Assembly (NCBI RefSeq): GCF_900116205.1
Contig: NZ_FOZS01000003.1
Coordinates: 248,001 to 312,000 of the forward strand
From: Halostagnicola kamekurae
GTDB taxonomy: Archaea; Halobacteriota; Halobacteria; Halobacteriales; Natrialbaceae
Direction: 5' to 3'
DNA length: 64,000 bases
The notes below the pieces were generated by a model. That model was not told the DNA's origin and made no database searches. It worked only from the letters and a program-made list of their open reading frames with translations. Below, one piece after another: positions 1 through 64,000 of the stretch; the first letter of the stretch is position 1; each line of letters begins with the position of its first letter. The position numbers and the translations under genes were made by a program.

Positions 1-293
1 GCGGGGACGACGCCGACGGTCGTCGACTCGAGCTCACCGGCGTCGACGACGCCGTTGACGACTCCGTTGACGGTTCCGTCGCCACCCGCCGCCGCCACCA
101 GGTCGGCGCTCGAGGCCGCCTGACGGGCGAACCGCGTCGCATCCCCGGCTTCCGACGTCGTCCGGACCTCGAATCCGTAGTCGCTCGCCAGCGCGTCGAC
201 CGTATCGACGTGGTCCTGACTGCCGCTGACGGGGTTGAGTACGAGAACGCGCTCGCTTTCCTGTCGTTCGGCGGCGGGGCGATCCGATTGCAT
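1..293 (-). CDS. Diacylglycerol kinase catalytic-domain protein, 3' part cut off by the window edge
   Basis: Reading the minus strand from an ATG at 293 gives 97 residues with the start of a DAGK catalytic fold: NPVSG at residues 20-24 and the nucleotide-binding GGDGT at 70-74. Proteins of this family (YegS/BmrU/DgkB-like) phosphorylate diacylglycerol or related lipids at the membrane, using ATP. In haloarchaea such proteins may act on archaeal ether lipids, but nothing here identifies the substrate. The frame is open to base 1, so the C-terminal two thirds lie outside. The gene is divergent from the PHP gene, sharing about 50 bases of upstream DNA. Confidence 0.85.
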   Translation of the reverse strand, partial: MQSDRPAAERQESERVLVLNPVSGSQDHVDTVDALASDYGFEVRTTSEAGDATRFARQAASSADLVAAAGGDGTVNGVVNGVVDAGELESTTVGVVP

Positions 294-346
294 ACTCTCG
301 GCACACCGGCCAAGCAAAAAAGAGTCTGGCCGGCGTATGCACTCGC

Positions 347-1060
347 GTGTACACCGTCGATCTCCACTCGCACACCCGATTCTTTCACGATCGTCGCACA
401 CTCGGGGACCTGTTCGACCCGTTCGGCGCGCGAATTCTCGCGAAGCTGGCCCAACGGCGCGGCCTCGACGGGCTGGCGACGACCAACCACGATTACTACA
501 CGCCGCTCGAGCCGTCCGCGGAGGTCGAACTCCTGCCCGGAATCGAGATCACGACCGATCGCGGTCACGTCCTCGTGGTTGGTCCCGACCCCCCGTCGGA
601 AACGAAACCGGGGGAGCTGACGCCGGCGGAGGCGGTCGAGCTGGCTCACGAGCGCGACTGCGCCGCGATCGTCGCACACCCGTTTCGAAACAGTACGATC
701 CGCGAACTCGAGGACCTCCCGTTCGACGCCATCGAGGTCAACGGCAAACACCCCCGTTCCCGACCGCTCGTCGAGGAGCTGGCGGCCGACCGCGACCTCC
801 CGCTGGTCGGCGGCAGCGACGCCCACTACCCCTTCGAAGTCGGACGGGCGTACACCGTGGTCGAGGCGGATCGACTTACGCCCGAGTCAGTCGTCGATGC
901 GATCCGCGACGGCCGGGTAAGCGCACGCGTCTCTCACTCACGGCTCGACCGACTCCTGCGTCGGGCCTACAGGGCGATACACCGCCGAAAGCAGGTGATA
1001 GATCCGATTACGGATCCGACGCCGGGCGTCGGATCCCCGCCGGGCGAGCGAGAGTCGTGA
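347..1060 (+). CDS. PHP-domain phosphoesterase
   Basis: A 237-residue protein that begins with the PHP signature DLHSH (His 7 and 9). It also carries a metal-ligand Glu in GIEIT (about 67), an AHP motif near 110 and GSDAH near 165. PHP domains are metal-dependent phosphoesterases with a distorted barrel that bind two or three metal ions. The substrate is unknown; close relatives hydrolyse small phosphate esters such as 3',5'-bisnucleotides. The start is GTG at 347, immediately before the conserved motif, so no longer N-terminus is needed. The C-terminal 40 residues are basic and lower in complexity. It stands alone between a lipid kinase gene and a stress-protein gene. Confidence 0.8.
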   Translation: MYTVDLHSHTRFFHDRRTLGDLFDPFGARILAKLAQRRGLDGLATTNHDYYTPLEPSAEVELLPGIEITTDRGHVLVVGPDPPSETKPGELTPAEAVELAHERDCAAIVAHPFRNSTIRELEDLPFDAIEVNGKHPRSRPLVEELAADRDLPLVGGSDAHYPFEVGRAYTVVEADRLTPESVVDAIRDGRVSARVSHSRLDRLLRRAYRAIHRRKQVIDPITDPTPGVGSPPGERES

Positions 1061-1122
1061 GGGTTCGCTACTCGAGCCGCGATGCCGACGGGTGACTCGA
1101 GTCGAGCGGAGGCCGACGGCGC

Positions 1123-1614
1123 TTACTCTTGGTCCCGTACGAACGTCACCGGACAGGACGCGTTGAACATCACGGACTGGACTGCACTGCCGAAGAGCGC
1201 CTTGCCCGCGGGGGATCGGCTGCGACCGCCGATTATCACCCTGTCGGCGTCGACACTCTCGGCGATGTCGACGACGCCCTCTCCGCTCGTCCCCGGCGCG
1301 GCGCGGATGTCGACGTCGATCGACGCCGCTTCGAGACGATCGGTAATCGTTCTGACGACCGACATTCTGCCTGCCAACTCGTCGGGATCGACGTGATCGC
1401 TATCCGTACCGACGACCTGTTTGATGGTTTCGTTGTGCGAATCCTTATCGAAGATGTACGCGATGGTGACCTCGAACGCCATCGACTCGCTGAGATCGGT
1501 CACGGCATCCACGAGCGCTTCGACGCGGCTGTCATCGGAAGCCCGTACCCCGAGCACGACGCTGTCGATACTGATATCCTCCGTTTCAGCTAGATTGGAT
1601 GAATCTCCGTTCAT
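1123..1614 (-). CDS. Universal stress protein (UspA family)
   Basis: A 163-residue single Usp domain. The C-terminal half contains the nucleotide-loop pattern GGRSRSPAGKALFGSAVQSV, matching G-x2-G-x9-G-S, which suggests ATP binding. Usp proteins are cytoplasmic and affect survival under stress; the individual role is unknown. An upstream ATG at 1731 is open, but I prefer the ATG at 1614: a Shine-Dalgarno-like GGAGGGG lies 9 bases before it, and the extra 39 residues would be basic and not Usp-like. A TATA-like CTATTTATC lies near 1640-1648. Confidence 0.85.
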   Translation of the reverse strand: MNGDSSNLAETEDISIDSVVLGVRASDDSRVEALVDAVTDLSESMAFEVTIAYIFDKDSHNETIKQVVGTDSDHVDPDELAGRMSVVRTITDRLEAASIDVDIRAAPGTSGEGVVDIAESVDADRVIIGGRSRSPAGKALFGSAVQSVMFNASCPVTFVRDQE

Positions 1615-2229
1615 GGTATCGGTACCAATCCCCTCCGGGGATAAATAGGTGTTTATGCATTTACTACTATTATAGTTATAATCCACAAGATACCGTTCGA
1701 ACGAGGGAAGGCGTCGACGGACAATCGGCACCTCGAGGCGGGCACCTGATAGCGCTCGAGACCCCGAACGAACCTCGTCTTCCAGCTACGACCGATCGGA
1801 GCGCTCGCGCGAGCGCGTCCGCCACACCGAGTTGCGTACTGCATCCCGGTGGCGCGGCCATTTGCGAAGATATCAGATAAATATCTATGTCATATATATT
1901 TCTAAATTCACTAAATATAATGCAGGCATCGGTATTGGTCTCAGGAAATGAACCGTTTGAGTGGATACACACGGAGCTCTCTGGAGAGCCAATTTCTCGA
2001 GAGCATTGTGTAGACCGAGAGTCTGGACTCCAGATTTCGGGCTATAACGGGAATACAGGCGATGATTCGGTAATATGTGGATACCCTATTCCGAAAATGG
2101 ATCCGTTTCCGGAATATAAGTAAAAAATTTTATTGTTGTCTACTCATGTCAAGATAATATATTAATTGTCGGCGCTTTCGGCTGGTGTCGTCTAGGAAAA
2201 TTTAACAGGCGGAACGGAGTTGCAACGGT
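1615..2229. other. AT-rich intergenic stretch with a 78-codon open frame
   Basis: Bases about 1655-1690 and 1860-2180 are much richer in A and T than the surrounding genes. An ATG frame from 1887 to 2123 (+) encodes 78 residues with no family I recognise and no biased composition; it could be a small acquired gene or chance. Just before its ATG is a perfect dyad, AGATAT-N7-ATATCT (1868-1886). No transposase remnant was recognisable. The right end carries the TATA-like TTTAAC (about 2200-2206) that probably drives the next gene. Confidence 0.35.
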
Positions 2230-2991
2230 ATGGACGTCGAAGACAAGAAAGGGGTTCGGACGATCACGTTCGATCGGCCCGAGTCGCTGAACGCATTCAC
2301 CGCGAACGCCGCGACGGAACTGGCTGATGCCATCGAAGCCGTCGATGCGACGGACTACGAGGCAATCGTTCTCACCGGCGAGGGCGACGCGTTCAGCGCC
2401 GGCGGCGACCTCGAGGCGATGGCAGAGCGCGACGAGACGCCGAAAGAGTCCGTCGACCGCGTCACCGAGACGCTCGGTCGAGTGGTCGAAGCGGCCCTCT
2501 CCTCCGAGTTACCGATCGTCGCGAGGGTCAACGGCGACGCCGTGGGTGCCGGGCTGGCGATAACCGCCATCAGCGACTTCGCCTACGCCGTCGAATCCGC
2601 CTCCTTCAGTTGCGCGTTCGTCCGCGTCGGACTCGTTCCCGATACGGGCGGCACCTTTCTCCTCCCGGAACTCGTCGGCCTTCGGACGGCGAAACGACTG
2701 GCGATGACGGGCGAGTTCATCTCCGCGACCGAGGCCCAGCGGATCGGACTCGTCAACGAAGCCGTGCCGGCCGAGGAGTTAGACGAGACGGTCGAGGATC
2801 TCCTCGAGACGCTTCGAAAGCGCCCGTCGACGACGATCGGGCTCACGAAGCGAGCGATCCACGAGAACATGAGTCGCGGGTGGCGAGACGCGCTCACCCA
2901 CGAGATCCACACGCAGTCGCTTGCTTACGGCTCGCCGGAGCACGAAGAGGGCGTTCGAGCGTTTCTGGCCGACGAAGAACCAGATTATTGA
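2230..2991 (+). CDS. Crotonase-family enzyme, PaaG-like 1,2-epoxyphenylacetyl-CoA isomerase type
   Basis: A 253-residue crotonase fold: oxyanion-hole segment FSAGGDL (55-61) and GDAVGAGLA (102-110). The two glutamates that enoyl-CoA hydratases use (in GGGxE and xPE) are absent. The second loop instead reads GLVPDTGGTFLLPELVG (134-150), with Asp 138 in the position of the catalytic Asp of PaaG. PaaG isomerises ring-1,2-epoxyphenylacetyl-CoA to the oxepin, or shifts double bonds in 2-enoyl-CoAs. This suits the Paa-type epoxidase genes at 9.5-12 kb, although they are 7 kb away. TATA-like TTTAAC lies 24-30 bases before the ATG, so a leaderless transcript is likely. A plain enoyl-CoA isomerase is the alternative. 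Confidence 0.8.
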   Translation: MDVEDKKGVRTITFDRPESLNAFTANAATELADAIEAVDATDYEAIVLTGEGDAFSAGGDLEAMAERDETPKESVDRVTETLGRVVEAALSSELPIVARVNGDAVGAGLAITAISDFAYAVESASFSCAFVRVGLVPDTGGTFLLPELVGLRTAKRLAMTGEFISATEAQRIGLVNEAVPAEELDETVEDLLETLRKRPSTTIGLTKRAIHENMSRGWRDALTHEIHTQSLAYGSPEHEEGVRAFLADEEPDY

Positions 2992-3134
2992 GACGAACCT
3001 CTCGTCTCCTCGGTCCGACGGTGGCCAAACGCGTTGGAACTGTTGCGTAGACGAAACCGTATCAACGATCGTATCTGTTTAAAAAAATACGTAGGGTTTT
3101 TATTTGGCTGACTTACCAACATCTGATAGCGAGC

Positions 3135-3632
3135 ATGGCAGGGAATTACGTCACGTCGGAGAACAACTTGCCCGAGGATCCGGTGGGGGAAGAGACTACC
3201 TTACAGATAAGTGATGAACGAACGAAAGAGATCTCGAGCGTTCGCGCCAGAATAGATAAAAACCCTGATAATCTAACGGATCCGGACACGTTAACGGTCG
3301 TCAAGGGACCACACGAGAACACCGAGGAGAAGTGGTACATCGACATCATCGAAACGGACGAGGGGGAGGACATCGACCTCGAACTGCTCGAGTCGACGAC
3401 CAGAGCGCTCGAGGAGGAGTCGACGGTCATCAACACGCGATCGAAAGAGGTGAAAACATTGTTACAGTATCTCACGGAGAAGGGGGAGTTTCAGTCCGTT
3501 TCCGAGGCGAGTCGGACGATCATGTTACAGCACCTTTCGGAAAACTACCCGAACCTCGTTAGCGAGTACATCGACCTGAAAGTACAATCCGAACGCACGG
3601 ACCTCGCCGAGGAATTATACGACCACGAATGA
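3135..3632 (+). CDS. Uncharacterised acidic protein, first gene of the UbiD operon
   Basis: 165 residues, strongly acidic, no family recognised. The N-terminal half is extended and charged. From about residue 100 the sequence looks helical; the segment near 118-130 (FQSVSEASRTIML) vaguely recalls ribbon-helix-helix proteins, which is only a resemblance. Its stop codon overlaps the start of the first UbiD gene (ATGA), so the two are very likely translated together. A TATA-like TTTTTATTT lies about 35 bases before the ATG at 3135. Possible jobs are an accessory or regulatory partner of the two UbiD paralogues; function unknown. Confidence 0.65.
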   Translation: MAGNYVTSENNLPEDPVGEETTLQISDERTKEISSVRARIDKNPDNLTDPDTLTVVKGPHENTEEKWYIDIIETDEGEDIDLELLESTTRALEEESTVINTRSKEVKTLLQYLTEKGEFQSVSEASRTIMLQHLSENYPNLVSEYIDLKVQSERTDLAEELYDHE

Positions 3633-5146
3633 CGACTGCCAGTCTCCGGACGTATTTACAGACGCTCGAATCGAGGGGAGACCTCCACCGGATCGACGAT
3701 TCCGTCTCGTGGAACCTCGAGGCCAGCGCCGTCACGATGGCGTCGAACAAAGAGGACAGCGCGATTCCCCTGTTCGACGACGTCGACGCCGCGCGGCTCG
3801 TGGGCGATCCGTATCGGGGGACACAGGAACGGCCGTGGGAACGCATCGCCCTGGGGCTGGGACTGCCGCCGGACCTCTCGGCTCGCGAATACTACGAAGC
3901 CGTTATCGACCGGCTGAAAGATCCGCGCGACCCGGTGACCGTTTCGACCGACGACGCGCCGTGCAAGGAGGTGGTCGTCGACGGTGATGACGTCGACCTG
4001 CTCGAATTTCCCTGGCCGTACATCCACGGCGGCGACGGCGGGCGCTACTCGAACGTCCACACGCTTATCGCGCCCGATCCCGACTCCTCGTGGGTCGACT
4101 GGTCGAACCACCGCTCGATGATACACGACGGCGAGAACGCGAGCGTCCTGTTGCTCGCCGGCGAACAGACGCCGAACCTCTACTACTACAAGTACGAGCG
4201 CCGCGACGAGCCGATGCCGGTCGCCATCGCGGTCGGCGTCGAACCCGCCGTGCAGTACACCTCCGTCATGTGGATCCCGACGGGCCGAAGCGAAGCGGAG
4301 TTCGCGGGGGGATTGAAGCAGGCACCCGTCGAACTCGTCCCCGCCGAGACGAACGACCTCATGGTGCCGGCGTCCGCCGAACTGGTAATCGAGGGCGAAA
4401 TCGTCCCCAACGAACGCCGAGACGAGGGACCGTTCGGCGACTACTTCGGGTATATGCACGGCCCGCGCCGATCGATGCCGCTGTTGCGAGTATCGTCGAT
4501 AACCCACCGCGAGAACCCGATTATACCCTTTTGCGTCGAAGGAACGGGCGTCGGCTACTCCGAGAACTCCACAAGTTCGATGGAAGTCGGCTGTGTCGGA
4601 CCCGACGCGACGCTCGGGCTCCGAGCGGCGGGTTTCGACGTCGAGAGCTGCGTTCCCTGGAAGTCGACGCCGCGGACCGTCTACGTCATCTCGACGGAGA
4701 CCACGGACGCCGGCTACCTCCACGAGCTCGCGAACTTCATCTTCACGACCTGGGGGATGCTCCACGTCGATTTCTTCGTCTTCGTCGACGGCGACGTCGA
4801 CCCGCTCGATCAGCGGGCGGTGCTCGAGGCGCTGGCGCTTCATGCCGATCCGGACACCGACTTTCACCAGTTCGGCGTCGAAACGATGCCGAAGGTCCCG
4901 CTGAACATCTACCAGACCCCGAACGAGAAGGGTAACGTCCAGACCGGCACGTCGAAGGCGAAATCGGCGAAGGCGTATATCGACGCCACGCGGTCCGAGA
5001 CCGACGGCGACTCGACGAGGGGGGCAGGCGGGCCGTCTCGAGGCGACGACGCAGAAGCCGAGTACCGCGCGCGGAAGATACTCGAGCGCGCGGGAGTCGA
5101 TACGGGAACCGCGTCGCCGCTCGACATGGAGGGGCTCGTTCGATGA
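3629..5146 (+). CDS. UbiD-family prenyl-FMN-dependent (de)carboxylase, catalytically complete by motif
   Basis: 505 residues, the usual length of UbiD/Fdc enzymes, which reversibly (de)carboxylate aromatic or alpha,beta-unsaturated acids using prenylated FMN. Family landmarks are visible: a SNHRSMIHD segment (near 155-163, cofactor-binding region with Arg), AELVIEGEI (about 250-258) and EGPFGDYFGYM (266-276), the loop holding the catalytic acid. No UbiX prenyltransferase gene is in the window. A 4-base overlap joins it to the gene before and another to the second UbiD gene after it. The C-terminal 70 residues include a charged low-complexity linker around 455-475. The substrate cannot be read from sequence; the setting suggests an aromatic acid. 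Confidence 0.9.
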   Translation: MTTASLRTYLQTLESRGDLHRIDDSVSWNLEASAVTMASNKEDSAIPLFDDVDAARLVGDPYRGTQERPWERIALGLGLPPDLSAREYYEAVIDRLKDPRDPVTVSTDDAPCKEVVVDGDDVDLLEFPWPYIHGGDGGRYSNVHTLIAPDPDSSWVDWSNHRSMIHDGENASVLLLAGEQTPNLYYYKYERRDEPMPVAIAVGVEPAVQYTSVMWIPTGRSEAEFAGGLKQAPVELVPAETNDLMVPASAELVIEGEIVPNERRDEGPFGDYFGYMHGPRRSMPLLRVSSITHRENPIIPFCVEGTGVGYSENSTSSMEVGCVGPDATLGLRAAGFDVESCVPWKSTPRTVYVISTETTDAGYLHELANFIFTTWGMLHVDFFVFVDGDVDPLDQRAVLEALALHADPDTDFHQFGVETMPKVPLNIYQTPNEKGNVQTGTSKAKSAKAYIDATRSETDGDSTRGAGGPSRGDDAEAEYRARKILERAGVDTGTASPLDMEGLVR

Positions 5147-6570
5147 CGCTTCGAACGCACCTCGAACGCCTCGCGGACGCGGGCGAGCTGGTGACCATCG
5201 ACGAGCAGGTCCACTGGGACGAGACTGCGGCTGCCGTCGGACGCGAGGCGATTCGATGCGGCGGTCCCGCGACGCTTTTCGACGAAACCCCGGAAACGGT
5301 ACGATTCGCGAGCGGCGTCTACGGCGGTCCGAGCCAGTTCTCGAGCCGATCACACCATCCCGGACGGCGGGTCGCACAGGCGCTCGGGCTCGGCGCCGAC
5401 TGTTCGTACGTGGAGTTGCTCGAGCACCTGTCCGGGCGCGAGACGGCCTCGCTCGAGGACCGACGAACCGAGCCGGCGGCGACCGACACCGACGACTCGG
5501 GAGACGTCCACGCCCTCGGCCTGCCGACGGTCGGAACCGAGCGGTACCCGCTCGTCTCGCTCGGCCTGCTCGCCGCTGAGAACGACGGGACGACGACCTG
5601 GGTGCCCATTCGCGGACAGGCCCTCCACAACGATCGACTCCGACTGTCGGTTCCCGAGGCATTCCTCGAGTGGTCTGAGCCGGAGTCGGGGGCGAGCGTG
5701 GTTCTCGGCGCGTCGGCCTGCTCGCTCGTCGCGGCGCTACAGGGCTGGACGCAGGATCGGACCGCGCCCGCGGTCCCCGAACGCGCCGCGGGACTGGCCG
5801 ACGTATCGCTGTCGACCGTCGGTTCGCGGGTTGTGCCGGCCGACGCCGAGGTCCGAATCGACGGTGCGATCCGCGTCGTCGAGGCCGCACCGCGCGGACC
5901 GAGCGCCGCCTGGGAGCTGACGTGTGACACCGCGACCGTGGAGCTTCGGGTCGACGAAATCGTCACCCGCGAGTCGCCGATCGTTTCGTTCACGCCCGCA
6001 ACCGGCCCGATGACGGACGATCTGCACCTGACGAGTCTCGTCGAGGCCGCCCAGCTATACAGGCGGGTCAACAACTACTGGGGTGTCTCGCCGGTCGAGT
6101 GGATCCAACTGCCCGTCGAGGCCAGCCTCGGGCTCTGTATCGTCTCGAGCGAGATCCTCTACGCCGGGTTCGAGTGGCAACTCGCGAACACGCTCTTTTC
6201 GTTCTCGAACGTATTCGACAAGGTCGTCGTGTTAGACGAGCAGGCCGACCCGACGAACCTCGCTCGAGCGGTCAACGACATGTGGGTGAAAGCGCACCCG
6301 GCGAACGACTGGACCTTCAGCGAGCCGAACGCGCCCGCAGCGACCGCGACGCGGTATCGTCGCGACGGCGAGACCGGCGCTCGGCTCTACGTCAACGCCA
6401 CGTGGGACCCGCGCTGGGACGAAGAGTACATCGCGCCACGGGTAACCTTCGAGACGACGTTCTCGGAGAACGTCCTCGAGGCCCTAGACGAGCGCTGGGA
6501 AGCGCTCGGACTGGACGAACTGCTCGGTTCGCGGGACCAGACGGCGGTTTCGGAGCACTTCCATGAGTGA
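5143..6570 (+). CDS. UbiD-family paralogue lacking the active-site acid loop
   Basis: 475 residues aligning in order with the preceding UbiD protein (SLRTYL/TLRTHL start, VPADAEVRIDGAI, conserved C-terminal NTLFSFSNVFDKVVVLD block), so it is a true paralogue. Where the partner has EGPFGDYFGYM this one has RGPSAAWEL (251-259), losing the catalytic Glu and the following acidic residue. The SNHRSM segment is also changed to PIRGQALHND. It is therefore probably not an independent decarboxylase. Stop-start overlaps on both sides (ATGA with the active UbiD gene, ATGAGTGA with the hydrolase gene) suggest fixed co-translation, as for a hetero-oligomer subunit. Confidence 0.8.
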   Translation: MTLRTHLERLADAGELVTIDEQVHWDETAAAVGREAIRCGGPATLFDETPETVRFASGVYGGPSQFSSRSHHPGRRVAQALGLGADCSYVELLEHLSGRETASLEDRRTEPAATDTDDSGDVHALGLPTVGTERYPLVSLGLLAAENDGTTTWVPIRGQALHNDRLRLSVPEAFLEWSEPESGASVVLGASACSLVAALQGWTQDRTAPAVPERAAGLADVSLSTVGSRVVPADAEVRIDGAIRVVEAAPRGPSAAWELTCDTATVELRVDEIVTRESPIVSFTPATGPMTDDLHLTSLVEAAQLYRRVNNYWGVSPVEWIQLPVEASLGLCIVSSEILYAGFEWQLANTLFSFSNVFDKVVVLDEQADPTNLARAVNDMWVKAHPANDWTFSEPNAPAATATRYRRDGETGARLYVNATWDPRWDEEYIAPRVTFETTFSENVLEALDERWEALGLDELLGSRDQTAVSEHFHE

Positions 6571-7519
6571 ACGCGTTCGGATCGACGTCGGCGAGGGCTC
6601 GCCGGAAGGCGCGAACAGCGCCTATCTGCTACCCGACCGCGGCGTCCTCATCGACCCGGGACCGCCGACCGAACGGGCGTGGTCGAACCTGCTGGCTGGC
6701 ATCGCAGATGCGGCGGCGTCGATCACCGACCTCGAGCACGTCCTCGTGACCCACTGGCACGTCGATCACGCGGGTCTCGCCCCCCGAATCGCCGAGCGAG
6801 CGAACGCCGAACTACACGTCCATCGCGCGGATTCGCCCCTGATCGGCGACTACGCGAGCGAGCGAGAGCGCCGCCTCGAGCGCGACGAGCGGACGCTCGC
6901 GCGCTGGGGCGTTCCCGAAGCGAGACGAACAACTGTACTGGACGGCGACACGCCGTCGCCGCTTCCCGATTCCTTCCCCGTCAGGGCACGTGACGACGGC
7001 GACGTGATCGCCGGCGTCGAAGTGGTTCACACGCCGGGGCACACGGGCGGCCACGCGTCGTTTCGTACCGCGGACGACCTCTACCTGGGCGATCTGCTGT
7101 TGCCGACGTACACGCCGAACGTCGGCGGGAGCGACACGCGCCTATCCGATCCGCTCGCGATGTATCTCTCGTCGCTGGACCGACTCGAGGACGCGCCCGA
7201 TCGCGGCCGTCCGGGTCACGGAACGACGATCGAGATCGAGGCGGCCTGCAAGGAAGTCCGCGAGCATCACCGCGAGCGCGCTCGAGCGTGCTTTCGGGCG
7301 CTCGAGCCGACGGAGAGTGCCGCGAGCACGCCGTGGGCCGTCGCACGGGAGTTGTTCGGCGAAATGTCCGGCGTCCACGCGAAGTTCGGGGCGGGCGAAG
7401 CCGCCGCCCACCTCGAGCGGTTGGCCGCGCTCGACCTCGTTCGACCACTCGAGGGAGAGCCGGTCGAATACATCCGCGCCGTCGAGTCGTACCCCGACGA
7501 GATCGATCTATCCGCGTGA
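6563..7519 (+). CDS. Metallo-beta-lactamase-fold hydrolase with C-terminal helical/winged domain
   Basis: 318 residues. The MBL metal motif HWHVDH is at 64-69, with further ligands in the HTPGHTGGHASF region (about 155-166), GDLLLP (near 174) and GHG (near 214). The C-terminal part from about 225 resembles the small alpha/winged domain of LACTB2-like hydrolases. It probably hydrolyses a thioester or ester in the cytoplasm; a CoA-thioesterase role beside the UbiD pair is an inference. It overlaps the second UbiD gene by 8 bases and is the last gene of that operon, ending about 35 bases before a convergent gene. Confidence 0.8.
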   Translation: MSERVRIDVGEGSPEGANSAYLLPDRGVLIDPGPPTERAWSNLLAGIADAAASITDLEHVLVTHWHVDHAGLAPRIAERANAELHVHRADSPLIGDYASERERRLERDERTLARWGVPEARRTTVLDGDTPSPLPDSFPVRARDDGDVIAGVEVVHTPGHTGGHASFRTADDLYLGDLLLPTYTPNVGGSDTRLSDPLAMYLSSLDRLEDAPDRGRPGHGTTIEIEAACKEVREHHRERARACFRALEPTESAASTPWAVARELFGEMSGVHAKFGAGEAAAHLERLAALDLVRPLEGEPVEYIRAVESYPDEIDLSA

Positions 7520-7553
7520 TCCTCGCTGTGCTCGCGGGCCCGCGGTGGACCGA

Positions 7554-8459
7554 TCAGGCCCCCTCGAGTAACTCGAGGGTTCGTTCGTCGAACGCGGTCG
7601 GCTCGCCCGCCTCGTCGAAACAGCCGTAGTCGGTCGTTCCCCGAATACTCGTCCGGCCGTCGCTCGAGAGCGTGTGCTCGACTCGAACCGTCTCCCGGTC
7701 GACGCCGATCACGTCGCACTCGACCTCGAGCGTCGACTGGAACCGAACCGGCGACTCGAACTCCCATCGCCAGTCGCGCATCCGAAACGGAACCCGACCG
7801 TCGTACAGATCGGCGACGTCCGCGCCGCGGCGCTCGACGTGTTCTTCTATCGCGATCGTGGCGAGACGCGGGTACTCCTCGAAGTACGCGAGCGTCGCTC
7901 CCTCGGCCAGCGGACTGCGGACTCGAGTCGTCGAGGAAAACGACGGGAGTGCGTCGGAATCCGTCTGGTCTGGTTCCCGACCCGGACCGACGGGCGGCGA
8001 TCGAGAGACTTCCGACTCCTCGAAGGAGGCGCGTGCGGAGTCGGGAAGCGACAGCGCGCTTCCGTCGGGACCGATCGTGACGTGGGTCATCTGTGCGGTC
8101 GCCAGTGTGGCTCCGTCGTCGTCGACGACGTCGTACGTCAACTCGACGCTCGAGTCGCCGACGTTCGTCGGGGTCGCTTCGACGCCGATCGTGTCGCCGA
8201 CCGCCGGATACCGGGCGACCGACGCCGTGTTCACGACGGGCGCGTACGGGATGCCGTCTTCCTCGAGAATGCCTTCGAACGAATCGTCGGCCGCGTTCGT
8301 GATCGCCTGCGTCGATATTAGCTGCCAGTCGAACAGCGTCGAACTGCTCACGAGCGGGCCTGCGAGTTCCCCGAACTGCACTCGGTGAGAGGTAATCGTT
8401 TGCACGGTCGGGATATCGGCGAGCACCGTTAGGAACGTGCAGGATTCGGTAATTTTCAC
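7554..8459 (-). CDS. Tandem hot-dog acyl-CoA thioesterase-like protein
   Basis: About 300 residues with two hot-dog-like segments: one starting around HRVQFGEL (about 25-130) and a second (about 180-290) with a similar FRMRDWRWEFESPVRFQ stretch. They are separated by a Ser/Pro/Asp-rich linker. Such YbgC/4-hydroxybenzoyl-CoA thioesterase relatives release CoA from acyl- or aroyl-CoA. Lying downstream of the paa genes on the same strand, it could play the PaaI role of freeing CoA from stalled intermediates. The start is uncertain: ATG at 8459, or GTG at 8405, which sits just before the first domain. No catalytic Asp/Glu was assigned. Confidence 0.65.
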   Translation of the reverse strand: MKITESCTFLTVLADIPTVQTITSHRVQFGELAGPLVSSSTLFDWQLISTQAITNAADDSFEGILEEDGIPYAPVVNTASVARYPAVGDTIGVEATPTNVGDSSVELTYDVVDDDGATLATAQMTHVTIGPDGSALSLPDSARASFEESEVSRSPPVGPGREPDQTDSDALPSFSSTTRVRSPLAEGATLAYFEEYPRLATIAIEEHVERRGADVADLYDGRVPFRMRDWRWEFESPVRFQSTLEVECDVIGVDRETVRVEHTLSSDGRTSIRGTTDYGCFDEAGEPTAFDERTLELLEGA

Positions 8460-8600
8460 CGCATCGAAGGAAGGCGTGGGGGATCGGATCTGACGCGGTC
8501 GTTCGATTCGATCCGACCGGGTTCACGGTGAACGCTGCGCTATCGGCCGATCGCGAATAGCGAGTGAAAAACGGTATCGAAACGGGGACGGGCTACCCGA

Positions 8601-9443
8601 TTACTCGTCGGAGCCGGGTTCTTTGTCGCCGAGTTCGACGCCGAGGAAGTCCGGTTCGCGATCGTCGAGGAAGGCGTCGACGCCCTCTTTGGCGACATCG
8701 GAGCCGAGCAGACGGTTCTGCAGTTCGCGCTCGTGGGCGAGCGCGTCCGAAAGCGGCATCTCGAGGCCCTCGTTGACCGCGAGTTTGTTGTTGCCGACGG
8801 CGACGCTCGCTTTCGAGGCGATCAGCTCCGCGAACTCGAAGGCGGCATCTTCGATCTCGTCCGGCGGGTGAATCTCGTCGAAGATGCCCTTCTCGGTCGC
8901 TTCCTCCGGCGTGAGCGTCTCGCCGGTGAGCATCATTTCGAGCGCCTCCGAGCGGTCGATGTACCGCGGGAGCAATTGGGTGCCGGCCTCGCCCGCGATG
9001 AGTCCGAGGTGGATCTCGGGCATGCCGATGTTGTAGTTCTCGTCGTTGCCGACGTACCGGAAGTCACAGGCGAGCGCGAGCTCGAGCCCGCCGCCCATGC
9101 AGTGACCGTTGACCATCGCGATGAAGATGGTGTCTGTCGTCCGCATCTTCATGATGATCTCCTTGCTCGTCTGGCTCGCGTAGCCGACCTGTCGGCCCGA
9201 ATCCTCCTGGAGGACCTGGATGTCGAATCCCGTCGAGAAGAACTTGTCGTTCGCACTCCCGAAGAGAACCGCGCGGACGTCCTCGTCGAATCGAACCGCC
9301 TCGACGGCCCGCTGGAGCTCCAACAGCACGTCGATGTCGTGTGCGTTCGCCGGCGGCCGATCCAGCCGGAGTGTGCCCACGTGGTCGGTTACTTCTGTGG
9401 TGAAATACTCCAGATCCAGCTCACTGAACGGTCGGAGTTGCAT
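8601..9443 (-). CDS. Enoyl-CoA hydratase (crotonase family, both catalytic Glu present)
   Basis: 280 residues from the ATG at 9443 (a second ATG at 9452 adds three residues). It has the oxyanion-hole stretch FFSTGFDI (68-75), then HCMGGGLELALACDF with Glu 121 and GMPEIHLGL with Glu 143. These match the two glutamates that add water to 2-enoyl-CoA. It is thus a PaaF/hydratase-type member, unlike the genes at 2230 and 22281. The glycine loop is AGEAGTQ rather than PGGGGTQ. It lies about 120 bases downstream of the small zinc-ribbon gene of the paa unit on the same strand; a TATA-like CTTATAGG about 25 bases upstream suggests its own leaderless promoter. Confidence 0.85.
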   Translation of the reverse strand: MQLRPFSELDLEYFTTEVTDHVGTLRLDRPPANAHDIDVLLELQRAVEAVRFDEDVRAVLFGSANDKFFSTGFDIQVLQEDSGRQVGYASQTSKEIIMKMRTTDTIFIAMVNGHCMGGGLELALACDFRYVGNDENYNIGMPEIHLGLIAGEAGTQLLPRYIDRSEALEMMLTGETLTPEEATEKGIFDEIHPPDEIEDAAFEFAELIASKASVAVGNNKLAVNEGLEMPLSDALAHERELQNRLLGSDVAKEGVDAFLDDREPDFLGVELGDKEPGSDE

Positions 9444-9563
9444 ACAGGACACTCATTGGCGTCCACCTATAAGTAGCTTTCTTTCCAATGTGAAATTCAA
9501 TAGAATTGAAATAATAAGATAGCTGGTGCTATGGGCGCGGGCAGTCTCTTCCCGACGCGGCGG

Positions 9564-9740
9564 TTACCGACCGGTTTCCGGATTCGCGCCGTCGTACTTG
9601 ATCCGTTCGAACATCGTGTTGCAGCCGTTGCAGTAGTACTGCGTCTTCGAGATTTCGCTGCCGAACGCGGACTCCCGCTCCGTGTCCTCGCTCCCGCAGA
9701 ACGGACACAACACGGTCGAATCGGAGACGTGATCGTTCAT
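9564..9740 (-). CDS. Stand-alone PaaD C-terminal zinc ribbon
   Basis: A 58-residue protein with Cys pairs at 12/15 and 37/40, enclosing CGSEDTERESAFGS. That pattern matches the C-terminal zinc-ribbon half of bacterial PaaD (CPRCGS-x-DTE-x2-S-x-FGS...). PaaD helps assemble or mature the phenylacetyl-CoA epoxidase. Here the DUF59 half is encoded separately at 10719-11114, so PaaD is split. The ATG at 9740 is 5 bases beyond the paaC stop, so it is translated as the last gene of the paaA-D-B-C unit. It is easily missed because of its size. Confidence 0.85.
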   Translation of the reverse strand: MNDHVSDSTVLCPFCGSEDTERESAFGSEISKTQYYCNGCNTMFERIKYDGANPETGR

Positions 9741-9745
9741 CGTCG

Positions 9746-10510
9746 TCAGTTCATCGTGTACAGCTGGTTTTTCTCGCCCCGGAGCTGCTCGACGTCCGTT
9801 TGGCTGATCGAGCCGGAGTCGGACCGTCGTCGCTTCTCGTCCCAATCCTCGAGAGCGGGTTCGTCCCACTCGACGCCCTCGAGCGAGACGTCGGTCCCCT
9901 CGAACAGGCGCTGGTAGTGGTCGATGTAGGCGTCACGAATGTCAGCGACCGACCGGTCGGTGAAGCCGGCGGTGTAGACGGGATCGGCTTCCTCGTCGTA
10001 CTCCGACGGGCCGATGAGCGCGAGCGCCTGCGGTAACGTCGTCTCGAGGGTTTGCTGGACCGTTTCGGGATCCTCCTCGGCGAGCGTCTCGAGGCGGGCG
10101 TCGTGGTACTCGAGGTGGAAGTACTCGTCTTCGCCCATCTTGGTGAACATGCCGTCTAGATCCTCACGGTCGATCGCATCGATGAGGTACCACGCGGCGC
10201 GATCAGCAGGCGCGATCGAGGCGACGTACTCCGTCCAGTTCCCGTCGATCCGATCGAGACAGGCGGCGTTCGCGAACTCCTCGGGATCCCGCCCACCGTT
10301 TATCCACTCGAGGTCGCGTCCCTGTCCCTCGAGTTCGCGCGCGAGTTGGCGAACGTGACCGATCTCCTCCTGTGCCGCGCTCGCCCCGCCGATGTCGTCC
10401 TCGAGCGAGGGTCCGGAGAGGCTCCACTCGGCATAGCGGTGCCCCAGGAGGAGCTTCGTGTCGGAGATCGCCTGCACGTAGTCAACCGCGGGTTCTGGCC
10501 ACTCACTCAC
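9746..10510 (-). CDS. paaC: PaaC-type subunit of ring 1,2-epoxidase
   Basis: 254 residues from a GTG at 10510, which overlaps the end of paaB by 8 bases (GTGAGTGA). A longer open frame upstream only reads through paaB in another frame. A ferritin-like helical protein with AQEEIGHVRQLAREL (near 60) and DAIDREDLDGMFTKMGEDEYFHLEYHDARL (about 120-145). PaaC is the structural partner of PaaA, and in bacteria it lacks the working di-iron site. The last 30 residues are charged and variable. Gene order and the neighbouring paaA, B and D support the call more than any single motif. Confidence 0.88.
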   Translation of the reverse strand: MSEWPEPAVDYVQAISDTKLLLGHRYAEWSLSGPSLEDDIGGASAAQEEIGHVRQLARELEGQGRDLEWINGGRDPEEFANAACLDRIDGNWTEYVASIAPADRAAWYLIDAIDREDLDGMFTKMGEDEYFHLEYHDARLETLAEEDPETVQQTLETTLPQALALIGPSEYDEEADPVYTAGFTDRSVADIRDAYIDHYQRLFEGTDVSLEGVEWDEPALEDWDEKRRRSDSGSISQTDVEQLRGEKNQLYTMN

Positions 10511-10712
10511 CGGCGACCACCTCGCGTTCGGGCTGTTCGCCGCTGACCTCGTGGAGGTTCTCCTCGCGGACGACGGCCAGGTAATTCCAGTCTTCTTCGT
10601 CGAAGGTGTTGTAGGCGTACATCTGTGCAAGTTTGTCGCTCTGTGCGGTGACGGTACCGATGTGGAGGGTATCGTCACCCTGGTTTATTCGTGCGAATAC
10701 TTCGTACTTCAT
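10503..10712 (-). CDS. paaB: PaaB-type small subunit of ring 1,2-epoxidase
   Basis: 69 residues, beginning MKYEVFARI and containing HIGTVTAQSDKLAQMYAYNTFDE. This is the PaaB pattern (xYEVFxR...HVGSxxAxDxExAxxxARDxYxRR) without the usual C-terminal length; bacterial PaaB is about 95 residues. PaaB bridges the PaaAC heterodimers into the functional complex. It starts 6 bases after the paaD stop and overlaps paaC by 8 bases. The gene order A-D-B-C differs from the E. coli A-B-C-D-E order. Confidence 0.85.
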   Translation of the reverse strand: MKYEVFARINQGDDTLHIGTVTAQSDKLAQMYAYNTFDEEDWNYLAVVREENLHEVSGEQPEREVVAGE

Positions 10713-10718
10713 CGGTGA

Positions 10719-11114
10719 TTAGAGGCTGATACCGGACTCGCGCATCTTTTCGCGGACCGGTTCGGTGAGCATGTCCTTCGACCAGACGGGATCCCAGACG
10801 ACCTCGACGTCGACCTCGTCGACGCCGTCGGTCAGCGATAGGCAGCTCTCGATGTCGTTCTGGATCATGTCGTAGGCGGGACAGCCCATACACGGGTAGG
10901 TCATTTCGACGGAGACGGTGCCGTCGGATTCCTCGACGTCGTAGATCATCCCCATCTCTACGAGGCTGACGGGAATGTGCGGATCCGGGATTTCGTCGAT
11001 CATGTCCCAGAGTTCCCGCTCGAACGGCGTCGCGTCGGCGCGTCGGTTCTCGACGAACTTGCCGGCCAGATCGGTTCCGACGGAATCCGGTGCGTTTGCG
11101 CGTGCGCTCGACAT
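10719..11114 (-). CDS. paaD: PaaD DUF59/MIP18-type protein (N-terminal half of classical PaaD)
   Basis: 131 residues. The DUF59 core starts near 40: DEIPDPHIPVSLVEMGMIYDV, then YPCMGCPAYDMI with Cys 75 and 78. MIP18/DUF59 proteins help assemble iron-sulfur or di-iron centres, and bacterial PaaD is required for phenylacetyl-CoA epoxidase activity. The zinc-ribbon domain that normally follows is missing here and encoded three genes downstream (9564-9740). The ATG at 11114 is only 2 bases from the paaA stop. A long frame extends upstream but overlaps paaA entirely in another frame, so it was discarded. Confidence 0.88.
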   Translation of the reverse strand: MSSARANAPDSVGTDLAGKFVENRRADATPFERELWDMIDEIPDPHIPVSLVEMGMIYDVEESDGTVSVEMTYPCMGCPAYDMIQNDIESCLSLTDGVDEVDVEVVWDPVWSKDMLTEPVREKMRESGISL

Positions 11115-11116
11115 TG

Positions 11117-12037
11117 TTACACCTCGAGCTCCACGGTTCCGGACTGGACCATGTTCACGTACTTGTCGTTGGCGGGCCCGCGCGAGCGCCACCGGTCCAT
11201 GACGTCGGACCACGAAATCGGCTCGTCGAAGCGCCACTCCTTGTTGTCGGCGTCGAACGCCACCGGGAGCTCGTATTCGAGGACGTACTCGTCGCGCTCC
11301 TCGCTGTAGTGGGCGGGAACGTCGAGGTCGAGTTCGTTCATCAGCGGGAGCGTCCGAGAGAGCCAGTCCTGACGGAGTTCGTCGTTGGACTTGCCCTTGA
11401 TGCGGTACTCGAGCTGGTCGTCGTGTTTTTTCTTGTCGTCGGGCATGCCGAACCACTCGACGCCCATCGGGAACATCCAGTCGATGGCCTCCTGCAGTCG
11501 GCGTTTGGTCTTCTCGCTGTTGTTCGCCAGTCGGCGCATCCACGTCTCGCCGTGACGAAGGTGGAACTGTTCTTCCTTGCTCACCTTTGTGAGCGCGCGC
11601 TTCCAGGGTGCGTAGGAGGTGTTCTCGTGGATGTCGCTGAGGAGCACGATCCCGGCGCGGTCGAAGATGCCGTGAGCCGTGACGAGCTCGGCGAAGTTCT
11701 CGATGTGCTGGTCGAACCCGTACGTGTTACGGAACTCGTGGGGCTCTCGCTCGTAGATGAGTTCGTGTCGGTCCTCGCCGAGGTCCTCGAGCAGCCGGTA
11801 GGCGATGTGACCGTGGCCGAGTTCGTCCTGGATGACGCTGATACACGAAGCGCGCGCGTCGAGCGACGGCGCGTTGAGCGACTGGTCGTAGTAGGCCGGC
11901 GCGCTCATGAGTTCGGTGTCGCCCGAGACGAGCAGGATCTGTTTGAGGGCTTTCTTGTACCCTGCGGTCATCTCGTCGGTCGATTCGATCATCTTCCCGT
12001 TCTGGAGTTCGTCCTTGAGTTGTGATTCCGTGGGCAT
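11117..12037 (-). CDS. paaA: PaaA-type catalytic di-iron subunit of a CoA-ester ring 1,2-epoxidase
   Basis: 306 residues, like bacterial PaaA (about 310). The di-iron carboxylate pattern is visible: QDELGHGH (Glu 72, His 75), NFAELVTAHGIFDRAG (112-129) and the second ExxH in SKEEQFHLRHGE (Glu 156, His 159). The enzyme epoxidises the ring of phenylacetyl-CoA or a related aroyl-CoA with O2 and reductant from PaaE. Within the family it is divergent, so benzoyl-CoA or another CoA ester is possible. I chose the ATG at 12037; the GTG at 12067 would precede the transcript start expected from the TATA box (TTATAA, about 12076-12081). A GTATAC-N7-GTATTT element lies just upstream of that box. Confidence 0.9.
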   Translation of the reverse strand: MPTESQLKDELQNGKMIESTDEMTAGYKKALKQILLVSGDTELMSAPAYYDQSLNAPSLDARASCISVIQDELGHGHIAYRLLEDLGEDRHELIYEREPHEFRNTYGFDQHIENFAELVTAHGIFDRAGIVLLSDIHENTSYAPWKRALTKVSKEEQFHLRHGETWMRRLANNSEKTKRRLQEAIDWMFPMGVEWFGMPDDKKKHDDQLEYRIKGKSNDELRQDWLSRTLPLMNELDLDVPAHYSEERDEYVLEYELPVAFDADNKEWRFDEPISWSDVMDRWRSRGPANDKYVNMVQSGTVELEV

Positions 12038-12089
12038 AGCTCGTTTCGTCCGATTAGTAGTTGTCACCCCAGGGTTATAATTGTTTTCT

Positions 12090-12108
12090 GTATACGTCTG
12101 GCGTATTT
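12090..12108. promoter_or_regulatory. Candidate operator GTATAC-N7-GTATTT at the paaA promoter
   Basis: One perfect GTATAC half and one degenerate half (GTATTT) spaced by 7 bases, 53-71 bases before the paaA ATG and next to the TATA box (about 12076-12081). The same 6-N7-6 arrangement occurs four more times in the window (13289, 13509, 33011, 33169). Its place next to the promoter of the epoxidase unit suggests a catabolic regulator site. Protein binding is inferred. Confidence 0.5.
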
Positions 12109-12278
12109 ACCGCCCGAATTGCCGATGGTATCAGTCGGACCGTTGACTTGACTATCGGAGCGGATTTGTGTCTGGACGGTAACACTACCGTTCGACGTCA
12201 GTACTCGAGACGAGACCACCACGTTTTTCGCCGATTCGAGCAGTGCCTTTTTTGGTAGTCCAACCCAGACAGTAGGAC

Positions 12279-12776
12279 ATGTCGTACGAGATACGCCACG
12301 CGAGCGTCGACGACGGCGAGGAACTGCTCGAACTCTGGCACGGGTTCACCGAACACCTCTCGAAATACGACGAGCGGTATCAGCACAAAGAAAGCGCCAA
12401 CGACCGCTGGCTCCAGTACTTCGAGAGTCAGTTGCTCGATTCGAAGTACGGGACGGTCATCGTGGCCGAACACGAGGAGACGGGCGAACTCGTCGGCGTC
12501 CTCGAGGCGCGTATCATGGGGAACCATCCGATCTTCCGCCTCCAGAACCACGGCTACATCAACGGTCACTTCGTCGCCGAGGACCACCGCGGAAACGGCA
12601 TCGGATCGGCGTTGCTATCGGAAGTCCACGAGTGGTTCGCAGACTCCTCGAAGGACGTCGATTTCTACCGCGTCGATACCATCGACGGCGACGCAGACTC
12701 ACAGGAGTTCTACGAATCCGAGGCGTTCGACCCGGTCGAGCATGTCTACGAGAAATCGATCGACCAGGACCACTGA
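12279..12776 (+). CDS. GNAT-family N-acetyltransferase
   Basis: 165 residues with the GNAT acetyl-CoA loop HRGNGIGSALL (about 106-116), preceded by the beta-strand HFVAEDH. The substrate may be a small molecule or a protein; it cannot be told. The gene starts the divergent unit opposite paaA, ends 3 bases before the ferredoxin start and is probably co-transcribed with it. A T-rich TATA-like TTTTTTGG lies about 28 bases before the ATG. Why an acetyltransferase should pair with the oxygenase ferredoxin is unclear; modification of an aromatic amine or of an enzyme is possible but untested. Confidence 0.85.
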   Translation: MSYEIRHASVDDGEELLELWHGFTEHLSKYDERYQHKESANDRWLQYFESQLLDSKYGTVIVAEHEETGELVGVLEARIMGNHPIFRLQNHGYINGHFVAEDHRGNGIGSALLSEVHEWFADSSKDVDFYRVDTIDGDADSQEFYESEAFDPVEHVYEKSIDQDH

Positions 12777-12779
12777 ACC

Positions 12780-13064
12780 ATGGTCGAGACTTACACAGTC
12801 GAGTTCATCGATGAGGGCCAGACGATCGAGGTACCGGCCAACAAGCCGGTGCTCGAGGCGGCCGAAGAGGCCGGCCTCGCACCCCCCTACCAGTGTCGGA
12901 TGGGTGTCTGTGGCGTCTGCTGTGGCATGATCGTCGAGGACGGCGAAGTCGACCAGACCGAGGGGATGTTCCTCTCCGAGAGCGAAAAGGAGGAGGGCTA
13001 CGCGCTGACCTGCATCGCGAAGCCGCGATCGAACTTGCGCATTCGAACCGACGAGAGCCCCTGA
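12780..13064 (+). CDS. Plant-type [2Fe-2S] ferredoxin equivalent to the C-terminal domain of PaaE
   Basis: 94 residues with Cys 39, 44, 47 and 78 in the plant-type C-x4-C-x2-C...C pattern (CRMGVCGVC and LTCIAKP). The context GEVDQ...LSESEKEEGYALTC closely resembles the C-terminal ferredoxin domain of PaaE, the reductase of phenylacetyl-CoA epoxidase. The FAD/NAD(P)H domain that precedes it in PaaE is missing here and not encoded nearby. It probably carries electrons to PaaAC, with its reductase elsewhere in the genome. It follows the GNAT gene by 3 bases and faces away from paaA. Confidence 0.88.
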   Translation: MVETYTVEFIDEGQTIEVPANKPVLEAAEEAGLAPPYQCRMGVCGVCCGMIVEDGEVDQTEGMFLSESEKEEGYALTCIAKPRSNLRIRTDESP

Positions 13065-13288
13065 CGAACTCGGGCGTTCGGTTGCTATTTCTACGGTTCG
13101 AGAGAATCGATTCGAAGTGTCCGTCCAGGGGACGGCCTGCGGTCCCGGGCCGAACCGCCTTGGCCACCTTCGCGTGTGCCAGGGAGCCGAGTACACGCCG
13201 CTGTCTCGAGAACGCTGCGACGCCGAGAAACGCGCTGACCGACCTTCGCGTGCGCGTCGAGCCGGACGGACAGTTCCGCCCCGAGAAC

Positions 13289-13307
13289 GTATACGTTAGA
13301 TGTATAC
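13289..13307. promoter_or_regulatory. GTATAC-N7-GTATAC element A
   Basis: Two perfect GTATAC hexamers separated by GTTAGAT. Each hexamer is itself palindromic, so the site has near two-fold symmetry, typical of a dimeric regulator site. It is 225 bases after the ferredoxin gene with no evident gene directly downstream. Confidence 0.5.
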
Positions 13308-13396
13308 GCCGTTGTCTGCGGCGTACGGGACTGTTCGGTCCCTTCTGGGTTCGTAGGTGACTGTCTCTCCACCGCTCGGTATCGGGCTCGAGTATT

Positions 13397-13416
13397 TTAC
13401 GGTAATACGAATGTAA
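13397..13416. promoter_or_regulatory. TTAC-N12-GTAA dyad between elements A and B
   Basis: A 20-base dyad TTAC-N12-GTAA with AATAC in its middle. A very similar sequence (17 of 22 bases identical over the slightly longer aligned segment, by hand count) sits between the two GTATAC elements near 33.1 kb at 33117-33136. Confidence 0.4.
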
Positions 13417-13508
13417 TCCATTCCGGTGTGGAAATGCAATCGTCTTCGCAGGCGATGACACTCATTCGCATGCGTCGATTAGAGTCGGTTTGGCGGCTAC
13501 TATCTCGC

Positions 13509-13527
13509 ATATACGTCCTCCGTATAC
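13509..13527. promoter_or_regulatory. ATATAC-N7-GTATAC element B
   Basis: One ATATAC and one GTATAC hexamer separated by GTCCTCC, the same 6-N7-6 geometry as elements A, C and D. It lies 202 bases from element A in the same gene-free stretch. Confidence 0.5.
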
Positions 13528-13891
13528 GGATGACGAATACGAAAAGTCCAAGCGCCGAATACGCGAGGTGCGGGGAGCGAATACGGCGATGCATGCAGGT
13601 TGAAGAGCCGATGCGCGCCGGCCGAAACGTTCGAGCGGCGTCTCGATGCCGAAACCTATCGCTCGAGTTCCGATTCTCACCACGCACGAAGCGATCCGGA
13701 CGGAGCCGGCCCGCTGGAGTCGAACTGTCGGCGGTTCACGGATGGCGTAGAATTTCTCGCGGGCGGCGAAGTCTCCGCTCGAATCACACGGATGGCTCAA
13801 TCGCAGCGCGAGTTCGGACCGAAGTGTCGTCAGTTACCGCAACGGGGCGAGCAGATTCGATCGGTATCGACGTCGACGGGCGGCGGGCAGA

Positions 13892-15544
13892 TTACTGGCG
13901 CTCACGCTCGCGAAGTTCGGTTCGGCGAATCTTCCCGGTCTCCGTGCGCGGAAGCGTCTCCATGAACTCGACCGCACGCGGGTACTTGTACGGCGCGAGC
14001 GTGTTCTTGACGTGGTTCTGAATCTCCTCGACCAGCCCGTCAGAGGCCGACGCGTCGTCGGTCAGCACGACGAACGCCTTGACGATCTCGCCGCGTTCTT
14101 CGTGGGGACTTCCGGTCACGGCGACCTCCGAGACGGCGTCGTGTTCCTCGACGACGGCCTCGACTTCGGGGCCCGGAATGTTGTATCCACTCGAGATGAT
14201 GAGGTCGTCGCTGCGGGATTTGTACTCGAGGCGCCCGTCCTCGCGCTGGACGAAGATGTCGCCCGGGATCGACCACCCGTCCTCGACGGCCTCGAGTTGC
14301 TTTTCGGGCCGGTTCCAGTACTCGATTCCCGTCGGGCCGCGGACTGCGAGCAGTCCGGCTTCGCCGCGGGGTACCTCCTCGCCCGTGTCGGGATCGATGA
14401 TCTTGCACTCATAGCCCGGAACCGGGAAGCCGGTCGCACTGGGATCGATGTCGCCGTCGTGGCGGTGACTGATGAAGATGTGGAGCATCTCCGTGGTTCC
14501 GATGCCGTCAAGCAGCGGGATTCCGTACTCCTCTTGGAAGTTCTCGAAGGTGGTCGGCGTCAGCGGTTCCCCCGCGCTGAGGCCGACTCGAAGCGACGAG
14601 ATATCGTACTCCGACGGCCCGTCGGGATACTGTGAAAGGATCTGATTGAACCCCGTCGGGATCGAACAGAGCACCGAGACCTCGTGCTCGTCGACCGCCT
14701 CGAGGAGGTCGCCGGGCGAGGCGTCTTCGACCAGACTCGTGGTCGCGCCGAACCGGAGCGGGAACGTGACGAGGTCGCCGTAGCCGTAGGCGAACGGAAG
14801 CGGGGGGTTGCCGCCGAAGACGTCTTCTTCCGTCGGCTCCAGACAGTATCGCGCGTACGAATCCGCGGTCGCCAGGACCTGTCTGTGGGTGTGGATCGCC
14901 CCCTTCGGTCGGCCCGTCGTCCCGCTCGTATAGAGCATGAGCGCCAGGTCGTCGCGGTCGGTCTCGTACGCCTCAAGGTCCTCGCTCCCGTCGTCGAGCA
15001 TGTCGTCGTAGCTACGATAGCCGTGATCGACGCCGTTTCGCTCGGCGACGACGACGGTTTCGACGGTCTCGAGTTCGGGAAGCGCGTTCTCGACTTCCTC
15101 GAGGAGGTCGTCGTAGACGACGACGGTCGTCGCCTCGGCGTTGTTGATGATGTACTCGAGTTCCTTTGCCCGAAGCAGTTTCATCGACGGCAGCGCCACG
15201 GCGCCGATCTTCTGGGCCGCGAGACAGGAGACGATCGCCTCCGGCCGGTTCGGGAACCTGACGACGACGCGGTCGCCCGGTTCGACCCCCGACTCTCGGA
15301 GCGCGTTTCCGAATCGGTTAACGCGCGACTGTAACTCCTCGTAGGTGATCTCCCGGTCTTCGAAGCGTACCGCGACGTTGTTTCCGCGTCCCTCCCGAAC
15401 GTGTCGGTCGACAAGTTCGTCGACCACATTCAACTGTTGAGGGTAGTGTGCCTCCGGTACCGGGTGGATGTAATCCGGCGTGTCACCATCGTCTGGTAGA
15501 TACTCCGCTGGAACAGTTTCCTGCATGTACGAGTAGTTCATCAT
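13892..15544 (-). CDS. Benzoate-CoA-ligase-type AMP-forming acyl-CoA ligase
   Basis: About 550 residues of the ANL superfamily. Motifs: LYTSGTTGRPKGAIHTH (A3, about 205-221), GIGTTEML (about 345), IPGDIF and YKSRSDDLIISSGYNI (hinge region), and catalytic Lys in TGKIRR near the C-terminus. The pattern is of the benzoate/2-aminobenzoate-CoA ligase branch rather than PaaK, so it likely activates an aromatic acid with ATP and CoA for the PaaA-type epoxidase. It starts a leftward unit upstream of the paa region. ATG at 15544 gives the longest form. The ATG at 15526 fits better with the TATA-like TTTTAAG (15547-15553) and a leaderless transcript. Confidence 0.85.
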   Translation of the reverse strand: MMNYSYMQETVPAEYLPDDGDTPDYIHPVPEAHYPQQLNVVDELVDRHVREGRGNNVAVRFEDREITYEELQSRVNRFGNALRESGVEPGDRVVVRFPNRPEAIVSCLAAQKIGAVALPSMKLLRAKELEYIINNAEATTVVVYDDLLEEVENALPELETVETVVVAERNGVDHGYRSYDDMLDDGSEDLEAYETDRDDLALMLYTSGTTGRPKGAIHTHRQVLATADSYARYCLEPTEEDVFGGNPPLPFAYGYGDLVTFPLRFGATTSLVEDASPGDLLEAVDEHEVSVLCSIPTGFNQILSQYPDGPSEYDISSLRVGLSAGEPLTPTTFENFQEEYGIPLLDGIGTTEMLHIFISHRHDGDIDPSATGFPVPGYECKIIDPDTGEEVPRGEAGLLAVRGPTGIEYWNRPEKQLEAVEDGWSIPGDIFVQREDGRLEYKSRSDDLIISSGYNIPGPEVEAVVEEHDAVSEVAVTGSPHEERGEIVKAFVVLTDDASASDGLVEEIQNHVKNTLAPYKYPRAVEFMETLPRTETGKIRRTELRERERQ

Positions 15545-15631
15545 AGCTTAAAATGATATACCTAACGGTTTTTCTCTCGAGCGATCGGTTAGAATGTATG
15601 GGACTCGGCGACCGGAAACCGATCGGTTCGA

Positions 15632-16405
15632 TCAGGTCCAGAATCCGTCCGGGTCGAAGGTTCGGATCAGCCCGAGCTCCTCGCCCGTCGGTTCCGGCGT
15701 CGTCGTCACCGGACCCTCGCCGACGTCCGCTGCCGTCTGGACCTCCCACGGGAAATCGGCGGCGACGGCCGCTTCGTCCGCGCCCGGATGGAGACTGCGG
15801 AGGTAGAGTTCGCCGTCGTCGTCGAAGCCGAACGTCGCCTTCGAGGTGACGAGCGCGCTCGGTCCGCCGCCCGACTCCGGGTGGGTGTTCCGTCCGGACC
15901 CATCGCTCGCGTGGCCTGGGCTGGTGACGTAGTGGACCGATTCCACGAACCGGCGCGGTTCGTGGGGCATCAGCAACACGGTCCGGTCGGCGAGACAGGC
16001 GATGTCGCAGGCACCGCCGCTGCCCGGGAGACGAATCTCCTGGTCGCCGCCCTGCACCCACGTGGTGTTCAGGTTGCCGTACCGGTCGACCTCCGCACCC
16101 CCCAGAAAGCCGACGTCGACGTCGCCGCGCTGGAGGCGGGACATGATGTCGATCATCCCCGTCGTCGACACCGCCCGATTCAGGTTCGGCAGATCACACA
16201 TCGTGTGGATAAACCCGTCCGCGGGCGAATCCCGTACGACGCCGCTCTCGTAGACCGCCATCGAGTTCGGTGCGTGGGTGCTCACCGCGACCTGAAACGC
16301 GATCAGCGGCAACCGCATACCGACGAACGCGGTGTCGCCGTCCTCGATCTCGCTCGCCGCCGCGCTGACCATCAGTTCTCTGTCCGTGTACTCCTCACTG
16401 GCCAT
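15632..16405 (-). CDS. CoA-transferase family subunit B (GctB-like)
   Basis: 257 residues of the type I CoA-transferase beta subunit. VYESGVV (about 50-56) contains the Glu that forms the acyl-CoA adduct in glutaconate CoA-transferase GctB. LGGAEVDRYGNLNTTWVQGG and LPGSGGACDIA (about 95-130) are the typical beta-subunit lines. It transfers CoA between small acids, or acts as a hydrolase in relatives such as IpdB. The ATG at 16405 overlaps the end of the alpha gene by 11 bases, so the two subunits are co-translated. In this island it could activate the substrate or process a dicarboxylic ring-cleavage product such as 3-oxoadipate. Confidence 0.82.
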   Translation of the reverse strand: MASEEYTDRELMVSAAASEIEDGDTAFVGMRLPLIAFQVAVSTHAPNSMAVYESGVVRDSPADGFIHTMCDLPNLNRAVSTTGMIDIMSRLQRGDVDVGFLGGAEVDRYGNLNTTWVQGGDQEIRLPGSGGACDIACLADRTVLLMPHEPRRFVESVHYVTSPGHASDGSGRNTHPESGGGPSALVTSKATFGFDDDGELYLRSLHPGADEAAVAADFPWEVQTAADVGEGPVTTTPEPTGEELGLIRTFDPDGFWT

Positions 16406-17288
16406 ACTGCACCTCCGCGGAGACTGTCGGCTCGGTGATCTCGAGATCGCGTTCCACGAGCGTCTCGTACTCGGCCCGGCCGTCGACACCGTAGACCCAC
16501 TTCTCGGCCCACTCCTCGAACGCTCCCTGAGTCTTCGTCTGTTCGCTGTACTCGAGGTAGTAGTCGTTGTCCCGGTTGTAGTAGCCGGCAACTGGCGAGG
16601 GATGCGCGCCGAACGGACACTCCGCGACCGCCGTCACCGCGTCTCGAGTGATACCGACCCTGCTCGGGTCGCTCTTGATTACGTCGGGGGAAACGATCTC
16701 CTCCGCGGTGACGAGGACGTTATCCGCGGCACCGACGGCGGGGTCGGTGATGCCCGTGTTTCCCCAGAGGTGTGCGTCCCCGTCGGGGCTGGCCCGCTGG
16801 GCGTGGACGATTGCCCAGTCAGGCTCGATGGCCGGAACGAGCGCCAGCCGGTCGCCGCCGAAGGGATCTTCCCCCTCGCGAAACAGTTCGCTTCGCTCGA
16901 AAATGTCGCTCCCGAGCAGCGACTTCGTCGGCAGGTAGGGCACGCCCATCGCTCCCGCCTGCAGCGCCAGCGCGATACTGAAGTTGGAGTGGTCCTCGAC
17001 GCTGATCGCGTCGGTCTCGACGGCCTCTCTGAACCGGTAGCCCGTGCCGGCGCTGACGTTCCCGGCCCACGCGGCCCGAACGGCGGCGACCGCGTCCCCG
17101 CCGATCAGTTGATCGAACAGCAGGTCGCTGATCGGCCCGATCAGCGTGAGATCATCGATTCCCTGTCGGAGCAGTTCGTGTCCCGCCGCGAACGGAATCG
17201 CGTGCTCGAGCGCGAGTCCGGCCGCGATCGAACTTCCCGAATCGATTCGGGAGACGGCCTCCTCGAGCGTCGCTACGTCGTCCGTCAT
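16395..17288 (-). CDS. CoA-transferase family subunit A (GctA-like)
   Basis: 297 residues, the alpha partner of the preceding entry. Typical features are IAAGLALEHAIPFAAGHELLRQGIDDLTLIGP (20-51) and AIVHAQRASPDGDAHLWGN (about 160-178). The protein is of GctA/CatI type, not the SCOT type. ATG at 17288; TATA-like GATTTAAC lies about 30 bases upstream, suggesting a leaderless bicistronic message. It is divergent from livK, with 110 bases between the starts, so uptake and CoA chemistry may share control. An IpdA-like ring-hydrolase role is a less likely alternative. Confidence 0.82.
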   Translation of the reverse strand: MTDDVATLEEAVSRIDSGSSIAAGLALEHAIPFAAGHELLRQGIDDLTLIGPISDLLFDQLIGGDAVAAVRAAWAGNVSAGTGYRFREAVETDAISVEDHSNFSIALALQAGAMGVPYLPTKSLLGSDIFERSELFREGEDPFGGDRLALVPAIEPDWAIVHAQRASPDGDAHLWGNTGITDPAVGAADNVLVTAEEIVSPDVIKSDPSRVGITRDAVTAVAECPFGAHPSPVAGYYNRDNDYYLEYSEQTKTQGAFEEWAEKWVYGVDGRAEYETLVERDLEITEPTVSAEVQYGQ

Positions 17289-17365
17289 GTATCACCGAGT
17301 ACCAAACGAGGGTAGTTAAATCCCCATCGTTGTGGCTACCCGCGGCGCAACCAACATCAACATAA

Positions 17366-17378
17366 GTTATATATACAT
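17366..17378 (+). promoter_or_regulatory. TATA box of livK
   Basis: GTTATATATACAT is centred about 27 bases before the ATG at 17399, the usual archaeal distance from TATA box to transcript start. It therefore predicts a leaderless transcript and supports the ATG over the upstream GTG at 17384. Confidence 0.65.
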
Positions 17379-17398
17379 GTGGTGTGCACACAAACCAT

Positions 17399-18661
17399 AT
17401 GTCTCGTAGAGACACGGATACACCTAGCAAGGGGGATAGTACCAATGATGCCAACGATCGAGGACCGACATCGACGCTCTCGCGTCGACAGTATCTTGCG
17501 GGAACCGCGGCGGCAGGCGTTGGGGCGACGTTGGCGGGGTGTACGGGTGGCTCGTCCGGACTCACCGTCGGCTACGCGCTTCCGTTTACGGGAACCTACG
17601 CGTACCTCGGCGAAAGTATCGTCAACGGATTCGAGATGTACCTCGAACAGCAAGACGGCGAAATCAACGGCGAGGAAGTCAACACCGTCCAACTCGACAC
17701 GGAGGCCGATACCAACCGCGGCGTGGAGGTCACGCGACAGCTGCTCATCGAAGAGGGGGCGGATGCGATCGTGGGTCCGGTCTCGAGTGCCGTCGCCATC
17801 GCGATGATGGATATCATCGAAACGGAATCGAGTGCCATCTGGCTCAACGCGAACGCTGGTGACTACCGCGTCACGCAGGAAGGGTGCCTCGACTACCACT
17901 TCCGAACCTCGTTCAACGACTGGCAGACGAGCGCGCCGCTCGCCGAGTGGGTCTACGACAACGTCGCCGACAACGTCTCTCTGTCCTACGCGGATTATGC
18001 CTTCGGCCAGAATTCGAAGAATTTCTTCAGCGAAGCCTTCCAAGAGGCCGGCGGTGAAGTCGTCGAGGAAGTCGGCATCCCGCTGGGAACGAGCGACTAC
18101 GCCCCGTATCTCGGCGACATCGAAGATTCGGGCGCTGACGCCATCTACTCGTTCTTCGCCGGCTCCGATGCCATCAACTACGTCGACGATCTCACCGACC
18201 TCGGCATTCACGAGGAGATGACCCAGACTGCGAGCGGGTTCATGTTCTCGGAGGATACGCTCCCCTCGCACGGAAGCGAGGCGGCGGGCATGTACTCGCT
18301 GCTCCACTACTCGTCGACGATCGAGAGCGAGCGGAATCAGACCTTCGTCGAGGCGTACAACGAACTCTACGACGCGTCCGCCAACGTCTACGCCTGCCAG
18401 GGATACGACTCGGGTCAGGCGTTCGGCGCGGCGATCGAGGAAGCCGGCGGCTCGGACCCGGACGACCTCGTCAGTGCCCTCTCCGGGATGGAACTCGAGA
18501 GCCCGCGCGGGGACTTCCAGTTCAACCCGGACACCCACGAGGCGATTCAGGACATGTACGTCCTCGAGGTCGTCGAGAGCGACGGCGAGAACGCAGTCGT
18601 AAACGAAGTGACCGATACGATCGAATCGGTCGAAGGACCGTCCTGGGGTTGCAGCCTGTGA
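17399..18661 (+). CDS. livK: Branched-chain-amino-acid/aromatic-acid type ABC substrate-binding lipoprotein (LivK family)
   Basis: 420 residues. A twin-arginine signal with SRRQYL and a lipobox LAGC (ends near residue 46) predicts Tat export and lipid anchoring, common in haloarchaea. The mature part follows the periplasmic-binding type I fold: LTVGYALPFTGTYAYLGESIVNG, then NRGVEVTRQLLIEEGADAIVGPVSS. HAAT-family binding proteins take up branched amino acids, amides, urea or aromatic acids. Beside aromatic-CoA genes, an aromatic acid is a reasonable guess. The gene is the first of livKHMGF. The ATG at 17399 is chosen because of the TATA box position. Confidence 0.88.
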   Translation: MSRRDTDTPSKGDSTNDANDRGPTSTLSRRQYLAGTAAAGVGATLAGCTGGSSGLTVGYALPFTGTYAYLGESIVNGFEMYLEQQDGEINGEEVNTVQLDTEADTNRGVEVTRQLLIEEGADAIVGPVSSAVAIAMMDIIETESSAIWLNANAGDYRVTQEGCLDYHFRTSFNDWQTSAPLAEWVYDNVADNVSLSYADYAFGQNSKNFFSEAFQEAGGEVVEEVGIPLGTSDYAPYLGDIEDSGADAIYSFFAGSDAINYVDDLTDLGIHEEMTQTASGFMFSEDTLPSHGSEAAGMYSLLHYSSTIESERNQTFVEAYNELYDASANVYACQGYDSGQAFGAAIEEAGGSDPDDLVSALSGMELESPRGDFQFNPDTHEAIQDMYVLEVVESDGENAVVNEVTDTIESVEGPSWGCSL

Positions 18662-18697
18662 GTCGAATGATCGACACGAACTCGCCCCACTGCGGGC

Positions 18698-19621
18698 ATG
18701 TCAGACGACCGAACGCTCGAGACGAACGCACGCAACGGGGGCCAATCGCGAATGGTTGAGGCGTTCATCCGAGCGACGTTGCTCGGTCTCCAACTCGGCA
18801 TGACGCTCGCGCTCATCGCCGCGGGGTTGACCCTGATCTTCGGCATGCTCGACGTGATCAACTTCGCGCACGGATCGTTGTTCATGCTGGGGGCGTACTT
18901 CGGAACGATCATCGCGGGCCAGTTCGGAAACTTCTGGCTGGCGCTGCTCGTCGCCCCGCTCCTGGTCGGCGTCATTGGCGCTGCCATCGAAATACTGTCG
19001 CTTCGACCGCTTTACGGTCGTAACCCGCTGTATCACATCCTGTTGACCTTCGGCATCGCGATCATGATACAGGGCGCGATCGTCCAGATCTGGGGCGCAC
19101 AGTCCCGCCAGATGGCGACGCCCGAAATCCTCTCCGGATCGATTCCGGTCGGCCCGATCGAGTACCCGATCTACTGGCTGTTCGTGTTCGTCTTCAGTTC
19201 GGTGTTGGTCGGGGCGATCTGGCTCGCGATCGAACGGTCGAATCTGGGCATCCTGATGCGCGCGAGCGCTCACGATACGGAGATGGTCGACGCGCTCGGA
19301 ATCGACGTCTCGAAGGTGTTCACCGGCGTCTTCGTCTTCGGCGCGATACTCGCCGGCGTCGCCGGGGTCCTCCTGAGTGGCACCCAGTCGGTCAACCCCG
19401 GTATGGGATTCAACGTCATCATCGAGGCGTTCATCATCGTCGTTATCGGTGGCCTCGGCAGCTTCCGCGGAGCGGTGTACAGCGCGTTGCTGATCGGGTT
19501 GGTGACCGCCTACGGGGCGCTGCTCGCGCCGACGCTGACGGACCTCATCTTGTTCGTGCTGATGGCACTCGTACTGATGGCGAAACCGAGCGGACTCTTC
19601 GGAACCACGGAGGCAGCATAA
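18698..19621 (+). CDS. livH: ABC transporter permease (LivH family)
   Basis: 307 residues with about eight hydrophobic segments. LQLGMTLALIAAGLTLIFGMLDVINFAHG is the LivH N-terminal signature, and the EAA-like loop lies around LGIDVSKVFTGVFVFGA. It forms the membrane channel with LivM. ATG at 18698 is used; an internal ATG at 18752 would remove 18 polar residues and is also possible. It starts 36 bases after livK and ends next to the livM ATG. Confidence 0.88.
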   Translation: MSDDRTLETNARNGGQSRMVEAFIRATLLGLQLGMTLALIAAGLTLIFGMLDVINFAHGSLFMLGAYFGTIIAGQFGNFWLALLVAPLLVGVIGAAIEILSLRPLYGRNPLYHILLTFGIAIMIQGAIVQIWGAQSRQMATPEILSGSIPVGPIEYPIYWLFVFVFSSVLVGAIWLAIERSNLGILMRASAHDTEMVDALGIDVSKVFTGVFVFGAILAGVAGVLLSGTQSVNPGMGFNVIIEAFIIVVIGGLGSFRGAVYSALLIGLVTAYGALLAPTLTDLILFVLMALVLMAKPSGLFGTTEAA

Positions 19622-20701
19622 ATGAAAGCAGTCACCCAATTCTTCGAGCGAAGTTCGCCTGCGAGCACGGGGAATCACCTCCTCTCGAGCCGGGGCCGAC
19701 TCGCCCTGGTCGTCGCGATCGCCGTGCTCGCGGTCGCCGCACCGATCGTCGAACAGATCCACCCGTTCTGGTTGAATATCCTGGTTCGGATGCTGATATA
19801 CGCGCTGTTCGCGCTAAGTCTCGACTTCGTGTTCGGCTACGCGGGGTTGCTCTCGTTCGGACACGCGGCCATGTTCGGCGCTGGCGGCTACGCGGCCGCG
19901 ATCTTGCTCATCGACGGAACCTCCCACGCGTTCGTCGTGTTGCCCGCCGCCATTCTCACCGGCGTCGCTGTCGCGGCGCTCATCGGCTGGCTGAGCGTCC
20001 GCGCTCGGGGGATCTACTTCGCGATGCTGACGCTCGCGTTCGCGCAGATGTTCTACGTGATCGCGTTCACGGATCTCCCGGCGACGGTTCTCGGCCGCGA
20101 GTCGGTTACCGGCGGTGATAACGGCCTCTACGGAATCGGTATGTACGAACTGTTCGGGATCGACTTCACGTCGACGCTCATGTATTTCTACCTGACGCTC
20201 GCGCTCGTCGCGCTCTCGCTGGCGGTACTGGTCCGCCTCGCGAACTCCCCGTTCGGCCGCGTGTTACAGGGGATCCGCGAGAACGAAGAACGGATACAGT
20301 TCATTGGCTACGATGTCCGGCGATACAAGATCGCCGGCTTCGCCATAAGCGGCGGTTTCGCCGGCCTCGCCGGCGGCCTTTTCGTGCCGTTTCAGAGCGT
20401 CGCCCACCCCGGGAACCTCCACTGGATGGTCAGCGGCGAACTCATCGTCATGCTGCTGGTCGGCGGGATGGGAACCCTCTGGGGGCCGATGCTCGGCGCG
20501 GGATTGATCGTCCTGTTAGAGGAGCAACTCGCCGGCTTCGCGAGCTGGGAGGTCATTCTGGGATCGGTCTTCGTCGCCGTCGTCGTCTTCGCGCCGCGGG
20601 GACTGGCCGGCATCCTGATCTCGCTTCGAAACGATCCCGGCGGCGCGATCGACAACGTGAAGGGAGCGATTCGAAACTACGTCGAGGCGGTGAGAGGCTA
20701 A
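19622..20701 (+). CDS. livM: ABC transporter permease (LivM family)
   Basis: 359 residues, hydrophobic, with the LivM lines ALSLDFVFGYAGLLSFGHAAMFGAGGYAAA (about 60-90) and GRVLQGIRENEERIQFIGYDVRRYKIAGFAISGGFAGLAGGL (about 215-255), the latter being the ATPase-coupling loop. It pairs with LivH as the second channel subunit. It starts one base after the livH stop codon. Confidence 0.88.
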   Translation: MKAVTQFFERSSPASTGNHLLSSRGRLALVVAIAVLAVAAPIVEQIHPFWLNILVRMLIYALFALSLDFVFGYAGLLSFGHAAMFGAGGYAAAILLIDGTSHAFVVLPAAILTGVAVAALIGWLSVRARGIYFAMLTLAFAQMFYVIAFTDLPATVLGRESVTGGDNGLYGIGMYELFGIDFTSTLMYFYLTLALVALSLAVLVRLANSPFGRVLQGIRENEERIQFIGYDVRRYKIAGFAISGGFAGLAGGLFVPFQSVAHPGNLHWMVSGELIVMLLVGGMGTLWGPMLGAGLIVLLEEQLAGFASWEVILGSVFVAVVVFAPRGLAGILISLRNDPGGAIDNVKGAIRNYVEAVRG

Positions 20702-20703
20702 CT

Positions 20704-21504
20704 ATGACGACGAGTACGACAGATGCACACTCGAACACGACCGCGGATGGTATCGTCCTCGAGACAGAGGATCTGACGAAAACGTTCGGGACGTTGACGG
20801 CCGTCGAGGACGTCTCGCTCCGGGTCGAGTCCGGAACGATCACCTCGATCATCGGCCCGAACGGGGCGGGAAAGACGACGCTTTTCAACCTTTTTACCGG
20901 CAAACACGCCCCGACGGACGGAGAGATCTGGTTCCGCGGTTCCCCGATCGGCGGGCGGGAACCACACGACATTGTCTCGAGCGGCGTCGTTCGCTCGTTC
21001 CAGATCACGAACTTCTTCGACGAGCTCACGGCGCTCGAGAACGTCCGACTCGCGACGCAGGCGCGTCACACCGGCTTTCGACCCGGCGATTTCGTTCGCC
21101 ACCACGGCGCTATCGGCGGGCCGATCGAGGAGGCAAACGAAATCCTAGAGCGGGTCCACCTCTCGGCGGTCGCAGACCGCCCGGCGGCGAACCTCTCCTA
21201 CGGGCAGCGCCGCCACCTCGAGATCGCGATCTCGCTCGCTGCCGATCCGGAGCTGTTACTGATGGACGAACCCACGGCCGGAATGAGCCCCGAGGAGACC
21301 AGAGAGACGGTCGAGTTGATCAGGGAGATCGCAGACGACGTGACGCTGATACTCATCGAACACGACATGGACATCGTCATGGACATCTCCGATCGCATCG
21401 CGGTGATGAACAAGGGATCGTTGCTGGCACGGGGAACGCCGGCGGAGATCAAGCGAGACGACCGGGTCCAGGAGGCGTACCTCGGAGGTGGTGGCGGTGA
21501 GTAA
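20704..21504 (+). CDS. livG: ABC transporter ATPase (LivG family)
   Basis: 266 residues with Walker A GPNGAGKTT (near 53-61), signature LSYGQRRHLEIA (about 164-175) and Walker B LLLMDEPTAGMSPEE. The long insert after Walker A (GFRPGDFVRHHGAIGG) is typical of LivG, as opposed to LivF. It powers import through LivHM from the cytoplasmic side. The glycine-rich C-terminal end carries the ribosome-binding sequence for livF inside its own coding DNA (GGAGGTGG at 21484-21491). Confidence 0.9.
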   Translation: MTTSTTDAHSNTTADGIVLETEDLTKTFGTLTAVEDVSLRVESGTITSIIGPNGAGKTTLFNLFTGKHAPTDGEIWFRGSPIGGREPHDIVSSGVVRSFQITNFFDELTALENVRLATQARHTGFRPGDFVRHHGAIGGPIEEANEILERVHLSAVADRPAANLSYGQRRHLEIAISLAADPELLLMDEPTAGMSPEETRETVELIREIADDVTLILIEHDMDIVMDISDRIAVMNKGSLLARGTPAEIKRDDRVQEAYLGGGGGE

Positions 21505-22255
21505 GTCCGAACCGGAACCCAAGCGGCGCGCGGACGAGGACGGTGACACCCTGCTGTCGGTCGACTCGATCGATACGCACTACGGGGAGAGTCACATCCT
21601 GTTCGACCTCTCGCTGTCGATCGACCGCGGCGACATCGTCGCGCTGGTCGGCAGAAATGGGGCGGGCAAGACGACGACCCTGCGAAGCATCATGGGACTG
21701 ACGCCCGTGACGAACGGGGAGATCACCAAGGGAGGCGAGCAGATTCATCGGCGCGAACCCCACGAGATTCGGAACCGCGGCATCTCGTGGATCCCGGAGG
21801 AACGGCGCGTCTTCACCGGCCTGACGGTCGAGGAGAACCTCCGGCTCGCGGCCCACAGCGGCGACGGCGCTCAGGCCGACCGGTTCGAGGAGATATACCG
21901 TCGGTTCCCGCGACTCGACGAGCGCCGCGGGCAGGACGCCGGCACCCTGAGCGGCGGCGAACAGCAGATGCTTGCCATTGCTCGAGCGCTGCTCGGACCC
22001 GAAACGGATCTGCTCCTGCTCGACGAACCGTCCGAGGGGCTGGCACCGCAGATCGTCGACGACGTGGCCGCGATCATCCGCGAACTCAACGAAGAGGGCG
22101 TGACGATCCTGCTCGTCGAGCAGAACGCCGAGATGGCCCTCGAGCTGGCCGACTACGCGTACGTCCTCGAGACCGGAGCGATCGTCCACGAATCGCCCGC
22201 CGCGGAGCTGGCGACAGATCGCGAGGCGATGGAATCGTATCTCGGAGTCAAATGA
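21497..22255 (+). CDS. livF: ABC transporter ATPase (LivF family)
   Basis: About 252 residues with Walker A GRNGAGKTTT, the LivF line RGISWIPEERRVFTGLTVEENL, signature LSGGEQQMLAIARALL and Walker B LLLLDEPSEGLAPQI. The start is GTG at 21497, inside the end of livG (8-base overlap) and placed about 5 bases after GGAGGTGG. An alternative GTG at 21488 adds three residues but sits on that ribosome-binding sequence. LivF and LivG form the ATPase pair of the transporter. Confidence 0.9.
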   Translation: MSKSEPEPKRRADEDGDTLLSVDSIDTHYGESHILFDLSLSIDRGDIVALVGRNGAGKTTTLRSIMGLTPVTNGEITKGGEQIHRREPHEIRNRGISWIPEERRVFTGLTVEENLRLAAHSGDGAQADRFEEIYRRFPRLDERRGQDAGTLSGGEQQMLAIARALLGPETDLLLLDEPSEGLAPQIVDDVAAIIRELNEEGVTILLVEQNAEMALELADYAYVLETGAIVHESPAAELATDREAMESYLGVK

Positions 22256-22280
22256 CGGCGTCTTGCCGACGTGAGTAATC

Positions 22281-23090
22281 GTGAACACACAGACCGAACG
22301 CGTCCACGAATCCGTTCGCATCGAACGCCTCGAGACAGAGTCAGTCGCGCGACTCGTCCTCGAAACGAACCAGACGTCGCTGAACGTCTTTCACCCCTCG
22401 AGCGTCGAGGCGCTGGCGACCGCCGTCGAATCCCTCTCCGGGGAAGTCGACGCGCTCGTCCTCCATGGCGAGCCGGTGTTCTCGGCCGGGGCCGATCTCG
22501 GCGAGATCGAGCGGACTCCACAGGAGATGCGATCGGCCAAGATCGACACGATCGCCGCCGCCTCGAACCGGTTCATCCGATCGGTGCGGACCTTCCCCGC
22601 GCCGGTGATCGCGGCCGTTACCGGCGTCGCCGCGGGCGGCGGCCTCGGGTTCGTCCTCGCCTCGGACCTCGTCTACATGCACGAGGATGCAGTCCTCAAC
22701 ACGGGCTACGCTCGCGTGGGGCTCACCCCCGACAACGCGGCCCCGTTCTTCCTCGTCAAGACCGTCGGCCCGTACAAAGCCAGGGAGCTGTTCTTCGACA
22801 CCGAGCCGATCACCGCGAGCGAGGCCGTCGAACTCCGGCTCGCCAACGAGTGCTTCGAGTGTCCCGAGTCGGCGTTTCTCGAGGCGGTCACCGAACGCGC
22901 GATCGAGTACGCCCACGGGCCCACGGAGACCTACGCTCGGACGAAGGTGCTCGTCGACTCCGTCTTCGAGGGCCGACTCGACTCGCACCTGGAAGAAGAA
23001 CGCGCCGCGATCAAGCGAATGAGCGACTCTGACGTCTTCGACGAGGGGCTCTCGGCGTTCCTCGAGAGTCGAGAGCCCGACTGGGAGTGA
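22281..23090 (+). CDS. Crotonase-family enzyme, second PaaG-like isomerase type
   Basis: 269 residues from a GTG at 22281. It has the oxyanion loop FSAGADLGEI (67-76), then GVAAGGGLGFVLASDL, where the first catalytic Glu of hydratases is Gly 123. The second loop reads YARVGLTPDNAAPFFL, with Asp 151 in the PaaG aspartate position. Both hydratase glutamates are absent, so a double-bond or epoxide/oxepin isomerase is more likely than a hydratase. It follows livF by about 25 bases on the same strand and is probably the sixth gene of the importer operon, tying that importer to ring catabolism. Confidence 0.8.
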   Translation: MNTQTERVHESVRIERLETESVARLVLETNQTSLNVFHPSSVEALATAVESLSGEVDALVLHGEPVFSAGADLGEIERTPQEMRSAKIDTIAAASNRFIRSVRTFPAPVIAAVTGVAAGGGLGFVLASDLVYMHEDAVLNTGYARVGLTPDNAAPFFLVKTVGPYKARELFFDTEPITASEAVELRLANECFECPESAFLEAVTERAIEYAHGPTETYARTKVLVDSVFEGRLDSHLEEERAAIKRMSDSDVFDEGLSAFLESREPDWE

Positions 23091-23142
23091 CGCCCTCGCG
23101 ACGCGAATCGTTTTGTGGCCGGCGCTCCTCGGTGATACTGCC

Positions 23143-23616
23143 ATGTCAGCACACGACGTTCCGATCCGCGTCGATCACGTCGGGATCGCCATCGAATCGA
23201 TCGAGGACGGTGAACCGGTTCTCGAGGCGCTGGGATGCGAGAAACTCATCGAGGAGCCGGTCGACGAGGAGTTCAGGTGGGCCTACTACGAACTCGGCGG
23301 CGCCTCGCGGATCGAACTCATCGCGCCGATCGCAGACGACACCTTCCTGACGAACTACCTCGCGGAAAACGGACCGGGACTCCACCACGTCACGCTCGAG
23401 GTGGGCGATATCGAGGCGATGATCGAGTCGGTCGAACGGGCAGGACTGCAGGTCGTCGACCACACGGAACGCGAGGACTGGTCGGAGGCGTTCGTTTCGC
23501 CGGCGAACCCGACGGGGACGCTGTTTCAGCTCATGGAGTACCACGAGAGCTACGTCGAGAACAGAGACGGTCGGTCGAACCCCTGTATCGGGGGCGCTCG
23601 CGTCGGCCGCGATTGA
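23143..23616 (+). CDS. VOC-family protein, methylmalonyl-CoA epimerase-like
   Basis: 157 residues of a two-module vicinal-oxygen-chelate protein: VDHVGIAIES (metal His 11), RIELIAP (Glu, about 66), LHHVTLEV (His, about 88) and LFQLMEY (Glu, about 136). These are the four metal ligands of methylmalonyl-CoA epimerase, which interconverts the (R) and (S) CoA esters. Alternatively it may act on a ring-cleavage CoA intermediate. ATG at 23143 is taken over an upstream GTG, which would add a non-VOC extension. It follows the isomerase gene on the same strand with a gap of 52 bases. Confidence 0.78.
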   Translation: MSAHDVPIRVDHVGIAIESIEDGEPVLEALGCEKLIEEPVDEEFRWAYYELGGASRIELIAPIADDTFLTNYLAENGPGLHHVTLEVGDIEAMIESVERAGLQVVDHTEREDWSEAFVSPANPTGTLFQLMEYHESYVENRDGRSNPCIGGARVGRD

Positions 23617-23753
23617 TCCGCTCGCGCGGCGGTTCCAATTCAACCGTGCGGCCGTCCCACTTCGATCGCCCGGCGGTCCCATTTTGATCGCCCGGCCCGC
23701 TCGATTCGGCCAGCGGATCGAATCCGTCCGCCCCCTAAGCGCGTTGGAGACGC

Positions 23754-25346
23754 CTAATTCACGTTCTCGTCGGTGTCGCTCCAGTGTTCTTCCCGCAGTT
23801 CGAACTTCTGGATCTTGCCGGTCGAGGTCTGGGGAAGCGACTTACGGAACTCCACCTGCGTGGGACATTTGTAGTGGGCGAGTCGTTCTCGAGTGAACTT
23901 GATGAGGTCGTCTTCGGTCAACTCGGAGTCGTCGTCGGTGACGACCAGCGCTTTCGGCGTCTCGCCCCACTTCTCGTGGGGGACGGCGATGACCGCGGCC
24001 ACCCGAACCTCGGGGTGGTCGTAGATCGTATCCTGGACTTCGATCGAGGAGATGTTCTCGCCGCCGGAGATGATGATGTCTTTCTTCCGGTCGACGATCG
24101 TTATCATCCCGTTCTCGTCGATGGTCGCGATGTCGCCGGTGTGGAACCAGTCGTCGACGCGGTCGTGGAACGCGCGTTCGGTCTCCCCGGGCTTGTTCCA
24201 GTACCGATCGAGGACCTGATTGCCTCGAGCGACGACCTCGCCTTTGGTCGCGTCGTCCCGCGGCACGTCCTCGCCGTCCTCGTCGACGACGCGTATCTTC
24301 GTGTTCAGCGTGGCGAAGCCCGGCTTGTTGATGATGTCGTACTTGTCCCCGGCCTCGATCCTGCGCCTCGAGTTGCTGGTCGTGATGAGGGGACCGGTCT
24401 CGGTCGCGCCGTAGGCGTGGATGATCCGCCAGCCGAGTTCGTCCTCGGTTCGCCTGATCGTCTGTTTCGGTGGCGGACTCGCCGCGGTCTCGACGCGGAC
24501 CGGCTTCTCGCCGCTGGTCGGCACGTCGGCTTCGTCGCGGTACTCGAGGAGCATGTTCAGGACCGTCGGCGCGCCGCCGAGGAACGAGACGTCGTGTTCG
24601 CGGATGCGCTCGAAGACCGTTCCGGGGTCGAAATCCCGCAGGATGACGTGGGTGCCGCCGATGCCGGTGAGCCCGTAGATGTGCCCCCAGCCGTTGATGT
24701 GGAACATCGGCGAGGTCCAGAGGATGGTATCGTCGTCCTCGAACTCGACGTGGTGGGCGTGGATCAGCGCGTGGTAGTGCTGGCTGCGGTGGGTGTGGAC
24801 GACCCCTTTGGGGTCTCCGGTCGTCCCCGACGTGTAGAGGATCGTCGCGTCGTCGTCCTCCGAGAGGTCGACTGCGTCGGGCGCGGTCGCCGGGGAGTTC
24901 TCGAGGACGGTTTCGTAATCGTCCCAGTTACCCTCAACCGTGGTGGCGTCGTAGGCGATCCACGACCCGACGCCGCACTCGCCTTTGAGGTGCTCGAGTT
25001 TCCCCGCGTACTCGTAATCGGCGATGAGGACGGTCGGATCGCAGTCGTCGACCAGATAGTCGTACTCCTCGGGCTGGAGCCGGAAGTTCAATGGGACGAA
25101 CAGCGCGCCGATCTGCATTGTCGCGTACAGCGTCTCGATGAAGTAGTGGGAGTTCGGCGAGAGCAACGCGACGCGGTCCCCCTTCTCGACGCCGCGCGCC
25201 CGCAGCGCGTTCGACAGTCGGTCGACCCGCTCGCCGAGTTCGGCGTACGTAAACGCCGTCCCATCGTCTGCGATGACACCGACCTCGTCGCCGAACAGCG
25301 TCACCGCTCGGTCCAGATAATCAGTCGTGAGTAGCGGCTGTTTCAT
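23754..25346 (-). CDS. AMP-forming acyl-CoA ligase (FadD-like)
   Basis: 530 residues of the ANL superfamily: LYTSGTTGDPKGVVHTH (about 165-181), MFHINGWGHIYG, HAYGATETGP (about 310), DWFHTGDIATID, ISSIEVQDTIYDHP and the catalytic Lys in STGKIQKFELR near the C-terminus. The motif set is typical of medium-chain or methylthiopropionate/aryl-type ligases, and the acid substrate is open. It lies alone and convergent with the VOC gene. A direct repeat TACTCATT-N8-TACTCATT sits 59-82 bases before its ATG. Confidence 0.85.
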   Translation of the reverse strand: MKQPLLTTDYLDRAVTLFGDEVGVIADDGTAFTYAELGERVDRLSNALRARGVEKGDRVALLSPNSHYFIETLYATMQIGALFVPLNFRLQPEEYDYLVDDCDPTVLIADYEYAGKLEHLKGECGVGSWIAYDATTVEGNWDDYETVLENSPATAPDAVDLSEDDDATILYTSGTTGDPKGVVHTHRSQHYHALIHAHHVEFEDDDTILWTSPMFHINGWGHIYGLTGIGGTHVILRDFDPGTVFERIREHDVSFLGGAPTVLNMLLEYRDEADVPTSGEKPVRVETAASPPPKQTIRRTEDELGWRIIHAYGATETGPLITTSNSRRRIEAGDKYDIINKPGFATLNTKIRVVDEDGEDVPRDDATKGEVVARGNQVLDRYWNKPGETERAFHDRVDDWFHTGDIATIDENGMITIVDRKKDIIISGGENISSIEVQDTIYDHPEVRVAAVIAVPHEKWGETPKALVVTDDDSELTEDDLIKFTRERLAHYKCPTQVEFRKSLPQTSTGKIQKFELREEHWSDTDENVN

Positions 25347-25404
25347 GCGTCGAACAATGGCGTCTCACGTTGGTCTGTCGGTGCGATATCTTCCTGTGTT
25401 ACCA

Positions 25405-25428
25405 TACTCATTGGCATAGGTACTCATT
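25405..25428. promoter_or_regulatory. Direct repeat TACTCATT-N8-TACTCATT upstream of an acyl-CoA ligase gene
   Basis: Two identical octamers 16 bases apart (start to start), 59-82 bases before the ligase ATG at 25346. The spacing of about one and a half helical turns could allow regulator binding. The 10-mer ACTCATTGGC, which includes the first copy, also occurs at the start of the enoyl-CoA hydratase gene near 9450. Confidence 0.3.
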
Positions 25429-25622
25429 CACAAACATGATAGTTCAGTCTTACGGTCCCAGCCGTCACTATCTACGAGTCACTCGCTGTCGCGATCCGAA
25501 CTCTCTCGCTGTAACAACCCCAAAGAACGAGCGGCACGCGCTCGTTGGCGAGTGACGCTCTCGAGTTTCCCAGACGGCGTCCAAAAGACCCATCTCCCAG
25601 GCTGCCAGCTGACTGCTGATTC

Positions 25623-26429
25623 CTACTGGCCCGTAAACTCGGGGTCGCGCCCCTCGAGGAACGCGTCGATCCCCTCGTCCTTGTCGTCGGTCGCGAACAG
25701 TTGCACGAACAGTTCGGCCTCGTAGTCCAGTCCCTCCTCGAGCCCCATCCGGGAACTGGCCTTGACGGCGTTCTTGGCGAACTCGAGGGCGATCGGGCTC
25801 TTCGACGCCATCTTCCCGGCGAGGTCGTCCACCCGCTCGTCGAGGTCGTCCGTCTCGAGCACCTCGTCGACGAGACCGATCTCGCGGGCCTCTTCGGCGT
25901 CGATCAGCTCGCCGGAGAGAATCAGCCGCATCGCCTGTCCCTCGCCGACGAGGCGGGTGAGCCGCTGCGTGCCGCCGCCGCCGGGGATGATGCCGAGGTT
26001 GATCTCCGGCTGGCCGAGCTTCGAGCCGGCTTCGGCGATTCGTACGTCACAGGCCTGTGCGAGTTCGCAGCCGCCGCCGAGGGCGTGGCCGTTGATCCGG
26101 GCGATCACGGGAATCGACGCGTCGTCGACGGTCTCGTAGACTCGCGGGCGCTCGCTCGCCTCGCGCTGCTCGACGACGCCGCGCTCTCGAAACTCGGTCA
26201 CGTCCGCGCCTGCTACGAACGATCCCGAACCATCGCCGCCGGTGAGGACGAGAACCCGGACGTCGTCGTCCCCATCGGCCGCCGCCACGGCGTCCTTGAG
26301 TTCGGTCCGAACCTGACCGTTGAGCGCGTTTCGGGCGTCCGGGCGCTCGATCGCGACCGTCGCGACCCGATCGGCGCGGGTGCCGACCTCGACCGACAGC
26401 AGGTCGTAGTCGTCTTCGAGTTCACTCAT
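25623..26429 (-). CDS. Enoyl-CoA hydratase (canonical, both catalytic Glu present)
   Basis: 268 residues. It has the oxyanion loop FVAGADVTEF (71-80), GHALGGGCELAQACD with Glu 122 and LGQPEINLGIIPGGGGTQRL with Glu 142, the textbook hydratase pair. It adds water to 2-enoyl-CoA for beta-oxidation or the PaaF step. The ATG at 26429 overlaps the stop of the 3-hydroxyacyl-CoA dehydrogenase gene by 8 bases (ATGAGTGA); a GTG at 26438 adds three residues. It is the last gene of the leftward thiolase, DUF35-fusion, dehydrogenase, hydratase operon. Confidence 0.9.
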   Translation of the reverse strand: MSELEDDYDLLSVEVGTRADRVATVAIERPDARNALNGQVRTELKDAVAAADGDDDVRVLVLTGGDGSGSFVAGADVTEFRERGVVEQREASERPRVYETVDDASIPVIARINGHALGGGCELAQACDVRIAEAGSKLGQPEINLGIIPGGGGTQRLTRLVGEGQAMRLILSGELIDAEEAREIGLVDEVLETDDLDERVDDLAGKMASKSPIALEFAKNAVKASSRMGLEEGLDYEAELFVQLFATDDKDEGIDAFLEGRDPEFTGQ

Positions 26430-27312
26430 CGGCCTCACCCCAGTCGCCGCTCGTTCCGACGCGCTCGCCGTCCTCCCAGACGTAGAACCCCTCGCCCGAT
26501 TTCTTCCCGAGGTTCCCCGCTCGAACCTTCCGGCGGAGCGTCTGGGGCGGCTTGAACCGCTCGCCGAGTTCCTCGCGGAGGTGTTCGGCGATGTGGAGCC
26601 GAACGTCGAGCCCGACGTGGTCGGTCAACTCGAGCGGTCCCATCGGATAGCCGTAGCCGATCTTCATCGCCTCGTCGATGTCCGCCGGGCTGGCGACGCC
26701 CTCCTCGACCATTCGGATCGCCTCGAGGCCGGTCGCGACGCCGAGGCGCGAGGACGCGAAGCCAGCGGTGTCCCGGACGACAACCGCCTCCTTCTCGAGG
26801 TCCTCGACGTACTCGACGGCGAACGATTCCGTGCGGTCGTCGGTCTGTTCGGCGACGACGATCTCGACCAGATCCATGATGTGCGGCGGATTGAAGAAGT
26901 GGAGGCCGATCGCTCGCTCCGGACGCTCGAGCGCGCTCGCCATCTCGGTCACCGACAGCGAAGAGGTGTTCGACGCGACGACCGTCTCCTCGTCCGCGGC
27001 GGCCTCGACGTCCGCGAAGACCTCCTGTTTCAGGTCCATGTCCTCGGGAACCGCCTCGACGACGAGGTCGGCGCCGTCGACAGCCGCCTCGAGGTCGGTC
27101 GTCCCCTCGATGCGCCCGAGCGTGGCTTCCATCTCGGCTTCGGTGACTTTGTCCCGGTCGACGCCGCCCTGCAGGTTGTCGCGGATGCCCTCGAGCCCGT
27201 CCTCGACGAACGCTTCTTCGACGTCCCTGAGAACGACATCGTGGCCCGCCATCGCGGAGACCTGCGCGATTCCGTGGCCCATACTTCCAGCTCCGAGTAC
27301 CGTAATTTGCAT
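26422..27312 (-). CDS. 3-hydroxyacyl-CoA dehydrogenase
   Basis: 296 residues, the normal length of a single-function enzyme. Rossmann motif GAGSMGHGIAQ (7-17), then ASNTSSLSVTEMASALERPERAIGLHFFNPPHIMDLVEIV (about 115-155) with the catalytic His in LHFFNPP, and a C-terminal helical domain with GYPMGPLELTDHVGLD. It oxidises 3-hydroxyacyl-CoA with NAD(P)+, the PaaH-type step. ATG at 27312. It lies 38 bases after the HMG-CoA-synthase-like fusion gene and overlaps the hydratase gene. Confidence 0.92.
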   Translation of the reverse strand: MQITVLGAGSMGHGIAQVSAMAGHDVVLRDVEEAFVEDGLEGIRDNLQGGVDRDKVTEAEMEATLGRIEGTTDLEAAVDGADLVVEAVPEDMDLKQEVFADVEAAADEETVVASNTSSLSVTEMASALERPERAIGLHFFNPPHIMDLVEIVVAEQTDDRTESFAVEYVEDLEKEAVVVRDTAGFASSRLGVATGLEAIRMVEEGVASPADIDEAMKIGYGYPMGPLELTDHVGLDVRLHIAEHLREELGERFKPPQTLRRKVRAGNLGKKSGEGFYVWEDGERVGTSGDWGEADE

Positions 27313-27350
27313 ACGAAATCAATCTCGAGTATCGATGAAAAACCTTCCTA

Positions 27351-28766
27351 TCAATCAGTCGGTTCGAACTTCGCGCCGTACCGGGGAACCCCTTCCTGCG
27401 TGTAGATCCGCCGAATCGTCGCCGTAACGGTGTCACCGACCGAGACCGACTCGGGATCCGCGTCGGTGACCTGCGCGGGCAGTGTGATCGTCCCTTCCTC
27501 GGCCTCGAGCGCGACGATCGCGACCGCGTACGCGCCGTCGCGTTGCTGCTGTTCTGCGAACTCCGGCGGCGCGCCGCCCTGTCCGATCGCGGTCACGGCG
27601 CGAACGGTGCCGGTCCGGGGCGCTTCGAACTCGTCGAACTCGACGCGGGCGTGGCACTCCTGGCAGGCGCCCTCGGGCGGGAACGTCACGCCGCCGCACT
27701 CGGGACAGGACCCGGCCACGAGGCGGTAGCGCTGCTCGAGCGAGCCCTGCCAGTTCGGCAGGCTGACGTTCGCGCCGCCGCCGGAGACCTCGCCGTCGAC
27801 GACGTAGCCGCGCTCGCGGAGGTAGGCGGCGTAGGAGATCGGCTCCGCCGCCTCGAGTTCCTCGAGGCCCGGCACCGAAAGGGTGCCCCGGAAGGCGAAC
27901 GCGGCCGCGCTGCCCCCGCCGAAGAAGGCGGCGAGCGAGAGCCCGCTCCCGGCGTCCCCGCCATCGGAAAGCGCCGAGAGCAGTCCGATCGGAACGGTCG
28001 CGGCCCCCGCGTCGCCGATGCGGTCGGCGACGGTTCCCGCCGCCACGGCCTCGCCCGAAATCGGTAGGTCCCCCGCGGCGCGGTAGGGAAACGCGCCGTC
28101 CCGCTGGTGAATCGCCGCGCCGGTCGCCGTCTCCGGGTCGACCTCGAGCGAGTCCACCGCGCTGGTGACGGCCTCGCGGACCGCGTCGCGCTCGTAGGTC
28201 GTGATCCCGAGCGCGTCGACCGTCCGAGTCCCGCGCTCGCGGAACCGGACGCCCGGCGTCTCGTCGCTGTGCCAGGCGCTGTCTGCGATCTCGACCGCCG
28301 GATCGTCGCCGACGACGAACGCGGCGGCACCCGCACCGAACGGGTGGTCGGCATCGGCGGGCTCACCCTTGGGGCAATCGGCCGCGACGACGAGCGCCGT
28401 CCCGTCGGCGTCGAGCGCCCTCGAGAGCGCTTCGGCTCCGGCCGCGGTGTGCTGGGTGGCAGTCGCCGTCGTGACCTGTGCGGGGAGATCGAGCGCCCGC
28501 ACCAATCGCGGAACGAAGTCGCCCTCGGCGAGCGGCGGCGTCGTCGTCGCGGCCGCCACAACGTCGATGGCCGACCGCTCTCGAGACGCGCTCTCGAGCG
28601 CCCGCTCGGCCGCTTCGACGGCCATCGTCAGCGTGTCCTCGTCGGCGGCGGGGACCGCCTTCTGCTCGACCCCGGAGGCGTGGCTCGTTCCCCACGCGGA
28701 CTCGAGTTCGTCGCTCGAGAGGCGGTATCGGGGGACGTAGACCCCGGCGGCGACGATTCCGCTCAT
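27351..28766 (-). CDS. HMG-CoA-synthase-like protein fused to a DUF35 zinc-ribbon/OB-fold, nucleophilic Cys missing
   Basis: 471 residues. Residues 1-300 follow the thiolase-superfamily HMG-CoA synthase fold (VAAGVYVPRYRLSSDEL at the start). At the nucleophile site archaeal HMG-CoA synthases read QACxGA; here it reads QHTAAGAEAL, putting Thr 107 where Cys is needed. Residues 340-471 are a DUF35 unit: a zinc ribbon with Cys 354, 357, 368 and 371, then an OB-fold. In archaea DUF35 proteins bridge acetoacetyl-CoA thiolase and HMG-CoA synthase. The adjacent thiolase gene overlaps by 4 bases, suggesting a thiolase complex with a non-catalytic or altered partner. Confidence 0.8.
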   Translation of the reverse strand: MSGIVAAGVYVPRYRLSSDELESAWGTSHASGVEQKAVPAADEDTLTMAVEAAERALESASRERSAIDVVAAATTTPPLAEGDFVPRLVRALDLPAQVTTATATQHTAAGAEALSRALDADGTALVVAADCPKGEPADADHPFGAGAAAFVVGDDPAVEIADSAWHSDETPGVRFRERGTRTVDALGITTYERDAVREAVTSAVDSLEVDPETATGAAIHQRDGAFPYRAAGDLPISGEAVAAGTVADRIGDAGAATVPIGLLSALSDGGDAGSGLSLAAFFGGGSAAAFAFRGTLSVPGLEELEAAEPISYAAYLRERGYVVDGEVSGGGANVSLPNWQGSLEQRYRLVAGSCPECGGVTFPPEGACQECHARVEFDEFEAPRTGTVRAVTAIGQGGAPPEFAEQQQRDGAYAVAIVALEAEEGTITLPAQVTDADPESVSVGDTVTATIRRIYTQEGVPRYGAKFEPTD

Positions 28767-29941
28767 GCCGATCCCTCCGCGTCTTCTTTCTCGAAGATGT
28801 GGACGGTCGCCCCGCCCCCGCTTCCGCCGACGTTGTGCGTGAGGCCGTACTTCGGATCGTCGACCTGAACGTGTGCCTCGCCTCGGAGCTGGTCGAACGC
28901 CTCGACGATCTGGCCGGTGCCGGTCGCACCGATGGGGTGGCCCTTCGATTTCAGCCCGCCGCTGGTGTTCGTCGGCAACTCGCCGTCGGGATCGGTCACG
29001 CCCTCCCGGAGGAGTCTGCCGGCCTCGCCCCGGTCACAGAAGCCGAGGTCCTCGTAGGCGAGCAGTTCGGCGATGGCGAAACAGTCGTGGACCTCCGCGA
29101 AGTCGAGGTCGTCGGGGCCGATTCCGGCCGCCTCGTAAGCCGCTTCTCCCGCTCGCGTGCTCGCGGGGACCGACGTCAGCGAGCCGCGCTGGAAGAGCCC
29201 GACGCGGCCGCTCGAGGCCCCGCAGCCGGCGACGCGGATCGGCGTGTCGGCGTGCTCTCTCGCCACCTCCTCGCTCGCGACGAGCACGGCGCTCGCCCCG
29301 TCGGTCGTCGGACAGCAGTGATAGAGATTGAGCGGGTCCGCGACCGCCGGCGCGGAGACCGCGTCCTCGAGCGAACACTCGAACCCGAGGTGCGCTTTGG
29401 GGTTTTGCGCGCCGTTGGCGTGGTTTTTCACCGCGACGCGGCTCAGGTCCTCGACGGTCGTGTCGTACTCGTCCATGTGGGCGCTTGCCATCTGCGCGTA
29501 GACGCCCGCGAAGGTGGTCCCGCTCGTTCGCTCCCACTCGGTCTCGCCGCTGACGCCGAGCCACCAGCGGGTGTGATCGGAACTCGCGTCGGTCATCACT
29601 TCGTAGCCGCCCGCCAGCGCGACGTCGGCCATTCCCGACCGGATGGCCGTGACCGCCTGGCGGAACGCGTAGCCGCTCGCGGCGCAGGCGTTCTCGACGC
29701 GGCTCGTGGGGATCCCGTGGAGGCCGACGTGTTCGGTGACCGCGGGCCCCGAGAGCCCGATCTGTCGGCCGCCGACGCCGAGCGTTCCGAGGAAGGCCTC
29801 GTCGATCGACTCCGGTGAGAGTGGCGATTCCACGCTGTCCATCGCCGCGTCGAAGGCGTCGTCGAACAGCGACAGGTACGTTTCGTCCGGAAACGAGCCG
29901 AACGACGACTGACCCGCCCCGAGGACGTATGCATCTCGCAT
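28763..29941 (-). CDS. Thiolase-family acyl-CoA acetyltransferase (SCP2-type)
   Basis: 392 residues. The nucleophile motif is SRVENACAASG, with Cys 86. The C-terminal half has the EVHDCFAIAEL and SKGHPIGATGTGQIVE histidine motifs, ending with NVGGSGG. It fits the archaeal/SCP-x thiolase branch, which cleaves 3-oxoacyl-CoA with CoA (PaaJ-type step) or performs related C-C chemistry when paired with DUF35 proteins. The ATG at 29941 has a TATA-like TCTATAAGG about 28 bases upstream, giving a leaderless transcript. It is the first gene of the four-gene beta-oxidation operon and overlaps the next gene by 4 bases. Confidence 0.88.
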   Translation of the reverse strand: MRDAYVLGAGQSSFGSFPDETYLSLFDDAFDAAMDSVESPLSPESIDEAFLGTLGVGGRQIGLSGPAVTEHVGLHGIPTSRVENACAASGYAFRQAVTAIRSGMADVALAGGYEVMTDASSDHTRWWLGVSGETEWERTSGTTFAGVYAQMASAHMDEYDTTVEDLSRVAVKNHANGAQNPKAHLGFECSLEDAVSAPAVADPLNLYHCCPTTDGASAVLVASEEVAREHADTPIRVAGCGASSGRVGLFQRGSLTSVPASTRAGEAAYEAAGIGPDDLDFAEVHDCFAIAELLAYEDLGFCDRGEAGRLLREGVTDPDGELPTNTSGGLKSKGHPIGATGTGQIVEAFDQLRGEAHVQVDDPKYGLTHNVGGSGGGATVHIFEKEDAEGSA

Positions 29942-30143
29942 GGGTGGGGATAGCTGCCCCGGTCCCTTATAGATGACTCCCGATCGACGCGACGGCTCGT
30001 CCGCGGGCGCGGCCGAATCGAACGAACCGCGAGATCGCTTCGGCGACTCCGACATCCCTTCGGTGACTTCGATTGCGGTATCGGTTCGGAGCCGCACAGT
30101 TCGACGCGACCACACCCTTTTTATCGGATCGCACAGAAGGGCT

Positions 30144-31601
30144 ATGCGTATGAGTTACAGCGGACCGACAGACCTGTTCATCGACGGCGAGTGGATCGAC
30201 GCCGAAGACGGCGAGACGTTTTCGACCGAGGATCCGGCGACCGAAGAGACCTACGCGACCATCGCGCAGGCGGGAGCGGCCGACGTCGACAGCGCGGTTG
30301 CCGCGGCGTCCGACGCGGTCGAGCGCGACAGCGATTGGCGCTCGCTCGACCCGCGCGAACGCGGCCGACGGCTCGATGCCATGGCGGACGCCATCGAATC
30401 GATGTCCGACGAGATCATCCGCGTCGAGTCTCGAGACAACGGCAAGACGCCGTTCGAGGCCTCGCTGGACGTGGAGATGGTCGTCGACACCTTCCGGTAC
30501 TACGCCGGCTGGGCCGACAAGATTCAGGGCGACGAGGTGCCCGTTCCCGGCGACCGGCTGAACTACACCGTTCGGGAGCCAGTAGGCGTGACGGGCCACG
30601 TCATCCCGTGGAACTATCCCTTCCAGCTCGCCGGGCGGAGCCTCGCACCCGCGCTGGCCTGCGGGAACACGGCCGTCCTCAAACCCTCGAGCACGACGCC
30701 GCTGTCGGCGCTGTACTACGCGGTCGCGGCCGAAGAGGCGGGCCTCCCCGACGGCGTGTTGAACGTCGTCCCCGGTCGCGGCTCCACCGCCGGAAACAGA
30801 CTCGTCGAACACCCCGACGTCGACCACATCGCGTTCACGGGCAGCACCGGCGTCGGGAAGGGCGTCATGGAGCAGGCGTCCCAGAACGTGACCGGCGTGA
30901 CCCTCGAGCTGGGTGGGAAGGGTCCGAACATCGTCTTCCCGGACGCCGACCTCGAGGCCGCCGCCGCGGGCTGTCACTACGGAATCTTCATGAACGCCGG
31001 CCAGATGTGCTGGGCGGGTTCGCGCCTGCTCGTCCACGAATCGGTCCACGACGAGGTCGTCGAGCAGGTCGTCGAACGCGCCGAAGCGACGCCGCTCGGG
31101 AGCGGTATCGACGACGACGGCCGAATGGGGCCGACGGTCAGCGAGAGCCAGCAGGAGGAGGTCCTCGAGTACATCGAGAGCGGGAAGGAAGAAGGCGCGA
31201 CGGTCGCGACCGGCGGGGGCGTTCCCGCGGACAGAGACGTCGGTCACTTCGTCGAACCGACCGTGTTCACCGACGTGGAAAACGATATGACGATCGCTCG
31301 AGAGGAGATCTTCGGCCCGGTGCTTTCGGTCATCGAGTTTAGCGACCGCGAGGAGGCGATCGAGATCGCCAACGACTCGCCGTACGGCCTCATGGCCGGT
31401 ATCTGGACGTCCGACCTGCAGACCGCCCACGGCGTGGCCGATTCGCTCGACTACGGCATGGTCAGCGTCAACGAGTATCCGGTCACCCAGCCCCAGACCC
31501 CCTTCGGCGGGTTCAAACAGAGCGGCCGCGGCCGCGAGCAGGGAACCGAAGCGATCCACGAGTACACCCAGACGAAGAACGTCAACGTGAACCTCGAGTG
31601 A
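30144..31601 (+). CDS. NAD(P)-dependent aldehyde dehydrogenase
   Basis: About 485 residues of the classic ALDH family. WNYPFQLAGRSLAPALACGNTAVLKPS is the cofactor region, FTGSTGVGK the glycine loop, LELGGKGPNIV carries the general-base Glu and GQMCWAGSRL the catalytic Cys. It oxidises an aldehyde to the acid. In the Paa route this could replace the ALDH half of PaaZ, since no PaaZ fusion is present; closeness to betaine/aryl-aldehyde enzymes is equally possible. ATG at 30144 (or 30150) is chosen because a TATA-like TTTTTTAT lies about 25 bases before it; a longer frame upstream is not ALDH-like. Confidence 0.9.
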   Translation: MRMSYSGPTDLFIDGEWIDAEDGETFSTEDPATEETYATIAQAGAADVDSAVAAASDAVERDSDWRSLDPRERGRRLDAMADAIESMSDEIIRVESRDNGKTPFEASLDVEMVVDTFRYYAGWADKIQGDEVPVPGDRLNYTVREPVGVTGHVIPWNYPFQLAGRSLAPALACGNTAVLKPSSTTPLSALYYAVAAEEAGLPDGVLNVVPGRGSTAGNRLVEHPDVDHIAFTGSTGVGKGVMEQASQNVTGVTLELGGKGPNIVFPDADLEAAAAGCHYGIFMNAGQMCWAGSRLLVHESVHDEVVEQVVERAEATPLGSGIDDDGRMGPTVSESQQEEVLEYIESGKEEGATVATGGGVPADRDVGHFVEPTVFTDVENDMTIAREEIFGPVLSVIEFSDREEAIEIANDSPYGLMAGIWTSDLQTAHGVADSLDYGMVSVNEYPVTQPQTPFGGFKQSGRGREQGTEAIHEYTQTKNVNVNLE

Positions 31602-31712
31602 GGTCGGTCTCGGGGCAACACCGGGAACGGGCGAGCGCCGGCGTCGGCCCGGCGCGGCGCTGAACCCGATTCTCGGGACTTTTATGGTGATGTGTCTCGC
31701 GTATTCGACCGT

Positions 31713-32873
31713 ATGACTCTCATTGAGAACGTCCTCTCAGAGGAGCACCGAGAGATCCGGGATCGAGCGGCGAACTTCACCGCGGACGTCGTCGAACCGG
31801 AAGCCGAGCGAATCGAACGGACCGACGAGTTCCCGCGTGAGGTACTCGAGCAGGCGGGCGAACGCGGCATCCTCGGGATCTTGCTCCCGGAAGCCTACGG
31901 CGGGGAAGATTCCGATTTCCTCTCGTACTGTCTCGCGATCGAGCAGATCGCACAGGTCAGCGGGGCGGTCGCCGAGTCGATTCACGGCCACACCTTCGCG
32001 GCGCTGCCCATCGCGACCTTCGGCACCGAAGAACAGAAAGAGACGCATCTCGAGGCGATGGTACGCGGCGAATCGATCGGATCGATGTTGCTGACCGAAC
32101 CCGACGCCGGCAGTTCACCGACCGAACTGTCGACCGTGGCGACGGAACGCGACGACGGCGACGGCTACCGGCTCAGCGGCGAGAAGTCCTTCGGGACCAA
32201 CGCCGGCGTCGCGGACGTCCACCTCGTGGTCGCCCGCAAGCAGCCGACGCCGGAAGACGGCCACGGCGTGAGCGTCTTTCTGGCCCCCGGCGTCGACGAA
32301 CGAGACGGATTCACCTTCGACCGCGTAGAGTTCATGGGCATGCGCGGGCACGTCACGGGCGACTCGACGCTCGAGGACGTGCCGGTCGACCGCTCGGCGC
32401 TCCTCGGCGAGGTCGGGCAGGGCTTTCGAATTGCCATGGGAACGATCGATATGGCTCGAACCGGACTCGGTGCGATCGGGACGGGAATCGCCACCGCGGC
32501 GTTCGAGGAAGCCCTCGAGTACGCCGGTGACCGCGAACAGGGCGGCAAAGCGGTCGGCGAGTACCAGGCGGTGCAGGTGCTCGTCGCCGAGATGGACGCC
32601 CGACTCGACGGCGCGCGCCACCTCGTCTACGACTCCGCGGCGTCGATCGCAGCCGACGACGCCAGTACGCGCCAGTCGAGCAAGGCGAAGTACGTCGCGA
32701 GCGACACCGCCGAGTTCGTCACCCGGAACGCAATTCAGGTCCACGGTGGGAAGGGCTACCAGACCGATCTCCCGCTCGAGCGCTACTACCGAGACGCCAA
32801 GATCCTGAGTATCATCGGCGGCACGACGGAGATTCAAAAGACGACCGTCGCGAGCGACGCCCTCGGTCTGTAA
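31713..32873 (+). CDS. Acyl-CoA dehydrogenase
   Basis: 386 residues, three-domain ACAD pattern: helical N-terminus, SMLLTEPDAGSSPTELSTVA (FAD/substrate loop, about 120-140) and the C-terminal VHGGKGYQTDLPLERYYRDAKILSIIGGTTEIQK. The usual catalytic Glu region is YRDAKILSIIGGTTEI. It introduces a 2,3 double bond into acyl-CoA, passing electrons to ETF. A TATA-like CTTTTATGG lies about 30 bases before the ATG at 31713. It is a single-gene unit following the ALDH gene and forms the right end of the aromatic island. Confidence 0.9.
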   Translation: MTLIENVLSEEHREIRDRAANFTADVVEPEAERIERTDEFPREVLEQAGERGILGILLPEAYGGEDSDFLSYCLAIEQIAQVSGAVAESIHGHTFAALPIATFGTEEQKETHLEAMVRGESIGSMLLTEPDAGSSPTELSTVATERDDGDGYRLSGEKSFGTNAGVADVHLVVARKQPTPEDGHGVSVFLAPGVDERDGFTFDRVEFMGMRGHVTGDSTLEDVPVDRSALLGEVGQGFRIAMGTIDMARTGLGAIGTGIATAAFEEALEYAGDREQGGKAVGEYQAVQVLVAEMDARLDGARHLVYDSAASIAADDASTRQSSKAKYVASDTAEFVTRNAIQVHGGKGYQTDLPLERYYRDAKILSIIGGTTEIQKTTVASDALGL

Positions 32874-33010
32874 CACAAACTCGGGGTCTGTGCCACACAC
32901 CGACTGCTCTGTTTTCGGTCCGGGTCCGATGGACTCGATCAGGTCGTTCGACGAGCGATTCGGTTAGCGAACGCACTCGCTCGTTCGCCGTCCGACGCCT
33001 TATCGAAGGT

Positions 33011-33029
33011 GTATACGGGGACCGTATAC
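33011..33029. promoter_or_regulatory. GTATAC-N7-GTATAC element C
   Basis: Two perfect GTATAC hexamers separated by GGGGACC. Identical geometry to elements A and D. Confidence 0.5.
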
Positions 33030-33116
33030 AAACTCATCAATACGGGACGAGCGATCAGTTCTCGCGTCGGTGTGAGGGGCCGCTCCCTTCCAGACTGCCG
33101 GCTGTGTTCTCCCTCT

Positions 33117-33136
33117 TTACACGAATACCAGTGTAA
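33117..33136. promoter_or_regulatory. TTACAC-N8-GTGTAA perfect dyad
   Basis: A perfect six-base-arm dyad with GAATACCA between the arms. It corresponds to the weaker dyad at 13397-13416 and, like it, is flanked by two GTATAC-type elements. Confidence 0.45.
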
Positions 33137-33168
33137 TTTATCGCGTGTTTTAGTCGATCGTTGTCGTG

Positions 33169-33187
33169 GTATACGTTACCTGTATAC
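33169..33187. promoter_or_regulatory. GTATAC-N7-GTATAC element D
   Basis: Two perfect GTATAC hexamers separated by GTTACCT. On the minus strand, elements C and D are both preceded by GATGAGT. Confidence 0.5.
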
Positions 33188-33270
33188 TCATCGCTCGATA
33201 GGCTCATCTGTGCGCTCTCGCTCTCGTCGACTCACCTCGAAGAACGCGCTCGAAGGAACCGGTCTTCGAC

Positions 33271-34599
33271 TCACAGGTCCGACTCGAGTTCCCGAACGTC
33301 GTCACGGATCTCGCGCACCTTGGCGGCTTGCTGTTCGTTGGTGTCGGCGAGGGTTTCGATTTCGTCGGCGACGGCTTCGATCTGTTCGACGGAGGTGCCG
33401 AGCATCGTGGCGACCTCCTCGGCGGTGGCGGCCTGGTCGTCAGTGGCGTCGGCGATCTGTTCGATCCCGGTCGTCGCCTCGCCCACGGCGGATTTGATCT
33501 CCGATTGTTTTTCGTCGACGGCTCTGGCTCGCTCGATGGCGACGTCGACCCGGTCGATCGTCGTCTCGACGCTCTCGATCGTTTCGGTGGTGTTCTCGCG
33601 GACGTCGTCGACGATCTCCTCGATCGTTCCGACCTCCTCTTTGGACTGGTCGGCGAGCTCTTTGACCTCGTCGGCGACGACCGCGAAGCCCTCCGCGCCG
33701 GCATCGACCTGGGCGGCTTGAATGTTGGCGTTGACCGCCAGCAGATTGGTTTCATCGGCGATCTGGTCGATCACGTCGACGACTTTGTCGATTTCCCGCA
33801 CGCGTTGCTCGAGTTCGTGGCTGGTCGCCGAAAGGTCGTCTGTCGCGTCGCGAACGTCGTCGATCATTGCGACGATCTCGCCCGTCGCTTCCTTCGATTC
33901 GTCTGCCAGCTCCGCGGCGAGTTCGCTCTGGCTGCTGACCTCCTCGGCGCTGGCGGAGATCTCCTCGACGGTCGCCGAGAGCGCCTCCATCTCGTTGCGC
34001 ACGTCGACGAGGTTCTCGACCTGTTCTTCGGCCAGTTCGTCGACTTCCTCGGTCGTCTCCGCGTTCGTCTCGGCGGCCTCGAGTAATTCACCGACGGCTC
34101 CCTCGACGGTCTCGCTGATCGACTCCTGGATGCGCTCGAGTTCCTCGCGTTGCTCGACTAAATCGGTGACGCTGCTTACGTACTCGAACGCGCCGACCGA
34201 CTCGCCGTTGGGGGTCAAAAGCGGGACCCCGGCCGCTCGGACGTGCCAGTTTTTCCCGTCCGTGTTTCCGGATCGGATTCGGTCCTCGCGAACCGGCTCG
34301 CCCGTGCGAGCGACCTTTTCGGCCAGCGTCTCTTCGACGCCTTCGGTTCCAACGACATCGATCGCTTGATTCCCGACCGCCTCGTCTCGAGTCGCGCCGA
34401 TCAACTCGACGATCGAGTCGTTCCAGTGTGTGATCGTGCCCTCGTCGTTGACGACGACGACCGATTCGGGGAACTCTTCGACCAGTTGATCGAAGAGATT
34501 TCGCCAGAAGTCGCGTTCGGCCCGCAGTCGCTCGAGTTCGCCATCGGAGTCGCTACCGTCGAATTCTTCCGGAGCGAGCAACCGTTCGGTTTCTGACAT
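33271..34599 (-). CDS. Soluble methyl-accepting transducer with N-terminal PAS domain
   Basis: 442 residues from the ATG at 34599. A PAS-like domain spans about 35-155 (FPESVVVVNDEGTITHWNDS). The rest is a coiled-coil methyl-accepting domain with the conserved hairpin VIDQIADETNLLAVNANIQAAQVDAGAEGFAVVADEVKELADQS. There are no membrane segments, so it is a cytoplasmic sensor, perhaps reading redox or a ligand through PAS and signalling to CheA. HAMP is absent. A longer frame upstream adds residues that do not look like a signal anchor. The gene stands alone between the aromatic island and an ion exchanger gene. Confidence 0.88.
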   Translation of the reverse strand: MSETERLLAPEEFDGSDSDGELERLRAERDFWRNLFDQLVEEFPESVVVVNDEGTITHWNDSIVELIGATRDEAVGNQAIDVVGTEGVEETLAEKVARTGEPVREDRIRSGNTDGKNWHVRAAGVPLLTPNGESVGAFEYVSSVTDLVEQREELERIQESISETVEGAVGELLEAAETNAETTEEVDELAEEQVENLVDVRNEMEALSATVEEISASAEEVSSQSELAAELADESKEATGEIVAMIDDVRDATDDLSATSHELEQRVREIDKVVDVIDQIADETNLLAVNANIQAAQVDAGAEGFAVVADEVKELADQSKEEVGTIEEIVDDVRENTTETIESVETTIDRVDVAIERARAVDEKQSEIKSAVGEATTGIEQIADATDDQAATAEEVATMLGTSVEQIEAVADEIETLADTNEQQAAKVREIRDDVRELESDL

Positions 34600-35123
34600 T
34601 GATGCAAACGTATTCGGAGCCGAGTTTGAATAGCTTCCGGCCACCGTCACGAACCCCGTTGAGTGGGACCGTTCGCGTCCTCCTTTCACCTCGCGGTGTC
34701 TTCCCAGCACCGATCAATAAAATTATAAGTGATAACTCAATATCCGGTGTAATAGATGCGAATTCGTCGAGTGAAAGGAGAACGCTGTAACCGAAGAGTG
34801 TATCGAGGTGCGATGACGCGTTATTCTCACGAAAGGCAGGAAGAGGTCCCTTTGTAGGGGATTTCTACCCGGGGATACCAATTTGTCACACCTCAAATAG
34901 TAACTCGAGTGCTGGGATTCTTCAGGCCGACGATCTTATGTCAAACCACGTTAAAACGGCTACAGAGGACTCGAACGTCGACAGTTGCGGTTGAACTATC
35001 GTTGTCTTCCGCTTTGATTATCGGTTCCCGACTCGACGTAGATCTCCGTCTTATACTGGGTAATCACTTTTAAATCTATAAATCGTCCCGCTCTGGATAC
35101 TGTGATTCCATCGGTCGGGGGTC
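34600..35123. other. AT-rich upstream region between divergent genes
   Basis: About 520 bases between the transducer and exchanger starts. AT-rich patches occur near 34715-34745 and 35060-35090; the latter includes CTATAAATC and probably supplies the exchanger promoter. No convincing gene, tRNA or repeat was seen. Confidence 0.4.
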
Positions 35124-36452
35124 GTGCATATAGCAGGGTCTAGCATTACGGTGACCCGTTCCGTTGACTCCCGTGTGAGGTCGCTGCGCTCGAGTCCGCT
35201 GGTCCCCGTCGCAATCGCTGTCGGCCTCGTCCTTCCGTGGCCGGTCGTCAGCGCGCTCGGCGTCCGTCCTGGTCTGATCGCGACGGTCGCCCTCTCCGGG
35301 ACGTCGATCCTCGGGGCCGCCTTCCTGCTCGCCTGGGGGGCGGAGACGGCCGAGAAAGACGTCTCGAGGTCGTTCGCGATCGCCGTGTTGGCGGTGCTGG
35401 CCGTCGCGCCGGAGTACGCCGTCGACGCGCTCTACGCGTGGGAGGCCGGCGTCGCGCCGGGGAGCGGGGCCTCGCGACAGGCCGCCGATCTCGCGGTCGC
35501 GAACATGACCGGCGCGAACCGGATCCTCATCGGCATCGGCTGGTCGGGAACCGCCCTGTTCACCGTCTATCGTGCCAGGAAGAGCCGAGACCTCAACGTC
35601 GAACGCGCGGAAGGGTTTCTCGCGAGTCGTGTTCGACTCGATCGAGAACTCTCCCTCGAGATCGTCTTTCTGTTCGCGGCGACGGTGTACGCGTTTTTCA
35701 TCCCGCTGACGAACTCGATCGCGATCCACGACATGGTGATTCTCGTGGGCCTTTACGTCCTCTACATCGCCTCCGCGATCAGAACGCCGGCCGTCGAACG
35801 GGGTCACACCGGCGTTCCGGCGTACTTCCAGTCGTTTCGGAAACGGCGGCGGATCGCGACCGTGATCGGACTCTTTGTCGTCGCCGGCGGCGTCATCTTC
35901 CTGGCGGTCGAACCCTTCGCTCATGGGCTCGAGGAAATCGGGCTGCAGTACGGCATTCCACCGTTTCTGATGATTCAGTGGGTCGCACCGCTTGCCAGCG
36001 AGACGCCCGAGTTCGTGATCGTCATCATGCTCGTGATGAAGGCCCGCTCGAGCGCGTCGTTCAACGCCCTCATCTCCTCGAAGCTCAATCAGTGGACGCT
36101 CCTCATCGGAACGCTCGTCGTCGTTTACAGCGTCTCGCTCGGGTACTACGGCGCGCTTCCGATGGGGCAGCGCCAGAGCGGCGAGATTTGGCTGACCGCG
36201 GCTCAGAGCTTCTTCGCGCTCGCGCTTCTCGTCGACCTGCGACTCAGCGCCCGCGAGGCGCTCGCCTTACTCGCGCTCTTTCTCGTACAGCTCTATCCCC
36301 CGTTTCACGAGTACGAGTGGTTGCTGGCGTTTACCGCGCTCTACCTCGTCCTCGGTACAGCTCTCCTGATTTACCGCCGGGAAGCCTGCCGCGAACTCGT
36401 CGAACTCGCAGTCGATCGCGTTCGGACGGCCACGACAACCGCGTCCCGGTAG
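35124..36452 (+). CDS. Sodium/calcium exchanger family membrane protein (CaCA)
   Basis: 442 residues, about ten hydrophobic segments in two inverted halves. The two alpha-repeats are visible: AVAPEYAVDALYAW...AVANMTGANRILIGIGW (about 95-145) and PLASETPEFVIVIMLVMKARSSASFNALISSKLNQWTLLIGTL (about 288-330), with the acidic residues that bind cations. It exchanges Ca2+ or another cation for Na+ or H+ across the membrane. The start is uncertain: GTG at 35124, or a GTG at 35150 after about nine residues. CTATAAATC near 35075-35085 is the likely TATA box. The hydrophilic loop (about 150-185) lies between the halves. Confidence 0.82.
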   Translation: MHIAGSSITVTRSVDSRVRSLRSSPLVPVAIAVGLVLPWPVVSALGVRPGLIATVALSGTSILGAAFLLAWGAETAEKDVSRSFAIAVLAVLAVAPEYAVDALYAWEAGVAPGSGASRQAADLAVANMTGANRILIGIGWSGTALFTVYRARKSRDLNVERAEGFLASRVRLDRELSLEIVFLFAATVYAFFIPLTNSIAIHDMVILVGLYVLYIASAIRTPAVERGHTGVPAYFQSFRKRRRIATVIGLFVVAGGVIFLAVEPFAHGLEEIGLQYGIPPFLMIQWVAPLASETPEFVIVIMLVMKARSSASFNALISSKLNQWTLLIGTLVVVYSVSLGYYGALPMGQRQSGEIWLTAAQSFFALALLVDLRLSAREALALLALFLVQLYPPFHEYEWLLAFTALYLVLGTALLIYRREACRELVELAVDRVRTATTTASR

Positions 36453-36522
36453 CCGTTCTATCCCGACCGAATCGAGCCGTACGTGTACCGATCTGGCATC
36501 GACCGCCGCTCGAGCGCCTCGC

Positions 36523-38067
36523 TCACGACCGCCAGTACGCGGCCGTGAGCAAGACGAGCACCGGGAAGATCTCGAGGCGACCGATCCACATGTAGACGAC
36601 CATGAGAAGTTTCGAAGTCACCGGAAACCCGTTGTAGCTTCCCATCGGCCCGACGACGCCGAACCCTGGCCCGATGTTTCCGAGCGTTGCGATGGACGCC
36701 GTCAGCAGATCGAGCGTGTGTGGATTGAACTCCGGCAGTCTGGATGCGTCCGCAGAGAGCAACAAGAACCCGACGAAAAACAGGCCCAAAAACAGGAGTG
36801 TGAACGCGTATATTCCTCTGATAGCGTCCTCGTCGAGGGGTTGGCCGTTCATCCGAACCGGTCGCACCGCCTCGGGATGAATGGTCGTAAACACTTCACG
36901 GCGAAGCGATTTGAGGATTACCAGCCATCGGAGAATTTTGATACCGCCGCCGGTCGACCCGGTCGATCCGCCGATAAACATTACGAACAGCAACAACGCC
37001 TTCGCGGAGTGCCCCCACTCGTTGAAGTCCATGTTCGCGAATCCCGTCGAGTTGGTCATCGAAGTGATCTGAAAGACCGAGTACCGAAGGGAGCGCTCGA
37101 AGTGGCCGCCGATCTGACCAGTCGGCGGGGTTTGTAAGGATGCGTCGAAAAAGAGGATCACCGTTCCGACGAGTGAGAACAGCGAGATGGCTCCGAGGTA
37201 GAATCGGAACTCGTTGTCGCGCAAGAGCTCCCATGGATCGCCCGAGATCACGTGCCACCAGAGTACGAAGTTGACGCCCGCGATAAACATGAACGGGACG
37301 ATGAGCCACTGGACGGCCGGAGAGAAGGCCTCGATGCTCCGTGCCTCCGTCGAAAAGCCGCCGGTCGGAAGCGTCGAAAAACCGTGTGCGATCGCGTTGT
37401 ACAGGTTCATCTCCGGCGCGAGTTCCGGTGCTACCACCGAGAGCGCGTATAACGATGCCATCAACAGGGCTGTAAATCCGATGTACGCGATCCACAGCAC
37501 GCGAGCGGTCTCGGCGATGTGCGGTGTGAGTTTCGAAATACCCGGCCCGGGGGCTTCGGCCTCCATCAACTGTGCGCCGCCGACCGCCATCTGCGAGAGG
37601 ATGGCGACGGCGAGGACGATGATACCCATGCCGCCGAGCCACTGGGTGGCCTGTCGCCACATCATGATCGCGCGGGAGTGAGTGTCGAACGAGATGTCGC
37701 CCATCACCGTCGCGCCCGTCGTGGTGAACCCGCTCATGCTCTCGAACAGGGCGTTGACGGGGTAGGCGACCGTCCCGTTTCCGGCGAGCACGTACGGAAG
37801 CGCTCCGAACATAGCCGCAAACAGCCACGTGAACGCGACGACGAAGAACGCCTCGCGGGCGCCCGGCTTCGGCTCGGAATCGAGTCGCCGTAACGCCACC
37901 CCGAACCCCGCGGTCAGGGCCATCGACGCGACGAACACCCACAGATCCTCGCCGCCGTACGCCAGCGCGACGAGTATCGGGACGACGAACGCGAGCGAGA
38001 GCAACGCCAACAGCGTCCCCACGAGGCTCAGGCCGGCCCGCCAGTCGACGCGGAGGTACCGACGCAT
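36523..38067 (-). CDS. trkH: Trk-type potassium uptake membrane subunit
   Basis: 514 residues, four P-loop repeats recognisable by their selectivity segments: SGFTTTGATVMGD, STLPTGGFSTEAR, TNSTGFANMDF and ATLGNIGPGFGVVGP. It forms the K+ channel-like pore. It follows trkA with a TAATG junction (one shared base), so both are co-translated. High internal potassium is the haloarchaeal osmotic strategy, which fits. Confidence 0.92.
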   Translation of the reverse strand: MRRYLRVDWRAGLSLVGTLLALLSLAFVVPILVALAYGGEDLWVFVASMALTAGFGVALRRLDSEPKPGAREAFFVVAFTWLFAAMFGALPYVLAGNGTVAYPVNALFESMSGFTTTGATVMGDISFDTHSRAIMMWRQATQWLGGMGIIVLAVAILSQMAVGGAQLMEAEAPGPGISKLTPHIAETARVLWIAYIGFTALLMASLYALSVVAPELAPEMNLYNAIAHGFSTLPTGGFSTEARSIEAFSPAVQWLIVPFMFIAGVNFVLWWHVISGDPWELLRDNEFRFYLGAISLFSLVGTVILFFDASLQTPPTGQIGGHFERSLRYSVFQITSMTNSTGFANMDFNEWGHSAKALLLFVMFIGGSTGSTGGGIKILRWLVILKSLRREVFTTIHPEAVRPVRMNGQPLDEDAIRGIYAFTLLFLGLFFVGFLLLSADASRLPEFNPHTLDLLTASIATLGNIGPGFGVVGPMGSYNGFPVTSKLLMVVYMWIGRLEIFPVLVLLTAAYWRS

Positions 38068-39398
38068 TAGATCGCCTCGATTACCGCGTCGAGTACGTTC
38101 GAATCGACGAACAAGACGATGTGGTCGCCGGGTTCGATGACGGTCGTTCCCCTCGGCGTCACGATATCGCCGCCCCGAGAGATCGCGCCGATGACGACCC
38201 CGGCAGGGAGTTCCGCCATCGAATCCTGAATCGTCCGTCCGGTGAGGTCGCTATCCAGTTTGGCCTCGATTTCGATTACTTCGGCCCGGTCGTGTTCGAG
38301 CATCGCGACCTTCTCGGTGCGCGTCGTCCGCGTGAAGCGAACGATCTCTTCGGCCGTTTCCTCGCGGGGGTTGACGGCCACGTCGACGCCGACGGTCTCG
38401 AACAGCTCCGCGTACTCGAGGTTCTCGATGACGGCGACGGTCCGATCGATCCCGAGTCGCCGCGCCAGAAGCGACACGAGGAGGTTCTTCTCGTCGTTGC
38501 CCAGCGCCGCGATCACGATGTTCGCCTCGTCGACGTGCTCGCGCTCTAAGAACTCGACGTCCGTCGCGTCGCTCTCGAGGACGGTCGTCCCAGGCAGCGA
38601 TTCCGCCGCCGCCCGCGCCCGGTCAGGGTCGTGCTCGATGAGACGCGGGTGGTAGCCGTGGCTCTCGAACTCTCGTGCGGCCTGAAAGCCGACTTCGCTG
38701 GCCCCGACGATGACGATCTCGTCCCTGTTTTTCCGCTCGCACGTCAGGTCGCGTGCGAAGTTCCGAACCGAGTCGTCGCTGCCGATGACGACGACGTAGT
38801 CGCCCGGCTGGATGATCGTCTCGCCGGTGGCGACGATCATCTCGTCGTCTCGGAAGACCGCAGCGAAGGTCAACGAGTCGTACCGATCAGCGTCTCGGAT
38901 CGTCTGGTTGGCGATCGGGCTGTCGGCGTCGATTTCGAACTCCGCCATCTGGACCAGCCCGCCGATGAAGGCGTCGACGTCCTGGGCGGCCGGAAGCCCC
39001 GAAATGCGAAAGATCGTCTGTGCGGTCAGCAAATCGGTACAGACCATGAAGTCGACGTCGAAGCCGCCCTGTGACCCCTCCCAGGTCTCGAGCAGTGTTC
39101 GTCGCCTGACGCGAGCGATCGTAAATCCCTCAGTCGCGGTCTTTGCCGCGCCGCAGATGACGACGTTCGACTCGTCGCTGTCGGTACAGGCGATCACTAG
39201 ATCCGCCCGCTCGATGTCCGCCTCCCGGAGCGTTTCGATCGTCGTTCCGTCGCCCTGTATCGTAAGCACGTCGTGGGAGTAAGTCAGTTCCTCGACGATG
39301 CGCTCGTCGCGGTCGATCACGATCACGTCGTGGTCGGCCTCTAAGTTCGCGGCGATCGATCTGCCGACCTCGCCCGCGCCGACGATCACGACCCGCAT
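38067..39398 (-). CDS. trkA: Trk potassium uptake regulatory subunit
   Basis: 443 residues from the ATG at 39398: two RCK_N Rossmann units (VVIVGAGEVGRSIAANL at the start, and IVIVGASEVGFQAAREF near 225), each followed by an RCK_C domain, the typical full-length TrkA. It binds nucleotides and gates TrkH from the cytoplasm. An open frame continues about 90 residues upstream but is rich in Ser and Arg and lacks any domain, so the ATG next to the Rossmann motif is preferred. It is the first gene of the trkA-trkH pair. Confidence 0.92.
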   Translation of the reverse strand: MRVVIVGAGEVGRSIAANLEADHDVIVIDRDERIVEELTYSHDVLTIQGDGTTIETLREADIERADLVIACTDSDESNVVICGAAKTATEGFTIARVRRRTLLETWEGSQGGFDVDFMVCTDLLTAQTIFRISGLPAAQDVDAFIGGLVQMAEFEIDADSPIANQTIRDADRYDSLTFAAVFRDDEMIVATGETIIQPGDYVVVIGSDDSVRNFARDLTCERKNRDEIVIVGASEVGFQAAREFESHGYHPRLIEHDPDRARAAAESLPGTTVLESDATDVEFLEREHVDEANIVIAALGNDEKNLLVSLLARRLGIDRTVAVIENLEYAELFETVGVDVAVNPREETAEEIVRFTRTTRTEKVAMLEHDRAEVIEIEAKLDSDLTGRTIQDSMAELPAGVVIGAISRGGDIVTPRGTTVIEPGDHIVLFVDSNVLDAVIEAI

Positions 39399-39998
39399 CT
39401 GATCACCCGAAACGGGGATCGATACCCGCTTCGAACGCGGTCTTGCGAACGAGAACTCGCCCGGGATACACTGCCTACTGAATCGGTCGCAATCCGACTC
39501 CTCCGCTTCGACCGTGACGCTTCGCTCCGTTTTCGTCCGATCGTCCAACGGCGCTCGACCGGCCGCGGAACCACCGCTTTTCCCCGCCGCGGCCTCGAGC
39601 GAACGGTTATCATACCGAGAATCAGATGGCTCGCAATGAAAAGCCTTCCGAGATGATTGTCGATTCAGCAAATTTTGCCCCTCGAGTGTCGGTATTCGAG
39701 CGTAGCGATCGGAGAGATTTCGCTTTGACTCATCGACTCCTGCTGTGGACTAGCTGCTGATAGATGTCGAGTATCGTAGTGGCGTGTTCCATTCGCCGGT
39801 GCAGTTTCACAGATCAGACGGAATTCGCCAGGTGTGTTTGAATATTGGGTATTGATCTAGGTGATCGTCGCATCTCATCTAACTACATGAGTCGTGTGAA
39901 CGTGCCGGGCGAGGCTCTGTTTGGATGCCGTAGAAGGTCTGTTCACTGACAGATTAGCCCTCATTACATTTAATACGCTTCGCGGAAAATGAACGGGT
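39399..39998. other. Intergenic region without recognisable genes
   Basis: 600 bases between divergent trkA and the PRC-barrel gene. Composition drops to moderately AT-rich after 39650. TTTAATACG at 39970-39978 is the probable TATA box of the PRC-barrel gene. Nothing else was recognised. Confidence 0.4.
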
Positions 39999-40244
39999 AT
40001 GGGAGAAATACTTGCCAGAAATCTCATAGATAAATCTATCGTCGGAACCGACGGCACGGACTTCGGAACCCTCGCGAACGTAACCATGGGACTCGAGTCC
40101 GCGGCCCTCCGGAACCTCATCGTCGATCCGAACGAGAACCTGTCCCTCCAATCGGTCGATTTCGAGCGAAACGAGGAGGGTCGGCTGCTGATTCCGATCG
40201 ATCGCATCTCGACGCTGAACGATCAGATCGTCGTTCACCGCTGA
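39999..40244 (+). CDS. PRC-barrel domain protein
   Basis: 81 residues covering a single PRC-barrel: GTDGTDFGTLANVTMGLESAALRNLIVDPNE and a closing RLLIPIDRISTLNDQIVV. In archaea small PRC-barrel proteins interact with cell-division proteins (the CdpB family) or serve as RNA-processing/structural modules; the sequence is too short to tell. The ATG lies about 25 bases after a TATA-like TTTAATACG, so a leaderless transcript is likely. Confidence 0.8.
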   Translation: MGEILARNLIDKSIVGTDGTDFGTLANVTMGLESAALRNLIVDPNENLSLQSVDFERNEEGRLLIPIDRISTLNDQIVVHR

Positions 40245-40398
40245 CCGGGCCAGTTGCGCTCTCGAGACCGCGTTTCGTCTCGGCGGCTCTGAGGAGTCGG
40301 TCGGTAGAATCTGCGAGCCGTGACCGGTCGAGTTCACAGTCGCTCACCGGAGGACTGAAGGGGCCGTCTCCCCGTTTCGTTGGTAGGGGAAGATATTC

Positions 40399-40827
40399 AT
40401 GGACATTCCAGACGAGTTATTGTGTGTTTTCAGTGCAGAAGTTACGGAACAACAGGACTCCTACCGTATCGAGGTTCCGAAAAACGAAGTCGAGGTCGGC
40501 GACGTAACGACCGACGACGTCTACCGCGTCGCGTTGCTCGCCTCGGCCTCGAACGCCGACACGACGTCGTCAACGGGATCCGCGACGCAGTCCTCGCGGT
40601 CGTCGGACCGGGGCGGTCCCGAACCGCCCGTCGAGTCGGGCGAACAGCGAACCGTTGACATCGAGGACATCGGGGAGCAGGGCGACGGGATCGCCCGAAT
40701 CGAACGCGGGTACGTCGTCATCGTTCCCGATGCAGAGAAAGGCGAGCGCGTCACTATCGAGATCGACGACGTGACGGAGACGGTCGCGTTCGCGGAGGTC
40801 GTTGACCGAAAGGAGTATTACGAGTAA
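40399..40827 (+). CDS. TRAM-domain protein
   Basis: 142 residues. The C-terminal 60 form a TRAM domain: VDIEDIGEQGDGIARIERGYVVIVPDAEKGERVTIEIDDV. TRAM is a small beta-barrel RNA-binding fold; stand-alone forms are common in haloarchaea and may act like cold-shock RNA chaperones. The N-terminal 45 residues are distinct, followed by a Ser/Thr/Gly-rich linker (about 52-78). It is a monocistronic gene following the PRC-barrel gene by 155 bases. Confidence 0.85.
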   Translation: MDIPDELLCVFSAEVTEQQDSYRIEVPKNEVEVGDVTTDDVYRVALLASASNADTTSSTGSATQSSRSSDRGGPEPPVESGEQRTVDIEDIGEQGDGIARIERGYVVIVPDAEKGERVTIEIDDVTETVAFAEVVDRKEYYE

Positions 40828-41438
40828 TCCGCGACTCGCGTTCCGTCGGTCGTGCCCAGTCTATTTATCGTTCCGAGAGAAGCAGATGGAATACCCGTTC
40901 TCCGAAGAGAGCCTTCTTGGTCCCCAGAATAGCACTACCGTTTCGAGCGATAGGTTTCCCTCCCGACGCCGAGTCGGTTTTGCTCGGAACCGTTTGAGTA
41001 GTGTTTAATAGATACAAAACCATAACTCGTCATTGATAGACAAAGATCCTATTCTCCTTGATTAGATGCTGAAAATTCGAGATTTGAAATATACACTGCT
41101 ATATGACATCAAATAATTTAATCAAGCATTCTATCTGGTATTATATCTAATATTTTAGAATTACATCTATTATCCAGATGAATGTGTGCTAAATAGTCTA
41201 TTCGAGCCATAACTTCCGATATGTGGCTCGTATTATAGTGCATATTTTCATCAATACCGATCCCGTCTATTTGTACTCTCTTTCGCTCGTCTCGAGAATC
41301 CGTCGGTTATCAGTACGAGATCTGATCGCGATCCGCACGTTCTATACATTCATATGTGTGTAAATCATTCGCCGGTTCGTCCGTCTGTCAGGCCCAATGT
41401 CTCTTGGCAGACACCATGCGTCCCACGATGTGGGACGA
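40828..41438. other. AT-rich gene-free stretch
   Basis: From about 41000 to 41290 the DNA is strongly AT-rich, the most AT-rich stretch of comparable length in the window along with 1860-2180. No frame of interest or terminal inverted repeats were found. It marks the left border of the nucleobase island. Confidence 0.45.
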
Positions 41439-42203
41439 TCAGGAGTGTTGGATGTTGAGTTCGATAATATTCGCGACGCCGAGCGCCTGATCGGGCAGTT
41501 CCTCCCGAAACCGCTCCCCCTGCATTCGATGCGTCGGACCGGCGACGCTAATCGCGCCGATCACGGTATTCGAACCGTCGAGAATCGGCGCGGCCACGCT
41601 TCGGAGCCCGTTCAACCGCTCTTCGTCGTCAAACGCGATCTTTCGCTCGCGTGCGACCTCGAGCTCCTCGAGCAGGCGGTCGCGGTCGGTGATCGTATTG
41701 TGCGTGATCGCGGCTAGCCCGTGGCGATCGATGATTTCCTCGACGCGCTCGTCGGGGAGAAACGCCATGATAACTTTTCCGAGCGCGGTACAGTGAAGCG
41801 GTATCCGGTCCCCGATGTGGGTGTCGATCCGCGCCGCCTCCGATCCGCGACCCCGGTAAATGAAGACACCGCGGCCGTGCTCTTCGGTCATCAGTCCCGA
41901 AATGTCACCAGTCTTTTCGGCGAGTTTGTCGACTTCGGAGCGTGCCACCTGATACAGTTTGTGCTGGTTGCGGGCGATCTCACCGGTCTGTAGGAACTTC
42001 AAGCCCGTTCGATACTCGTCGCCTCGCCGGACGATGTACTCCGCCGCCTCGAGCGTGTTCAGGTGGTTGTGGACGGTGCTCTTCGGGAGGTCGACGTGGC
42101 GGGCGAGCTCGGAGACGCCGGCGCCGTCGAGTTCGTTCAGGGCTTCCACGATGGTGAACGTTCGCTCGATGGCTTGAATGCCGCCGTTGTTTGGTTTTGT
42201 CAT
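41439..42203 (-). CDS. IclR-family transcriptional regulator
   Basis: 254 residues. N-terminal winged helix (IQAIERTFTIVEALNELDGAGVSELARHVDLPKSTVHNHLNTL, 9-51), then the IclR effector domain with THIGDRIPLHCTALGKVIMAFLP (about 128-150) and RSVAAPILDGSNTVIGAISVAGPTHRM. IclR proteins bind DNA as dimers or tetramers and respond to small organic acids. It is divergent from xdhC. TATA-like TTTAAGTT (about 42226-42233, minus strand) predicts a leaderless message. Two dyads (42234-42244 and 42245-42270) abut that promoter and are candidate autoregulatory sites. It is likely the local regulator of the Mo-hydroxylase island. Confidence 0.9.
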   Translation of the reverse strand: MTKPNNGGIQAIERTFTIVEALNELDGAGVSELARHVDLPKSTVHNHLNTLEAAEYIVRRGDEYRTGLKFLQTGEIARNQHKLYQVARSEVDKLAEKTGDISGLMTEEHGRGVFIYRGRGSEAARIDTHIGDRIPLHCTALGKVIMAFLPDERVEEIIDRHGLAAITHNTITDRDRLLEELEVARERKIAFDDEERLNGLRSVAAPILDGSNTVIGAISVAGPTHRMQGERFREELPDQALGVANIIELNIQHS

Positions 42204-42233
42204 GGGAATACGCTACGTGCCGGTCCAACTTAA

Positions 42234-42270
42234 ATGTTCAACATCGTAGAACGGGTCGCGCGTTTCTACG
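42234..42270. promoter_or_regulatory. Two adjacent dyads at the IclR promoter
   Basis: ATGTTCAACAT (42234-42244) is a perfect 11-base palindrome. It is followed directly by CGTAGAA-N12-TTCTACG (42245-42270), a perfect seven-base-arm dyad. Both are just upstream of the IclR TATA box, the place expected of an autoregulatory operator. Binding by IclR is inferred. Confidence 0.5.
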
Positions 42271-42427
42271 CTTCGTCCATCGCAGTTGCTCGCCGGTGTT
42301 TAGCGCATTCGATCAAAATTCGGCGTCGAGATCGACGAAATCACAGAAGCGCGTCAGACGACGAGAGACTCCTGTACGATCGTCTATACGCCAAATTCGC
42401 GAAGCGTTCAGTGATACGAGACGCATA

Positions 42428-42446
42428 ATGTGATAGGATAACACAT
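42428..42446. promoter_or_regulatory. Dyad ATGTGATA-N3-TAACACAT at the xdhC promoter
   Basis: A 19-base near-palindrome (one mismatch between arms) ending 27 bases before the xdhC ATG and just upstream of the TATA-like ACATATAC. Its half-site ATGTGATA reappears reversed (TATCACAT) at the start of the Mo-hydroxylase small-subunit gene. Confidence 0.4.
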
Positions 42447-42473
42447 ATACAGCTCGCACCCGTTCGATCGTGT

Positions 42474-43619
42474 ATGACCGAACCAGACCCGTGGGGCGTG
42501 ACCACCCTCGAACTCTTCGAGTTGCTCGAGGAGCGCCTCGACGGCCCGATCGAGCAGGCGGTCGCGACGGTCGTCGCTGTCGACGGCTCCGCGTATCGAC
42601 GACCCGGCGCGAAGATGGTACTCGGCGACGACGGCTCGACGTACGGCGGAATCACGGCCGGCTGTCTCGAGGGCCCGCTTCGGGACGTGGCCACGGAAGT
42701 TATCTCGGAGCGGTCGTCGACGGTCGTCACCTTCGATCTCACCGATGACGACGACGGCTGGGGCCTCGGACTCGGCTGTGAGGGGATCGTCGACGTCCTG
42801 GTCGAACCGGTCGACGATCGCTGGATCGAGCCCGTCGAAGCCTACCACGGCGCTGATTCGTGCGCCCTCGTGACCGCCATCGGCGGGACGGCGGGGATTC
42901 CAATCGGGTCCAGAGCGGTCGTCGCTCCCGACGGCACCGTCGTGGAGATCGAGGGAGATCAGCTCCTTCCCGAGGACGTCACCGCGAGCATCGAGGAAAC
43001 CGCACGAAAACGCGCCACAGAGGGGAACTGGTGTCGCCGAACCGTCGAGACCGAGGACGGAACCGTCGAGCTGTTCGTCGACGGAATCACGCCCGCGACG
43101 CGGCTGTTACTGTTCGGCGGCCAGCCCGACGTCCGGCCGGTCACGCGACTGGCTCGCATGGTCGGGTTGCACGTTACGGTCGCGACGGCGAGGGGCGGAC
43201 AGGCCGACGAATCGTCGTTCCCGCGGGCTGACCGGGTCGTCGCGACCCACCCGACCGACGTCGCGGAACTGGTCGACGAGCGAACCCACGTCGTCGTCAT
43301 GTCGCACAATTACCTCGACGATCGGCTCGCACTCGAGAGCTTGCTCGAGACCGAAACGCCGTTTATCGGTCTCATGGGTCCTCGAGAGCGGTTCGATCGG
43401 CTTCGGGACGACCTCGAAGCGGAGGGCGTTACGCTGTCGAGAACCGACCTCGATCGGATCGCTTCGCCCGTGGGACTGGACCTCGGTGGCGGCGAGCCGA
43501 TCGAGATCGCGCTGAGTATCGTCTCGGAGGTGCTCGCGGTGAGCAACGAGAAAAGCGGCGGACGGCTTCGCAACCGGCGCGGACCGATTCACGACCGGCC
43601 AGTGTCACAGCCGGACTGA
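42474..43619 (+). CDS. xdhC: XdhC/CoxI-family molybdenum-hydroxylase maturation protein
   Basis: 381 residues. The N-terminal XdhC/CoxI domain has VAVDGSAYRRPGAKMVLGDDGSTYGGITAGCLEG (30-63) and GLGLGCEGIVDVLVEP. The C-terminal Rossmann-like domain includes LLLFGGQPDVRPVTRLARMVGLHVTVAT and FIGLMGPRERFDRL. XdhC proteins bind molybdenum cofactor, promote its sulfuration and hand it to xanthine-dehydrogenase-type enzymes. Its 3' end overlaps the convergent mocA gene by 31 bases. The ATG sits about 25 bases after a TATA-like ACATATAC. Confidence 0.9.
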   Translation: MTEPDPWGVTTLELFELLEERLDGPIEQAVATVVAVDGSAYRRPGAKMVLGDDGSTYGGITAGCLEGPLRDVATEVISERSSTVVTFDLTDDDDGWGLGLGCEGIVDVLVEPVDDRWIEPVEAYHGADSCALVTAIGGTAGIPIGSRAVVAPDGTVVEIEGDQLLPEDVTASIEETARKRATEGNWCRRTVETEDGTVELFVDGITPATRLLLFGGQPDVRPVTRLARMVGLHVTVATARGGQADESSFPRADRVVATHPTDVAELVDERTHVVVMSHNYLDDRLALESLLETETPFIGLMGPRERFDRLRDDLEAEGVTLSRTDLDRIASPVGLDLGGGEPIEIALSIVSEVLAVSNEKSGGRLRNRRGPIHDRPVSQPD

Positions 43620-44200
43620 CGGACGCTCCAGAGATCCGTTCGCGTGTCGACGTCGATGTGAATCCCCGGATCGTCGGTGGGAACCCGGCGGACCTCGATG
43701 TCGTCGAACAGCGCGCGACCGCCTGTGTCGCCCGCGAGCGACGCCAGTTCGTCGAACTGGTCGGCGTCGAACAGGACCGGATTCCCGCGCTCGCCGTCGA
43801 CGGTCGGGACGACCGCGTCGCAGTCTTCGTCCGCTCGAGACGCGTCGACGAGCCGTCGAACCGTCTCCGGCTCGACACACGGCATATCTCCCGGAAGGAA
43901 GAGCACGGCGTCGGCGTCCGTGCCTCGCGCGTACTCCGCGCCCGCTCGAACGGAGCGGCTCTGGCCGCGATCGTACTCCTCGATCTGTACCGTCTCGTCG
44001 ACGAACGGATCGACCGCGCGTCGGACGGCGGCTGCGTCGTGGCCGAGGGTGGCGACCGTCCGATCGACCGGGCTCTCGGCCATCGATCGAGCGGCGCGAG
44101 CGACGATCGGGTCGCCATCGACCCGCGCCAGCAGCTTGTTGCCGTCCTCGAACCGCGTGCCCAGTCCGGCCGCGAGCACGATGCCGACGAGTTCGGACAT
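43589..44200 (-). CDS. mocA: Molybdenum cofactor cytidylyltransferase-like NTP transferase (MocA)
   Basis: 203 residues with the nucleotidyltransferase start VGIVLAAGLGTRFEDGNKLLARVDGDPIV (4-32) and the PGDMPCVEPETV line near 105. MocA converts Mo-molybdopterin to the cytosine dinucleotide form used by xanthine-dehydrogenase/CO-dehydrogenase-type enzymes. The neighbouring xdhC and hydroxylase genes make this more likely than MobA (GMP). It follows the hydantoinase gene by 2 bases on the minus strand and overlaps the xdhC end by 31 bases tail to tail. Confidence 0.85.
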   Translation of the reverse strand: MSELVGIVLAAGLGTRFEDGNKLLARVDGDPIVARAARSMAESPVDRTVATLGHDAAAVRRAVDPFVDETVQIEEYDRGQSRSVRAGAEYARGTDADAVLFLPGDMPCVEPETVRRLVDASRADEDCDAVVPTVDGERGNPVLFDADQFDELASLAGDTGGRALFDDIEVRRVPTDDPGIHIDVDTRTDLWSVRQSGCDTGRS

Positions 44201-44202
44201 GG

Positions 44203-45639
44203 TTACTCGAGTGCGACGCCCTCCGGACCGCGCGGCAGGTACTCGCGTCCGCCCGGTTCGGCGAGCAACTCGCCGTCCTCGACGACGACCTCGCCGCCGA
44301 CGATGGTGTGGGTCGGCAGCCCGGTGAGCTCGTCGCCGTGGAACGTCGAGTAGCGCGGCTCCATCGTGTGGTAGAAGTCGTCGTCGACGACCGCGCTCTT
44401 CTCAAGGTCGACGATGACCATGTCCGCGTCGGAGCCTTCCGCGATCGCGCCCTTACGCGGGTAGAGCCCCCAGCGCTTGGCGTTGTTGGTCGAGCAGACC
44501 TCGACGAGCCGTTCCATGCTGAGGCGGTTCTTGTTGACCCCCTCGCTCATCATGACCGGCAGGAAGTACTCGATGCCGTTGTTGTCGCCAGGGATCGCGT
44601 CCCAGATGTCGCCGTGTTTGCCCGTGTCCTTCTCCTTGAACTCGATTTTGTGCGGACAGTGGTCGGTCCCGACGTAGTCGACGACGCCGGTTCGAATGCC
44701 CTCCCAGAGGCGCTTTTTGCTCTCCTCGCCGCGAAGCGGCGGCGAAATCTTGCCCCAGATGCCCAGCTCCTCCTGCTCGTACGTGTGGCTGAGGAAGGCC
44801 GGAAGCGTCTCGGCGTGCAGGTTGACGCCTTTGTCCTGGAACCGTTCGACGACGTCGACGCCCTCGCCGGTGCTCATGTGGACGATGTAGGCCCGCGAGT
44901 CGGTGTACTCGGTCAGCCGCCCGATCTGATCGATCTGCATCGCCTCGGCGACGTTCGGCGAGGCTTCGGACCACGCCTCGAGGTCGTTGCGGCCCTCGGC
45001 CTGCAGTTCCTTGCGGCGTTCGATGGCGAGGTCCTCGTTCTCGGCGTGGAACATCACGACGCCGCCGGGAATCTCAGACACCTTGTCGAGCACGCGGTAC
45101 GTTCGACCGGCGTCGGAGTGGTCGATGCCGAGTTCGGGCGAGGCGTGTTTGTACCAGTTGAAGAATACCTTGTACGACCGGACGCCGGCATCGGCCAGCG
45201 CCTCGATCTCCTCGACGTGGTGGTCCTGGTGGACGATCGCGTGGTAGCCGAAGTCGATGTAGGAGTTCTCCTCGCCCGCGCGCTTAAAGAAGTCCATGTC
45301 CGGCACGTAGGGCTCTTTCTGGAGCAGGAAGTTGACGACGGTCGTCACGCCGCCGTGGATCGCCCCGCGCGTCTCCGTTTCGAAGTCGTGCTCGAGTCCC
45401 TCGTGGTACTCGTATTCGTACCTCGAGAGGCCCCAGTGAACGTGGGGATCGATGAAGCCGGGGATAAGATAGTTCCCCTCAGCGTCGATCTCCCGATCCG
45501 CGTCTGGAAGGTTCGATTCGTCGCCGACGCCGACGATGACTCCGTCTTTCGCTACGACGCCGCCGCTGATCGTGCCGTTCGGCGTGACTACTCGCGCATT
45601 CGTCACTCGAAGGTCTCCGGTTGTGTCGACCATACGCAT
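44203..45639 (-). CDS. Hydantoinase/dihydropyrimidinase/allantoinase-type amidohydrolase
   Basis: 478 residues, cyclic-amidohydrolase fold. Metal ligands and catalytic residues are intact: DPHVHW (His 66 and 68), the carboxylated Lys in RSYKVFF (157), FHAEN (about 194), IVHMST (about 250) and GTDHCPH (about 325). These enzymes open five- or six-membered cyclic amides: hydantoin, dihydrouracil, allantoin or dihydroorotate. With nucleobase permeases and a Mo hydroxylase nearby, allantoin or a pyrimidine ring is likely. Start ATG at 45639, or ATG at 45633, which fits the TATA-like AAGTATGAT better. It is probably co-transcribed with mocA. Confidence 0.87.
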   Translation of the reverse strand: MRMVDTTGDLRVTNARVVTPNGTISGGVVAKDGVIVGVGDESNLPDADREIDAEGNYLIPGFIDPHVHWGLSRYEYEYHEGLEHDFETETRGAIHGGVTTVVNFLLQKEPYVPDMDFFKRAGEENSYIDFGYHAIVHQDHHVEEIEALADAGVRSYKVFFNWYKHASPELGIDHSDAGRTYRVLDKVSEIPGGVVMFHAENEDLAIERRKELQAEGRNDLEAWSEASPNVAEAMQIDQIGRLTEYTDSRAYIVHMSTGEGVDVVERFQDKGVNLHAETLPAFLSHTYEQEELGIWGKISPPLRGEESKKRLWEGIRTGVVDYVGTDHCPHKIEFKEKDTGKHGDIWDAIPGDNNGIEYFLPVMMSEGVNKNRLSMERLVEVCSTNNAKRWGLYPRKGAIAEGSDADMVIVDLEKSAVVDDDFYHTMEPRYSTFHGDELTGLPTHTIVGGEVVVEDGELLAEPGGREYLPRGPEGVALE

Positions 45640-45811
45640 ACACGTAGCTCATCATACTTGAGTGTACCCGATCCGGGGGAGAGTTTCGAGTTCACTCGAT
45701 CGGTCAGGGAGTTTTCGAGCGGACCCGTTGGTCTGGGATTTTCGCGCGAAAGTCCGCCGAACTGGCACGAAATCATGCGTCGGCAACACAACGCTTATGC
45801 CTCGGTCACGG

Positions 45812-45826
45812 GATAGTGTAACTATC
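45812..45826. promoter_or_regulatory. Palindrome GATAGT-N3-ACTATC at the Mo-hydroxylase operon start
   Basis: A perfect 15-base palindrome ending 2 bases before the ATG at 45829. With TATA-like CGCTTATGC at 45792-45800, transcription would start within or next to the palindrome, so a bound protein would block initiation. This is the hallmark of a repressor operator. Confidence 0.45.
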
Positions 45827-45828
45827 AC

Positions 45829-46335
45829 ATGAGTACCGATAGCACTGATGGAACCGACGGTCCCGTCTCTCAGGAGATCACGGTAACCGTCGACGGCGAA
45901 ACGATAACCAGACAGGTCGAACCGCGACTGAAGCTCTCGGATTTCCTGCGCTACGAGTGCGATCGAAACGGCGTCCGCGTCGGCTGCGAGCACGGCGTCT
46001 GCGGCGCGTGTACGGTCCAGCAGGACGGGACGAGCGTCAAGAGCTGTCTCTCCTACGCCGTCCAGGCAGACGGCGCGGAGATTGAGACCGTCGAGGGACT
46101 CGACGACGACGGCTCGCTCCACCCCATTCAGGAGGCCTTCCACGAATCGCACGCGCTCCAGTGTGGCTTCTGTACGAGCGGGTTCGTCATGGCGACGAAG
46201 GAACTGTTAGAGGAGAACCCGGACCCGACTCGAGAGGAAATCGAGACCGGCTTGGCGGACAACATCTGTCGGTGTACCGGCTACCAGAACATCTACGAAG
46301 CGGTCGAACGCGCCGCAGAAAAGATGGAGGACTAA
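45829..46335 (+). CDS. Molybdenum hydroxylase [2Fe-2S] small subunit
   Basis: 168 residues with both iron-sulfur sites: a plant-type cluster (CDRNGVRVGCEHGVCGACTV...SC, about 44-75) and the second helical cluster domain with CGFCTSGFVM and NICRCTGYQNIYEAV (about 108-155). It passes electrons from the Mo centre to the FAD subunit. It resembles CoxS/NdhS/XdhC-type small subunits. It ends 2 bases before the large-subunit ATG. Confidence 0.92.
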   Translation: MSTDSTDGTDGPVSQEITVTVDGETITRQVEPRLKLSDFLRYECDRNGVRVGCEHGVCGACTVQQDGTSVKSCLSYAVQADGAEIETVEGLDDDGSLHPIQEAFHESHALQCGFCTSGFVMATKELLEENPDPTREEIETGLADNICRCTGYQNIYEAVERAAEKMED

Positions 46336-46337
46336 GC

Positions 46338-48815
46338 ATGTCCAGTTCACACCCAACCGACGCCGGGACCGAGCCCGAAACCGAGTCCGAGTCGTTCACT
46401 GGTCAGGGCCTCCCGCGAGTCGAAGATCATCGAATCCTGACCGGCAACGCCGAGTTCATCCACGACATCACGCCGGAGAACTGCCTGCACATGGCGCTCG
46501 TGCGCAGCATGCACGCCCACGCGGAAATCGAGTCGATCGACACCGAAGAAGCCGAGGCACACCCCGACTGCGAACTCGTCTTGACTGCCGACGATCTCAA
46601 GGCCGAATACAACCCGATGCCGACCGGGATCGACAGCGTCGAAACCGAAGACGGCGTCACAGATCTGTTCGAATGGTCGCTGGCCGACGAGAAAGCCCGC
46701 TTCGTCGGCGAACCCGTCGCCGCGGTCGTCGCCTCGGATCGGTACGCCGCGGAGGACGTCGCTGACCTCGTCGACGTCGAGTACGACGCCGTCGAGGCGG
46801 TCGCGGACGGGATGGCCGCTCGAGAGGACGAGGTGGTCGTCCACGAAGACGTCGGAACGAACGTCGTCGATCACGAGCGCATCGAGTTCGGCGACCCGGC
46901 CGGCGCGTTCGAGGACGCCGACAACGTGGTCGAAGGCGAGTACTCGTGGGGGCGCATCTCCGGCGTTCCGCTCGAGACCGCGGGCGTCGTCTCGAGCTAC
47001 GACGACGAGGGCGACTCGTTCGACATCGACTGCAACATCCAGTTGCACACCCTCGTCGACAACATGATCTACGAGACGCTGGGGTACGAGGAGGACGACG
47101 TTCGGGTCAACGTCCCGGCCGACGTCGGGGGAAGCTACGGAACCAAGATCGGCATCCACCGCTACTGCTGTCTGACCGCGATGGCGAGCCACCAGCTAGA
47201 GCGGCCCGTCAAGTTCGAGGAGGACCGCATCGAGAACCTCCAGGGCGGGGACATGCACTGCTCGGATCGGGAGTACGAGATGCGCATGGCCGTCGACGAC
47301 GACGGCACGATCCGCGGGCTCGAGGTCTGGTTCGTCGACGACTTCGGCGCGTACCCGCGGTATCCGGTCAACCAGGTGCTCAAGCCGCTGTCGGTGGTCA
47401 CCAACTCCTACGATATCGACGACGTGACCTACGAGTACGACCTCGTGCTGACGAACAAGACCTCACAGACGGCCTACCGCGGCTTCGGCGTCGACCCACA
47501 CATCTACGCCCTCGAGATGTGTATCGACAAGGCAGCCCGCGCGATCGATATGGATCCGACGGCGTTCCGTCGGCACAACCTGATCCAGCCCGAGCAGATG
47601 CCCTACACCCTTCCCTCGAAGAACATCTACGACTCCGGGGACTACCCCGCGACCCTCGACCGGATCGAGGAGATCATCGAGGACGAACGCGACGGCGGCC
47701 TCCTCGACCCCGAGGTCGTCGAGGCCAAACGGAAGGAGGGTAAGTACCGCGGCGTCCAGCCGAGCGTCATTATCGAACCCGGCGTCAGCGGCTCCGACTG
47801 GACCGATCGCCAGCGAAGCGACCGCGAGGCGCTCGCGGACCGATCCCGCGACGACGTCGAGGAGCTCCCCGAGCACCTCCGTGCGACCCTCGAGAACGAC
47901 GGCACGGTGACCGCGTATCTCGCGACCGACTCGTCCGGGCAGGGCCACCAGACGCTCGTCTCGCAACTGCTCGCGGACGAACTCGAGATCCTGCCCAGCG
48001 ATATCGAGGTAGATTACCTCGACAGCATCGACGCGCCCACCGAGTACGGCAGCGCGGCCTCGCGGATGGCCGTGATGCTTTCGGGAGCGACCGTCGGACT
48101 CGCAGAGCGGTTCGTCCAGACCGCGACGGCGGTCGCGGCCGATCACTGGGGCGTCTCCGAGGCCGACGTCAGCTACCGCGACGGCGCGGTCGAACGGATC
48201 GACAGCGGCGACTCGCTCTCGCTCGCCGAACTTGCGGCGATCGACGACGACGGCGATCGTCGACTCACGCAGATCAGCTACAACTACGAACATCCCGCGA
48301 CCGAGCACGAGGAGTTCGACGAGGCGTTCTCACGGAAGTTCCCGGTCTACCCGACGGCCGCCTTCGGCGCGAACGCGCCCATCGTCGAGGTCGATATCGA
48401 AACCGGCGAGGTCGACATCCTCACGTTCCACACGGTGCGTGACTGCGGAACGATGTTGAACCCGATGATCGTCGAGGGCCAGGCCCACGGCGGCATCGCA
48501 CAGGGGATCGGCGCGTCGCTCCTCGAGGAGTTCGGCTACGAAGCGGACGGCCAGCCCCAGGCGATCACGCTCTTCGATTACCTGCTCCCGTCGATCGAGA
48601 ACGTCCCGGAGATTCAGATGGAACACACCGAGACGCCGTCGCCGTACACCGAAACCGGCGCAAAAGGCGTCGGCGAGGGCGGCATGATCGACGCACCCGC
48701 GAGTATCGCCACCTCGATCAACGCGGCACTCGAGCCCCTCGGCATCGACGAACCGGCCGATCAGATTCCGGTCGCGCCGGATCACATCCGGAAGAACGTC
48801 CGCGAGCTCGAGTAA
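46338..48815 (+). CDS. Molybdenum hydroxylase large (Mo-cofactor) subunit, xanthine-dehydrogenase family
   Basis: 825 residues. The start ATG at 46338 follows the small-subunit gene by 2 bases; a longer frame simply overlaps that gene. Key motifs: the AYRGFG loop (379-384) next to the Mo site, and GAKGVGEGG near 775-783 with the catalytic Glu. Form I CO dehydrogenase has AYxCSFR at the loop, so this is not a classical CO dehydrogenase; AYRGFG is seen in aldehyde/purine/N-heterocycle hydroxylases. It inserts a hydroxyl group from water into a carbon next to nitrogen or an aldehyde. The neighbourhood points to a nucleobase or related heterocycle. Confidence 0.9.
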   Translation: MSSSHPTDAGTEPETESESFTGQGLPRVEDHRILTGNAEFIHDITPENCLHMALVRSMHAHAEIESIDTEEAEAHPDCELVLTADDLKAEYNPMPTGIDSVETEDGVTDLFEWSLADEKARFVGEPVAAVVASDRYAAEDVADLVDVEYDAVEAVADGMAAREDEVVVHEDVGTNVVDHERIEFGDPAGAFEDADNVVEGEYSWGRISGVPLETAGVVSSYDDEGDSFDIDCNIQLHTLVDNMIYETLGYEEDDVRVNVPADVGGSYGTKIGIHRYCCLTAMASHQLERPVKFEEDRIENLQGGDMHCSDREYEMRMAVDDDGTIRGLEVWFVDDFGAYPRYPVNQVLKPLSVVTNSYDIDDVTYEYDLVLTNKTSQTAYRGFGVDPHIYALEMCIDKAARAIDMDPTAFRRHNLIQPEQMPYTLPSKNIYDSGDYPATLDRIEEIIEDERDGGLLDPEVVEAKRKEGKYRGVQPSVIIEPGVSGSDWTDRQRSDREALADRSRDDVEELPEHLRATLENDGTVTAYLATDSSGQGHQTLVSQLLADELEILPSDIEVDYLDSIDAPTEYGSAASRMAVMLSGATVGLAERFVQTATAVAADHWGVSEADVSYRDGAVERIDSGDSLSLAELAAIDDDGDRRLTQISYNYEHPATEHEEFDEAFSRKFPVYPTAAFGANAPIVEVDIETGEVDILTFHTVRDCGTMLNPMIVEGQAHGGIAQGIGASLLEEFGYEADGQPQAITLFDYLLPSIENVPEIQMEHTETPSPYTETGAKGVGEGGMIDAPASIATSINAALEPLGIDEPADQIPVAPDHIRKNVRELE

Positions 48816-49022
48816 CCGGGCGATAGGGGACTTCGAGTAATCGACCGTTCGGAACTTCGAGAACCGATTCGATCTCCGTTTTTGTCCGGCACACTCCCAT
48901 CCCTGTTCGAGACGCGTCTGTAAACGTTCGCTGTCGGCGTACTCTCTCGACCCCGAGGCGGCGTAAACCCTCGAAAACCGGCGCAATTGAGGACTCCGCG
49001 GGTGAAAATCAGACTGCTTCGA

Positions 49023-49541
49023 CTACGATTCGATTTCGACGTCCATGTTCTCGGTCGCGTCGGCCGGCGCTTCCTCGAGTTTGGATTCTGCTTCTCGCCC
49101 CTCCTCGATGATCGCCTGCATGTCCGAGAAGTACTTCTTGACCAGTCGGTTGGTCACGCTCTTTAACGCTCGGCTGCCGAGGCTAACGATCGTTCCCGAG
49201 ACATCGGCTTTGGCCTCCCAGTCGACGACCGTTCCGCCGTCCTCCTGCTCGACTAACTCCATGGTCGCCGTCATCTCGAACTCGTTTCGCGGCGCCTGTC
49301 CGACCGCGGTCAGCTCGAGCACCTCGGGGTACTCGATGTTCGTCACGACCGCGTCGACCTCGAACTCTGGTTTGACGCTGCCGACGCCGACCGCCAGAAC
49401 CGCGGTGATCTCGTGGGGGGACTCGAGGATCATCTCCTTGCAACCGGGCGCGGCCTCTGCGAGGATGTCCGGGTCGGTAAAGTAGGGCCACAGTTCTTCT
49501 CTCGACTGTTCCATCTCGTTTTCGCCAGTGAATTCTAACAT
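49023..49541 (-). CDS. CoxG-like SRPBCC protein
   Basis: 172 residues of the CoxG/carbon-monoxide-dehydrogenase-subunit-G type: LEFTGENEMEQSREELWPYFTDPDILAEAAPGCKEM at the N-terminus, then an SRPBCC (START-like) sheet. CoxG-type proteins accompany Mo hydroxylases and are thought to help membrane attachment or maturation; the last 25 residues are acidic. It follows the FAD-subunit gene by 51 bases; that gap contains a tandem GGTAGGTGG repeat. Confidence 0.85.
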   Translation of the reverse strand: MLEFTGENEMEQSREELWPYFTDPDILAEAAPGCKEMILESPHEITAVLAVGVGSVKPEFEVDAVVTNIEYPEVLELTAVGQAPRNEFEMTATMELVEQEDGGTVVDWEAKADVSGTIVSLGSRALKSVTNRLVKKYFSDMQAIIEEGREAESKLEEAPADATENMDVEIES

Positions 49542-49561
49542 GTGTGATTGGGTTGTTCGAC

Positions 49562-49581
49562 GGTAGGTGGTTGGTAGGTGG
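49562..49581. repeat. Tandem GGTAGGTGG-TT-GGTAGGTGG repeat between hydroxylase genes
   Basis: Two identical nonamers 11 bases apart in the short gap between the FAD-subunit stop and the CoxG-like start. On the coding strand it reads CCACCTACC twice. It could be a small hairpin-free RNA element or slippage product; its function is unknown. Confidence 0.5.
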
Positions 49582-49592
49582 TACGTGTCCGA

Positions 49593-50492
49593 TTACGAAT
49601 CCGACGCCGTGAGGGCGTCGTCGTAGGCCTGCTCGAGCGAGCGTTTGGCGTACTCGCCGGCGACCTCTTCCTTGTACTCTCGATCCGCGTGCATCTCGCC
49701 TTCGGGGGTGACCGAGCCGGTGACGATCTCGGCGACCTCTGCGAGGGCGTCTTCTGCGAGCGTCGTTCCTTCGAGGACCGATTCGGCGCCCTCGACGCGA
49801 AGCGGGACGTCCGCCGCGTTCGCGAGGGCGATTCGCGCGTCCTCGATGACGGGTTCGTCCGCGCTCGGATCGTCGACGCGAACCGACGTCGCCGCGCTGA
49901 CCGTCGGGAACGTCTGGGCGGCCCGCTTGAGTTCGACGAACGCCATCCCCGTCCGCTCGGGCGGGAATGGCTCGGTCGGAACTGAGACGCTCTCGATGAG
50001 TTCCTCCTCACGGAGGTCGGTAAACATGTACGCGATGAAGAACTCGCTGACCGGGACCGTCCGAGTCCCCTCGAGCGAGCGGAGCGTGATCGAGCCGTCG
50101 AGCGCGAGCAACGCCGCCGGATAGTTGCCCGCCGGATCGGCCTCGCCGAGACTGCCGCCGACGGTGCCCTGATTTCGAACTGCTGGGCCCGCGATCTGTC
50201 CGGCCGCATCGGGGACCATTGGTAGCAGGTCCGCGAGCCGTTCGGAGCGCTCGAGGGTTCGATGGGTCGTCATCGCACCGATTCGAACCTCGCCGTCATC
50301 GGCTTCGACGTACGCGAGGTCGTCGACGCCATTGAGGTCGACGAGGTGGTCCGGCGTCGCGAGGCGATTGGCCATGACAATGCCGAGCGACTGGTTACCC
50401 GCCATCAACTCCGCGTCCTCGAGCTCTTCGAGGAGTTCGAGTGCCTCTTCGATCGTCTCCGGGCGGTGGTGTGTAAACGGTGCTGGTTTCAT
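49593..50492 (-). CDS. Molybdenum hydroxylase FAD-binding subunit
   Basis: 299 residues, CoxM type. The FAD loops are AGNQSLGIVMANRLATPDHLVDLN (about 32-55) and TVGGSLGEADPAGNYPAALLALDG (about 110-133), followed by the CO-dehydrogenase flavoprotein C-terminal domain (VSAATSVRVDD, about 195 on). It completes the S-L-M heterotrimer, oxidising the iron-sulfur chain and reducing the final electron acceptor. Unusually the genes are not in one operon: this subunit is on the opposite strand, convergent with the S and L genes. Confidence 0.9.
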   Translation of the reverse strand: MKPAPFTHHRPETIEEALELLEELEDAELMAGNQSLGIVMANRLATPDHLVDLNGVDDLAYVEADDGEVRIGAMTTHRTLERSERLADLLPMVPDAAGQIAGPAVRNQGTVGGSLGEADPAGNYPAALLALDGSITLRSLEGTRTVPVSEFFIAYMFTDLREEELIESVSVPTEPFPPERTGMAFVELKRAAQTFPTVSAATSVRVDDPSADEPVIEDARIALANAADVPLRVEGAESVLEGTTLAEDALAEVAEIVTGSVTPEGEMHADREYKEEVAGEYAKRSLEQAYDDALTASDS

Positions 50493-50867
50493 AGCCCCTC
50501 GAATCGATAATCGTTCCCGTCACGTGGTTCCCCTCGGATCCGCGGCCGTCCGCTCGATGCGAACCGGCGGGAGCGCCGGCGGGCCGGCGATTGGTGGGTA
50601 GATTCGAGTCCGTACTGGGCGGTGGTTCGTATAGTCATCTGTCGGTCACACGGATACCGTACAATTATTCCAACGGTACTAATAAGTGTTGTTGGCAGTT
50701 GGCATGCCCACATTTCCCAGGAGAGTGTCAGAGGGGCTGGCCGCTCGAGGTCGTTGCTATTCGTGTACGGGTCGCGTCTCGACCGCGAGTTCGCCGCGCA
50801 CGTCTCGGTCCGAATCCGTTCTCCCGTTCACGTAGCTTTAAGTGGTGGGGCCGGCTACATTCAGATC
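50493..50867. other. Divergent control region between the FAD subunit and the cyclase genes
   Basis: Contains a locally AT-rich core (50655-50700) with the perfect dyad TACCGT-N12-ACGGTA (50655-50678). TATA-like GCTTTAAG (50835-50842) predicts a leaderless cyclase transcript. No gene was recognised. Confidence 0.45.
50655..50678. promoter_or_regulatory. Dyad TACCGT-N12-ACGGTA
   Basis: Perfect six-base arms around an AT-rich spacer, in the shared control region of two divergent catabolic genes. The N12 spacing equals that of the seven-base dyad at the IclR promoter, though the arm sequences differ. Confidence 0.35.
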
Positions 50868-51626
50868 ATGCTAGACGGCTACGAGATGTACGATCTGACA
50901 CAGCCATGGTCCCAGGACACGCCAGCCTGGCCCACGTACGACAACCCCAAGGTGTGGTACGAGAAGAGCCTCGACACCGAGAAAGTCAACGGACAGAAAA
51001 TCGAGTTCATGAACCACACCGGGACGCACTTAGACGGCGAGAAGCACTTCGTCGCCAGCGGCCGGGACATCGAGCAGGTGGGTCTGGACGAACTCGTCGG
51101 CGACGCCGTCGTCGCGGACATCTCTGACAAGGTCGGCGACTACGACGTCTACACCAGCGAGATGATCGAAGACGTCTGTGACGTCCAGAAAGGCGACATC
51201 CTGTTCATCCACACCGGCTATCAGGAGTACGCCTGGCACAGGGAAAACGCCGATCCGGACCGATTCTTCAGCAAGCACCCCGGCCCGAACCAGGAGTTCG
51301 CCGACTGGTGTAAGGAGATGGAGATCAACTACCTGCTCCTCGATTGTGGCAGCGCGGACCACCCGATGAACACGGTCATCCGCGACATCCGTCCCGACCT
51401 CGCGTCGGAAGCCGAAGACGCCCTCGGCGTCGACGACCTCGACGAAATCTTCCCACCGGAGGGCTATCAGCTCATGCACAACGATCTGTTCCCGGAGGGA
51501 ATCATCCACGTCGAGAACGCGCAGGTCCCCGAGGAACTGCTCAACGAGCGCGTCCAGATCGGGACCTTCCCGTGGCGCTTCCGCGGCGGCGAGTCGAGCG
51601 TTTGTCGCTGTGTCGCGTTCAAATAA
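50868..51626 (+). CDS. Cyclase-family metal-dependent amidohydrolase (PF04199 type)
   Basis: 252 residues. Motif NHTGTHLDGEKHF (about 46-58) is the HxGTHxDxPxH-like metal site of the cyclase/kynurenine formamidase/isatin hydrolase family. The start DLTQPWSQDTPAWP and the IHTGYQEYAW and GSADHP segments also fit. These enzymes hydrolyse cyclic or N-formyl amides, so it is a plausible ring-opening or deformylating step after hydroxylation. ATG at 50868 is chosen because TATA-like GCTTTAAG lies 26-33 bases upstream; an upstream frame adds about 80 non-homologous residues. Confidence 0.85.
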   Translation: MLDGYEMYDLTQPWSQDTPAWPTYDNPKVWYEKSLDTEKVNGQKIEFMNHTGTHLDGEKHFVASGRDIEQVGLDELVGDAVVADISDKVGDYDVYTSEMIEDVCDVQKGDILFIHTGYQEYAWHRENADPDRFFSKHPGPNQEFADWCKEMEINYLLLDCGSADHPMNTVIRDIRPDLASEAEDALGVDDLDEIFPPEGYQLMHNDLFPEGIIHVENAQVPEELLNERVQIGTFPWRFRGGESSVCRCVAFK

Positions 51627-51685
51627 CCCACTGACCGCTTTTTCCACGTTTCACCGCGAGTAACTCACCGACCGCAAAACCGCAC

Positions 51686-52984
51686 TCAGCGGTGGAAATC
51701 GACGTTGCGTTCGATATCGTTCCCGCCGTCGTCCTCGCGGCACACGCGAGCCTTCGCGGGTTCGGTGCGGGCGATTTCTCGGCCGTCCTTGAGCACCAGC
51801 GTTCGCGGCGCGCGCGTTCGAAGCGCGTTGAACGGGTCCGGCGCGTCGTAGACGACGAGCGAGCCAGGGGAGCCGACCGAAAGGCCGTAGTCGTCGCCGC
51901 CGAAGACCTCGGCGTTCGCCGTCGTGAGCATCTCCCAGAGCGGCCCGACGTCGTTCCGTCCGCTCATGTGGGCGTAGTGCAGGAGGACGAACGCCGCATC
52001 GAGCTGGTCGCCGCGCCCGTAGTGATACCACGGATCCATAACCGAGTCGTGACCGAGCCCGACGGTCACACCAGCCTCGAGTAACTCGTCGATGCGAGTG
52101 TGGCCGCGTCGGCGCGGGTAGTCGTCGTAGCGCCCCTGCAAGACCGCGTTGTCCGGCGGGTTGGTGATCACGCTGGCACCGCTTTCGGCCAGCAGCGAGA
52201 TTACTTTAGCCGCGTACGCGTTGGAATAGGAGTGCATCGCCGTCGTGTGGCTCGCCGTGACGCGGTCGCCGATCTCCCGTTTGATCGACTCGCTCGCGAG
52301 CACTTCCGTGAATCTCGAGCCCGGATCGTCCGTCTCGTCGATGTGCATGTCGACCGGCCGGTCGTACCGCTCGGCGAGGTCCATCGCGAGTTCGACCGAG
52401 GCGACGCCGTCCTCGCGGGTGTGTTCGTTGTGCGGGATCGCGCCGACGAGGTCGGCACCCATCTCGAGGGACTCCCGAAGTAGATCCTCGTGGGAGTCGT
52501 CGGTGAATACGCCGTCCTGCGGGAAAGCGACGACCTGCAGGTCGACCAAGTCGGACACCTCCTCGCGCAGTTCGAGCAGGGCGCGAACGCCCGTCAGCGA
52601 CTCCTCAGTCGTATCCGCGTGCGTCCGAACGCGGGTGATGCCGTTCGCCGCCATCCACTCGATGGCCCGCTCGGCCCTGTCTTTCACGTCGTCGGCCTCG
52701 AGCGTCTCCTTTCGGTCACCCCAGATGCCAATTCCCTCGGCGAGAGTTCCGGATTCGTTCCAGGTCGGCTCTCCGGCGGTGAGCGTCGCGTCGAGGTGGA
52801 TGTGTGGTTCTGTCAGCGTCGGCGTCACGAGTCGACCGTCCGCGCCGTATCGCCGGTCTTCCGGCGCAATCGATGGGTCGATCGAACCGGCGTCCTCGAG
52901 TCGGGTGATCGTCCCGTTCTCGATGGCGATGTCGACCGCGGATCCCTCGAGCGTCGTCGCGTTGGTGATGAGCCACGTGGTCAT
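51686..52984 (-). CDS. codA: Cytosine deaminase (CodA type) with Ser at the Asp314 position
   Basis: 432 residues aligning without gaps to the numbering I remember for E. coli CodA: His 61 and 63 (EPHIHLD), Gln 156 (AFPQDG), His 214 and Glu 217 (MHIDE), His 246 (SHTTAMHS), Asp 313 and Trp 319 (GHDSVMDPW). It deaminates cytosine to uracil using a bound metal. Position 314, Asp in E. coli, is Ser here. Substitutions there alter pyrimidine-analogue preference in E. coli, so isocytosine, creatinine-like or isoguanine-like substrates are possible. ATG at 52984 with TATA-like CTATTATC 26 bases upstream. It is divergent from the NCS1 permease gene. Confidence 0.9.
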   Translation of the reverse strand: MTTWLITNATTLEGSAVDIAIENGTITRLEDAGSIDPSIAPEDRRYGADGRLVTPTLTEPHIHLDATLTAGEPTWNESGTLAEGIGIWGDRKETLEADDVKDRAERAIEWMAANGITRVRTHADTTEESLTGVRALLELREEVSDLVDLQVVAFPQDGVFTDDSHEDLLRESLEMGADLVGAIPHNEHTREDGVASVELAMDLAERYDRPVDMHIDETDDPGSRFTEVLASESIKREIGDRVTASHTTAMHSYSNAYAAKVISLLAESGASVITNPPDNAVLQGRYDDYPRRRGHTRIDELLEAGVTVGLGHDSVMDPWYHYGRGDQLDAAFVLLHYAHMSGRNDVGPLWEMLTTANAEVFGGDDYGLSVGSPGSLVVYDAPDPFNALRTRAPRTLVLKDGREIARTEPAKARVCREDDGGNDIERNVDFHR

Positions 52985-53137
52985 GTCCCTACGACTGTCC
53001 CCCACCCCGATAATAGTTCCGTGGGTGCCAGGCTGGAACCACTTGGCGGAACAACATCTGTATAACGGAAATTTTGTGACGAAACCTTGGTCAGTTGTCC
53101 AAAACATTCATTATCTCGGCGTGACCTGTCGTGTACC

Positions 53138-54526
53138 ATGGCAACACGCGACGATGACTTCGACTGGCGGCGTATCGTCTTCGGCGACGAGAACCTGCCC
53201 GACCCGGACTACCCGCTCGATCACGTTCCCAAGGACGAGCGAAAAGGACTGGTCAGCCTCTCGGCGGTCCTGCTCGGACTGGTCTTCTTCGCGGGGACGA
53301 TGTGGGCGGGAGCGGAGGTCAGCGCGGCGATGGGGTTTCAGGAAATGCTCTCGGCGATGGTCGTCGGTCACATCATCCTCGGCGGGTACGTCGCGCTCCT
53401 CTGTGGAATCGCCGCGAGGGCCGGACTGACGACGGTCCTGCTGGCTCGATACTCCTTCGGGCGGATCGGCGCGAAGTGGGCCGACCTCCTACTCGGCGGG
53501 ACCCAGGTCGGCTGGTTCGGTGTGACTATCCCGATGGTCGCGGTGCCGACGGCGACCTACCTGGGCCTCGAGAGCGCGACGATGCTCAGCGCGTTGATCG
53601 TCGTCTGGGGGCTGATGCACATGACGACCGCGTACTTCGGGTACGACGGCATGGAGAAACTGTCCTACGTCGCCGTCCCGTTCCTCGTGGTCGTCGGCGT
53701 CCTCTCGATCGTCCTCGCCGTCGGCGACGCGGGCGGCGTCGACGGTCTGCTGTCGCAAGTCGGCGGCGGCGGGATGTCGTTCGGCCTCGCGGTGACCATC
53801 GTCGTCGGGACGTTCATCAGCGCCGGCACGCAGGCGCCGAACTGGGCGCGCTTTGCAATCAACTCTCGAGTCGGGTTCTGGGCCGGACTGATCGCCTTCC
53901 TCGTCGGGAACAGCTTCCTCTTTTTAAGCGGCGCGGTCGGCGGGGCCGTCTACGACGTGACCCCGGCGGGTGACCTCTACGAGGTGCTCGTCGCCCAGGG
54001 GTTGGCGACCGTCGGCCTGATCGCGCTGATCTTGAACATCTGGACGACCAACGACAACGCGGCCTACGCGTTCAGCGTCGCCGGAGCGGAAGCCTTCGAG
54101 TTCGACCGGAAGCGTCCGTTCGTCATCGCCGGCTGTGTCGTCGGAATCGGTCTGGCCCTCGCTGGCGCGGATGGCTTGCTACTGCCGTGGCTCGAGTTGC
54201 TGGGGCAGTACGTCCCGCCGCTGGGCGCGATCATCATTGCCGACTTCATGCTCTGCTGGCGGGGATCGATTCCGCGAATGGACGACGTTCAGTTCACCCG
54301 TGTTCGGTGGACGAGCGTGCTCGCGTACGTCGGCGGCTGTCTCGTCGCAGTGTTGACCGCCGGATCGGTACTGCCAGGTCTGACGATCGCGCCACTGGTT
54401 CCCGGCGTGGCCGCGCTCAACGGAATGATCGCGGCGGCTATCGTATACGTCGTCGGCTACTACGCGCTCGAGAAACCCGGCGTGATTCCCTCCCACGACA
54501 TCCCCGCGGACGCCGATCGGATCTGA
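53138..54526 (+). CDS. NCS1-family nucleobase permease (cytosine permease-like)
   Basis: 462 residues, about twelve hydrophobic segments after a 45-residue acidic N-terminus. Typical lines: YSFGRIGAKWADLLLGGTQVGWFGVTIPMVAVPTATYLG (first half) and LILNIWTTNDNAAYAFSVAGAEAF (about 300). It resembles CodB, which imports cytosine with Na+ or H+. The shared control region with the divergent codA gene supports a cytosine substrate. TATA-like CATTATC lies about 27 bases before the ATG at 53138. The extra upstream frame is not hydrophobic. Confidence 0.87.
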   Translation: MATRDDDFDWRRIVFGDENLPDPDYPLDHVPKDERKGLVSLSAVLLGLVFFAGTMWAGAEVSAAMGFQEMLSAMVVGHIILGGYVALLCGIAARAGLTTVLLARYSFGRIGAKWADLLLGGTQVGWFGVTIPMVAVPTATYLGLESATMLSALIVVWGLMHMTTAYFGYDGMEKLSYVAVPFLVVVGVLSIVLAVGDAGGVDGLLSQVGGGGMSFGLAVTIVVGTFISAGTQAPNWARFAINSRVGFWAGLIAFLVGNSFLFLSGAVGGAVYDVTPAGDLYEVLVAQGLATVGLIALILNIWTTNDNAAYAFSVAGAEAFEFDRKRPFVIAGCVVGIGLALAGADGLLLPWLELLGQYVPPLGAIIIADFMLCWRGSIPRMDDVQFTRVRWTSVLAYVGGCLVAVLTAGSVLPGLTIAPLVPGVAALNGMIAAAIVYVVGYYALEKPGVIPSHDIPADADRI

Positions 54527-54573
54527 CCGACCGGGACCCGACGGCTGAATAAAACGACGTTTTTCGAACGGTT

Positions 54574-54999
54574 CTACCGTGCGATCAACACCGGCACCGG
54601 CGACCGCCGGGTAACCTTCTCCGCCACGCTGCCGAGCAGCACCCGCGCGAGGCCGTCTCGACCGTGGCTGCCGATGACAATCAGATCGTAGTCGCCGTCC
54701 TCCGCTCGAGAGACGATCAGCCGGTCGGGTCGTCCGCGTCCGCGTTCGGTCTCGATCTCGACGCCGAGTTCGTCGCCGCGCTCTCGAGCGGCCTCGAGAA
54801 TCTCGTCCGATCGCTCGAGTTCGGCCTCGTCGTCCGGAACGTCCCCCGTCATCCCGGAGAACGTTCCCAGATCTCCCTGTCCGACTTCGACGACGTGTAG
54901 CGCAGTGAACTCCGCGTCGGGAAACGTCTCGATCGCGTACTCGAGGGTCTCGTCTGATCGGTCCGATCCGTCGACTGGAACCAGAATTCGGTTGGGCAT
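54574..54999 (-). CDS. Universal stress protein (UspA family)
   Basis: 141 residues, single Usp domain beginning RILVPVDGSDRSDETLEYA. The ATP-loop GSHGRDGLARVLLGSVAEKVTRRS (113-136) matches G-x2-G-x9-G-S, so nucleotide binding is likely. It differs from the Usp at 1123 in being shorter and more canonical. A TATA-like AGTATAATATT 22-32 bases upstream predicts a leaderless transcript. Confidence 0.88.
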   Translation of the reverse strand: MPNRILVPVDGSDRSDETLEYAIETFPDAEFTALHVVEVGQGDLGTFSGMTGDVPDDEAELERSDEILEAARERGDELGVEIETERGRGRPDRLIVSRAEDGDYDLIVIGSHGRDGLARVLLGSVAEKVTRRSPVPVLIAR

Positions 55000-55117
55000 A
55001 GTCGCTCTACGGACCGCAGCAATATTATACTTTCATCGACACTTAGGGGAGCGAGAATGAAGACGGACAGTCAGTCGTGGGATAGTGCTATTACCCCTGC
55101 GCACAATATCCGGCCGT

Positions 55118-56161
55118 ATGAGCATGAAAGCCTGCGTTCTCGAGGAGTGGGGCGGCTCGCTCTCGGTCGAAACGGTGCCGGAACCAGAACCCGGGCCGGG
55201 CGAAGTGCGAATCGACGTTCGCGCCTGCGGCGTCACGAGAACGATCGAAAACGCGATTCAGGGCGGGCTCGCCGACGATCCCGCGCTCACCCCGCGGATT
55301 CCGGGCCACGAGTTCGCCGGTATCGTTGAAGCCGTCGGCGACGGCGTCGCCGGAGTGACGCCGGGGGATCGCGTCCTCGCGTACTTCTATCTCTCCTGTG
55401 GCGACTGTGAGGCGTGCCGGCGCGGCGAGACGAACCAGTGTCTGAACGTCGGGGGCTGGTACGGCGTGAACTGCGACGGCGCGTACGCCGAGAAGGCCAT
55501 CGCACCGGCGACGAACGTCCTCCCGCTGCCCGACGGGGCGAGTTTCGCCGCGGGAGCCGTCGCCGCCGACGGCCTCGCGACGCCGCTCCACGTCTGTCGC
55601 CGGACCGGCATCGACGACACAGACACCGTCGTCGTCATCGGCGCCGCGGGACGGGTCGGCATCCACCTCTCGCAACTGGCCGCCCGGCGTGGCTCGCGGG
55701 TGCTCGCGGCGGACGTCGACGACGAACGCCTCGAGCACGTCGACCGCGTGACCGGCGGAACGGTGACCCCGATCGACGCCCGCGGCGACGGGTTCGCCGA
55801 TCGGCTCCGCGCGGCCGCCCCGACCGACCGCGGCCCGACGGTCGTCGTCGACACCGTCGGCGATATCGAGACGCTCGAGGCGGCCTGGGACGCGCTGGGG
55901 ATGGGCGGACAGGTCGTCACCCTGACGACCCACCACGATCGCTCGTTCGCGCCGCTTTTGAAGGAGTTCGTCGTGAAAGAGGGCGCGCTGCTCGGATCAC
56001 GGTACGCGACGAAAGACGAGGTGGTCAGAGCCGGCGAACTGTTCGCCGCCGATCGGATCGACCCCATTATTTCCGAACGGATCGATCTCGAGGAGGTTCC
56101 CGCGGCCCACGAGCGAATCAGAAACGGCGAGAGCCACGGGATGATCGTGCTCGAGCCGTAG
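55118..56161 (+). CDS. Zinc-dependent alcohol dehydrogenase (MDR family)
   Basis: 347 residues. PGHEFAGIVEAVGDG (about 58-72) has the GHE zinc motif, CGDCEACRRGETNQC (about 91-105) is the four-Cys structural zinc loop, and VIGAAGRVGIHLSQLAARRG is the coenzyme Rossmann loop. At the usual first catalytic Cys the sequence reads RACGVTRTIENA, which keeps Cys but not the His/Asp that usually follow. It oxidises an alcohol or reduces an aldehyde or enoyl group. ATG at 55118 (or 55124). The gene stands alone. Confidence 0.85.
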   Translation: MSMKACVLEEWGGSLSVETVPEPEPGPGEVRIDVRACGVTRTIENAIQGGLADDPALTPRIPGHEFAGIVEAVGDGVAGVTPGDRVLAYFYLSCGDCEACRRGETNQCLNVGGWYGVNCDGAYAEKAIAPATNVLPLPDGASFAAGAVAADGLATPLHVCRRTGIDDTDTVVVIGAAGRVGIHLSQLAARRGSRVLAADVDDERLEHVDRVTGGTVTPIDARGDGFADRLRAAAPTDRGPTVVVDTVGDIETLEAAWDALGMGGQVVTLTTHHDRSFAPLLKEFVVKEGALLGSRYATKDEVVRAGELFAADRIDPIISERIDLEEVPAAHERIRNGESHGMIVLEP

Positions 56162-56188
56162 CCGAAATAGAAACCACTGCGCGTCCAG

Positions 56189-57556
56189 TTAGTCGGAACC
56201 CGCGGGGCGCGTCGATTCGCCGTCCAGCCCGCCGTCGCCCGGAAGAACCAGATTGAGCACGAGCGGCGTCACGCCGCCGACCAATAAGCCGGATCCGACC
56301 AGCACGCGTACGGACTCGGGTAGTTGCTCGAGCATCTCGGGCGTAATTTCGACGCCGACGCCGAGGACCACCGAGGCGGCAATGATCGTCAAGTTCCGGC
56401 GCTCGAGTTCCACGCGATCCGCGACGATTCGGAGGCCGATCGAGAAGATCATTCCGAACAGGACGACGGCGGCACCGCCGAGAACGGGGTCTGGCATCGC
56501 CGCGGCGACTGCGGCGACCTTCGGCACGAGTCCGAGGATCACGAGGAACACGCCACAGATCCCGACGACGAAGCGGCTGGCGACGCCGGTGAATCCGATG
56601 AGGCCGACGTTCTGTGAGAACGAGGTGTTGGGGAAGGCGTTGAACACGCCGGCGAGCATGCTCATGACCCCGTCCGCGACGATTCCACCGCTCGTTTCGT
56701 CGGTGGTGGCCCGCCGGTCGACCGTGCCGGTGGTCCCCTCGATGTCCCCGATCGTCTCGATCGAGGTGATGACGTAGGCGAACGCGGCGATGACGATGGC
56801 GCTCGGGTGGAACTCGACGCCGAACTGCAGCGGCGTCGGCGCTTCGATCCACGCCGCCTCGGCAACGCCAGAGAGGTCGAGCAGGCCGAGCGGGTAGGCG
56901 ACGAGGTAGCCGACGACGACCGCGATCAGGATGCTCGAGATCGAGACGAACCCCTCGGTGTACTGGTTCAGACCGATCGCCAGAACGAACACGAGCCCGG
57001 CGAGCCCGAGGTTGGACAACGCGCCGAAGTCGGGTGATCCCACGCCGCCCGCGGAGTACTCCATGGCGACCGGGATCAGGGTGAGTCCGACGAGCATCAC
57101 GACGATTCCCGTCACGAGCGGCGGGAATAACCGACGGAGGTCCTCGTAGAAGTACCCGATGACGATCTCGACCGGTGCGGCGACGATCACCGCCCCGAAG
57201 AGCGCGGCGACGCCGTAGGTGCTGCCGATGTTGATAAGCGGCGCGACGAAGATGGCGCTCGTTCCCATCACGATCGGAAGCCGCGCCCCGACCGGACCGA
57301 TCGAGTAGACCTGGACGATCGTCGCGACTCCGGCGACCAGCAGCGCCATCTGGACGATGAACGTCGTTTCAGCGCCGTCGAGGCCGATCGCGCCGGCGAT
57401 CACGAGCGGTAACGCGACCGTCGAGAGGAACATCGCCAGCAGGTGTTGCAATCCCAGCGGAATCGCCTCCGCGAGCGGCGGTTCGTCTTCGATACCGTAC
57501 TCGATTAGCTGTTCGTCGGCGTCGGCCGACGATTGTTGGGTGTTACTGTCTACCAT
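56189..57556 (-). CDS. NCS2-family permease, purine (xanthine/urate) signature
   Basis: 455 residues, about fourteen hydrophobic segments. The first helix has GLQHLLAMF (the NCS2 QH motif). The NCS2 signature reads QNVGLIGFTGVASR, with Gln in the position where XanQ/UacT-type purine carriers have Gln and UraA-type uracil carriers have Glu. That suggests xanthine, urate or hypoxanthine uptake with a proton or sodium. ATG at 57556 lies about 28 bases from TATA-like CTATATACG. The gene is divergent from the MFS gene. Confidence 0.87.
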   Translation of the reverse strand: MVDSNTQQSSADADEQLIEYGIEDEPPLAEAIPLGLQHLLAMFLSTVALPLVIAGAIGLDGAETTFIVQMALLVAGVATIVQVYSIGPVGARLPIVMGTSAIFVAPLINIGSTYGVAALFGAVIVAAPVEIVIGYFYEDLRRLFPPLVTGIVVMLVGLTLIPVAMEYSAGGVGSPDFGALSNLGLAGLVFVLAIGLNQYTEGFVSISSILIAVVVGYLVAYPLGLLDLSGVAEAAWIEAPTPLQFGVEFHPSAIVIAAFAYVITSIETIGDIEGTTGTVDRRATTDETSGGIVADGVMSMLAGVFNAFPNTSFSQNVGLIGFTGVASRFVVGICGVFLVILGLVPKVAAVAAAMPDPVLGGAAVVLFGMIFSIGLRIVADRVELERRNLTIIAASVVLGVGVEITPEMLEQLPESVRVLVGSGLLVGGVTPLVLNLVLPGDGGLDGESTRPAGSD

Positions 57557-57678
57557 AAACATAGAGATAAAATTAGACGCGTATATAGTTTTCTTCGGAC
57601 TATCCACACGTAGCGTCAGTTATTGGGCGATCACCGCCACCACAACGCATTTACTGTGGTAACGGATTGGACACGTCA

Positions 57679-58842
57679 ATGGCAACTGCGACAGAGACGA
57701 GGGCCCGAAGCCGGTCGATTCCGTGGCGTGCCGTCGGCGCCGTCGGCGTCGGACTGTTCGGCCTCGGCCTCGCCGTCGGCTCGTACGGCGCGTACGTCAC
57801 GCTGCTTATCGCGAGTGGCGTAGGGCCCGACGCGGCCGGCTTCGGAATGTCGCTGTTCCTGCTCGGACAACTCCTCGCCGTCGTTCCCGCGGATCGACTC
57901 ACGCGAACGATGCGGGTCGAACGTGTCGGTGCCCTCGGTCTCGCGGGGGCCGGTATCGGCATCGCTATCGGAGCCAGCGTCACGCTCGAGACGACGTACC
58001 TCTCCCGTCTCTTGCTCGGGCTCGGACAGGGAACGGCGTTCGTCGCCGGCATGAAGTACGTCGGGCTACGGACCGCCGGGGCCGACACCGCGACGGCACA
58101 GGGGATGCTCGGCGCGCTGTTCACGCTCGGTCTCGCCGTCGCGCTCGCGGCGAGTCCACCTGCGGTCGACGCGCTCGGTCCGACCGCACCGGCGCTCGCC
58201 GCGGCCGCAAGCACGCTCCTCGGGGCCGCGTTGACCCTGCGATTGGCGCCGGTCACCGGAAACTCGATAACTCCCGTTCGGGCGTACATCGAGCCCTTCA
58301 CGTCGGCCGACGGCCTCGCGCTCGGGCTTGGGAACATGGCGACGTTCGGCTTCCTGATGGTCGCCGCGACCTGGTACACCGATGTCCTCGCCGGCGTCGC
58401 CGTTCCGTCGGTCGTCATCCTCGTCGGTTTCGCGCTGGCGACGGTGCTGGGCCGTGGCCTCGGCGGGTGGCTGTCTCGAGGCCACGGCGAGCGGGCAACG
58501 GTGGCGGGATCGCTGCTCGGTCTCACGATCGTCCTCGGCGGGCTCGCGGCGTCGATCGCAGCAGATTCGGCGGTCGGAATCGCCGCCGGACTCGTCCTGA
58601 CCGGCTTCGGCTTCGGGATTCCGTTCGGGCCGCTTTTCAGCCTCGCGTTCTCGGAACTGGCCGACGATCCGGGCGTGACGCTCTCGGGGATGTTACTCGT
58701 CGGAAACGCCGGAGCGCTCGCGTACCCGTGGCTCGTCGGCCGACTGCTCACCGCGACGGCGGGCTACGCAGCCGGCTTCGCGGCGATGGGGCTCTCGGTC
58801 GGTGCGATCTGGCTGCTCTGGGTTCGAACGATCGGGCACTGA
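57679..58842 (+). CDS. Major facilitator superfamily transporter
   Basis: 387 residues with about twelve hydrophobic segments. The loop-2/3 motif is weak (PADRLTRTMRVERVG), and two glycine-rich halves are evident (LLGLGQGTAFVAGMKY in the first, LTGFGFGIPFGPLF in the second). The substrate is not evident; an MFS gene between two NCS2 permeases and a hydrolase could move a pathway product or another nucleoside. ATG at 57679, with TATA-like CATTTACTG about 27 bases upstream. A TTG 12 bases earlier is also open. Confidence 0.8.
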   Translation: MATATETRARSRSIPWRAVGAVGVGLFGLGLAVGSYGAYVTLLIASGVGPDAAGFGMSLFLLGQLLAVVPADRLTRTMRVERVGALGLAGAGIGIAIGASVTLETTYLSRLLLGLGQGTAFVAGMKYVGLRTAGADTATAQGMLGALFTLGLAVALAASPPAVDALGPTAPALAAAASTLLGAALTLRLAPVTGNSITPVRAYIEPFTSADGLALGLGNMATFGFLMVAATWYTDVLAGVAVPSVVILVGFALATVLGRGLGGWLSRGHGERATVAGSLLGLTIVLGGLAASIAADSAVGIAAGLVLTGFGFGIPFGPLFSLAFSELADDPGVTLSGMLLVGNAGALAYPWLVGRLLTATAGYAAGFAAMGLSVGAIWLLWVRTIGH

Positions 58843-58916
58843 GAGCGAATACTCGTGTGCCAACGGGAGTCCAATAGCACCGCGTTGCGGACAGAAACCG
58901 GAAGAAACTGGGGCGA

Positions 58917-60803
58917 TTACCGCGGCTGGACGGGCAGTTCGATCTGGGTCGCGTACTCGCTGTCGTGGTGGACCGTGTTAGTCGCGACGTTGTACTCGCG
59001 GTCGCCGTAGAGCGGCCCGCCGGTGTTGTGGTTCACGTCGAAGCGCGGATAGTTAGACGAGGAGATGTCGAGTCGGATCCGGTGACCTTCTTCGAAGACG
59101 GTCGAGGTCGGGTACGGCTCCATCTCGAACGCGTAGACCTCGCCGGCCTCGAGGAAGTCCGGTTCGTCGCGGTAGCCGCGATACCGGCCGCGACAGATCG
59201 AGTCCGAGACGTTGACCGCGAAGCCGTTGGGGAAGTCCTCGCTCTCCGGATACTCGTCGATCAGCTTCGCCGTGAAGTCGGTGTCCGGCGCGTCGGTCGA
59301 GCCGTAGACGGTCACGCTGATCGGACCCGTCACTTCGACCGCCTCCTCGAGCGGCGGAGTGCGATAGACCAGCACGTCGCTTCGCTGCTCGAGCGGCCCG
59401 TAGGGTTCGTCGGCTCCGAGCGTGTCGGGTCGGGTCCGCTGGTCCATGCCGCCCCGGCCGGTGAGGTCCTGCAGTTTGCGCTGTGCGAGCGGGTACTCGA
59501 GGATGTTCTCCTCGCGTTGCTCATAGGTGATGTACGACGAGCAGTTGCCGCCGAGCGTCGGGACGGGGTCTTTGGGGTCGAACTCGTAGGTGGTCGAACT
59601 GTTCTCGACCGTCGGCTTCTCCGTCGAGAGCGTTCCGTCGCCGTGGACGTAATAGGTCTCGAACTCCGTGTCGGGTAGCGGCCACGCGGACCCCGAGCGC
59701 CACTCGCCGCCGTGGAAGAGGCGGTCGCCGGACCGGGAGCCGTCGCCGGTCCCCATCTCGAAGTACTGGACCGTCGGCTGGTCCGACCAGGTGTCTTCGC
59801 CCTTGAGGTAGTGATCGAAGAATCGCAGTCTGGTCTCCTGATAGTCCCGCAGCGCCGCCTCGCCGAACTCGAGTTCGCCAGAGTAGGACTTGTTCCAGGA
59901 GGGCAGCGGATAGCTATTCCAGCCGTGGGTCCAGGGCCCCATCAGCAGGTAGTGGTCGCTGTCCTTGCGCTCGGCCAGCGCCTCGAAGTTGTCGCAGGTC
60001 GCCTTCGTGTAGGAGTCGTACCACGCCCCCGAGTAGACGGTGGGCACGTCGGCCGACTCGTCGTAGAACGCCTCGAAGTTGAAGCCGGGTTCCTGCCAGA
60101 GCTCGTCGCTGGCGCTGCCCTGCGTCATGATGTCGAAGGCCCACTCCTCGTAGTCGGGGATATGTCGCAGCGGCGATTGCCCGCGCTGGATCGGGCCGTT
60201 CTCGAGCACCTCGCCGACGTCGACGTTGGCCAGACGCTGCTGGACATCCTCGTTCTCGAGCGCGCGTTTGGCGAAACCGCCGCCGAGGGTGAAGGCCCAG
60301 GCGAGCCAGCGCAGTTCGAACGCGCCGTTGTGTCGGAACGTCGCCTTGCGGCCGTTGGCCGCGCCCTGATTGACGAACATGGCCGCTAAGTGAGGGGGGT
60401 CCTGCGTCGCGAGCGCGCTCTGAACCCACGCGCCGTAGGAGGTGCCGAAAGTGCCGACCTGCCCGTCGCAGTAGGGTTGCTCGGCGAGCCACTCGACGGT
60501 GTCGTAGCCGTCCTCGGGTTCGTTCTTGAAGATGTAGTACTCGCCCTCGCTGTCGAAGCGGCCGCGACAGTCCTGTATCGCGACGACGTAGCCGCGTTCT
60601 GCGTACCACTCGCCGTGTCGCTCCATGCGGCCGCGTTTGCCGTAGGGCGTCCGATCGAGCAAAACCGGTTTCGGCTCGTCGATCGGGTCGCCCGTCTCCG
60701 GGTCTGCGGGGCGATAGACGTCCGTCGCGAGGTGTACCCCATCGCGCGTTTCGACCTGTACGTTCAACTCGGCGTGGACCGCGTACTCCGGATCGGATGC
60801 CAT
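58917..60803 (-). CDS. CocE/NonD-family serine hydrolase (X-Pro dipeptidyl-peptidase S15 type)
   Basis: About 628 residues. ETRDGVHLATDVYRP at the N-terminus, LLDRTPYGKRG, the nucleophile elbow GTFGTSYGAWVQSAL (Ser in GTSYG), and the C-terminal jelly-roll domain with APDTDFTAKLIDEYP and HRIRLDISSSNYPRFDVN. CocE-type enzymes cleave esters or acyl bonds; family members act on cocaine, glutaryl-7-ACA and proline peptides. The role here is unknown, and hydrolysis of an ester or amide linked to the heterocycle pathway is possible. ATGs at 60824 and 60845 are also open; 60803 is nearest to the domain. Confidence 0.82.
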   Translation of the reverse strand: MASDPEYAVHAELNVQVETRDGVHLATDVYRPADPETGDPIDEPKPVLLDRTPYGKRGRMERHGEWYAERGYVVAIQDCRGRFDSEGEYYIFKNEPEDGYDTVEWLAEQPYCDGQVGTFGTSYGAWVQSALATQDPPHLAAMFVNQGAANGRKATFRHNGAFELRWLAWAFTLGGGFAKRALENEDVQQRLANVDVGEVLENGPIQRGQSPLRHIPDYEEWAFDIMTQGSASDELWQEPGFNFEAFYDESADVPTVYSGAWYDSYTKATCDNFEALAERKDSDHYLLMGPWTHGWNSYPLPSWNKSYSGELEFGEAALRDYQETRLRFFDHYLKGEDTWSDQPTVQYFEMGTGDGSRSGDRLFHGGEWRSGSAWPLPDTEFETYYVHGDGTLSTEKPTVENSSTTYEFDPKDPVPTLGGNCSSYITYEQREENILEYPLAQRKLQDLTGRGGMDQRTRPDTLGADEPYGPLEQRSDVLVYRTPPLEEAVEVTGPISVTVYGSTDAPDTDFTAKLIDEYPESEDFPNGFAVNVSDSICRGRYRGYRDEPDFLEAGEVYAFEMEPYPTSTVFEEGHRIRLDISSSNYPRFDVNHNTGGPLYGDREYNVATNTVHHDSEYATQIELPVQPR

Positions 60804-61241
60804 CACTCCCACAGAGACGGTCATCCTGTAAGAGTGTATCCCCATATGATCGGTTTCTGATACCGGCCCAGGCGGGTCGGTTTGCTATCTCGGGTCCGGG
60901 TTGGCCCGTCGAACGTATCCGTGATGGTGATCGATACCGGTAGCTCTGAGCCGCCGATGCCGGTAGTCTCGAGCCACCGATACCCACACCCGACGCGGTC
61001 ACACTGTCGACTCACCGATGATCTGTCGCCATCGCCCGAGAAATCGAACAATCCGATAGATATTGATGCGTATCGTCTGTTCTTTTCGACCAATCGCGTT
61101 CGAAGTAGGTTGATTGAAACGACGCCGCTCCTCCCTGCCGGTAGATTTATATACGTACCGCGGGTTTTTGTCCCCATGTCTGTTCGAGTGTGTCATACTC
61201 TCGTACAGCACGCTCGGTGAAGAGCCGGGGACTGAGTTACA
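60804..61241. other. Upstream region of the second NCS2 permease gene
   Basis: No gene other than a possible 14-codon leader frame (61176-61220) was seen. TATA-like TTTATATAC (61146-61154) is about 90 bases from the permease ATG, so the message probably has a leader of about 65 bases, unlike most genes here. Confidence 0.5.
61176..61220 (+). CDS. Possible leaderless 14-codon upstream frame
   Basis: ATG at 61176 lies 26 bases after the TATA centre, exactly where transcription should start, and the frame MSVRVCHTLVQHAR ends in TGA 21 bases before the permease ATG. This looks like a leaderless mini-gene that would be translated before the permease. It could couple translation or sense a metabolite, but it may be chance. 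Confidence 0.3.
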   Translation: MSVRVCHTLVQHAR

Positions 61242-62813
61242 ATGACGAAAAATACTGACAACTCAAACGGCATGGAGACGGACGGGGGTTCCGTCTCTCG
61301 AGAGGAAGCATCGTTCGTCGAATACGGCATCGAAGACAAACCGCCGCTTCTCGAGTCGATATTCCTTGGCGCACAGCACTATCTGACGATGGTCGGGGCG
61401 ACGATCGCGATTCCGTTAGTGCTTGCTGGTCCGAGCGCGTTGGATATGCCTGGTCCTGAAACGGCACAGCTCGTGGGCACGTTCTTCGTCGTCTCCGGGA
61501 TCGCTACGTTGTTGCAGACGACGGTCGGTAACAGATACCCGATCGTTCAGGGGGGGACGTTCGCCCTGTTGGCACCCGCGCTTGCAATCATCGCGACGTC
61601 CAGTGCCGGCTGGCAAGCGACGTTGCTCGAGTTACAGGGGGCAATCATCGCTGCAGCCACGGTACAGGTAGTTCTCGGATATATCGGGGCTCTCGGGTAT
61701 CTCAAGCGGTACCTCTCGCCGGTCGTGATCGCGCCGGTGATCGTCCTCATCGGCCTCTCGTTGTTCAACACGGGAGACGTGACGACGACGAGTCAGAACT
61801 GGTGGCTGCTTGGGCTGGCGCTCTTCCTGATCATCCTGTTCTCGCAGTACCTAGATCAGTACAGCCGGTACGCGAAGCTGTTCCCGGTGTTGCTCGGTAT
61901 CGCCGGTGCCTGGATCGTGGCTGCCGTCTTCTCCGCAACTGGAATATATGCGCCCAATACTGTCGGGTACGTTGATTTCAGTACCATAGCAAATGCCACC
62001 CTCATCCAGCCAATCACGCCGTTCCAGTGGGGGATGCCGCAGTTCACGGCGGCGTTCGCGGTCGGTATCTTCGCCGGCGTCATGGCATCGATGGTCGAAA
62101 GTCTCGGTGACTACTACGCCGTCGCCCGAATCGCCGGCGTCGGCGCGCCGAGCGAGAAACGCATCAACCACGGAATCGCCATGGAGGGGGTCGGAAACAT
62201 CATCGCGGGTATCATGGGAACGGGCAACGGCTCGACCTCCTACGGTGAGAACATCGGCGCGATCGGGATCACCGGCGTCGCCTCGCGGTACGTCGTTCAG
62301 ATCGGCGCGCTTGTCATGTTGGTCGTCGGATTCATCGGCTACTTCGGCCAGCTGGTCACGACGATTCCGGGTCCGATCGTCGGGGCGCTGTACATCGCCA
62401 TGTTCGGACAGATCGCCGCGATCGGCCTCTCGAACCTGAAATACGTCGATCTGGACGCTTCACGAAACATCTTCATCATCGGTATCGCGCTGTTTCTCGG
62501 ACTCGCGATCCCGACGTACATGGGTAACTTCGAAAGCGCAGCCCAGTTTCAGGAGATCGGCGCGAGCGCGGCCATCGTCGGTCCGCTGTTCAGCAACGAC
62601 ATTTTCGCCAACACGATTTTCGTCACCGGATCGACCACCATGGTCGTCGGCGGAACCATCGCGTTCATCCTCGACAACACGATCCGCGGGACGGCAGAAG
62701 AACGAGGCCTGAGCCAGTGGCAGGAACTCGCAGAAGACGACAGCGAGTTCGTCACCTTCTTCGAGCGGATCCGATCCGACGGCGAACCGAAACCCGTCGA
62801 TCGAGCGGACTGA
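61242..62813 (+). CDS. NCS2-family permease, Glu-type (uracil-like) signature
   Basis: 523 residues, longer than the paralogue at 56189. It has GAQHYLTMVG (QH motif) and the signature ENIGAIGITGVASR, in which the first residue is Glu as in UraA-type carriers. A long loop with IYAPNTVGYVDFSTIAN follows helix 5-6. The Glu makes uracil or another pyrimidine a better guess than xanthine; some purine carriers of the eukaryotic-like branch also have Glu. The ATG at 61242 is preceded by an unusually long leader and a small upstream frame. Confidence 0.87.
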   Translation: MTKNTDNSNGMETDGGSVSREEASFVEYGIEDKPPLLESIFLGAQHYLTMVGATIAIPLVLAGPSALDMPGPETAQLVGTFFVVSGIATLLQTTVGNRYPIVQGGTFALLAPALAIIATSSAGWQATLLELQGAIIAAATVQVVLGYIGALGYLKRYLSPVVIAPVIVLIGLSLFNTGDVTTTSQNWWLLGLALFLIILFSQYLDQYSRYAKLFPVLLGIAGAWIVAAVFSATGIYAPNTVGYVDFSTIANATLIQPITPFQWGMPQFTAAFAVGIFAGVMASMVESLGDYYAVARIAGVGAPSEKRINHGIAMEGVGNIIAGIMGTGNGSTSYGENIGAIGITGVASRYVVQIGALVMLVVGFIGYFGQLVTTIPGPIVGALYIAMFGQIAAIGLSNLKYVDLDASRNIFIIGIALFLGLAIPTYMGNFESAAQFQEIGASAAIVGPLFSNDIFANTIFVTGSTTMVVGGTIAFILDNTIRGTAEERGLSQWQELAEDDSEFVTFFERIRSDGEPKPVDRAD

Positions 62814-62895
62814 CCGGCGGTAGGGAGCTGCGCTCGAGCGCGAATTTTTCCGTTCGAGGAAACCTTGATTAGGGTCGGTACCCCACTCTGGGTAG

Positions 62896-63369
62896 ATGCC
62901 GAGTAGACAGGGCCTCGATCTCGAGCGCGGGGAACGACTCCACTATAGGGGCGGGCTTCGAAGCGCCGACGAGGTGGCCGTGACCGAAACGCGGCTGCTG
63001 GTCAAATCGGACGACGAACTGACGAGCGTTCCGTACACCAACGTCGAGTCGATCAACAACGAGTCCTTCGACTGGTTTCTCGCGATCATGAGCGCTGCAC
63101 TGGTCGTTTTCGGGGCGTACTCGATGACGATGAACCCGCTCGTCGGAGCCGGATTCGTGGTCGCGGGCCTCTGGAGTATCCGCCGGAGTTACCGCCACCG
63201 GAATCGCGTTCGGATCCACACGCACAGCCAGCCCAAACCCGTCGAGATATTCCCGGAAGACGTCGAGGCGCTGTACGACGAACTCGAGCCAGCCATCGAG
63301 GCGGTTCGAGCGGAAGAAAGCGAGGACGGGGAAGACGAGACCGACTCCGAGGCGGCTCCCCAGTCGTAG
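62896..63369 (+). CDS. Small membrane protein of unknown function
   Basis: 157 residues. A soluble N-terminal part (RGERLHYRGGLRSADEVAVTETRLLVKSDDELTSVPYTNVESI, about 10-55) resembles the bacterial PH-like beta-barrel found in archaeal membrane proteins. Two hydrophobic helices (about 60-80 and 84-98) follow, then a basic stretch and an acidic tail. Its function is unknown and nothing in the neighbourhood suggests one. It is short-spaced from the next gene (moeA, 44 bases), perhaps only coincidentally. Confidence 0.6.
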   Translation: MPSRQGLDLERGERLHYRGGLRSADEVAVTETRLLVKSDDELTSVPYTNVESINNESFDWFLAIMSAALVVFGAYSMTMNPLVGAGFVVAGLWSIRRSYRHRNRVRIHTHSQPKPVEIFPEDVEALYDELEPAIEAVRAEESEDGEDETDSEAAPQS

Positions 63370-63413
63370 CGGGGTCTCCAAACGCTTTTTCCGACGCCGG
63401 ACGAGGGTGTACT

Positions 63414-64000
63414 ATGAGCGACCCCGACGACCTTCTCTGGCGCTCCGAGGCCGCGAAACGCACGCTCGAGATCCGAGCCGAATTCCTCGAGTCCAGATCG
63501 AGCACGTCTCGTTCGATCGACGCTATCGCCGGCTCCCGTCTCGCCGAGCGGATCGACGCACCTGCTGACAAACCCGCAACCGACCGCGCGACGATGGACG
63601 GCTACGCGTTCGCGACGGCCGACGAGGGGCCGCTCGACGTGGTCTCGAACTCGAGCTATCCCGAGTCGGATCGGCCAGAGATTGTGCGAGGGGAGGCGAT
63701 CGAAATCGCGACGGGCGCACCGCTTCCCGAGCGGGCGGATACGGTCGTCAAACGGGAAGACGTGGTCGTCGAGAACGGACGGATCGAGGCCCCGTCGCTC
63801 TCGGCGGGCACGTACGTCTACGAGCGCGGGTCGAACCTCGCGGCGGGCGACCGACTCTACGAGCGCGGGGACCGGCTCTCGGCGCTGGACGCCGTGTTGC
63901 TCCGCGATATCGGCTTCGAGACCGTCGAGGTACTCGAGCCGTTCTCCGTCGGGGTCCTCGCGACCGGCACCGAGATCCACGAGGGAAGCCACACCGATCT
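63414..64000 (+). CDS. moeA: Molybdopterin molybdenumtransferase, 3' part cut off by the window edge
   Basis: 195 residues visible. The DRATMDGYAF motif (about 60-69) is the MoeA signature, followed by EAIEIATGAPLPERADTVVKREDVV (about 93-117) and the domain III start VGVLATGTEI near the edge. MoeA ligates molybdate to adenylylated molybdopterin in the cytoplasm. It serves the Mo hydroxylase of this island, together with MocA and XdhC. The frame remains open to base 64000. Confidence 0.92.
   Translation, partial: MSDPDDLLWRSEAAKRTLEIRAEFLESRSSTSRSIDAIAGSRLAERIDAPADKPATDRATMDGYAFATADEGPLDVVSNSSYPESDRPEIVRGEAIEIATGAPLPERADTVVKREDVVVENGRIEAPSLSAGTYVYERGSNLAAGDRLYERGDRLSALDAVLLRDIGFETVEVLEPFSVGVLATGTEIHEGSHTD

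Follow-up and report, generated by a model that had tools for sequence, protein, structure and literature searches.

We find that a gene cluster of Halostagnicola kamekurae (GCF_900116205.1, contig NZ_FOZS01000003.1), located in the 64,000-nt stretch from 248,001 to 312,000 that we analysed as a whole and call the window, probably encodes a diiron oxygenase of several components that belongs to a sister clade of canonical PaaABC, and not the usual phenylacetate enzyme. We here name this clade ADBCZ, after the gene order A-D-B-C-Z. Our joint explanation, to which we assign a probability of about 0.6, is that the ADBCZ oxygenase would epoxidise an aromatic acyl-CoA of the benzoyl-CoA type and would be fed by ferredoxin without PaaE. 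The genes concerned, in window positions, are:

3629..6570, plus strand: two UbiD-family genes (PF01977/PF20695/PF20696; the second without a central Rift-domain match)
8601..9443, minus strand: enoyl-CoA hydratase/isomerase family protein (PF00378, E 1e-51), adjoining the epoxidase genes
9564..9740, minus strand: zinc ribbon corresponding to the C-terminal half of PaaD, here a gene of its own (58 aa; PF23451 Zn_ribbon_PaaD, E 5.5e-17)
9746..10510, minus strand: PaaC-like structural subunit (254 aa; PF05138, E 2e-19)
10503..10712, minus strand: PaaB-like bridging subunit (69 aa; Pfam E 0.0012; TIGR02157 E 4e-5)
10719..11114, minus strand: DUF59 half of PaaD, probable Fe/Fe-S maturation factor (131 aa; PF01883, E 4e-17; DUF59/FeS_assembly_P only)
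11117..12037, minus strand: PaaA-like catalytic diiron subunit of the ADBCZ clade (306 aa; PF05138, E 9e-62)
12279..12776, plus strand: GNAT-family protein (acetyltransferase; PF00583, E 1e-13), 3 bp upstream of the ferredoxin gene
12780..13064, plus strand: stand-alone plant-type [2Fe-2S] ferredoxin (94 aa; Fer2, E 4e-17)
13892..15544, minus strand: benzoate-CoA-ligase-family acyl-CoA ligase (TIGR02262, 383.6 bits)
15632..16402, minus strand: CoA-transferase family subunit beta (PF01144)
16395..17288, minus strand: CoA-transferase family subunit alpha, nearest to glutaconate CoA-transferase (PF01144; 1poi, E 7e-42)
17384..22255, plus strand: branched-chain-type ABC transporter, five genes (from ORFs and the annotation of the orthologous Halostagnicola larsenii locus)

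The minus-strand genes follow the order paaA-paaD (DUF59 only)-paaB-paaC-zinc ribbon, with overlaps or gaps of 2–6 bp, and the GNAT-ferredoxin pair diverges from them on the plus strand. This confirms in sequence the gene content, order and positions that a first-pass annotation had given for 9564–13064. The split arrangement, whose conservation across haloarchaeal genomes that annotation had proposed to check, is kept in every orthologous haloarchaeal locus examined (24 loci), which is far beyond chance. As the PaaB match is weak, the naming of this subunit leans on its position and on its orthologues, found at the same place in all 24 loci. The enoyl-CoA hydratase/isomerase gene is syntenic in most orthologous haloarchaeal loci. 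Own-genome searches returned only two PF05138 genes and a single copy of Zn_ribbon_PaaD.

The division of PaaD is borne out by TIGR02159, the model of the fused bacterial protein, of which positions 1–89 are covered by PaaD and 103–144 by the zinc ribbon, so that the domain boundary falls between separate genes. Searches of the genome for a fused paaD or a fused paaE elsewhere found neither. The two PaaD parts would assist metal insertion. The first-pass annotation had read the split PaaD and the missing PaaE as setting a haloarchaeal system apart from the bacterial one, and this contrast fails on two counts: both traits typify the whole sister clade across many bacterial phyla, where strict A-D-B-C-Z order is found in 55/64 bacterial loci and D is fused to Z in none of the 64, and canonical haloarchaeal Paa has a split PaaD too, already modelled by NCBIfam.

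In a tree of A subunits, canonical PaaA (12 rows, SH-aLRT 100) stands apart from ADBCZ-A (48 rows, SH-aLRT 93), and the window PaaA groups with the latter, together with the gene order, the separate zinc ribbon and the lack of a lysine bridge. The clade spans haloarchaea and, to judge by record titles, ten or more bacterial phyla. All diiron ligands (E42/E72/H75/D126/E155/H158) are retained in the window PaaA, while the lysine bridge K68/E49 is missing, with Y49 and V68 in its place. The bridge is missing throughout the ADBCZ clade and present in Klebsiella and in nearly all canonical haloarchaeal PaaA examined; its loss could mean different chemistry. In PaaC the ligand pattern is K-E-H-D-E-H, with E42 replaced by K. 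An AF2 model of PaaA (pLDDT 94.6) has PaaA structures as its best Foldseek matches (TM 0.80–0.83) and resembles BoxB weakly. PaaA would hold the diiron site and carry out the epoxidation, with PaaB and PaaC as bridging and structural subunits.

The cluster shares with canonical PaaABC(D)E of E. coli and Klebsiella the PaaA/PaaC pair of ferritin-like diiron proteins, a PaaB-like protein, the DUF59 and zinc-ribbon parts, the six metal ligands and the fold (TM about 0.8), but it differs in gene order (A-B-C-D-E in the canonical system), in having PaaD in two genes, no PaaE and no lysine bridge, in sequence (about 26–28% identity) and in the benzoate-type ligase nearby. Canonical haloarchaeal Paa (NF041867, NF041868 and NF041869, the last being its zinc ribbon, there named PaaE) is alike in its split PaaD and in that no PaaE reductase was found in the 12 loci examined, whereas its order is A-B-C with D and Z behind, its lysine bridge is present, identity is about 31–35%, and a GNAT-ferredoxin pair was seen close to a single locus (L065) among the 12. 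Both systems coexist in several genomes. Clusters of Thermus, Agrobacterium, Rubrobacter, Chloroflexota and Gemmatimonadota have the same five genes in the same order, with split PaaD and no PaaE. BoxAB would resemble the window system in aerobic CoA-ester epoxidation of a benzoyl-type substrate, but there BoxB is one 470-aa subunit, matched by the window PaaA at only E 0.004, and BoxA is a 4Fe-4S flavoprotein.

The ferredoxin scores 86.3 bits against TIGR02008 (cut-off 81.15) and is dedicated to ADBCZ paaA: it is present in exactly the same 42 of 392 genomes, a match that does not amount to 42 independent events because the haloarchaea sharing the cluster are related, and the gap between the two genes is 94–2420 bp in the 42 genomes. 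The idea of a PaaE reduced to one domain is not supported, as the protein scores best with plant-type ferredoxins and, in a weakly resolved tree, falls among free-standing ferredoxins of haloarchaea and away from the Fer2 domains of PaaE. The ferredoxin gene is the second of a pair with GNAT, which the first-pass annotation left unmentioned; GNAT is always paired with it and is kept in 24/24 loci. The pair is absent within 8–9 kb of the ADBCZ clusters in Thermus, Agrobacterium, Rubrobacter, Chloroflexota and Gemmatimonadota. In haloarchaea, electrons would come via the plant-type [2Fe-2S] ferredoxin encoded divergently beside paaA, and other ferredoxins of these genomes could serve too.

No FAD/NAD reductase is encoded near the cluster, as had been claimed, and no PaaE reductase (FAD/NAD plus Fer2) was found in the cluster or by searches of the genome, which holds two FAD_binding_6 flavoproteins, both without a Fer2 domain; a donor other than PaaE must therefore supply the electrons. 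Likewise, neither FNR nor Fer2 lies near the cluster in the 64 bacterial ADBCZ loci; of 16 bacterial genomes that carry the cluster, only two have the PaaE equivalog and three are without any PaaE-like match. Haloarchaea make reduced ferredoxin via 2-oxoacid:ferredoxin oxidoreductases (PMC8305020), PorA/KorA-type genes are present in the Halostagnicola genome, and an FNR-like flavoprotein gene occurs in 74/74 genomes, divergent from korAB in 15/16. We regard these oxidoreductases and the conserved flavoprotein encoded beside korAB as universal candidate donors, and the ferredoxin is probably reduced from this general pool, by either or both, and not by PaaE.

Benzoyl-CoA, or a substituted form of it, produced by the neighbouring ligase is the most likely substrate. 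This ligase passes TIGR02262 narrowly (cut-off 375.25) and its best PDB match is benzoate-CoA ligase 2v7b; the family also takes in other aryl- and some acyl-CoA ligases. Members of the benzoate-CoA-ligase family adjoin five bacterial clusters (542–672 bits, cut-off 375), and two Chloroflexota clusters adjoin a PaaK-type ligase instead. BoxB (TIGR03225) has no match in the Halostagnicola genome and occurs in just one of the 16 cluster-bearing bacterial genomes; we recognised no BoxC-like enzyme for ring opening. The benzoate-CoA-ligase-family genes that lie close by, both in this genome and in bacteria that mostly lack BoxB, suggest a benzoyl-CoA-type substrate.

Alternatively, the cluster could encode a regular phenylacetyl-CoA epoxidase of haloarchaea in which PaaD and PaaE happen to be split, since matches to Paa families are found for PaaA, PaaC and both halves of PaaD, and canonical haloarchaeal Paa has its PaaD split as well. 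We consider this improbable, and the assignment to a canonical Paa system is not supported: the scores stay under the equivalog cut-offs of the bacterial models (bits/cut-off: PaaA 133/280, PaaB 24/85, PaaC 41/133, PaaD 77/108) and of the haloarchaeal models (PaaB 20/150, PaaD 111/180, zinc ribbon 43/100), PaaA lies in the sister clade and is devoid of the lysine bridge, 18 of 42 haloarchaeal genomes carry a further PF05138 pair besides the ADBCZ one, and the ligase is of the benzoate type, not the PaaK type. Less easily dismissed, but still unlikely in our judgement, is a substrate other than a benzoyl-CoA, for instance a cyclic acyl-CoA that is not aromatic, or whatever the UbiD-family pair produces. 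About half of the haloarchaeal loci also contain UbiD-family genes, the PaaA site is no longer lined by the lysine bridge, and some bacterial clusters are without a nearby ligase; against this, benzoate-type aryl-CoA ligases recur beside clusters from haloarchaea to Rubrobacter, Bacillota and Chloroflexota.

As to the electrons, the ferredoxin that drives the oxygenase could be reduced by a separate FAD/NAD(P)H reductase whose gene lies elsewhere in the genome. The same contig encodes, some 42 kb away from paaA, a 237-aa protein related to the reductase domains of BenC, MmoC and PaaE, which is mildly enriched (found in 13 of the 42 genomes where 7.5 would be expected; P 0.02, kinship ignored). 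A close homologue is missing in 29/42 genomes, for which reason we reject it as an obligate partner, and when every ORF of 47 haloarchaeal loci (a few genomes being represented twice) and of 64 bacterial loci was clustered without bias, no reductase recurred near the cluster. We thus give this alternative little credence. The first-pass annotation had held that a different reductase must drive the system, had proposed a search for one that co-occurs with the split arrangement, and had named a reductase gene that normally joins the cluster as a refutation; no specific one emerged on either account, and of that claim a donor other than PaaE stands, while the need for a dedicated reductase does not.

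The ADBCZ clade is a little-noticed sister family common to these archaea and many bacteria, far broader than the first-pass annotation supposed. We tentatively extend the favoured reading to propose that PaaE-free Paa-type benzoyl-CoA epoxidases, across haloarchaea and ten or more bacterial phyla, may replace BoxAB where BoxB is missing, with the haloarchaeal ones using a [2Fe-2S] ferredoxin of their own that 2-oxoacid oxidation keeps reduced; if so, aromatic ring oxygenation would draw on the ferredoxin pool instead of NAD(P)H. A literature search for archaeal oxygenases of the benzoyl-CoA or Paa type that lack PaaE gave nothing specific and no report of activity. PaaA and PaaC have been put forward as markers for phenylacetate degradation in genomes (PMC13186573), and ADBCZ proteins, annotated 'Phenylacetic acid catabolic protein', could be miscounted in such surveys. 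The clade may also partly explain why archaeal Paa sets look incomplete, and it offers a natural test of the role of the lysine bridge in electron transfer and of whether a diiron ring epoxidase can run on ferredoxin without a flavin reductase of its own.

Among the remaining neighbours, the CoA-transferase pair was considered as IpdAB and rejected, being nearer to glutaconate CoA-transferase, and the ABC transporter is likely to serve in aromatic acid uptake.

The window holds a Paa-type gene cluster whose parts are arranged as follows.

11117-12037, minus strand: paaA
10719-11114, minus strand: paaD, DUF59 domain only
10503-10712, minus strand: paaB
9746-10510, minus strand: paaC
9564-9740, minus strand: zinc ribbon, 58 aa
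12279-12776, plus strand, divergent from the paaA cluster: GNAT gene
12780-13064, plus strand, divergent from the paaA cluster: ferredoxin gene, 94 aa

The five minus-strand genes are tightly packed or overlap, and the GNAT gene, an addition to the gene list of the first-pass annotation, lies 3 bp from the ferredoxin gene. That list and its gene order are otherwise borne out by the window ORFs and their domain matches. TIGR02159, the model of the fused bacterial PaaD, is matched at positions 1-89 and 103-144 by two separate window proteins. As the source genome contains no PF05138 gene beyond paaA and paaC and no second PaaD zinc ribbon, and neither of its two FAD_binding_6 proteins has a Fer2 domain, it has no fused PaaE or PaaD elsewhere, either of which would have refuted the first-pass reading. 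The GNAT-family gene pairs with the ferredoxin gene in all 24 orthologous haloarchaeal loci, and with the ferredoxin gene and paaD in four divergent Paa-like loci (L060-L062 and L065).

This system is distinct from canonical Paa. Its Paa proteins reach the equivalog cut-offs of neither the bacterial nor the haloarchaeal Paa models. A paaA at least 59% identical to that of the window is found in 42 of 392 genomes of the order, where the other matches comprise a few intermediates at 40-42% and a remainder at about 30-38%; 18 of the 42 have one or more PF05138 pairs besides this one. A tree built from every A and C subunit places canonical PaaA in a single group (12 rows, SH-aLRT 100), to which the A subunits of the ADBCZ type, so named after the order paaA-paaD-paaB-paaC-zinc ribbon, are sister (48 rows, SH-aLRT 93).

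Thermus thermophilus PaaA is 50-51% and the plasmid-borne Agrobacterium PaaA 38% identical to the window protein, and both organisms have paaA, a short paaD, paaB and paaC followed by an unannotated zinc-ribbon ORF. Among the best 80 of 270 confirmed relatives from a GTDB genome scan, record titles name Chloroflexota, Gemmatimonadota, Dormibacterota, Actinomycetota, Bacillota, Pseudomonadota, KSB1, Neomarinimicrobiota, Acidobacteriota, Bipolaricaulota and haloarchaea. The strict order is kept in 55 of 64 bacterial loci, the other nine being mostly truncated at contig ends or obscured by stop-to-stop ORF calling. None of the 64 has a D-Z fusion, which the same method did detect in the validating Klebsiella control, and this, together with the sister grouping, makes the split PaaD a feature of the clade. 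The split that the first-pass annotation observed is thus real, but its framing as a haloarchaeal peculiarity does not hold, and the group behind it is bigger than was assumed. For haloarchaea the split is already on record, since NCBIfam models PaaB, PaaD (127 aa, DUF59 only) and a 56-aa zinc ribbon separately (NF041867-NF041869). Two annotation issues mask it: NF041869 labels this ribbon 'PaaE', and the records of Haloterrigena turkmenica, Thermus and Agrobacterium list no gene for the zinc-ribbon ORF behind paaC. In several clusters of Gemmatimonadota and Gammaproteobacteria (L122, L125, L136, L138, L165 and others), an extra DUF59 gene sits immediately upstream of paaA. A 2026 survey (PMC13186573), in which no separate treatment of the ADBCZ clade was found, describes mostly incomplete PAA configurations in archaeal genomes; no description of the clade was found in the literature searched, most subscription journals being outside its reach.

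The diiron ligands of E. coli PaaA are Glu42, Glu72, His75, Asp126, Glu155 and His158, and its Lys68 is linked to Glu49, Glu72 and Asp126 in a 'lysine bridge' for which a role in electron transfer has been proposed (PMC4498308). All six ligands are conserved across the ADBCZ clade, except in the divergent locus L059, which has Gln for Glu155. No ADBCZ member has K68 or E49, which Klebsiella PaaA and almost every canonical haloarchaeal PaaA in the comparison possess. An AlphaFold2 model of the window PaaA (pLDDT 94.6) gives TM 0.80-0.83 to PaaA crystal structures and a weak match to BoxB. Haloarchaeal PaaC (loci L063-L074) retains all or nearly all of the diiron ligands lost in Klebsiella PaaC; in PaaC of the window clade (window 9746-10510) mostly five are retained, with Lys at position 42.

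The ferredoxin had been read as a PaaE reduced to its ferredoxin domain. As a history this is unsupported, because the protein is a plant-type ferredoxin above the TIGR02008 cut-off with a much lower PaaE score, the solved structures closest to it are those of free ferredoxins, and in a small tree, poorly resolved in its remainder, PaaE Fer2 domains form a group (97/92) distinct from this and other free haloarchaeal ferredoxins. It may nevertheless functionally replace the PaaE Fer2 domain. This ferredoxin (at least 57% identity) occurs in precisely the 42 genomes that have window-type paaA, a match inflated by shared ancestry, and the two genes lie 94-2420 bp apart in them; we find it convincing that the ferredoxin is a dedicated partner of this paaA. 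In the stretches examined, bacterial ADBCZ loci contain no Fer2 protein or FNR-type reductase. Of 16 bacterial genomes with the cluster, many of them draft or metagenome assemblies, only two encode a PaaE equivalog, and three lack a PaaE-like match of any kind.

A different reductase had been proposed as electron donor. Unbiased clustering of all ORFs surrounding the haloarchaeal and bacterial loci revealed none that recurs there. A 237-aa flavoprotein on the same contig can be dismissed as a required partner, since only 13 of the 42 paaA genomes have it (7.5 expected). In haloarchaea, the oxidation of pyruvate and of 2-oxoglutarate passes electrons to ferredoxin instead of NAD, and nitrate assimilation draws on ferredoxin (PMC8305020). 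The source genome has two PorA/KorA-type genes, and we infer that the Paa-linked ferredoxin is supplied from this 2-oxoacid/ferredoxin pool. A second, FNR-like flavoprotein of 212 aa is present in all 74 genomes tested; in 15 of 16 haloarchaeal genomes its gene divergently adjoins korAB, which are 2-oxoacid:ferredoxin oxidoreductase-type genes. This protein is well suited as a candidate link between ferredoxin and NAD(P)H, although its second domain gives no match to the Pfam NAD-binding model, and is a candidate for the ferredoxin-reoxidising enzyme that PMC8305020 leaves to be assigned. In the source genome its gene lies outside the window (G000:C2:1164958-1165593; see also L186:4456-7906).

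Our best guess for the substrate is a compound of the benzoyl-CoA type. The window ligase narrowly exceeds the benzoate-CoA ligase family cut-off (383.6 vs 375.25) and is closest to benzoate-CoA ligase 2v7b. Ligases beside the ADBCZ clusters of Marinithermofilum, Rubrobacter and three metagenome genomes are strongly over it (542-672 bits), and in two Chloroflexota clusters the ligase is of PaaK type instead. BoxB is absent from the source genome and over its cut-off in only one of the 16 bacterial genomes. With the nearby crotonases, aldehyde dehydrogenase, hydroxyacyl-CoA dehydrogenase gene, thiolase and branched-chain-type ABC transporter, the cluster forms an aromatic-acid degradation island. 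About half of the haloarchaeal loci also have a UbiD-family pair, which may make or use a compound related to the cluster substrate. In the window, a complete UbiD adjoins a second family member (5143-6570, plus strand) whose matches cover the UbiD domains at both termini but not the central Rift domain; it is possibly a non-catalytic partner. A 165-aa protein without Pfam or NCBIfam match (3135-3632, plus strand) is conserved upstream of the pair in 16 loci.

Follow-up and report, generated by a model that had tools for sequence, protein, structure and literature searches.

The HMG-CoA-synthase (HMGS)-like/DUF35 fusion protein P0001 of Halostagnicola kamekurae quite probably is a pseudoenzyme or scaffold subunit of an active thiolase complex, which in this window, the 64,000-nucleotide stretch of DNA that was analyzed, would serve thiolysis in aromatic-acid catabolism. 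This reading is wholly computational and draws on the loss of catalytic residues, the domain fusion, the obligate pairing with a thiolase, the apparently intact state of this thiolase (P0002) and the gene context, all as read from the sequence, and from them we infer the physical complex, the scaffold role and the substrate. The features discussed below are listed in Table 1. The P0001 and P0002 genes share the four nucleotides ATGA, and overlaps of 4 nt and 1 nt were found in 83 and 21, respectively, of 113 haloarchaeal pairs. A TATAA element upstream of the thiolase gene might represent the archaeal promoter of a leaderless transcript, while a scan for bacterial promoters found none, the expected outcome in an archaeon.

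Table 1. Features of the P0001/P0002 locus and its surroundings (positions in the window).
Feature	Position	Strand	Basis or remark
HMGS-like/DUF35 fusion protein P0001	27351..28766	(-)	471 aa
SCP2/archaeal-type thiolase P0002, putative catalytic partner	28763..29941	(-)	392 aa
ATGA overlap of the P0001 and P0002 genes	28763..28766	(-)	4 nt
TATAA, ~30 nt before the thiolase ATG	29967..29971	(-)	read from sequence
HMG-CoA-synthase-fold domain, ~residues 1-320, predicted catalytically dead	27807..28766	(-)	
Thr107 codon, position of the nucleophilic Cys	28446..28448	(-)	phmmer and MAFFT alignments
Thr75 codon, position of the catalytic Glu	28542..28544	(-)	alignment
His220 codon, sole classical catalytic residue kept in P0001	28107..28109	(-)	alignment
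Linker and DUF35 N-terminal segment, residues 321-341	27744..27806	(-)	residues 326-341 with pLDDT <50
DUF35 scaffold domain, Zn ribbon and OB fold	27354..27743	(-)	domain models; 6ESQ_E match
Nucleophile Cys86 of P0002	29684..29686	(-)	alignment
HDCF motif 285-288 of P0002	29078..29089	(-)	alignment
GHP motif 334-336 of P0002	28934..28942	(-)	alignment
3-Hydroxyacyl-CoA dehydrogenase, pathway neighbour	26422..27312	(-)	
Enoyl-CoA hydratase, pathway neighbour	25623..26438	(-)	
AMP-binding acyl-CoA ligase, pathway neighbour	23754..25346	(-)	
Aldehyde dehydrogenase ORF, divergent	29973..31601	(+)	start probably further in
Acyl-CoA dehydrogenase, divergent	31692..32873	(+)	
Divergent PaaA/PaaD/PaaB/PaaC-like aryl-CoA epoxidase genes, same catabolic island	9746..12067	(-)	
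Benzoate-CoA ligase family protein	13892..15544	(-)	TIGR02262 383.6 bits, cut-off 375.25

Thr107 of P0001 was aligned with the catalytic Cys of the HMGS in the structure 6ESQ both by phmmer against 6ESQ_I and in the MAFFT family alignment. The original prediction that Thr replaces the nucleophile was thus confirmed, and no other Cys was found to occupy the active site. Further losses relative to 6ESQ_I affect the catalytic Glu and Asn, which are replaced by Thr75 and Asp252, while all four catalytic positions (Glu, Cys, His and Asn) were invariant in 30 of 30 canonical archaeal HMGS. The Cys column of about 114 haloarchaeal fusion-family proteins held Thr (106), Ala (5), Pro (2) or Val (1) and in no case Cys; these counts were taken over all 116 rows of the haloarchaeal group, two of which bear Cys and are presumably the true HMGS loci L013 and L015. 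The Glu position of this family was Thr or Ser, the Asn position Asp, and the His column was occupied by Gln (83), His (22) or Tyr (7). Other archaeal families within the phylum have C-terminal fusions that likewise lack Cys, Glu and His, with Thr, Val, Leu, Ile, Phe, Met or Ala at the Cys position. A sequencing error or the decay of a single genome was rejected as the source of the substitution, since a paralog in the same genome (contig C5; 48-50% identical to P0001) also has Thr at this site, as do 106 aligned haloarchaeal sequences, and the same loss is seen in more than 100 relatives. Because the Thr107 column is not invariant, Thr is also unlikely to act as a substitute nucleophile.

The pair had originally been treated as a local oddity, but it belongs to a conserved family found across the haloarchaea. 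The profile of fusion and paralog had hits in 249 of the 391 genomes sampled from the class, spread over 65 of 86 genera; Haloferax mediterranei is among the organisms that carry a family member. Of 131 fusions, 129 had a thiolase in their locus. Genomes with the fusion contained a single thiolase sharing 70% identity or more with P0002 (15/15), whereas in genomes without it no thiolase exceeded 45% identity (20/20). All haloarchaeal fusion-family sequences except one formed a single clade in the tree. Within it, members of the core clade often occur as a lone two-gene unit or together with a dehydrogenase and a hydratase, while P0001 falls into a 28-row subclade with catabolic neighbours.

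The remainder of P0001 carries the DUF35 fusion that had been predicted, in that the zf-ChsH2 model matched residues 345-374 (31.7 bits, cut-off 23.2) and the OB_ChsH2_C model residues 381-451 (29.6 bits, cut-off 27.1), both above their cut-offs. The protein is therefore laid out as an HMGS-fold part (residues 1 to ~320), a linker, a Zn ribbon and an OB fold, with the zinc-ligand residues Cys354, 357, 368 and 371 invariant in 52 sequences. Halorientalis litorea and a Halobaculum encode the HMGS-like and DUF35 parts in separate genes with a stop-start overlap at the linker, which argues that the covalent fusion is dispensable although the three parts stay together. The DUF35 domain of another family (f16) is fused N-terminally to an HMGS with all four catalytic residues, pointing to more than one fusion event.

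The genes surrounding the pair encode predicted beta-oxidation enzymes. The adjoining hydratase and 3-hydroxyacyl-CoA dehydrogenase, together with the loss of Cys, Glu and Asn, agree with the earlier proposal of a beta-oxidation accessory complex that includes one dead enzyme. Aldehyde dehydrogenase and acyl-CoA dehydrogenase neighbours were also observed in 17 and 15, respectively, of 25 catabolic-clade relatives. As a whole the window looks like an aromatic-acid island, and the epoxidase genes are accompanied by ORFs for a 2Fe-2S protein, PaaG-/PaaF-like crotonases, UbiD proteins, CoA transferases and transporters. The PaaB-like reading frame between the PaaA-, PaaD- and PaaC-like genes is our own reading of the sequence. 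A plasmid of Haladaptatus salinisoli carried the same gene set in rearranged form, and parts of it were present in Halalkalicoccus, Halostagnicola larsenii and Haloterrigena. Haloarchaeal PaaA and PaaC fell into two subtypes by bit-score pattern, which we assigned from the score table, and the window contains the divergent one. Genomes with the catabolic clade carried this divergent subtype in 20 of 23 cases, those with the core clade alone in 0 of 26 (Fisher test, 6e-11), the 49 genomes being phylogenetically non-independent, with within-genus contrasts in Natrinema and Haladaptatus.

Since the Paa pathway ends with a hydratase, a dehydrogenase and the 3-oxoadipyl-CoA thiolase PaaJ (PMC4498308), the thiolase step here is most likely carried out by the pair, and the co-occurrence of the catabolic subclade with the epoxidase makes 3-oxoadipyl-CoA thiolysis in aromatic-acid catabolism its likeliest job, with the substrate suggested by the neighbours. 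No thiolase besides P0002 was found in the window; others are encoded elsewhere in the genome, two of them classical, and any of these could perform the 3-oxoadipyl-CoA step.

Evolution is faster in the HMGS-like domain than in the thiolase, yet the domain is under purifying selection. At equal thiolase divergence (0.72 in both sets), the median identity was 0.72 for canonical HMGS and 0.46 for the HMGS-like domain. The dN/dS values relative to Halostagnicola larsenii were 0.096 (HMGS-like domain), 0.032 (DUF35) and 0.027 (thiolase), with a range of 0.07-0.10 for the HMGS-like domain. The domain is thus kept but relaxed, as expected for a subunit without catalysis. The conserved Thr74-76, Asp252 and Gln221 and the mostly conserved Thr107 mean that the old pocket might still bind something. 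An unlikely alternative takes this further and proposes that the remodelled pocket (Thr74-76, Thr107, His/Gln220 and Asp252) binds a CoA ester or the pantetheine arm and either tethers the 3-oxoacyl-CoA or channels it to the thiolase, or performs new chemistry of its own. The selection on the domain, the complete conservation of Thr74-76, Gln221 and Asp252 in the catabolic clade, where the Thr107 column holds Thr in 17, Ala in two and Pro in one of 20 sequences (85% Thr), and the CoA site at the thiolase/HMGS interface of the Methanothermococcus complex (PMC12329534) would fit such a role. Against it, some members have Ala, Pro or Val instead of Thr107, and the position is occupied by a range of residues in the other archaeal fusions, so that there is no conserved nucleophile, His220 varies between clades, and the domain changes faster than the thiolase.

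A structural role for P0001 is in line with its closest relatives of known structure. The AlphaFold model of P0001 (mean pLDDT 87, pTM 0.89) is predicted to have the HMGS/KAS-III fold and matched 6ESQ_I best (Z 42.4, rmsd 2.0 over 319 residues). In order, the structural matches were the HMGS of 6ESQ/6ET9, PhlA of CsATase (Z 42.1) and of PpATase (41.1) and MucA of MucABC (38.1). The likeness to the archaeal thiolase/DUF35/HMGS complex noted originally held up as well, since that of Methanothermococcus thermolithotrophicus (6ESQ/6ET9) was the best or near-best match in sequence and structure for all three parts, which are likewise encoded together here. It differs from the haloarchaeal pair in that the latter has HMGS and DUF35 in one chain, lacks Cys, Glu and Asn in the HMGS part and places the thiolase gene first. 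The thiolase and HMGS of the Methanothermococcus complex share a CoA site at their interface (PMC12329534).

The bacterial PhlACB/CsATase (5M3K, 9SKH) and MucABC (9VBO) also combine a dead HMGS-like subunit and DUF35 with a catalytic thiolase. PhlA has Gly115 for Cys and Cys83 for Glu, PhlC is the sole catalytic subunit and alone contacts the bound substrate, yet activity needs the whole operon with all three subunits (PMC6392133); CsATase with the C88S exchange in PhlC is inactive (PMC12955522). Like PhlA, P0001 has an HMGS fold that lacks Cys and Glu and is accompanied by a thiolase and DUF35, and most relatives of P0001 share with PhlA the Gln-for-His change, along with the Asp-for-Asn change. 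By analogy PhlA is the closest mechanistic precedent for P0001. PhlA formed a long branch (1.22) joining at the base of the dead group, and residue loss in PhlA and the haloarchaeal fusions may have been independent.

These parallels also raise the alternative, very unlikely in our judgment, that the haloarchaeal complex is a C-acyltransferase like PhlACB or MucABC that acylates an aromatic or enolic acceptor. The common three-part architecture with a dead HMGS-like subunit, the rank of PhlA and MucA among the top structural matches and the aromatic-compound genes nearby are compatible with this; however, with 266.8 bits against the acetoacetyl-CoA thiolase of 6ESQ and ~111-115 bits against PhlC, P0002 is much nearer to the former, and the neighbours encode beta-oxidation enzymes instead of biosynthetic genes. 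Unlike the haloarchaeal pair, the bacterial systems consist of separate subunits, carry out biosynthetic C-acylation and contain a much more distant thiolase subunit.

The partner thiolase is of the PRK06064 type (422.1 bits, cut-off 420), and its Cys86, HDCF and GHP motifs appear intact, as predicted for the SCP2-type thiolase overlapping the fusion gene. Among the 113 haloarchaeal partner thiolases aligned, Cys was present in 112 of the 112 with a letter at this column (one gap), HDCF in all 113 and GHP in 112 (one gap). These motifs bear on the original suggestion that the pair might act as a retro-aldolase resembling ChsH2-Ltp2. This aldolase and Shy-Sal also bind DUF35 to a thiolase-fold partner. 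HDCF is the SCP2-thiolase motif, while the catalytic base of the aldolases is the Tyr of YDHF (Ltp2) or YDCY (Sal) (PMC12329534). The aldolase idea is thus unsupported and highly improbable, as P0002 and all aligned relatives have HDCF, and the 3-hydroxyacyl-CoA dehydrogenase that is a frequent neighbour would provide a thiolase with its 3-oxo substrate. A further difference is that the DUF35 of the aldolases is joined to a hydratase and not to an HMGS fold.

Two further systems share features with the pair interpreted here as a thiolase complex. The haloarchaeal two-subunit beta-ketothiolases of PHBV synthesis (HFX_6004-6003 and HFX_1023-1022) also have unusual subunits and an unusual catalytic residue (PMC6631277). 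Their probable relatives in the same genome, the thiolases of loci L005 and L007 beside small OB-fold genes, carry Ser in place of the nucleophile (TSASG, TSSSG) with no HMGS-like partner seen, and differ in this from P0002 with its Cys86 and its HMGS-like/DUF35 partner. The benzoylsuccinyl-CoA thiolase BbsAB (7PXP) likewise consists of thiolase and DUF35 and acts on a CoA ester in aromatic catabolism; P0001 matched BbsA weakly, in the DUF35 part. We know of no HMGS-like subunit in BbsAB.

The archaeal HMGS model NF003274 matched residues 2-319 of P0001 (E 1e-41), with scores below both archaeal HMGS equivalog cut-offs (NF003274, 142.8 vs 244 bits; TIGR00748, 99 vs 353 bits), and a true haloarchaeal HMGS is encoded elsewhere in the same genome (NF041302, 871.9 bits, cut-off 800), so that HMG-CoA synthesis does not need P0001. 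A working HMGS with relocated catalytic residues, for which the fold, the retained His220 and a nearly invariant Glu81 near the old Glu could be cited, is ruled out for practical purposes by these scores, by the catalytic residues, with no Cys at or near the site, and by the true enzyme.

According to the scaffold reading that we prefer, P0001 and P0002 would form one thiolase complex with P0002 as the catalyst, cleaving a 3-oxoacyl-CoA with CoA through Cys86 with the help of His285/Cys287 and His335. The HMGS fold of P0001, stripped of the Cys, Glu and Asn for acylation and condensation, would be a structural subunit. In PhlACB and in the complex of Methanothermococcus, DUF35 clamps the thiolase subunit to the HMGS subunit, and it may be the scaffold here too, and its fusion to the HMGS-like part would fix a 1:1 supply of both accessory parts. 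The reaction would conclude an aerobic route for aromatic acids via CoA thioesters, with 3-oxoadipyl-CoA and CoA yielding succinyl-CoA and acetyl-CoA. More tentatively, and as a possibility we would not call probable, an ancient thiolase/DUF35/HMGS complex was turned into a haloarchaeal catabolic thiolase, in which the covalently attached HMGS pseudoenzyme may hold the CoA arm and channel the substrate, and the subclade represents the 3-oxoadipyl-CoA thiolase of an undescribed aryl-CoA epoxidase pathway.

A dead HMGS subunit in a thiolase complex is already known from PhlA (PMC6392133). New here are the fusion to DUF35, the breadth of the family, the fissions at the linker and the catabolic subclade that co-occurs with a divergent PaaABC-like epoxidase. 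A literature search of partial coverage combining haloarchaea with hydroxymethylglutaryl-CoA synthase and thiolase found no paper, and equally partial searches for a haloarchaeal aryl-CoA epoxidase or an archaeal 3-oxoadipyl-CoA thiolase returned nothing recognized as relevant. The family indicates that a partner in a channelling complex can lose catalysis while selection keeps the architecture, across a whole archaeal class. With it, the part that HMGS-like and DUF35 subunits play in thiolase complexes can be tested directly in haloarchaea amenable to experiment, such as Haloferax mediterranei, and the pair is also a pointer to a haloarchaeal pathway for aromatic degradation.

The fusion of DUF35 to HMGS exists in a second arrangement in family f16 (loci L156-L160) of the same phylum, where DUF35 lies at the N-terminus. 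With its domain order reversed, this fusion appears to be a separate event from the haloarchaeal one; its HMGS retains the Glu, Cys, His and Asn and is probably catalytically active. Non-haloarchaeal HMGS-like/DUF35 fusions with C-terminal DUF35 were found in families f15, f18 and f31 (L162-L172). In these the Cys is replaced by T, V, L, I, F or M, and the thiolase gene lies downstream. Some of the genomes also encode a canonical HMGS.

Among haloarchaeal relatives, split HMGS-like genes and one that apparently lacks DUF35 were observed (table); the latter is followed by a thiolase gene about 400 bases past its 3' end. Two further thiolases of the window's own genome, L005 (just past the end of the window) and L007, carry Ser at the nucleophile position (NTSASG and QTSSSG) and adjoin small OB-fold genes, pairs that resemble haloarchaeal two-subunit beta-ketothiolases.

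Coordinates of split or apparently unfused HMGS-like genes and of catabolic genes
Feature	Locus	Position	Strand	Remark
HMGS-like and DUF35 genes (fission)	L178	8001-9370		1-base overlap, split at linker
HMGS-like and DUF35 genes (fission)	L179	7992-9388		1-base overlap, split at linker
HMGS-like protein, haloarchaeal, 373 aa	L173	6115-4997	-	apparently without DUF35
UbiD-family genes	window	3629-6570		two side by side; second match weak
Epoxidase-like gene set	window	9746-15544		
Formate dehydrogenase and NuoF-like gene	L176	17095-21839		adjoin catabolic cluster

UbiD genes also recur near the catabolic clade of the fusion in other haloarchaea. The formate dehydrogenase and NuoF-like genes of Halostagnicola larsenii (L176) would suit a formate-releasing, Box-like ring opening. 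The epoxidase-like set of the window may represent a haloarchaeal aryl-CoA epoxidase pathway. Its PaaA/PaaC-like genes are divergent and differ in score from the PaaABC usual in haloarchaea; they are accompanied by PaaD, a PaaB-like frame, a 2Fe-2S protein and a member of the benzoate-CoA ligase family.
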